From Cyclostephanos tholiformis (Eukaryota > Bacillariophyta > Thalassiosirophyceae > Thalassiosirales > Thalassiosiraceae), in NCBI GenBank assembly GCA_036939975.1, contig JALLPB010000208.1, forward strand, positions 1-31,006: a DNA stretch of 31,006 nucleotides, written 5' to 3'. How positions within the stretch are numbered: position 1 is the stretch's first letter; each line of letters opens with the position of its first letter. Positions 1-31,006 of the stretch are shown here, piece by piece. The notes beneath the pieces were generated by a model. It saw nothing but the letters and a program-made list of their open reading frames with translations, had not been told where the DNA came from and searched no databases. A program made the translations under genes and the position numbers.

Positions 1-2929
1 TAGAATCTGTAGATCAAATTAATTTTTCCAGATCAATATTTGGTCGTTCAGAGGTAACTTAGATGGGGGAGCTTCCTTTTCTCTTTATTTCTAGTACATG
101 TAGGCCTTTGTTGGATGCCAGATGCCAGAATCATTCTTGCATTGCAGAGAGCTTTCAGGCAATCCCCTATATGCCCTGGTTGGGGCGAGCTGCCCTTCAG
201 GGCCATCAAGAATGGCCTTCCCTTATGACCGGTTTTTCTTAGCCTTTACATGGATCTAAACTGTCGTTTTCTCCTCTTTTAATTTTGCAACAGCTTTTAT
301 GTCCCAAAAGAAGTATCCCACATGCTTCAAATTGCGATTATTTCATTTTTTATGTATTGTATTCCAATGAACATAGCAAAGAAAAATCTAAAAAATAGGC
401 CTTTCACGTTTAATTGATTCGAATTGTGACATAGAAACCAGCAAGGAAGATACAGTCTTTTTTCGTACCAAAGCCCTACGTATGTAGGAATGATTTCGAA
501 AGAAAAAAATGGAGTCTATGATTTATACAAAACCCCATGAATGTAAATTGTTTTAAATCCTCTGAGACCAATGGCAGATTCTTAAACCAAAAACACAATC
601 CACAAAAAAAACATGACACCATGGTCCCCTGCTGCCCACCACCCTCCACCAGCAGCTTCAATTTTAAAGGTAAGTTTGATTGCCGTATGCTACGCTATAG
701 TCCTCAATGGTTGCAACACAGCGATATATTTTTTGACGGAAAACTAATAATTATTCTGTAGGCCAATGACCGGCTTGCCGGCAGACATATGATGAATGTT
801 TATAGTTATTTTAAGTGCTTTTTCTAGGCTGCTGCATTGAGTTGAAGTGCACTAACACCAGCTATCTGCTGATATTCTTTTAGCAACACAGCCCCTGTTT
901 TCATCATGTCTTGGCTTGGTGTTGGCCGGGAGGGGAGGTTGCCTTATTGCCATGGTCAACATGTTTTTGGGAAGGCAGGTATCATAGCTGTGCCTTAATA
1001 AGTGTTTTGTAATATTATCATAGATACCGTAGAATTGTAGTATCTTAGTAAAAATAAATATTATTTATAAAAATAAAAACTCTTAATTATAGTATAGTTG
1101 CACCATCCTAATTAGTTTGGATGGGTGCGAAGCATAATTCTTTCTCACCTGAAAATGTGAGTAATAATTATGCTTTGCACCCATCCGAAAAAATAACTGA
1201 AAAAATTCAAACACTAGACAAAAGTAGAAGCCGGTAAGATATATTTGTTGCCGCCTCCTGTACATAGGTATGAGTTAGCATGAAATTTGATCTTACGACT
1301 AAGTTAAGCCAAAATTTAATCTAGAAGAAAGCCATTATCACCTTGGAAAACATGTAAAAATGCTAACCTACAGCTCTGAGAATACATTTATTTCATGTCC
1401 CTCAGATGTCTCCTTGTTGCCAACACATCGCCCCAGCTAAGGTAGTGTCCTCTTTTTTTCAATTCATTTTGAACCAAATTTTCTCAATCAATGGGGACAT
1501 CCACCATGGCCTATGCCACCACCCATGGCAGTATGCCACCTGTTCCAGTGCAATGAGCCTGCTAAGAAATTGTGGTCAATGATGGGTACACTTGGTTGGG
1601 TCTGTTTTGCACTATGGGATTGCTTGGGGAATCAAAAAGAAGACCAATTTAGAAATAGATTGATGGGCAGGGCTCAGGCCTTAGATGGTTGCCATTTTGT
1701 TAATTCAAACAACAATCAACAACCAGCCAAAAGATGGCATTTGCAGTGGGGGTTATACTGGGGAGAGCATGCGACCATGGCAGAGTGTGTCTTGGAGGTA
1801 TTTTGGCATTGTTTGGGGTGGAGATTTAGTTGATGAAAAATTAAAAATTCAATCCATCATGGCTTAGATTGCCACCAAGCAACAAAGAAAAATGCAACAA
1901 CCAACCAAAAACAAGTGAGATCAACTGAGGGGGGTTGGGGAAGGATGTGCAACCGGGAGGAGATGTAAGGGGAGAGGGATTCAATCGATTTTGGTGCGAT
2001 AGAGTTGGGGCATAGTAAAAAACTAAATAAATTGGATGAGTTGACTAATTATTTTTTTCTCGGCCAATAAACGTAAAAAAATAAAACCCTTCAATGACGC
2101 TCTTGACCATTCCACCGCAAAAGGGGCTACTGCAAAGGTTTTTTCTAAATCACCATTGCCATGCCACTGGACCCGGCATTCGACTCCACCATGGCAATGT
2201 TCTCTTTTGGATTGTTGGGACGCTCAGGTAGCAAAAAATAGAATAATACCTAGTATGTAGGAATTGTACTATAGCTACTTGCATTTTGCGAGCTGAAGTT
2301 TTTTTGTTAGTATCATTTATATATTTAGTTTAGGATCATACCATTTTCTCTATTGTGGGATTTAGGGTGGTACTATGTGTCGACAGAGTCGTGGTTCTTA
2401 AACCCTGGCCTTTATGGTTGTCAGCAAGGTGATATTGACAAAAATACATCATACAAGTGAGTCAGAGGGTCACTTGCTATTACATTGTATTACTCAGCCC
2501 CATGCCTACAAAGACCAATAAAGGAAAGAAAAAAGCCCTGATGAAGCTGGGCATATGGGCAAAATGTCAGAAGTATGATCAGAACTTTATGCTGTAGACC
2601 ATCATCTTTCTTGTCTCAAGCTCACAGATGCCAACTCAATGAATGAAATTTGCCTTGACGCCTTCTACTTTGTAGAGTGGGCAAAAATTGCTGATGGTAC
2701 TTGCAAATTGGTTTTATGGACTAGTAATAACCTGCACACCCAAAGAGATAAATCTTGAATGAAGAATGATTTCATGTTAGCAAGTCATCTTTTCATTCAA
2801 CATGAAATTGATGACAAATGATATGACTATGATGCAAGATGTGAGACAATCATCTTAAAAGTTACAGCATGTAGTAGTGCTCCATGGCATATGAGTCTTT
2901 CTCTTAAAATGCTGTCATTGTTATCCTAC
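1..2929. other. AT-rich intergenic region without a supported gene
   Basis: I see no gene here on either strand. The open frames are short (about 60-106 codons), overlap one another, have no recognisable domain and do not resemble the codon use of the window's real genes. The DNA is AT-rich with runs of A and T and scattered CCATGG-type words. The one clear structure is the foldback near 1.15 kb, listed separately. The right end is the 3' flank of the minus-strand gene that begins at about 5.6 kb. Confidence 0.6.
1119..1186. repeat. Foldback (inverted repeat) with 30-bp arms
   Basis: The left arm (1119-1148) begins GGATGGGTGCGAAGCATAAT. The right arm (1157-1186) is its reverse complement with 27 of 30 positions matching, around an 8-nt loop. 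A third, shorter copy of the arm start (GCACCATCC, one base deleted) lies just upstream at about 1100-1108. The structure could be a miniature foldback element or a transcribed hairpin. No protein explains it. Confidence 0.75.
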
Positions 2930-3298
2930 CTATTCCTCCAATGGTTCATCATCATCATGTTCTGAAGACATTCCAACCTCTCTAGAATGTTGTCCCTGAG
3001 ACATTTCTGGGGCATAATTAACACGTCTACGTCTCCTTGGAGGGTCTTCCTTCTCATTTTCGAAAGAACTCTCATGTTCTTGTTCATATGGCACACCACT
3101 TCCACTTTTATAATCTTTCCTCCGAGGCCTCCCCGTAGGTCTCCTGTTTGATCTGGGTCCATCGTAATCTTCTTCATAGTGAGATTCATCGTAGTCATTT
3201 CCATCTGATATTTTATCCGCTCTTAAGTTGGGAGGCCTCCTCTCTGATCTCTCCCGACTGGAACGCTGCAGTGATTCTTCCAAATCAGAAAAATTTTT
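2930..3298 (-). CDS. In-frame downstream extension of the charged protein, after a TAG codon
   Basis: After the TAG at 3301-3299 the same reading frame stays open for another 122 codons and ends with TAG at 2932-2930. Its composition matches the tail of the upstream protein (Arg, Glu, Asp and Ser rich, with tracts such as PPRRRRRVN and DEPLEE), so it is probably part of the same gene. The TAG sits inside a possible donor, GTATGTAG, starting at 3306. Removing 30 bp (to the AG ending at 3277) or 63 bp (to the AG ending at 3244) would delete the stop and keep the frame. Otherwise the stop is read through, is a polymorphism or sequence error, or really ends the protein. It has no independent ATG start. 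Confidence 0.5.
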   Translation of the reverse strand, partial: KNFSDLEESLQRSSRERSERRPPNLRADKISDGNDYDESHYEEDYDGPRSNRRPTGRPRRKDYKSGSGVPYEQEHESSFENEKEDPPRRRRRVNYAPEMSQGQHSREVGMSSEHDDDEPLEE

Positions 3299-5641
3299 CT
3301 ACATACCAGAACTCTCTGGCGGAAGAGGCCGACGATCGAATGAAGCTCTTGATTCTACTCTGCGTCTTCCTTCGCGTCCTCCATCTCCTCGTTTATCAGA
3401 ACGTGTCTTTCTCCCTTTAACATTATCAAAATCTCTCTCCTGCAATTCTCTTTCTGGTGGACCATTTGACCGTCTTCGCTCGACCCGCGAACGAGGCTGT
3501 GGTGTTGATCTCCTCCTTTTTGGCCTTTCACCATATTCATAGAGTGGATTATCGCCAACGCCCTCATCCAACATGGTCAACCACGTCTTGTACAAATCGT
3601 ATCGCCAGCGACTTTCGTCGAGCACACTCTCTTTCCAATCGGGGCCCAGGATCTGTAATCGAAACTGAGCCTCTTTTCGTAGGAAATCACGGAAAGTTGG
3701 TAGATCCATCCAGAATTTGTTGGGCGGCGGTTCATCATCCTCTCCTCGATCAATGAGGAGTTCTCTTCTTCGAATCGGAGGAGACTGTCGTTGACGTCGT
3801 TGCTGATTTTTGATCGACCTTTGCGACATCGGCTTTGAAGGAATCGATCGAGAATATCCATCACCATCATCAACATCATCAAGTCTCCCTTGAATTTTTG
3901 AGCGTCTCTTTACGTCGTTACTTTCTCTTGCATTCTTATCATACCTGCGGCTGCTCGCATCATCATTCTCTTCCACTTTGATTGACTGCTGTATTTGTTT
4001 TCTAGTGCCTCTTTCTTCTCTGGGCTTGTATTGGACATTCTCATTGTCCGCATCAGGCACACGAGAAGATGTGAAGGGACCCCATGACTCTACAACCCGA
4101 CCTTCCTTTGCCTGTCGCGCTGTACTTCGACCCTCACGAGGAATGGATGTAGCGCCAGTGCTCTCCTCTTTACCGACAGTCTCTGGCCCTATCACTTTGT
4201 TGACTGCTGAGATTTTATCATCGTCAATCGAATCATTACTTACCCCTACATAGTCGCTTGCGTCACGGCCATCCAACCTTATATTACTATAAGTCTTCAC
4301 CGAAAAAACTTCTACCTCCCACTCAAAGTCTTCATCTTCTTCCTCTTCATTTGCTTCTTCTTTGTAGCCGTTTAACTTGCTGAGACGAACCCATCGTTTT
4401 GGAAGCCCCTTCGTTGGCTTTGGAATGCGATCCTCGAGAATCAAGTCTAACACCTGCGGCCGCAGAACAATTACTTCCTTCTCGGTGTATCCCATATTCA
4501 ATAGATCTGCGAGCGGTCCTATAATTTCGATGTCGCCGGTGTACGTGTTTCGCAGGCGAACAATTTTCCGCGGGCTCACGCTGCGGGATGGTTTGACTTG
4601 TGGCTTTTTCGCCTGAGGACGTTCTCGTGACTCGATCACTGGCGGCTGTCTCCTCTGTGGCGGTCGGCTTTTCGGGTCCTCGTAACCTTCATCTTCATCG
4701 TATGCATCCGAATCTTCATATTCATCATCGTATTTAAAACCTCCTTCGTTCTCTTCTTTGCTTTTGCTGCCATCATAAATTGTACGGTCACCGGATGCAC
4801 GTACACGTTGAACTCCTTCTTGCAACGTATCATCGTCATTTTCCTCATTTTCCTGTCGCGTTGTCTGTATTTTTGGTAAATTCTTTCTCTCGCTATTAGC
4901 AGATGATAATGGCAGCTCAACCTTTCCTTTTGGGACACCACTGATTGTATCCTTCGGGCTGACAGGTTCCGTCTCTACTGCATTACGCTTGTACGATTGA
5001 TCGCTCACTTCATCGTCTGCCATGATAGCAATGTTACCTTCATCGACACTCATCGAAATTAAAGTCCCCTCCCCCGACGCATCATAATCATTGTCTTTAG
5101 CTTCAATAATCGAAACTCCCTCGCGGGGAGCACCATTTTTTTCTATCGGATCTCCATCCAACAATTTGGAAAATGTTTGGTAGAACCATTCAGGATCCTC
5201 CTCTTGCACTTGTTGGTACAAGCTTTGGATGTTGAACTCCTCATTACTATCGTCATTACCATCGTTACGAATTTTAGACGAGAGAAGGATGGAGAGGCGA
5301 TGGCCTCGAGCCGCGCATGATTCAGTGCGAGGATGAAATATACTCTGCGGGGATAGCCAGTAGGAATAAGAAAGGTGAACGAAATTAGATAGGAAGGCCA
5401 GCCGCCCAAAAGAGCTTACGGATCCAACGATCGCGTCATTTCCATGTTTCGACGATGACAAGAATGGAGTAGAGCCAAAAGCCAACGGGGTTGCTCGTCC
5501 GAGCGACGACGAAGATTGCTTCCAGGTGGATACAATTCTTGTTGACGTCACTGTTACATGATTCAGGCTGCTCTCCACCAGCGGCAATAGGAGGCAAACC
5601 AAAGCAGCGGTAGCCACGTAGTAGCGTTTTCGATCCGTCAT
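3299..5641 (-). CDS. Large charged, mostly disordered protein with signal peptide (hypothetical)
   Basis: I do not recognise the family. I chose the ATG at 5641 because it gives a textbook signal peptide: a basic start (MTDRKRYY), a hydrophobic core of about 14 residues, and likely cleavage near residue 23. An in-frame ATG at 5668 would add nine residues, giving 789 instead of 780. About 100 residues rich in Ser and Thr and poor in acid follow, so a bipartite plastid-targeting leader is possible, but there is no clear ASAF-type motif. Long Glu/Asp/Arg/Ser-rich tracts come next. Two folded-looking blocks stand out: residues about 350-425 (with GPLADLLNMGY and LPKRWVRLSKL) and about 636-701 (with FWMDLPTFRDFLRKEAQFRL and LDEGVGDNPLYEY). 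The frame is intronless over 2.3 kb. It is divergent from the RRP1 gene. The true C-terminus is uncertain because the frame continues past the terminal TAG. Confidence 0.8.
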   Translation of the reverse strand: MTDRKRYYVATAALVCLLLPLVESSLNHVTVTSTRIVSTWKQSSSSLGRATPLAFGSTPFLSSSKHGNDAIVGSVSSFGRLAFLSNFVHLSYSYWLSPQSIFHPRTESCAARGHRLSILLSSKIRNDGNDDSNEEFNIQSLYQQVQEEDPEWFYQTFSKLLDGDPIEKNGAPREGVSIIEAKDNDYDASGEGTLISMSVDEGNIAIMADDEVSDQSYKRNAVETEPVSPKDTISGVPKGKVELPLSSANSERKNLPKIQTTRQENEENDDDTLQEGVQRVRASGDRTIYDGSKSKEENEGGFKYDDEYEDSDAYDEDEGYEDPKSRPPQRRQPPVIESRERPQAKKPQVKPSRSVSPRKIVRLRNTYTGDIEIIGPLADLLNMGYTEKEVIVLRPQVLDLILEDRIPKPTKGLPKRWVRLSKLNGYKEEANEEEEDEDFEWEVEVFSVKTYSNIRLDGRDASDYVGVSNDSIDDDKISAVNKVIGPETVGKEESTGATSIPREGRSTARQAKEGRVVESWGPFTSSRVPDADNENVQYKPREERGTRKQIQQSIKVEENDDASSRRYDKNARESNDVKRRSKIQGRLDDVDDGDGYSRSIPSKPMSQRSIKNQQRRQRQSPPIRRRELLIDRGEDDEPPPNKFWMDLPTFRDFLRKEAQFRLQILGPDWKESVLDESRWRYDLYKTWLTMLDEGVGDNPLYEYGERPKRRRSTPQPRSRVERRRSNGPPERELQERDFDNVKGRKTRSDKRGDGGREGRRRVESRASFDRRPLPPESSGM

Positions 5642-5855
5642 GCCCGTGTAATTTTCCTTCATCTGCATGGTAACTGCCGCTCCTGCCCGCGAGTGGAAGA
5701 AAAAAGAGAGGAAATCAAGAAAAGTGTGTTGGACATTGACGGTCTGTCCGTTGTTTTTGACGCCACAAAAAATAAAAAAATCTCCCCGAAAAGAATCGCG
5801 ACCCGAGACCGGATCATAGCCACCAAAACAGGGCAGACGACGCAAGCAAGCCACG
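5642..5855. promoter_or_regulatory. Shared divergent promoter region
   Basis: This 0.2-kb gap separates the start codons of the minus-strand secreted or plastid-type protein and the plus-strand RRP1 gene. Both promoters and both 5' UTRs must fit in it or overlap the neighbouring genes, so it is probably bidirectional. I see no clear TATA box or repeated operator. The role is inferred from position only. Confidence 0.4.
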
Positions 5856-8800
5856 ATGGACTCTGCCGATCAACAAAAGCAGCAACGGGCACAGTCCAAG
5901 AAGACCCCGTCCCTCTCGAAGCGCCAGCGTCGCGCTGCGGGTCCAAACCCGTCCAACACGTGGCAGCAGCAACCCCGCATCAAATCGGCCGCCTCGCGCG
6001 CGCGGGCCTACATCTCCTACGCGGGCCTTGCCGACGATGATGGCGAAGGAAAGCGGGAGGGGGTGGGTACCGCCCCTTCGACGCCTTCCCCGGACGGCGT
6101 CGTCGTCGGGGGAGGGAAGTTGTCGTCCGCATCTCTTTCCTCATCCCTTCGAGATTCGCTCGACCCGCACCTCGATCTAGACTCCCCCGAGGTCAAATTC
6201 GGTCGATTGCTCGGCGGGACCGACCAGCGAACGCGTCACGCCGCCGTGAAGATGCTCCGTGCGTACCTCAGCAGTCGTAGCGATCACTCTAACGGTGGCG
6301 TCGGATTGAGCGAGTTGGACCTGCTGAAGCTATGGAAGGTGAGTTTGGAGTGTGGATAAAATGCCATTTTTCGATGTCATACCCCATTTATTCGACGAAT
6401 CTCAAACACATAGTGCGCGCATACATCCCCCGCCCCCATCCTTCCTCGACAACTAGGGACTGTGGTATACCCTCTACATGGCAGACAAGGCCCCCGTCCA
6501 GGACAAGCTCTCCAAAATCCTCGCGGAAATGATGTGGTCCCTCGCCGGCACGGAGGAGGAGGACGAGTACGCCGGGGAGTATTACATGCAAGTACAAGAA
6601 GGTTATTACGACGATCTGGTGGAAGAAGACGGAGAGCAATGGGGGGATTGTTGCGATGACGAAAAGTGCAATGATGGCGAGTGCGATGTCAACGGTGTGT
6701 TCGAGGACGCCGACGGCGACACCATGGAAATCATCGAGATGAATGGCAGTTGCAGCGACAACGACGACGACGACGACGAGGAGAGTGAAGATGACGAGGA
6801 TCAAACGGATGGCAGCGAGGATGAGGAGGAAGTAGGATACGAGCAACGACTGATTAGGGCGATGAATGAAAAGCACTGCCGTGGGGCCCATCTCGTCATG
6901 CTTTACATATCGACATTTTTGTGCACAGTGCGACGAGAATGGGGCAACGTGGACAAACATCGCGTGGACAAATTTTACACGGCAATTAGGTATATGATAC
7001 ATGAGGTATGTTCTTGGATATTCAGAAAAAAAAGTCCGCACGACAGTCGTCGTCTGATGTGTGCTGTTCTTGTCATCTTGTGCAAATTTAGGCGTACAAA
7101 TACATGTCCAAACGTAACTGGAACGTTGGCATTATCCATCTCTTCAACGACGCCATTTACAACGAGGGATTATCGGCCGAAACTCAAGGCTTGACTAACG
7201 GTTTGCGCTACCATCTGATCGACATTTGCGTCGACGAATTGGCCAAGGTCAACAGGGACGCCGCTCTTCCGTTGACCGAGGCCACGTTCTTGGATTGCCT
7301 CGAGCCCTTCTTTGGCTTGGCGAAGATGGCGGTGGACAAGAATGTTCAGCAAAGGGTGATGCAAAATGTGCTGTTGAAGTTTTTGAATGAGTATAGCTTC
7401 GTTAGTGCTGCTGCTGCTGCCTTGACGGAGGATTTGGTGGGCGATCAGGCCCAGAAAGAAAAAGCCGCATTGATTTTTAATCAGGTGCACGTAGGAACAG
7501 TGTCCAGATTCATCTTTACCATTGCAAGCGACAGTGATACAGATGAGAGGTATCGTAAATCATTGTATGAGATGCATAAGGCATACACCCGACAGATACG
7601 AGTGGCGGGTAAGGACGTTGATATTGACAAGCACGACTCTGATGATGACGAAGAGGAAAGAACCAGTGATGGTAAAGATGACCTTTGCAATTTGGGGGAG
7701 GAGTTGCAAGATCTCTGTCCAGATAAAGATGCATTGGAGAAGGAGGAAACTGTTGGTGAAGTGGAAGCAGCCTCTCATGAGAAAAAGGATTTTGACACGA
7801 CCGACGCACCCTCTAAAAAGAAAAAGAAACGAAAAAAGAAGAAGAAGGCAGAAAAAGATGCCAGTGCCGTAGACGATAAGGTTGGTTCTACGACACCTAA
7901 GGCAGCCGAAAAAATGTTCGTTGATGCTATCGCACCTGAGGAGGAGGTGCAAGATGTCAGTCTAGATGAAGAAGCATTGGAGAAGAAGGAAACTGTTGGC
8001 AAAGAGGTAGCAGCCTCCCATGAGGAAAAAGATTTCGACACAACCAACACACCCACTGAAAAGAAAAAGAAACGCAAAAAGAAGAAGAAGGCAGAAAAAG
8101 ATGCCAGTTCCGTAGACGATGATACGACACCTAAGGCAACCGAAAAAATGTTCGTTGATGCTATCACACCTGAGACGAAAGCTTCGTCGAAAAAAATAGA
8201 GAAAGCAGAAAAGGATGCTAGTTCCGCATCTGATAAAATGTGCATTGATGCTATCGCGCCAGAGTCAAAGTCTTTGTCCAAAAAGAAGATGGAGAAACAT
8301 TGTAGCAAGAGTGATTGCAGAAATGATGTTGCGAGTGGTTTTCCTGTTAAAAAAATGGCAGCCAAGATGGAAGATATGACCATCGACCTCTCGTCAACGC
8401 CAGAGTCCTCCAAATCAGCAAAGAAGAAACGTAAATTGCAAGAAGGCGTAGAGTATGCCACAAAAATCTCTCATGAGGACTTTATTACTTCTCATGTTGA
8501 AACACCGGCAGTTAACTCATCTAAAAAGAAGACGAAGCAAAATTCATCACCACCTTCGGTTGATCCTCGTTCAATGCACAGCCCCGACCAGGTGGTCATC
8601 AATCAAAATGCATCTTTCGAGGAATTCGGATCGAGTGACGACAATGATACCAGCTCTTCTCCCTCCAAACGAGTCAGCTTTGGGAAAGTCAATCATTGCA
8701 AAAGCCACAAGGCATCGATGAAAGCAATCAAGACCCTCGACAAGGGTCGCTGGGACACTGCCAGCCGAACCCCGGAAAAGAGTATTCTACGTCCCAGAAT

Positions 8801-8888
8801 TGGAATTGTGTCAAGCGTGAAGAAAGGCCAGAACAAGATGCCATCGTTTAATCAATTATCATCTAGTAAGAAGAGTAAGAAAAAGTGA
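5856..8888 (+). CDS. RRP1: Ribosomal RNA processing protein 1 (Nop52 family)
   Basis: Nop52/RRP1 proteins act in the nucleolus in large-subunit rRNA processing. Exons are 5856-6338, 6457-7005 and 7092-8888, joined by GT-AG introns of 118 and 86 bp, all in phase 0, giving 942 residues. The Nop52 domain runs from about residue 105 to 400: FGRLLGGTDQRTRHAAVKML, then LLKLWK joined across intron 1 to GLWYTLYMADK, then DKFYTAIRYMIHE, and NGLRYHLIDICVDELAKVN in exon 3. An acidic insertion of about 95 residues (194-288) splits the domain. The C-terminal half is disordered, with Lys-rich tandem repeats of 81 residues (nuclear or nucleolar targeting is likely) and KRVSFGK at about 869-875, an RVxF phosphatase-docking motif in a place comparable to metazoan RRP1B. 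The start is the first ATG of exon 1, next to the divergent promoter. Family assignment is strong; exon edges are inferred by eye. Confidence 0.93.
7700..8275 (+). repeat. Coding tandem repeat, 243-bp period (Lys-rich)
   Basis: Within RRP1 exon 3 a unit of about 243 bp (81 residues) occurs twice, anchored by GCATTGGAGA-type words at 7731 and 7974. A shortened third copy carries AEKDASS and DAIAPE again at about 8205-8270. Each full unit holds an ETVG segment, a DFDTT segment, a KKKKRKKKKKAEKDAS cluster and MFVDAI. The copies have diverged only slightly, which suggests recent expansion in the disordered tail. Confidence 0.8.
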
Positions 8889-9208
8889 ATGAGTGGCCGA
8901 TGCTGACGAAGTTGCAATGATCAGGCACCCCACCGACGTGTTATTTTCACCATATGAATTTTTCAACACTTCTTGCAATCTAGTTGATAAAATACCAAAT
9001 AACCCACACATAATATCGAAGCAGTCACAAACATTATTAGAGGACAAACAAATAGAGTAGTTGAAATTTTAAGAAATGTTTAATGAAAATCAAAATCCAC
9101 ATCACACCAATTTTGTCATACAAGTACACTGAGTAGTTTTTGTACAATTTTTTAATTTAGCCAAATGCTAGTTAAATTGTGATCCAGCTCCCAACCTCGT
9201 TTGTCCAA
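8889..9208. other. Intergenic, nothing recognised
   Basis: This AT-rich stretch lies between the RRP1 stop codon and the end of the Myb-like pseudogene; the two are tail to tail. It presumably contains the RRP1 3' UTR. I see no RNA gene, terminal repeat or convincing reading frame. Confidence 0.5.
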
Positions 9209-10259
9209 TCAGGGATTTGATTGGGATAGGGCATTGTGCTGGATCAGAGTGGAGGGGATCGATTCCCCATTGTATTTAGATGGGGAAACTGCACTGGGGT
9301 CTTTCACACCTGTCTCACCCATAGTGTTCATCAACAGAATCATCATCATGCTCTTCTGTTGCTGCATCTGCTGACGCTGCATCTCGATTTGAAGACGAAA
9401 TTCTTCGCACCTCTCTTCTCATTTGGAGCGTCTCTCATCTCTCTTCGATGCTTGATTCATCATCATCATGGCAATCATGTTGCCAATCCTGTCACCAGGA
9501 GACAAATCTGGAGTAGTATTCCCCCGCTGTTGCATCCGCGGCCTGGACATAGGCGTCATATGTGTTTGAGGGCGATGCCTGGTGGATGCATTGGATCCTG
9601 CTGCAGATGCTCATGATGACAATGATGACGACCGAGAACCTCGTCAACCCCCCCCTCGGCAGCTGCTCCCTCAGACGCTGCAGTCACAGACGCTCTTGAT
9701 GACGGCCAAGAGAAACCTCCTACATCACCCCCCTCAGACGCTGCAGTCACAGACGATCTTGATAGTCAACCTCTCTCACTCACCCCCTCACCCCTCCCAT
9801 TCCTCCTCCCCTCATTTCTGCTGTTGTCCTCGATGTCCAAGCCAAGTCCTAGTGCTTCATCATTTTCATTGCTTTCAACACTCCCTCCCCTTACCAAAAA
9901 TGAGGCCGCTTCATCACCACTCCTGTCATCCTCACCCTCCCCAGCACCATCTTCTTCCACTCCTGAATCATATTCATTGAGATCAGATGCATCCATTTTA
10001 TCAATTATTAAATACTTTAAATGCTTGGCTCGGCAAACGGCTGGTGGGCAAAAAGGTTTGCCTGTAGGAACTTTCTTGCTGTGTAATTCCTTTAACTTCC
10101 TCTTGCTGAGGCTGTCAATGCCGCGTTGTTGATAGGGGTACTTTGACAAATGGATTCTGCAACCCTATCCCAACCAGTCGCTGTAACTAGAAGAATCTCT
10201 TCTAATTCATTGAGGAAGTTATCCACTTCTTCCTGTGAATAGGTGATTCCTTTTGGCAT
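9209..10259 (-). pseudogene. Decayed Myb/trihelix-like protein gene of PIF/Harbinger type
   Basis: Read from the ATG at 10259, the frame gives a Myb/trihelix-like N-terminus (MPKGITYSQEEVDNFLNELE, then GWDRVAES). A one-base frameshift near 10143 leads into KYPYQQRGIDSLSKRKLKEL, then KPFCPPAVCRAKHL. The order matches the intact Myb-like protein at 21.3-22.2 kb (FTVQELESMLEAID, DWERVWD, RYPQKNRTAESIRRKFQ, CPPHIRSAKRI). An acidic linker follows, broken by a stop at 9766-9768 and another frame change near 9500. A C-terminal Met/Gln coiled coil (IGNMIAMMMMNQ, EFRLQIEMQRQQMQQQ) has a stop within it, and the final TGA is at 9209. It is divergent from the intact copy, so it is a different family member. 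No transposase lies beside it. Confidence 0.75.
9670..9755. repeat. Two direct copies of a 24-bp sequence in the pseudogene linker
   Basis: The sequence CCCTCAGACGCTGCAGTCAC followed by AGACG occurs twice, about 60 bp apart, within the acidic-linker part of the Myb-like pseudogene. It encodes SVTAASEG on the minus strand both times. A local duplication of the linker is the simplest reading. Confidence 0.7.
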
Positions 10260-10732
10260 GATGATAAGGCGGGTGCAGTTGGGTGGTTACGGTGATTCTG
10301 CTTTTTATGTGCAGCAAGATAGTTTTTATGATTTTATGTCGAGGATAAGCTATATAACCGGGGGGGGGGTTGTTTATCCGATATGTTGTGGTGAGGGACA
10401 GACGTGAGCGCCAGCCTGCTCTCATCGGAAGAGCTACGGCTCATTCCGTTTGCAAGTAGGCAGACCATGGCAAGGAGAAGGTGCTAGCAGGAAAAGTAGC
10501 CATAGCATTAAGCATAGCAAAGCAATCAACACCCCCCAACACCTAAAAAATAGCTCATAACATTGGCAACACAATGGTGGCAATGGCTCAGCTAATGCAC
10601 ACGGATCACAACGAACATTAATTTTCCAGTATACATGAAGAGGAAGGCAACACTACTGACTACACAATAGAGAGTTCGAGGCCGGGGACCAGATATCTGA
10701 AGCAACCTCATAAGAAGAAGGAAGGCAACAAA
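10260..10732. other. Non-coding stretch containing the 5' end of the DIRS-like element
   Basis: No gene is supported. The composition changes from AT-rich to a CA-rich style by about 10.5 kb, continuous with the retroelement coding region, so the element's left untranslated or terminal repeat probably begins between about 10.38 and 10.5 kb. A G run at about 10361-10370 lies near this change. I could not find a matching repeat at the other end. Confidence 0.4.
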
Positions 10733-13226
10733 ATGGACCGGATTGGCCGCACACTGGGCAATGGTTTACACGGCGAGAATGCCCCAACAGGGGATAACAA
10801 CGATGACCTCAGTGCCCCCAACAACAACCAGGGGAACATGGGGCAGGAAGGAGATGGCAACACTTTCTTTGTTACAAACGACGACAACGACGAGGCATGG
10901 AGCCTAGCGGGGGATGCGATGCAATGCCCAACGCAACACCAGTGCACCAATGTCAACCAGGCAGCACCACCCCCAGCTCTCAACATGAACCAGGGGCGCC
11001 AAGTCCAACCACCAACGCCTGGGGAACAGCAGCAACAGCAAATGGCGGCACCCGAAACCCCACAGGAGTTCTCAGGGCTAGGCCTGGCCTTAAGCTGGAT
11101 GGGGCATACCATGTATGAACCGTGCACCCTCGAAGCTGAACTCTCCCTTCAAGTGGGCATCATGGACGGTAATACCAACGCCCTAGCCAGGTTCAAGGAT
11201 TTTGTGGTAAATTATGGACAGCTATGGGTGTACGCAGCAATGGTGGGGGGTCAAAAGACCATCACCATGATCCACACCCTTGGAACATTCTATTCGTTGA
11301 AGCAAGCCACAAATGCATACCAAGGCAAGGTAGTGGGCTTTATTGGAGACCAACGAGCAACAAAAGAGCCAACCAGGGCAAGCATTGAACGATTGGGAAG
11401 TGTTCCTCACACACTATGCCAACCCGACCAATTGTGGAAGCTTCTGGAAACCAACAGGGGACAAGGTCGAGCTCACGGCACCATTCCTGTTAGCCCTCTC
11501 GAATGCAATAGTCGAAATATTACGGGGCCAAACGGGACCAGCAACACCAGGAGATTTGTGGGAAGCTATCAAGGAGGTAATTACCAATGCAGGAGAGGAC
11601 CATGATCCAGCCCTATGGGATACAATACGGCAATGGTGTTTGTGTGCATCTCAGGCAGGACAAAACAGTAAAAGCCTAATGGTGTTTGAGGTCGACTTGG
11701 TGGTGATCGACGACAATGAGTTCAATAAATGGGTCGACGATAAGCTCGACCAAGCCCTGGGACAACATCCAACAGTCACAAGCACCCCAATGCCAACAGC
11801 AGTGCTGCAGGCACAAACTCAGGTCCCCAATTACCTCCATCTTTCACAGTTATTGGCAACTACAGTGGGGCAGGGAATGATGCACTTTACTCAAGCGGTA
11901 GCACCAGCAGGAGGCGGGCACTTGGGCACAGGTTCCACCCTTGAAGCGGGCAAAGGCTTCAACCGCAACCAAGTAGCGAGGCTCAAGGATGCCTGCGGTG
12001 TCATGCAAGTCAAGGACATCCCTACAATCAGGTACGTCATCCAATCCACTAAGGGGAAGGCATATGACATCTACCGAGACCACATTACAAAGGCAATTAC
12101 ATCATGGTGCCACATGCACAATATGGAGAGAGACAAGTTCATTTTTCTCAAGCAACAGTTCCTTGATGACTTGGTAAAACTGAGATTCAACCCAGGAGGT
12201 CATGTGGCACAATACGAGTCGGCAGACAAGGGTATATCAATGTTAGTATGCCGATCCTTATCGGCTCGGAAGTTGAACACCTACGCGGGTACAAGGAAGC
12301 ATCAGAATTAACGTGGTCAATGAGGCGACTTGATGAGGTCCTAAATGAAAGATCCAATACCACAATGCCAGCCCAAAACTACATGGAGCTCAAACTAAAC
12401 TTATCAACATTTTGTGCTCTCCTTTGGGCTCTATTTGGGGAGCAATGTGACTATTATCAAGAACTGCTTAAACTCCTTCATATCCTGGACACGGAGGAAT
12501 GCTTCACGATCAGATATGCATATACGAAGGAGGTTTGCACAAGAATTACATGGGTGGTCATCAACGACGGGCGGTCTTACTTTGGATGCACGTGCAAATT
12601 ATTGGTTCTCGGTGTCATGCATTGACACCATCACAAATGAGGTACGACACGGGCTACCCGTGATTCAGGCAAACTTTCCGGTACAATGGATCACCCCACC
12701 ACCAGCCAGTGAAATGGCCGCAACGACCAGCAGGCAGCAAAAACCATGCCATCATATGGTGCCCAACGTCCTGCCACCAGCAAACTGGACAACCAGCCCA
12801 CCCACGATGGGTCAGGCCAATACAAACGAGCAAAAATCGAGAACTCCCCCAGAAGACTTCCGCCACACAAAAATCAAAGCCCTCATGGACCCATATTTAG
12901 CCAAGTACAATAACTACATCGATCTCTCTGCGATACTAACGGCAAGCGGCAAAACAATGCGCGACATGCCCACCCTCCCAAAGTATTGTACACCAATGGG
13001 AATGGCATATATCTGCTGGAATAGTGTACTGGGGAAGTGCTTCCACGGAAGATGCTGCAAGTTTATCAAGGGACATGTACGCAAGGGAGAGGTAACCGAG
13101 GAGTTAGCGGAAGCAGTAGCAGACTGCATTGGAAAAGGAGTTCTTTATTATATGGAGACCCATCTTGCAATGGGGGGATCTCCTGAAGGAAAACGAAAGG
13201 CACCCGTCACAACCGACCAAGCCTGA
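10733..13226 (+). pseudogene. Gag-like ORF1 remnant of the DIRS-like element
   Basis: A Gln/Asn/Pro-rich start (MDRIGRTLGNGLHGENAP) leads into a largely alpha-helical-looking region. The frame must change near 11.37 kb (into LNDWEVFLTHYANPTN), near 12.27 kb (into MRRLDEVLNERSN) and near 12.54 kb (into LDARANYWFSVSCID). Close to the end a Cys/His cluster, CWNSVLGKCFHGRCCKFIKGH (residues about 210-230 of the last frame), resembles a nucleic-acid-binding zinc knuckle. The last piece ends with TGA at 13226. Position before RT supports a Gag role; I do not recognise the core sequence by family. Confidence 0.6.
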
Positions 13227-13426
13227 CAATCAATAACACGGGGGGGGGAACTAGTAGCACAACTATTTTAGGATCATTTACATCAGATACATCAGAACAA
13301 GGGCCTCGCCCGAGCAAACGCCAGGTAGTAGCGATCAACACCAACAGTAAAGAAAACATACAACTTCAGCAGCGAGAACTAGCATTAGGAAAAAGCAAGA
13401 GCACAAGCGTCTGCCGCATTGCCCAA

Positions 13427-15000
13427 ATGGCACAACCACCCATCACAATCGAGGACGAACACTGCTTGGCTGAGCCCACTGAGGATAGGGATTCCAGTGA
13501 ATTCCTCGCAAAACCACTGCTTGACGGTGGTCAAGGTAAGAGCAACAACAACACTTCACTTCCGCTACCGCGGGGGTATATCAGTCATGGAACTCAGGGA
13601 AGGATATCGAAAAATTGCGCCTACAAAACAAATGGATGCGACATACACTGCAGGAACAGCAGCAGCAAAAATCAATGTGGACAACCCACATGGGCACGAC
13701 AACGCTCTTGATCTCATTGCCACTCCCAGACAGGTGGCATGGCAACATGTGCCCGTCGGGTATTGCAACATTACACCCAGCAGGGAAGCTGCTCAGTGAG
13801 TGGGTTCAAATGGGATGCCCAACATGCACAGGCCGGAATTCGACAAAGGAGGAGCTAAAGGAGGCAGTGAAATGCGGCCCCCACTGGTCCGCACTCTCAC
13901 CCAAAACATTGGAGCACTTTGCTCAGGAAGTCAAGGAGAAGGTAGCAGTTGGCCATTGCAGGATCGTTTCATGGGATTCAATCCATCGTCGCGATCCCAC
14001 ACAAATTGCACGCCTTCCGGTCCATCCTCGATGTATCGTTCAGCTCAGTCAATGACACAACCATCAAGATGGCACCTAAAGGGGCATTAGATCAGTTAGG
14101 TCATAGCCTTAGACAGATCATCCATGCATTCGTGGAAGCCCCCGACGAGGAGGATGTGAAGATATTCATGGCGAAATGGGATGTAAAGGACGGTTTCTGG
14201 CGAATGTGCTGTGATGAGGGTGAAGAGCACAATTTTGAGTATGTCCTCCAATAAGCTCCGGGCAAACCAATAAAAATTGTCGTCCCTACATCATTACAAA
14301 TGGGGTGGGTCAAATCCCCCCCGTATTTCTGTGCGGCATTAGAAACGGCACACGACATTGCAATGGACTACACCAACGGAAGTGGGGACCATCCCTGTCC
14401 ACAAGTTCACACAGTACACACGAAGAGACAAGGGAGGAAACATTATTTCATGAGCCTGGTCATCCCAACCACAAAAGAGCACTTAGACCAGGTCGCTTCG
14501 GCAATTATGATGGTAATTCATGACGTTTTCCCAGGAAACATCTTAGACAGCGATGACCCGATATCCTTGAAAAAACTCCATAAGGGTGAAGGTACCTACA
14601 GCACATTGAAAACACTGCTGGGATTTGATTTTGACGGAAAACAAAAAACTCTTTGGTTAGAGGAGGAGAAACAAGCAAAGCTACTCACTACACTGAAGGG
14701 ATGGATTCGATCCGCTGCCCACAAACAAGGCTTAGGATTCAAAGAGTTCGAGTCCATCATGGCAAAGTTACGACATGCTTTCATCGCCCTCCAAGGGGGG
14801 AAGGGACTGCTCTCGCCATCATTGCTGAACAGCTCCTCCGAGTACTAACACTGCATATGAATGCACAGCGTTGTTGCCCGCTGACAACTTTGCACATCGC
14901 CGGGGACCAAAATTCCATGACTGATATACCCTCACGATCATTTGGTAGTGAAGCAAAATGGAATTTAAAAACAGAATCTGAATTACTGCCAACCCACCTC
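13427..15000 (+). pseudogene. Reverse transcriptase and RNase H remnant of the DIRS-like element
   Basis: RT motifs are clear: AIPHKLHAFRSILDVSFS, then GALDQLGHSLRQIIHAF, MAKWDVKDGFWRM with a palm aspartate, and MGWVKSPPYFCAALETA. A frame change near 13.97 kb precedes them, and a TAA at 14252 interrupts between the palm motif and the PPYFC motif. Where a Y-x-D-D motif would be expected, before FMSLVIPTTKEHL, I read KHYFMS instead, so the catalytic Asp pair seems lost. After KLRHAFIALQGG a deletion and frame change near 14.82 kb lead straight into the RNase H tail (LTTLHIAGDQNSMTDIPSRS). The first part of RNase H is missing. It cannot encode an active polymerase as it stands. Confidence 0.78.
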
Positions 15001-15002
15001 AA

Positions 15003-16169
15003 AAATAGTTACACATATGACTTCTGTCTTGCGAACAAAGCCTTTCAGTCTGGACGACTGGAGGCGACTACCCACAGTAGGCAGAAATATTGGAACTATT
15101 GGGAGTCCTATACGAGGCCTTTGAGAGTGGACCCTTACCTTCAGGACAAAGATTTCACCACACGAATGCGTGTCCTCTCCGGCCACCTTGCACGAGTACG
15201 CACAGGTTACTATGGTCAAGGAAAACAAGTAAAAAAATTCACAGTCTCAAGCGCGCTTACGGCAGTTGGGCAGTCGATCACACTGGCCTGCAATGACAAC
15301 CCCACAAAGATAAAGGGCTCAGACAAACTCCTCCCTTGACTACAGGTGATGTTAGATTGCTACAGGAAGGAGGACCCAGCTACGATCAAGAAGCTTCCAG
15401 TCCAATCTGATGTACCGGAATTGCTTGTTACAACGGCCTGCAGCCTACAATGGCCTACAATGGCATAGGGACGGAGAAGGAGAAAGCAGCGGCCAACCTT
15501 ACACTAATAGCCTTCTATTATCTCCTACGAGTGGGGGAATATACTGTCAAGGGGTCACGGAACTCAACGAAGCAAACCGTACAGTTCAAATATGAGGATA
15601 TAACGTTTTTCTGCAAAAACTCAAAAAATCAATTGAAATGCCTCCCACCCAATGCTTCGGACGATCTCATCGCATCAACGGATGGAGCTACCCTAAAACT
15701 GGACAACCAGAAGAATAGGTGGAAAGGGGTGTGTGTTTACCATGAAGCCAATGGGGACAGCATGCACTGCCCGGTACAAGCACTTGGCCGATGATACCTT
15801 CATCTTCGAAAACAGGGAGTGGAGCAAAGAACTTTCCTCTCGGCATACTTCACTGAACCAATGCAGCACTCAGACATTACTAACGAGGACATTACAGTGG
15901 CCCTCAAGTTGGCTGCAACAATTCTTGAATACCCCACTGTTAAGGGTAAACCAATCGACCGAATCGATACGCACTCTTTGCGAAGTGGGGGAGCCAATGT
16001 ACTATCATTGGCGGGTTTCTCTGACACGGAAATTTGGAAAATGGGCCGATGGCGCAGCACCACTTTCAAAGATTACATCTGGGAGGAGCTGGCATGTTTC
16101 TCCGAGGGGATGTCAACCAAAATAAAACAAAAATTCCTCTATATGAATGTGGCAGGAAACGCATTCTAG
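15003..16169 (+). pseudogene. Tyrosine recombinase remnant of the DIRS-like element
   Basis: The N-terminal core-binding part contains YWNYWESYTRPLRVDPY and SGHLARVRTGYYG, then a TGA at 15337-15339. The catalytic domain follows in shifted frames: FYYLLRVGEYT with the first catalytic Arg, a basic beta-strand region, HCPVQALGR, and, after another frame change near 15.80 kb, THSLRSGGANVLSLAGF (the H-x-x-R box) and WKMGRWRSTTFKDYIWEEL with the Trp and nucleophile Tyr. All four catalytic-site landmarks of tyrosine recombinases are still readable. A short duplication of GCCTACAATG near 15.45 kb coincides with a frame change. The final TAG is at 16167-16169. Confidence 0.8.
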
Positions 16170-17912
16170 ACATTACTGCCGAGCTAGTGGTACCTGAATA
16201 AAACACTTGCCATAAACCATTTCCACCATCAAGCACGCATACGTCACAGCTCCTCTGAAATGACGCACACAACACAAGTGCTGAACACAAAGAATAACAC
16301 AAGGCAAACGTACACATATGGCATACACCATTGGGTAAAGGGGGCTTTTGGTTTCAAAGTCATGTACAAAGAGTAGGATCTCAATTATCGTTTTAGAGGT
16401 TGGCATCGGTTTGTTGGGAAGGCACGTGGAGATGACGCCCGTCTGATACATAGGTCCGTCACCACTTTGCCTCTGTGGTGGGCATCTTTCAAAATTTCCC
16501 AGGCGTGATCGTCCCGATCGATGGGCGACTTTTCCCCTGGGGAGTAGGGCTTGCATGGAAAGCTACTTAACCCTGCTCAGTTTTTGGCACCACACAAACC
16601 GTCTCTTGTCTCACACGTTTCACGTATCCACCTTCTGCAGCCATGCCTCAAGTCTCAATGAACCTAGGTCCAGTCGCAGACTTGATCTATTATGTCAATA
16701 AAACATAAATTAGGGTTAAATTAGGGTTAGAAAGACATATTTTTATGTCAAAACAGCATAGGTATGTCAATGTTTTTATGTTTTTGGGAATGCTCCACTA
16801 ACCTGCATCACGTGCGTGATTAGTATGTTTCAACATAGGAATTCGTTCGACCCAAATGAGTATAATTTCCTCGCGCACCACAAAATGTGTTGTAACCCTA
16901 CACACTGATGATAGATAGAGAGAGTCGGAGAAGATGAGAGCGAACAGGCCTCATTGATCGAACAGACGTTGGGTAGCTATCGTAGGTAGGGTACGATACC
17001 ATACGATCGAGCACCACGTTCTTCACCAATCATCTCTCTTCAATACTACTTCACTCTCTTGTCAAACAGATCTCAAAGTATCGAAGCACCAACCGTCGGT
17101 TGGAGCCACAAGCCCGAGCCGGAGAGATTTTTGTGATTGCGGATAATATAGGTAAGGACACTGGTTTTCTCTGGCAATCGTTTCGGGGCGTTTCCTATTG
17201 GGGGGTAGGGGCACTGTCGATATTTCATGTTTGCAAGGACGTTTCCCCCTTAACCATGGATGGGGTGAATAAAATCAACCGCTCCCCAACACCACTGGAA
17301 ATTATTATTATACTTACCAGGGTGATGCTGGGATGATGATGAAGGGTATCAGAGCTGGTTTGGTGGCTACGAGAGTAGCAGGCTGGGACTTTCGGCGACG
17401 GCAAGTGGTGTGACGTGTCACCTGAAAGCTCAAATATATTGGTCGTTCCACCTGAGGGATTCCAGAGAGATGCTGATTTTTTGATCAATTGCTTTCTGCT
17501 GTCTTGTTGGAGACCGTGACGCCGATTTGGTCGATGTCATTTGGCCGTGCCTTCGACCCCCTTCTTCGGGCGGGCCACAACTGTATTCAAGCTTAAACCA
17601 TTTCCCTCGCGCTGTGTCTGACTCAAACATTCATCTCCGAAATGAACCTACACAGTGGACAATGTTGATTGACTTTTCCTCGAATCGCGGTAAGAAAGTT
17701 TCTGATCATCCTCTCCCAGTTCTTTAGCCGCTTGGCTCCAAGAGAAGGACAAGGATAAGACAAAAGCACTCTCTATAGGCTTCGCCCAGAAGAATCCGAT
17801 CGAAGGCCAGTCAATGAATTTATATTGAAGTGCCCAACAAGGCTCCTAGGCCATTTGCGGCCCTTTCCCCTTTCCCAAGGAATTACCTTACTGCTGTAAG
17901 AGTCCGAACAAG
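16170..17912. other. Non-coding region: retroelement 3' flank and upstream region of the Nudix gene
   Basis: No gene is supported. The first part (to about 16.6 kb) keeps the retroelement's style and probably includes its 3' end. A transposon-end-like sequence lies at 16781-16797 (listed separately). From about 17.0 kb the DNA resembles host 5' flank. A GGTAAGGA sequence near 17.15 kb could be a donor of a 5' UTR intron, but I cannot pair it confidently with an acceptor. The small open frames here (60-90 codons) carry no domain. Confidence 0.45.
16691..16797 (-). repeat. Harbinger-like terminal inverted repeat end with subterminal repeats
   Basis: Read on the minus strand from 16797, the sequence is TGGAGCATTCCCAAAA, which matches the left end of the Harbinger element at 19721 (TGGAGCGTTCCCAAAA) at 15 of 16 positions. 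Inside it lie three copies of TATGTCAA (16691, 16744, 16763) and two TTAGGGTTA words (about 16711-16729). It looks like the right end of a related, possibly non-autonomous element whose left end I could not find upstream. Confidence 0.55.
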
Positions 17913-19427
17913 ATGAGCGGCGCGAAAACGATGTCGTATCACGAATCAAACAATGCAGGCCCCATGAAAGATACGGTGTCGATGCATGCATCTAGAATCT
18001 CCCAGAAGAACCTTTCCCCGGTGCCCACACACAAAACTTTCTATGGGACTCTTATCCCCGCCCCGGAGCGGCTAACTCCAACAGGGCAGGGTAGGATCAA
18101 GGCCCCTCCTGTCTGTGTGGCCCCAGCATTGATGAAGCAGGCATCGGGTACACTTGACCTCAATATATTGTGTTTTTCGCTGAAGGAAGCGGAATTTTGT
18201 GCAGAGAGGGCGTTCGTTTTAGATGGCAACCATGTCAGTAACCATGTCGAGGAAATGCCGCTTAATATTGAAAAGTGCCTTGGATTTTCGACAAAGAGTT
18301 CCGTCGAGGTGACGTCAGGGACGGAAACTCGTTTGTCGGCTACATCTGAAGGAATAGAAGCCAACGCATTGATGTCTTCGATTTCTTCAATAGTCCCCTT
18401 ATCGTCCTGCGTCCAGTTTCCCAAAGACGGCGAATCTATTGCTTTTACCTCCTTGGCTGACCCCTCGCTAGAGGCGGTGAGTGCGATTTCGTCGAGGATC
18501 TCAGAGAATGACGACCATTTAAAGAGTGGGGGGGATGCCACCACCACCGTCAAACAAGGATGTTTCGTGACAGGAAACAATTCGGTTTCAACAGAGACAG
18601 CCATAAGTTCACAGAAATCTCCAAGGGCGGTGTCCCTGACCACTTACACCAGCAATCTCAACGGTAACACTTCCCGCCAAGGCCGTTCGCTCCAACGTTG
18701 GCTTTTGCACTCTCCCACAGGCGATCTTGTGCGAGAGGTTGCTGGAACCATACCCATTACACGAGATGGCCGTATCGTACTTATCAGCGCGTCCCGCAAG
18801 AAGGAGTGGATTTTGCCCAAGGGCGGATGGGATGCTGACGAGACTAAGGAGGAGTGTGCCATGAGGGAAACATACGAGGAGGGCGGGTTAGTTGGCCAAT
18901 TGGGGGGATGCTTGGAACCAATTGACTACCAGACAGCGAAGTCAAAGAAACGTGTATCGAAAGAGTTGGAGACCATCGAGGATTCGGTGATGAAATTCAA
19001 GTCGTGCGTTGAAAGTGAGGATTCTCGCCCCCCACTCCCCAAGCGTTTCAAGAATGAATTGTCGACCTCGCCAACCGGACCTGAACTGATATTGTCATCA
19101 GGCAAGAGAATCGTCTCGGGTAGTTCTACCTGTAGTGGTGGTGGAAGTGATGTCAATTGCGTGACAGCAACGGCGCCCGCAGTGGTCCCAGCTCCATCGT
19201 TTGACCCCTCCGACTACTCCTACATCCGCCTATTCCTCTTCCCACTCTATGTCTCGTCAGTCAAGTCCGATTGGCCTGAGCAGGGTCGCCTGCGCAAGCT
19301 AGTCCACATTGATGAAGCCATAAGAATTATGAATGAAGAAAACAGGCCTTACTTCCGGATGGGACTAGAATTAGTAAAAGAGCGCGGGTTGCACTTGTTG
19401 ATGAAATCGGAAGAGTTGGTTAAGTGA
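17913..19427 (+). CDS. Nudix hydrolase, diphosphoinositol polyphosphate phosphohydrolase-like
   Basis: Enzymes of this group cleave diphosphates from diphosphoinositol polyphosphates or diadenosine polyphosphates. The 504-residue single-exon protein has a complete Nudix box at about residues 302-324: GGWDADETKEECAMRETYEE followed by GGL, fitting G-x5-E-x7-REUxEExGU. It is preceded by REVAGTIPITRDGRIVLISA and KEWILPKG, the style of yeast Ddp1 and animal DIPPs. Two features are unusual: an N-terminal extension of about 250 Ser/Thr-rich residues, and a disordered insertion of about 75 residues between the Nudix helix and the last strands (YSYIRLFLFPLYV, then WPEQGRLRKLVHIDEAI). The start is the first ATG in frame; an internal ATG seven codons later is also possible. 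Class is clear; exact substrate is inferred. Confidence 0.88.
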   Translation: MSGAKTMSYHESNNAGPMKDTVSMHASRISQKNLSPVPTHKTFYGTLIPAPERLTPTGQGRIKAPPVCVAPALMKQASGTLDLNILCFSLKEAEFCAERAFVLDGNHVSNHVEEMPLNIEKCLGFSTKSSVEVTSGTETRLSATSEGIEANALMSSISSIVPLSSCVQFPKDGESIAFTSLADPSLEAVSAISSRISENDDHLKSGGDATTTVKQGCFVTGNNSVSTETAISSQKSPRAVSLTTYTSNLNGNTSRQGRSLQRWLLHSPTGDLVREVAGTIPITRDGRIVLISASRKKEWILPKGGWDADETKEECAMRETYEEGGLVGQLGGCLEPIDYQTAKSKKRVSKELETIEDSVMKFKSCVESEDSRPPLPKRFKNELSTSPTGPELILSSGKRIVSGSSTCSGGGSDVNCVTATAPAVVPAPSFDPSDYSYIRLFLFPLYVSSVKSDWPEQGRLRKLVHIDEAIRIMNEENRPYFRMGLELVKERGLHLLMKSEELVK

Positions 19428-19721
19428 AATGTGGCGCTCCTATGGTTGGGCACTTCATAAAAAAGTGTGTAAAAATTTATTTTTTTACTCCAGCTCTTAT
19501 TCCGCAGCAAAAGCCATCTCCAGAGATTATCATGTACATAGTTCAGCCTCTCAACGTCCGCTCTTCGGTACTCCTAAGCCCCCGCACAATGCGCACACAA
19601 AGCAGCAACATGATCTAACCACCACTAAAGCGTTCATCGTCTTCCTTAGAAGCAACCCATATGTACAAGTTACAAGTCATCACACATCCATCATCTTGGA
19701 AGAAACATATCATAGTACATT
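19428..19721. other. Intergenic, 3' flank of the Nudix gene
   Basis: AT-rich, with no supported gene. It holds the Nudix 3' UTR and ends at the left terminal repeat of the Harbinger element. Confidence 0.5.
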
Positions 19722-19756
19722 GGAGCGTTCCCAAAATTAAATAAGTGTTAAAAAAT
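19722..19756 (+). repeat. Left terminal inverted repeat of the Harbinger element
   Basis: GGAGCGTTCCCAAAATTAAA followed by TAAGTGTTA. It pairs with the right end at 22400-22428 over the outer GGAGCGT and the inner AAGTGT; the middle is diverged. Confidence 0.6.
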
Positions 19757-19930
19757 CACAAACGCTAAATTTATGTGTTCGCGCGCTCTTGCGGTCCCAA
19801 AATAGAAATTTTTATTTTTTGCACAAACGGACTCGTGACTACCCACGTTACACGTGGCCTAGATGAGACTCCTACTTCTCCATTTTGTGAGAGTGCCGAC
19901 CTCGCTTTCCCTACCGCCTCATCCTTTGCG

Positions 19931-21133
19931 ATGAGTCTCTTGGATTCCGCCCTCCTTCTTTGCCTTGCCCGTCATCACGCAAGAAAGAAGAGGGGCCCCT
20001 ACAAACACTCCCGCCTCCGAAAGGACTTCTTCAAGTCTCTTTCGATTGAGGAGCGGCGACGACGCTTTCGCAAAGTTCCCCGGAGTGCGCTTATTCCGCT
20101 GGCACATTCTCCATGGCGAAGATTGCTTGCATCGCGAAATGATCAAGCGTACATCACCATGATGGGCTTCGACTGCGAGTCCTTCGACAGGATTCTCGAT
20201 AAGTTTGGTCCGATGTTTTCAGGGCACACACCTTTTGACGAGTCGGGGATGATTGTCGAATTTAATTACACCCGTGGGCGAAAGAGAAAAGTTCAGCCGG
20301 CGGATTGCCTCGGGCTTGTGTTAGTTTGGACGCGCACCAGGGGCTCGCTTAATGTTTTACAACTTGTTTTTGGACTGACCTATTCGAACCTGTCTGTTTA
20401 TCTGAGATTCGGCATCAGGTTAATGGTGGAGACGTTCAAAAATGATCCGCTGGCTAGAATTGCTATCCCCTCCAGCGACGAAATTGAAACATTCAAGGCG
20501 GCATTTGCGGAGCGACACCCCCTTTTGACCGATTGCTGGGCGACAATGGATGGGCTAAAATTATATCTCCAGTCGTCCGGAAATTCGGATATTCAGGAGA
20601 GATTCTATAACGGGTGGACGCATGACCACTACGTGACTTCTGTGTTCTGCTTTTGCCCCGACGGAACGATTCCAATTGCATTTTTCAACGTCCCCGGATG
20701 TGTTCACGACAGTCAGGTCGCAGAGTTTGGTAAGATTTATGACAAATTGGAAAATGTATATCGTACGACCGGCGGGATGTGCTGCGTTGACTCGGCGTTC
20801 GGGAGTGTGAACAGGAAATATTTATATAAATCGTGCCAGGACCAATTGGGTTCGAACGCACCAACACGCCGGCTGAGGAAACTTGACCTTCAAAAAAAAA
20901 GACAGGCAACATCGGCGCGGCAGACGGCGGAGTGGGGAATGCTCACGATGCAGGCTTCTTTCCCGAGGGTGAAGGATAGATTTGTGTACGAAGAGAGAGG
21001 AGAGCGGAGGATTGTGTTAAAAATGTTTGTCCTTTTGTACAACATGCGGGCTAGAATGGTAGGAATTAATCAAATTCGCAATACATACATGCCACATCTT
21101 GAACGTGACGCGAACGAAGACATAAGATTTTAA
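19931..21133 (+). CDS. PIF/Harbinger DDE transposase
   Basis: This 400-residue protein cuts and pastes the surrounding element. I start it at the first in-frame ATG (19931); the frame is open further upstream but without another ATG. The DDE nuclease core is plain: WATMDGLKL with D207, GCVHDSQV with D260, CCVDSAFG with D287, and TAEWGMLTMQASFPRVKDRF with E334. By comparison with the IS5/Harbinger superfamily the catalytic triad is probably D207, D287 and E334, with the HD motif conserved beside it. The N-terminal 120 residues are basic and helical (ARKKRGPYKHSRLRKDF, SLSIEERRRRFRKV), suiting DNA binding. No frameshift or stop is present. The Myb-like partner follows on the opposite strand, 124 bp away. 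Confidence 0.9.
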   Translation: MSLLDSALLLCLARHHARKKRGPYKHSRLRKDFFKSLSIEERRRRFRKVPRSALIPLAHSPWRRLLASRNDQAYITMMGFDCESFDRILDKFGPMFSGHTPFDESGMIVEFNYTRGRKRKVQPADCLGLVLVWTRTRGSLNVLQLVFGLTYSNLSVYLRFGIRLMVETFKNDPLARIAIPSSDEIETFKAAFAERHPLLTDCWATMDGLKLYLQSSGNSDIQERFYNGWTHDHYVTSVFCFCPDGTIPIAFFNVPGCVHDSQVAEFGKIYDKLENVYRTTGGMCCVDSAFGSVNRKYLYKSCQDQLGSNAPTRRLRKLDLQKKRQATSARQTAEWGMLTMQASFPRVKDRFVYEERGERRIVLKMFVLLYNMRARMVGINQIRNTYMPHLERDANEDIRF

Positions 21134-21158
21134 TAGGATCGCAAATAATTTAATTTTA

Positions 21159-21214
21159 GATTTAATTTAAAGTAGTCTTTTATATCGATTTAATTTAAAG
21201 TAGTCTTTTATATC
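21159..21214. repeat. Perfect 28-bp tandem duplication
   Basis: Two adjacent identical 28-bp copies (21159-21186 and 21187-21214), each beginning GATTTAATTTAAAGTAGTC, lie just after the transposase stop in the gap between the two convergent transposon genes. They fall in the 3' UTR or terminator zone. Confidence 0.9.
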
Positions 21215-21257
21215 ATCCATCTACAAACAAACATTTAGTGTTGCATTTAATTATTCC

Positions 21258-21765
21258 CTAAGTTTTGCTGGGGCTAGGCGGTGGGTTGCTGTTGTCGCCT
21301 CCATTTTTGTTCAGCATCGACATGAACATGGCGTTCATCATCTGACTTTGCGCCTGCATCATTTGCCTTTGCGCTCGCGCATCCTCGCGTGCAATCGCCA
21401 TCTCCTCCCGACGAAGATCGTACTCTCTCTCCCTCTGTTCGTATTCACTTCTATACTGCCGCTCCCTCTGCTCATTATCCTGGCGGTGTTGCATCATCAT
21501 CATGGTCATCATCCGACCAAAAGAGAACCCGTCGTCATCAGCGTCATCGCTGTCAGATTTCGACTTGGACTTACGAGGGATACGCAATGGCTTTGCGAAT
21601 CCCTTGCCCTTCTTCGCTGCCCCCCCCCCACCCCCCTTTGATTCACTGGACCTCTTCTTGCCACTGCAGCTACCTTCGGTCGATGCCGCTGTGATATCAG
21701 AGATATCGAGAAGTGGGCGGTCGCCATCACGCTCGCGCATCATTTCATCAATGTAGTCATATTTT

Positions 21766-21802
<37 letters not shown>

Positions 21803-22211
21803 CATCGTCATCGTCATCTTCTTCATCATCGTCCCCGCCAACATCTGCGTCCTCGTCGTCTGAGATGTCTTTATCATCCTCATCGTCATCGTCTTCTCTC
21901 TCTTTGTTCGATTCGCCATCAGAGCCATCCGTAGCCTCTACAATTTTCCTGTAAATGCGTTTGGCAGAACGAATGTGAGGCGGACAATTCGGATCACCTG
22001 TTTTCATTTTTTTCTTAACCAGAGTCTGAAATTTGCGCCGAATTGACTCAGCAGTCCTATTCTTTTGGGGATAGCGCGTGTTGTGCCTGTCCCAAACCCG
22101 CTCCCAATCGGGATTACCAATTGGAACGATGTCATCGATGGCCTCAAGCATGCTCTCCAGCTCTTGGACGGTAAATTTAAACCCCCTCCTTCCTTGCTTG
22201 GCGGCCATCAT
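21258..22211 (-). CDS. Myb/trihelix-like accessory protein of the Harbinger element
   Basis: A 317-residue protein starting at ATG 22211 (a second ATG follows at once). Residues about 7-90 form a Myb/SANT or trihelix-like DNA-binding domain: FKFTVQELESMLEAID, NPDWERVWDRHN, RYPQKNRTAESIRRKFQTL, then CPPHIRSAKRIYRKI. A long acidic Asp/Glu stretch and a 10-Gly run follow, then a basic, Ser-rich nuclear-localisation-like segment. A charged coiled coil rich in Arg, Glu, Gln and Met (about 225-300) probably mediates dimer or transposase contacts. In characterised PIF/Harbinger systems the Myb-like protein recruits the transposase to the ends; that role is inferred here from location and architecture. 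It matches the broken copy at 9.2-10.3 kb in domain order. Confidence 0.87.
21771..21800 (-). repeat. GCC trinucleotide run (10 units), poly-Gly
   Basis: Ten GCC units read as ten Gly codons on the minus strand inside the Myb-like gene, next to a GTC/CAT-rich acidic stretch. It is likely to vary in length between strains. Confidence 0.9.
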
Positions 22212-22274
22212 CAATCAGACTAGAAGTAGAAGCACGACGGAGTAGAAGACGAAGGGCAGCGGAGTAGGTTGTGT

Positions 22275-22428
22275 GGAGTAAGTGCAAATTTTACACTTAT
22301 AAGTGAGTCGTGGTAGACCGGTCCGAGGGGTCTCGACACTTATAAGTGTCGAGTTTACACTTATATAAGTAACGAGTTTAGAGCGAGATTTAAGTGTTGA
22401 CTCGACACTTAATAATACCATACGCTCC
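22275..22428. repeat. Right subterminal region and terminal inverted repeat of the Harbinger element
   Basis: This stretch packs short palindromic motifs. ACACTTATAAGTG is near 22281-22293. A perfect 22-bp palindrome lies at 22332-22353, whose left half is CTCGACACTTA. ACACTTATATAAGT follows near 22357-22370, and AAGTGTTGACTCGACACTTA near 22392-22411. The outer end is CATACGCTCC (22419-22428), the inverse of the left GGAGCGT. Repeated palindromes beside a transposon end are the expected form of transposase or Myb-protein binding sites. This is also the promoter region of the Myb-like gene. Confidence 0.7.
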
Positions 22429-23082
22429 AATAACTCTCCGGCCGAGTTTATTATCTCCGGAGAATAGAAAAAAGTGATTGTTTTGGAAACTGTAATCTAT
22501 GGTCGTGCCGTGCCGGGCCGGCCCCGCCCCCCTCTCTCCGTCCTGAGAAGAAGAAGAATCTTGTGAATCTATCAAGTTGGCAGAGCGCCGGCGGCGACGA
22601 AAATCTCTCTTCCCTCTACCATACCATACTCTCTTCCATTGAAAAAATCGGATGCGAATAAAAAAATCGTTCCGCTGGTTCTTTCTTTTTTCGAGAGAAG
22701 CCACTCATTTCGGTCATACTATTATTTGTCGGGGTGTATTTTCATATCGGTTGCGTGCGTGTTTCTTGCCTCGTCCTTGGTACCATACACGATATAATAT
22801 TATGGAATGCATCCAGGACGAAAGATTCCACAATATTATTATTCTCATAAAAAAAGAAGATAGGAGGAGGGAAGAAGGGAGTGCGGATAAACAAATAGAA
22901 TTATATCTTTCGTCGTTATTATATTCTCTCTTGAGTAGAGGCCAGCACGGCAACGTCGACAACGCCAGTCGTTCCTTCGGTATCTTGCAAAAGAAAAGTT
23001 CTTGGGTATATTCCATTCATCGTATCATCTTTTCAGGTTAAGCAGACGAGGACTTTACTACTATATCCACCCAAGGCCTATT
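22429..23082. other. Intergenic; upstream region of the adenylating megaenzyme gene
   Basis: No gene is supported. It contains a hairpin at 22795-22838 (14-bp stem with one G-T pair, 16-nt loop). A TTTTCAG sequence ending at 23036, 46 bases before the ATG, resembles a splice acceptor, so a 5' UTR intron is possible. A GC-rich patch lies at about 22505-22540. Confidence 0.45.
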
Positions 23083-23726
23083 ATGTCGCCACGAGCGGAA
23101 CATGAAAAGTTCCTCGACCTCTCCTCGCCGTCCTTCTCTTCGAGTGGCAGTGGTAATACTAATGACATGAACGACGACTACGACAAGGACGACGACGTTC
23201 CCCTACTCGCGGCCTGTCGACATCTCCTCCAGCCAAACGGGTGCATAGTCGGCAAGGACGTCGCGCGGGCGATCCTCCCCTCGTTCCCCACGTTCTGCTC
23301 GGCCATACCCAAAACGACTATTACCACCACGTCCGATGGGGGACGAGGGATGGGAATGGAAGGAAAGGGCGGTGGTGTTGGGATGGCACTGGCATCGATC
23401 GACGGCCGGGCGCCACTGACGCACGATCGCGTGTACGACTTCTGCGTGAATTACTACGGCCCGGCATTGCATTCCCTCGGATTCGGACGTGGCGATCGCA
23501 TAGCCCTCGTATTGCCGAACGGACCGGAATTGGCCCTCGCGATATTCGCCACGTCTCACTGGGCCAGTTGTGTCCCCCTGTCCGCGAACGGTGCGCTTAG
23601 CGAGCTCGAATCGGACCTGAGACGATGCGGCGCGAATCTCGTCGTCGGACCTTACAGCGGACTCATGACGTCGTACCCCACGACGTCGACGTCGACGTCT
23701 CATGACGTCGTCCATCGTCTTCACGT

Positions 23727-23764
<38 letters not shown>

Positions 23765-26700
23765 TCGACGGGGTCGTTCCCGACTGGTCGGCATTCCGAA
23801 CGATCGAAGAATGCGCCAATAGGGTCGGGATACCGTTCGTCGGACTCGTGCCAAGCCCTCGCGAGGCGGGGATATTCGCATTGTGCGAATCGCGATCGTC
23901 CTCCTTCCGTCCGTTGCGATACGACGACGTCGCGTTCGCGATGACCGAATCGTCGACCGTGCCGCCCGCGCTCGCGAGGGAGGAGGACGAGGGGGTCACG
24001 ATCGACGCCCCTCCCCCGGGGGCCGGGATCGATCGCGACGTCGTCCTGACCGCCTCGGTCGCGTCGTCCATCGAGCCGAACGGCCACGACGACGAGGTGC
24101 TCGTATTGTTCACGTCGGGTACCACCGGCGGGAAGAAGCTCGTGCCGCACGTAATGGGGGACATGCTAACGGCATCGGCGATCATAGCATTGAGTTGGGA
24201 CCTATCCCCATATGACGTCAATTGCAACCTAATGCCGTTGTTTCACGTGGGAGGGATCGTGCGTCAGGTATTCAGCCCGATGTTCTCGGGGGGGTGCGTC
24301 ATCTGCTGTCCGTCGTTCGATACGAGCGTCTTCTGGTCGTTGTTGGCGAATGGGGCATTCACCTGGTACTACGCGGCTCCCACGATGCATCAGCTGATAT
24401 TGCAAACGGGCAAGATGGACGGTATCATCGACGACGACGGAAATTGTCCCATGAAGTTGAGAATGATAGCGAATGCCGCCGGGGGCTTACTCCCGAGTCT
24501 CGCGAGGGAGATGTTGCACGTCTTCGACGCCACCGTGAGTTGGACTTTGTTTGTTTTTATAATGATATTTTGCCCACAACGAGAGAATGGATCGAGATAC
24601 CCAATAATATGCGATGCGATATCGCTCGCCCCAACGCGCCGCCAATTCCCTTGTTTCACTTCGCACTGCGCCCTCCCTTATTCTCCGATCGTACGTATCA
24701 GGTACTTCCATCGTATGGGATGACGGAATGCATGCCAATCACGTCGCCTCCCTCAACGTATCGTCTCGATAAGGCGGGCACGTCGGGCGTGGCCGTCGGA
24801 CCCGAGCTCGCCATCCTAGACGTATCGACGTTGCGTCACATGTCCCCGGGGGAGGAGGGGCCGATATGCGTGCGCGGAGAACCCTGCTTTCGCGGTTATG
24901 GCGAGGTATCGAACGGGGGCGGCGAGGATGCGGTTCCCGTTGGGGAAACGTTCCTGGAGGGCGGGTGGTTCAATACCGGCGATTTGGGCTACATCGACGG
25001 GGATGGCTACCTCTACATCACGGGACGTTCGAAGGAGGTCATCAACCGGGGGGGCGAGATCATAAGTCCCATGGAGGTCGAGGAGGCCGTCGTGGGCCAT
25101 CCGGACGTATGCGCATGCGCCGCCTTCAGCGCGCCACACGACGTCCTGCAGGAGGTCGTCGGCATCGTCGTCGTTATGGAGTCCGGCAGGCCACGTCTCG
25201 ACCTGCCGTCCCTGCACGTGCATCTGGGAGAGCTTCTCGCGTCCCCCAAGTGGCCCCAGTGCCTCGTCTTCATGGATTCTCTGCCGAAGAGTCACACCAA
25301 CAAGCTCCTACGTGTGAAACTGGGAGCCCGTCTACAACTGCCGGAGCTCTCGGACGACATGAACGCGACGGAGCGCACGTTCGAGGCGGTGTGTCCGCCA
25401 CAAGGGACCCCTCTCGATGTTCCAATCCAAGCGCGTCGAGTCGCCTTGGATGCTGGCGACATCGAACGCCAATTGTCCTCCCTACTGGCGAAGAGCTTTG
25501 ATCAGCGTCTCGTCGTCGTTCCCCATCCTAAGCGTAGGAGTGCCTTCGTTTGCTACCTTGTAAATATCGAACGAATCACTGCGATCGAGACAGCTATTCA
25601 ATGCATGGCCCGTTACTCTGTACCGTCACACTTCGTGGAGACCGATAAAATATCGCTCGCGTCGAATGTCCTGCCAACGCCTAACATGACGGACGCCGTC
25701 GCGACCATCCTGCAGGAGCAAGATTCATCGGGTCCGGATGATCTGGTCGTACGGAGCATGAAGAATCTCTTCACCGACCTGCTTGACTTGGATTACCTCC
25801 CTGGGCCCGATGCGAATTTCTTTCACTTAGGAGGGAGCTCGATGTTGGCCTCTCAGCTGGCGAGCAAGATCCGGAAGCTCTTCGCGATAGCCTGCAACGG
25901 CTCCGAGGTCTTTCAGCACGCAAGCTCGAACGAAATGGCCAAGCTCATTCGTGCTCGTCAGGGTAAAGACGCTTCCTCTGGGACAGGAACAACCATGAGC
26001 ACGAGTGTATCTGATGGATGTTTCAGTGACAGCAGCAAGAGCGTCTCGGACCATGATGCGCCGTTCAAAGCTGAGCATCTTGCTCCGGAATGCTCATACG
26101 GGGGAGCTCTGTTCCAACTTGTACCAATGTTTATTGTTTTTCCTATTTGGCAAGTTTCACGGTATTTACTGTTTTTCTACATTTTGCTTTGGAGTATTAA
26201 CAATGTTCCCGGAGACAGAGATCTCGGAAGGTTCGTCGCAGCGTACATTGCCTTTCACGCTTTCTGGATCACAATCACTCCGTTGATATTTGTGGCGATG
26301 AAGTGGATTATAATTGGACGATACAAAGCCGGTCGATACCCCATCTGGGGATCGTATTACTTACGATGGTGGTTCGTAGATGTAATGCGCAAGCTCTTCC
26401 TTCGCGGTATCTGGGGCTCGAATGATGTACTTTTGAATGCATACTACCGCATGCTCGGCGCGAAGATCGGAAAAGGTGCCCACATTTCCCTGGAAGCTGA
26501 TGTAGCAGAGTTCGATCTCGTCGAAGTAGGAGAAGGAGCCGCGGTCGAACTTTCCACATTGCGAGGGTTCGGCGTTGACAACGGGGCCATGATATTGGGA
26601 CCAGTCAAGGTTGGGGAGTACGGAAGCTTAGGCATAAAGTCCATCGTCGCTCCTTACACATCAATTCCAAACAACAGCCATCTAGGACCTGTGACGTCAA

Positions 26701-28631
26701 CTTACGATGTAAAAGCTCTTGACGCAACCAATTCTCGCGTGAATCGAAAATGCTTTTCTGGGCCACCTTTGTGGATGCAGATATGCATTATCGGGCCAGT
26801 TACATTCCTCGTAAATGCCTTCGCGCAGATCCCGCCGTTGCTTGTGTTATTTAAGATGCTCGAATACAAGGGCAAGCACGACGCTTACTTTTCAACTCTG
26901 AGTGATTTAATAGAGTGGTTGATGGACCCTCATCGAATCCAATACTACATAGGGATCCGTGTCGCGCGTGCTCTCTTCTCTCCTTTCTTCTATATGGCTG
27001 CGGCACTACTTGTGAAGAAGATTGGCATTGGCAGGTTCAAAGCCGGCCCCCGAGACACGTCGAATCACTGGCAGCTGCTTCGCCACTCGCTGTCGGCGAC
27101 TCTCTTCTCCCGCAAGAAGATCCAGAATGTCACAGATCTTATCGGCCGCCACTACGAGCTTGTCTCTGTTTTGTATCGGCTCCTTGGAGCGAAAGTCGGA
27201 AAGCGTGGTAAGTGGGGTTTCCCTTCTGCGTCTCATTGACGTTGAAGACACGGAACTCACTAACTTACATGTTTTGTGTGACGAAGTCTTTTGGCCCGGT
27301 CAGCAACCTATTTTTTCTGGCGAATTTGATTTACTGGAGATTGGAGATGATGTGGTTTTTGGATCCAGGTCAGCTATTTTCTTCATAACGAGGGACTCAT
27401 GTGAGAAGGTGATTCTGTGCGCTGGGTCCAACGTTGCAGATAACTGCGTGGTGCTCCCAGGCGCCATTATTGGTAAGAATGCTGTTCTTGGTTCGAATTC
27501 AGTTTGTCCACCAGGAAGGTATCTTCCGGAACGAAGCGTTTGGCTGGGCTCCAAGGGATGCGAGCCCACCTGTCTTGAGAAGGGCGTTGACCTAGAAATT
27601 AGTGGCCCGATCATGGCATCCGAGGTGCAAGAGGATAACTTGCCCTTGGTTGGAGATGCATCGACATTGCGTCCTTTCGGAAAAGCTTTTTACCTCAAGA
27701 AGGCGTCGTACTCTGTCTGGAATCTCAAGTCCATACTTGCCTTTACTGCCCTTGTCAAGACCTTCATTGCTACCTTCCACGCGTTCCCCCTCCTGCTGGG
27801 ACTGCACAGTGCGGCTGTTGTCCTGTACGGTTGGTCATTCGAGGAACGCGACTACAAGGGAAGGAACTACCCTTTCTTCGTCCTATATGTTATGATCTTG
27901 GTAATGTTTCTTTTCACCAACCTGCTCCGTGTTGTCTTGTGGGTAATCATCGAGCTGACTGCCAAGTGGACTCTGATGGGCAAGCGACTCGAGGGTCGAT
28001 ATAACTACGACACAAGCTCCTATGCGCAGAGGTGGGAGCTTTACCAAACAATCGCCCACATGCGGAAGTTTTCTCGCATGAATTTCATGGATTTCTTCTC
28101 GGGCACGCCATATATGTCAGCATTCTTTCGTTGGAATGGAGGCAATATTGGTAGGGATTGCTGTTTATATCCATCAGGTTCGTACTTTATTGTGTGGATG
28201 CTCCTCGGAGATCAATCATTTGTCCCACGTCCATCCCCTCACTCGATGCGAAATAATATAATATTCCAGGCGCGGACCCGTTCATGACCGAACCCGATCT
28301 CGTATACATGGGCGATCGCTGTGTCGTGGATTGTGCATCGATTGTTTGTCACTTGAACACCCAGGGTAACTTTGAACTGGCCAAGATTGTTATTGGGAAT
28401 GATTGCACCCTTCGAACCGGATCCCGGGTCCAGCAGGGCGTGCATATGGAGGAGGGTTCCCAACTCTTGGAAAAGAGTTTGGCGATGACGGGCGAAATAA
28501 TTGAGGCGTACAGTGTTTGGCAGGGAGGGCCCGCCTCTTGGTGGTTCCAATATGACAAGGAGAAGGAAGATGAGGTATTCGTCGAGTCTAGTAAGTTGTT
28601 GCAGGGTAGGGCTTTATACTACCATGTCTGA
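23083..28631 (+). CDS. Adenylation-carrier-membrane hexapeptide megaenzyme (poly-lysine-synthase-like NRPS-type)
   Basis: Exons 23083-24534, 24702-27207, 27287-28177 and 28270-28631 (GT-AG introns of 167, 79 and 92 bp) join in frame to about 1736 residues. Residues about 30-700 are an ANL adenylation domain: FTSGTTGGKK, PSYGMTECMP, NTGDLGYIDGDGYLYITGRS and the SHTNKLLRV catalytic-Lys loop. A carrier domain follows with FFHLGGSSMLASQL, the Ser near 864 being the phosphopantetheine site. Then come three modules of membrane helices plus left-handed beta-helix repeats, each marked by a related start: YYRMLGAKIGKGAHI, LYRLLGAKVGKRVFW, FFRWNGGNIGRDCC. This order matches bacterial epsilon-poly-L-lysine synthase and NRPS-like terminal domains. 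The A domain resembles acyl/oxalyl-CoA-ligase types (PLFHVGGI, AAPTMHQLIL), so the substrate may be a carboxylic acid, not an amino acid. There is no condensation or thioesterase domain. Architecture is clear; product unknown. Confidence 0.88.
23731..23763 (+). repeat. TCG trinucleotide run (11 units), poly-Ser
   Basis: Eleven TCG codons encode poly-Ser in the adenylation domain of the megaenzyme, in a surface insertion before the A3 loop. Similar TCG/GTC runs occur in the SGNH gene downstream. Confidence 0.9.
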
Positions 28632-28789
28632 AGCCGCAATCATTCAACAAAAGATGAGTTATGTTTTAATTATGACGAACTAGATAAATTATCAATGACA
28701 TGGATTTTAATTGAAAAAAAAAACTAACTCTAGTAGAGATAATACAGAGAAGGGCATATGATAGTGTAATAAATAATGACCACGACAAC
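28632..28789. terminator. Convergent 3' gap between the megaenzyme and SGNH genes
   Basis: Only 158 bp separate the two stop codons on opposite strands. The DNA is AT-rich (an A run at about 28714-28723 and AATAAATAATG near 28769). Both transcripts must end here or overlap. No defined terminator can be read. Confidence 0.35.
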
Positions 28790-30397
28790 TCATCGTACGA
28801 CTATGTCGGCTGCGGCCTCCCCATTCTGATAGTTGATGAAGGAACTCGGTACATGCCCCTCGATCATGACGCGCTCGGCCACCCGATACAAATATCTCGC
28901 CGTCTCCTGATCCGGGAATTGATTCGACGGCTCCCAGGAATGTTGCATCACGCGTGCCCTATCCCAAAGCGACGATACGTCCTCCCTCAGGAGTATGCCC
29001 TCGTCGGGCATATTCCCGAATAGGGTATAATACACTATGCACCCCTGCAGGAACGAGCCGGACGGACTGGCGTGTATATTGTCGCAGTGAAAGAGCGTCG
29101 TCCACAGTTCGTAATCCTCCTCGTACACGACGAGGAATGCGAGTCCCACCGGCGCGATGCGCGGCGCCTGATGCGACGGCAATCGCGATCCGAGCAGATC
29201 GACGTAGGCACGATACCCCACGAGCGTGAGGCTCGTGAAATTGGATATGTCGTCGAGTCCCGCCATTATCGACGTCACGACGTCGTCGTCGTCGTCGTCG
29301 TCGTCAACGTGCGAATTTTCCGACGTCGTCGCGCGGTACTCGTCCCCCCCCCCACCCCCGCATGCGTTCCTGTAAGTGTACGCGTGCGTCCAAAGGAATA
29401 CCGGTATCGATCCCGTCCGCAACAATAACGGCAGGTAGAACCCCTCCAACGTTATCAACGAGAGTTCGCGCGTCGACTTCCTCGCCGGATAACGCGTATT
29501 GTCGTTGATGACGACGTAATCCCATCCCCCCCCCACCCCTCCGTCGCCGCCGCCGGTAATGCCGAAGTGCGCGTTCGCATATTCCCGGTAGTGGACGTCC
29601 ACCCGACAGGGATTGGTATTGTTCGACACGACGTCCGACGACGACGACGACGACGACGACGACGTGTCGTAATGATAATATTCCTCCCCCGAAAGCAACT
29701 GTCGGACGGTACACGCGCCGTAATCGTACAGGGTATGACCGTCGTCGTCATTCCCCAATATGGCATTCGTCGTCATGAATTGTGGATGCATGGCATTGCC
29801 GTCCGATGCGAGGCTACCGATCGATGCGCCGCCGTGCAGGCACGAGTTCTGTACGATATTGCCGTTACACATATCCTCGAAGAAGCGGGGGAAGTCGTTG
29901 AAGTAGAACATGGAATTGCCGACGAATGCCACCGATACGATCGACGACGACGACGACGAGATACGATGTCCGCGTCCGCCGGCCGTCGTCTTGATCGCGA
30001 TCGTCACGACGAGGTACGACCCGAACGCGAGAAGCGCCGCGCACGTCGTCGCGATGGCCACGACGTCGAGCGCGCGACGACGATCGTGCCACGACCACCA
30101 CCACCACCGACGATACGACGACGAATACGACGAATACGATCGCTCGTGCCGATGATCGTGGAATGTACCGCCCCCGTCGTCGATGACGTGCGATGCGTCA
30201 TTCTCGTCCGAGGAGGGCGTCGCGCCGTCCGAAGATGACGACGACGACGTCATGATCGTCGTCGTCGTCTTCGCGACCTCCCCATCCCCCTTCCCCGGAG
30301 GATGGACCTTCCTCCACCCCGCGGCGGGCCTGGATGGCGACATCCTGACGTAGTCGTCGGACGACGATGCGTGCGGATTGTACGGCATATCCACCAT
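28790..30397 (-). CDS. Type II membrane protein with SGNH-hydrolase-like domain
   Basis: A 535-residue single-exon protein, started at the ATG at 30397 (MVDMPYNPHASSS). The N-terminal 100 residues are Ser/Asp-rich and disordered. A single membrane segment at about 107-133 (VVAIATTCAALLAFGSYLVV) after a cluster of Arg suggests a signal anchor with the enzyme outside or in the secretory lumen. SGNH landmarks follow: VAFVGNSMFYFND (Gly-Asn-Ser in place of the usual G-D-S block I) near 157, GGASIGSLA with a Gly, VVINDNTRYPAR near 295 with the block III Asn, and CDNIHASPSGSFL near 440 with the Asp-x-x-His pair. The family includes esterases and O-acetyl-modifying enzymes; substrate unknown. Poly-Ser, Gly and Asp runs interrupt the fold. 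It is convergent with the megaenzyme gene. Confidence 0.75.
   Translation of the reverse strand: MVDMPYNPHASSSDDYVRMSPSRPAAGWRKVHPPGKGDGEVAKTTTTIMTSSSSSSDGATPSSDENDASHVIDDGGGTFHDHRHERSYSSYSSSYRRWWWWSWHDRRRALDVVAIATTCAALLAFGSYLVVTIAIKTTAGGRGHRISSSSSSIVSVAFVGNSMFYFNDFPRFFEDMCNGNIVQNSCLHGGASIGSLASDGNAMHPQFMTTNAILGNDDDGHTLYDYGACTVRQLLSGEEYYHYDTSSSSSSSSSDVVSNNTNPCRVDVHYREYANAHFGITGGGDGGVGGGWDYVVINDNTRYPARKSTRELSLITLEGFYLPLLLRTGSIPVFLWTHAYTYRNACGGGGGDEYRATTSENSHVDDDDDDDDVVTSIMAGLDDISNFTSLTLVGYRAYVDLLGSRLPSHQAPRIAPVGLAFLVVYEEDYELWTTLFHCDNIHASPSGSFLQGCIVYYTLFGNMPDEGILLREDVSSLWDRARVMQHSWEPSNQFPDQETARYLYRVAERVMIEGHVPSSFINYQNGEAAADIVVR
29282..29305 (-). repeat. GTC trinucleotide run (8 units), poly-Asp
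   Basis: Eight GTC units on the plus strand read as an Asp run on the minus strand within the SGNH-like gene, in a loop between block III and the catalytic Asp-His pair. Confidence 0.85.
29636..29664 (-). repeat. GAC trinucleotide run, poly-Ser
   Basis: About nine GAC/CGA-phase units encode a nine-Ser run on the minus strand in the SGNH-like gene, between blocks I and III. Confidence 0.85.
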
Positions 30398-31006
30398 GAA
30401 TTTTGTCGATGCGTCGCGGCGTGCGCGCGCAGGCAAGGCGGGGGGGGGGGGGACCGTCGAGGAGTTTTTGTGTGTGTGTGTGTGTGGATGTGTGTGTGGA
30501 TGTGATATTATATGCGGAGCGTTGGGATGTTGAAGGGGGGGGAGGAGGAGGAGCGTCCGCCGCGGCCCTGCTATGACTCTCTTTTTAGGGGGAGAACTGT
30601 ATTAATTCATATTCCGGGCAAAATGATGGGGATGTCCGCTGCGGAACCTCTTCGTTAATTGATGTAGTCAGTCGTACTGGGTAGTCGAAGTCGAAGAGAG
30701 GGGAGGGGATGAGACGCTCTTTTATGCGACGGTCGTGCCGCGCCTAACTGAGAGAGGAGGCTCTCGAAGAACCGTCCCACGAGTAATATTTTTTGATGGT
30801 GCACCATCGTGCGCCGCGCCTTCCTTGTTGTGTGAGAGTGTTTGTGTGTTTTCTCGATTTCGTTCTCCAAAAAAAATGGAATTTTTTTTTCTCTCTCTCT
30901 AATAGTAGAGTGGTAGCGATGATCGCTACTGTTAAGATAGTCTACCGTTAAAGCCGGGGCATAAGGAACCCCGGGGCATAAGGGACACTTCTCATTTTCC
31001 TAGATA
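30398..31006. other. 5' flank of the SGNH-like gene; microsatellites
   Basis: No gene is supported. A 13-G run is at 30440-30452, and a GT-type run at about 30470-30487 is followed by diverged TGTGGA units to about 30502. The rest contains C/T-rich tracts. The window ends in an inverted repeat and a 17-bp tandem repeat (listed separately). Confidence 0.5.
30913..30987. repeat. Short inverted repeat followed by a 17-bp tandem duplication
   Basis: GTAGCGAT and its reverse complement ATCGCTAC flank a single base at 30913-30929. From 30954 the unit CCGGGGCATAAGGAACC is repeated at once as CCGGGGCATAAGGGACA (14 of 17 identical). It could be the edge of a repeat element that continues outside the window. 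Confidence 0.6.

Follow-up and report, generated by a model that had tools for sequence, protein, structure and literature searches.

A diatom protein combining an acyl-CoA-synthetase-type adenylation domain with a Pls-type membrane half

What might a diatom assemble with a protein that has the domain order of a bacterial epsilon-poly-L-lysine synthetase (Pls) but an activating domain of a different class? The question is raised by a locus of Cyclostephanos tholiformis (assembly GCA_036939975.1, contig JALLPB010000208.1), analysed here within a window of 31,006 nucleotides, the whole stretch of DNA under study. At positions 23083-28631 of the forward strand, four exons join into a single frame of 1736 codons plus a stop, with no internal stop codon. 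Exon 1 (23083..24534), delimited by the frame and splice sites, encodes an extension at the N-terminus followed by the greater part of the AMP-binding (A-core) domain, and exon 2 (24702..27207) the remaining A domain, AMP-binding_C, a linker, the carrier domain, module C1 and the start of C2. Exon 3 (27287..28177) carries the C2 beta-helix, TM5-TM6 and the start of C3, its modules being placed by alignment to the structure model of an orthologue, and exon 4 (28270..28631), placed by the splice frame and that model, carries the C3 beta-helix and the stop. The three predicted GT-AG introns, on the same strand, span 167 bp (24535..24701), 79 bp (27208..27286) and 92 bp (28178..28269), with donors GTGAGT, GTAAGT and GTTCGT and acceptors CAG, AAG and CAG, respectively.

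The first-pass annotation had described one spliced gene with an A domain, a carrier and three membrane/beta-helix modules in Pls order, arisen by triplication of one unit and free of condensation and thioesterase domains; it had named the Pls/PosA model TIGR02353, a structure prediction and diatom orthologues as checks. The analysis supports this architecture. Four Pfam domains exceeded their gathering scores: PF00501 (residues 110-550; 23410..24899, across intron 1), PF13193 (609-685; 25074..25304), PF00550 (838-900; 25761..25949) and PF00132 (1362-1393). The carrier domain is followed C-terminally by three pairs of hydrophobic peaks, predicted to insert into the membrane, so that the order reads AMP-binding, AMP-binding_C, carrier and three modules, each a helix pair plus a left-handed beta-helix. 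With approximate limits, C1 (TM1-TM2) lies at 26097..26744, C2 (TM3-TM4, split by intron 2) at 26757..27663 and C3 (TM5-TM6, split by intron 3) at 27706..28550. When a 71-row alignment was cut into modules, six profile comparisons found them mutually homologous with probabilities of 96.0-98.5%, as triplication predicts. No condensation or thioesterase domain appeared among Pfam matches of the 1736-residue protein at E 0.1. The signature residues A3, A5, A7 and A8, the A10 lysine, the carrier serine and the C3 histidine are intact; Lys685 (A10; codon 25302-25304) and Ser864 (codon 25839-25841), the putative phosphopantetheine serine by alignment with LGGHSL, are each conserved in 49/49 alignment rows. 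The linker that runs from the A10 lysine to the carrier, examined in P0001 (residues ~604-735), is predicted to fold as beta-alpha-beta-beta-alpha-beta. It may be a second, degenerate A-sub domain, although profile comparison gave this a probability of 4.9% (E 0.008).

TIGR02353 matched in three stretches (E 4.3e-66, 223.7 bits), below its curated cut-off of 423.1; three other relatives score 213.4-230.5 bits. Bacterial Pls/PosA synthetases align with the C-terminal half over its length; in blastp searches against 30 bacterial relatives, this half gave a best E-value of 5e-44 and the A domain one of 2e-9, values that apply to that small set. The structure model of the orthologue (pLDDT 90, pTM 0.90) is consistent with the published PosA prediction. 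Taken together, these comparisons indicate that the C-terminal half is a real homologue of the Pls/PosA membrane domain. Neither the PDB sequence matches nor the Foldseek/VIA rows listed included a solved Pls membrane domain, an absence that is uninformative. In LbH acyltransferases, according to PMC3046976, a left-handed beta-helix presents the catalytic histidine in a protruding loop. C3 is modelled with this fold, and its His1644 (codon 28350..28352) aligns with LacA His115 and with the histidine of the Pls QTHL motif; the residue is present in 71/71 alignment rows and in all 30 bacterial relatives examined. The motif that follows it is altered relative to Pls.

The A domain falls outside the amino-acid-adenylation class, on the acyl-CoA-synthetase side of the superfamily. 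Its closest solved relatives by sequence are oxalyl- and malonyl-CoA synthetases, and by fold oxalyl-CoA synthetase. The FDxxxE motif, which holds the diamino acid in Pls, occurs in 26/26 bacterial relatives covering the site; here it is replaced by FHVGGIVRQ (residues 387-395; 24241..24267), so that the equivalents of PosA Asp217 and Glu221 are missing. Among the best 120 of 1196 matches, all 101 relatives covering the site read [FY]H[VI]GGIxRQ, with arginine at the Glu position (Arg394, codon 24262-24264, aligned with PosA Glu221), which suggests, from the alignment, that the substrate is acidic and not basic. Three AAE3 positions that we take to bind oxalate (the second His of FHVHG, the Ser of CSAS and the His of TEATH) all differ in the A-domain alignments, and oxalate was not adopted as the substrate for this reason. 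With an activating domain of the oxalate/fatty-acid-ligase type, the protein therefore likely joins some other kind of acid, not an ordinary amino acid, to a partner at a membrane.

On balance, and by a modest margin of confidence, we regard the protein as a domain-swapped Pls-type synthetase, in which an acyl-CoA-synthetase-type A domain would activate a carboxylic acid that is not an alpha-amino acid and load it onto the carrier for transfer by the membrane trimer. This reading builds on the established domain order, the Pls/PosA homology along the C-terminal half, the class of the A domain and the intact signature residues. The A domain would form an acyl-adenylate, from which the acyl group would pass to phosphopantetheine on Ser864 as a thioester; His1644, at the LacA/Maa histidine position, could then activate an amine or hydroxyl for attack on the thioester, and the resulting amide or ester would leave the enzyme at a membrane with no condensation or thioesterase domain involved. 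Between a long polymer and a single or short transfer, the latter seems somewhat likelier. The protein may instead polymerise a bifunctional acid that has no alpha-amino group (hydroxy, beta/gamma-amino or similar) into a polyester or polyamide made at a membrane, as the Pls-type C-terminal trimer, found also in the homopolymer synthetases of PMC10522769, and the non-amino-acid type of A domain would allow; the present evidence gives no sign of iteration and the Pls motif after the C3 histidine is altered, and we hold this to be a minority possibility. Bolder, and doubtful, is the proposal that diatoms use a condensation-free membrane synthetase with an exchanged activating domain to turn a carboxylic acid lacking an alpha-amino group into a polyamide or polyester that is non-cationic and possibly acidic, a new biopolymer class not known from any organism.

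A true cationic homopoly-amino-acid synthetase, making polylysine, polyornithine or a polymer of a close diamino acid with a merely diverged A domain, would also share this order of domains and the homology of the C-terminal half. We consider this very unlikely: the A domain is of the wrong class, both pocket acids are gone, and the A domain resembles its bacterial counterparts far less than the C-terminal half does. The class of the A domain and its pocket motif led us to reject polylysine or polyornithine as the leading product, and the label "poly-lysine-synthase-like" in the first-pass annotation is thus supported for the C-terminal half and the architecture but not for the substrate. It is just as improbable that the A domain acts as a conventional CoA ligase and that the beta-helix modules have a structural role similar to that of the gamma-carbonic-anhydrase-like complex I subunits. 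In the PDB, the membrane half does find its best sequence match in gamma-carbonic anhydrases, over a short C2 stretch (E 1e-7), but the carrier serine and C3 histidine are conserved in relatives and bacteria, and the Pls/PosA match spans the whole C-terminal half.

Full-length diatom relatives, two of them from transcriptomes, were found. Named relatives among the best 120 of 1196 matches place the family in several diatom genera, in Thalassiosirales and three orders of Bacillariophyceae; 27 of these 120 fall below 1500 residues in length. Of the 93 listed proteins with 1500 residues or more, 87 contain SGTTG, GGSS and HLNT together as exact strings, and in five of the remaining six GGGS replaces GGSS. 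Motifs adjacent to the three splice joins are present in 107, 112 and 87 of the best 120, respectively, and the transcriptome-derived P0083, which stops just short of the C-terminus, and P0115 are A/carrier/membrane fusions that continue across all three joins. That two genes or a pseudogene underlie the model, as introns predicted from genomic sequence could permit, is hardly credible against 1736 uninterrupted codons, the co-occurring strings and these two fusions. A protein search of the 25 Mb draft genome found no second copy of the gene. Searching the same genome with the TIGR02353 profile brought up one weak match (E 2.7e-7, over 72 profile positions), on contig C87, that was absent from the results of the protein search. 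PF01648 and PF00668 had no matches in this genome, and 88 pattern matches in viral contigs included no relative.

A family that couples the Pls membrane engine to an activating domain of a different class would show that this engine can take on new equipment, and it makes the role of the trimer testable from a second side. Should the enzyme indeed work with a non-amino acid, the three-module trimer would be a general carrier-dependent acyltransferase; for diatoms, the gene points to a product not yet described. Our literature search turned up no report of a Pls-type enzyme from a diatom. The family could be included unrecognised among the Phaeodactylum "Other(A)" hits of PMC7073580. The T. oceanica "NRPS1" that rises in low iron, according to PMC3491386, may be this gene, but the "Other(A)" protein with A-ACP-reductase-KR order in PMC7073580 is an equally good candidate.

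Eukaryotic origin, which the first-pass annotation had stressed, is by itself not new. PMC10522769 reports Pls-type homologues in Metazoa, Alveolata and Amoebozoa, and the enzymes characterised there use diamino acids, with one homologue modestly active with arginine. According to PMC7179176, the epsilon-PL synthetase Epls of the fungus Epichloe festucae has an architecture matching the diatom protein and keeps the lysine pocket, whose motif Asp/Glu the diatom protein lacks. With Pls and PosA the diatom protein shares the domain order, the homologous C-terminal half, the C3 histidine and the lack of condensation and thioesterase domains. It differs from them in its A domain class, in FHVGGIxRQ for FDxxxE, in the missing ED..MK of C3, in its introns, in a length above that of most bacterial frames compared and in a score below the TIGR02353 cut-off. 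The nearest solved kin of its A domain, oxalyl-CoA synthetase AAE3/Pcs60 and malonyl-CoA synthetase MatB, are unlike it in that the diatom domain is fused to a carrier and a membrane domain; the INRGGE motif is common to it and oxalyl-CoA synthetases. The hexapeptide O-acetyltransferases LacA and Maa, soluble CoA-dependent homotrimers, share the left-handed beta-helix fold and aligned histidine with C3, whereas the diatom protein carries three such modules on one membrane chain together with a carrier domain.

The gene at 23083-28631 (+) was predicted to have four exons, separated by three GT-AG introns (167, 79 and 92 bp), and to encode 1736 residues plus a stop codon. Pfam placed AMP-binding at residues 110-550, AMP-binding_C at 609-685, a carrier domain at 838-900 and one hexapeptide stretch at 1362-1393. 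TIGR02353 ('Pls/PosA family non-ribosomal peptide synthetase'), the NCBIfam model named in the first-pass annotation, matched significantly in three stretches (E 4.3e-66), but its score of 223.7 bits lay below the cut-off of 423.1 bits. The linker between Lys685 and the carrier is extra, with a predicted beta-alpha-beta-beta-alpha-beta order; profile comparison of the corresponding fragment of orthologue P0001 (about 604-735) could not show a second degenerate A-sub domain.

A search space of 5.8 billion proteins gave 7989 scored candidates, 1196 of them matches, and the relatives described here are the best 120 of these, 51 to 87% identical, a minority of which carry organism names. The top-ranked of the matches listed is 80% identical, and the next, from Stephanodiscus triporus (Thalassiosirales), 76%, which points to a diatom as the source of the gene. 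Relatives occur in several diatom genera: the other names are Seminavis robusta in Naviculales, Mayamaea pseudoterrestris in Sellaphorales, and, in Bacillariales, both Nitzschia inconspicua and a transcriptome of Nitzschia. One further name is 'Bacillariaceae sp.', and a Psemu1 record is presumably Pseudo-nitzschia multiseries. SGTTG, GGSS and HLNT occur together in 87 of the 93 relatives of at least 1500 residues; five of the remaining six have GGGS for GGSS, one of them also without exact SGTTG, and HLNT is missing from the sixth. Two transcriptome-derived relatives, P0083 and P0115, are continuous through all three intron positions. Judged from these sequences, the gene is a conserved fusion in diatoms.

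By the following comparisons, the C-terminal half is Pls/PosA-like. Residues 945-1736 matched 48 of 72,556 plasmid records by tblastn, 8 of them with at least 80% query coverage; the top matches (E down to 1e-28) were annotated Pls/PosA synthetases or lacked annotation, and six plasmid genes aligned over the whole membrane half. The genome scan yielded 24 relative-encoding loci from 68 pattern matches, with a best E of 5e-43, a value relative to candidate stretches; this strongest match is an archaeal Pls-type gene in a Candidatus Nitrosotalea MAG (L011). The AlphaFold2 model of P0001 (780 residues, 71 rows; pLDDT 90.1, pTM 0.90) has three helix pairs, with short helices and then a beta-helix after each pair, which agrees with the arrangement described for PosA in PMC10522769. 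The three module profiles match one another (97.3, 97.7 and 96.0% probability for the beta-helix parts alone; 98.3, 98.5 and 96.7% with helices included), and the proposed triplication of one unit is therefore right. In the Skermanella rosea locus, ectB (diaminobutyrate aminotransferase; 1-862) directly precedes the Pls/PosA gene (994-5100), which suggests a poly-diaminobutyrate synthetase.

PMC10522769 names PosA Asp217 and Glu221 as conserved for positively charged substrates. Of 30 bacterial loci, 26 carry the FDxxxE that holds their equivalents, and the remaining four do not cover the site. The protein encoded at 23083-28631 reads FHVGGIVRQ here. FHVGGIxRQ or YHVGGIxRQ occurs in 94 of the best 120 of 1196 relatives and FHIGGIxRQ in seven; the other 19 are partial sequences without this stretch. 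Because FDxxxE is replaced by [FY]H[VI]GGIxRQ and Arg394 is aligned to Glu221 over a two-residue gap, an alpha-amino acid is an unlikely substrate, and a substrate with an acidic group may reasonably be guessed. In 49/49 rows (P0001 with 48 of the remaining 119 relatives among the best 120 of 1196), the carrier serine and the single residue tested in each of A3, A5, A7, A8 and A10 do not vary, so both half-reactions look intact. We infer the whole scheme, from adenylation and loading to transfer, acceptor, membrane and repetition: the A domain would form an acyl-adenylate, the acyl would be loaded on Ser864, and His1644 would help to move it off the carrier onto an acceptor amine or hydroxyl at the membrane.

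No second copy of the fusion gene was found in the 25 Mb draft genome (1566 contigs). TIGR02353 also matched contig C87 weakly (24191-24406; E 2.7e-7, profile 144-215), where it probably hit just another hexapeptide protein. A second A-plus-carrier frame, of 1284 residues, lies on contig C639; its A domain is of the amino-acid type (TIGR01733 the best model, under cut-off), and the frame is perhaps the conserved diatom 'Other(A)' protein. Just upstream of the fusion gene, a DDE_Tnp_4 transposase-like frame (19769-21130, +) adjoins an opposite-strand DUF6818 frame (21261-22214, -), a pair resembling a Harbinger-type element. The convergent 603-residue open frame at 28793-30601 (-), without a Pfam match at E 0.01, is perhaps a membrane-anchored SGNH-like protein, judged by eye. 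The run of overlapping broken frames at 10622-15339 (+), three of which were scanned without a Pfam match, is possibly a decayed mobile element. Ordinary genes at 5820-8885 and 17850-19424 (both +; Pfam) encode the nucleolar protein Nop52, here split into two pieces, and a NUDIX protein.

A Pls-type enzyme has been published from a fungus (PMC7179176), and PMC10522769 reports homologues from many bacteria, fungi, Metazoa, Alveolata and Amoebozoa; a word search of the latter paper's main text for diatom, stramenopile and algae gave no match. In an algal genome survey (PMC7073580), three diatoms have an A-ACP-reductase-KR protein and Phaeodactylum three more 'Other(A)' proteins, among which the fusion family may fall. 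The literature searched, mostly open-access papers, yielded no Pls-type enzyme described in a diatom. The gene shares the layout of Pls, but its A domain lacks the feature of cationic polymer synthetases that was tested, and it is therefore not classed with them; 'poly-lysine-synthase-like' is supported for the layout and not for the substrate. The diatom fusion is a variant of the Pls kind.
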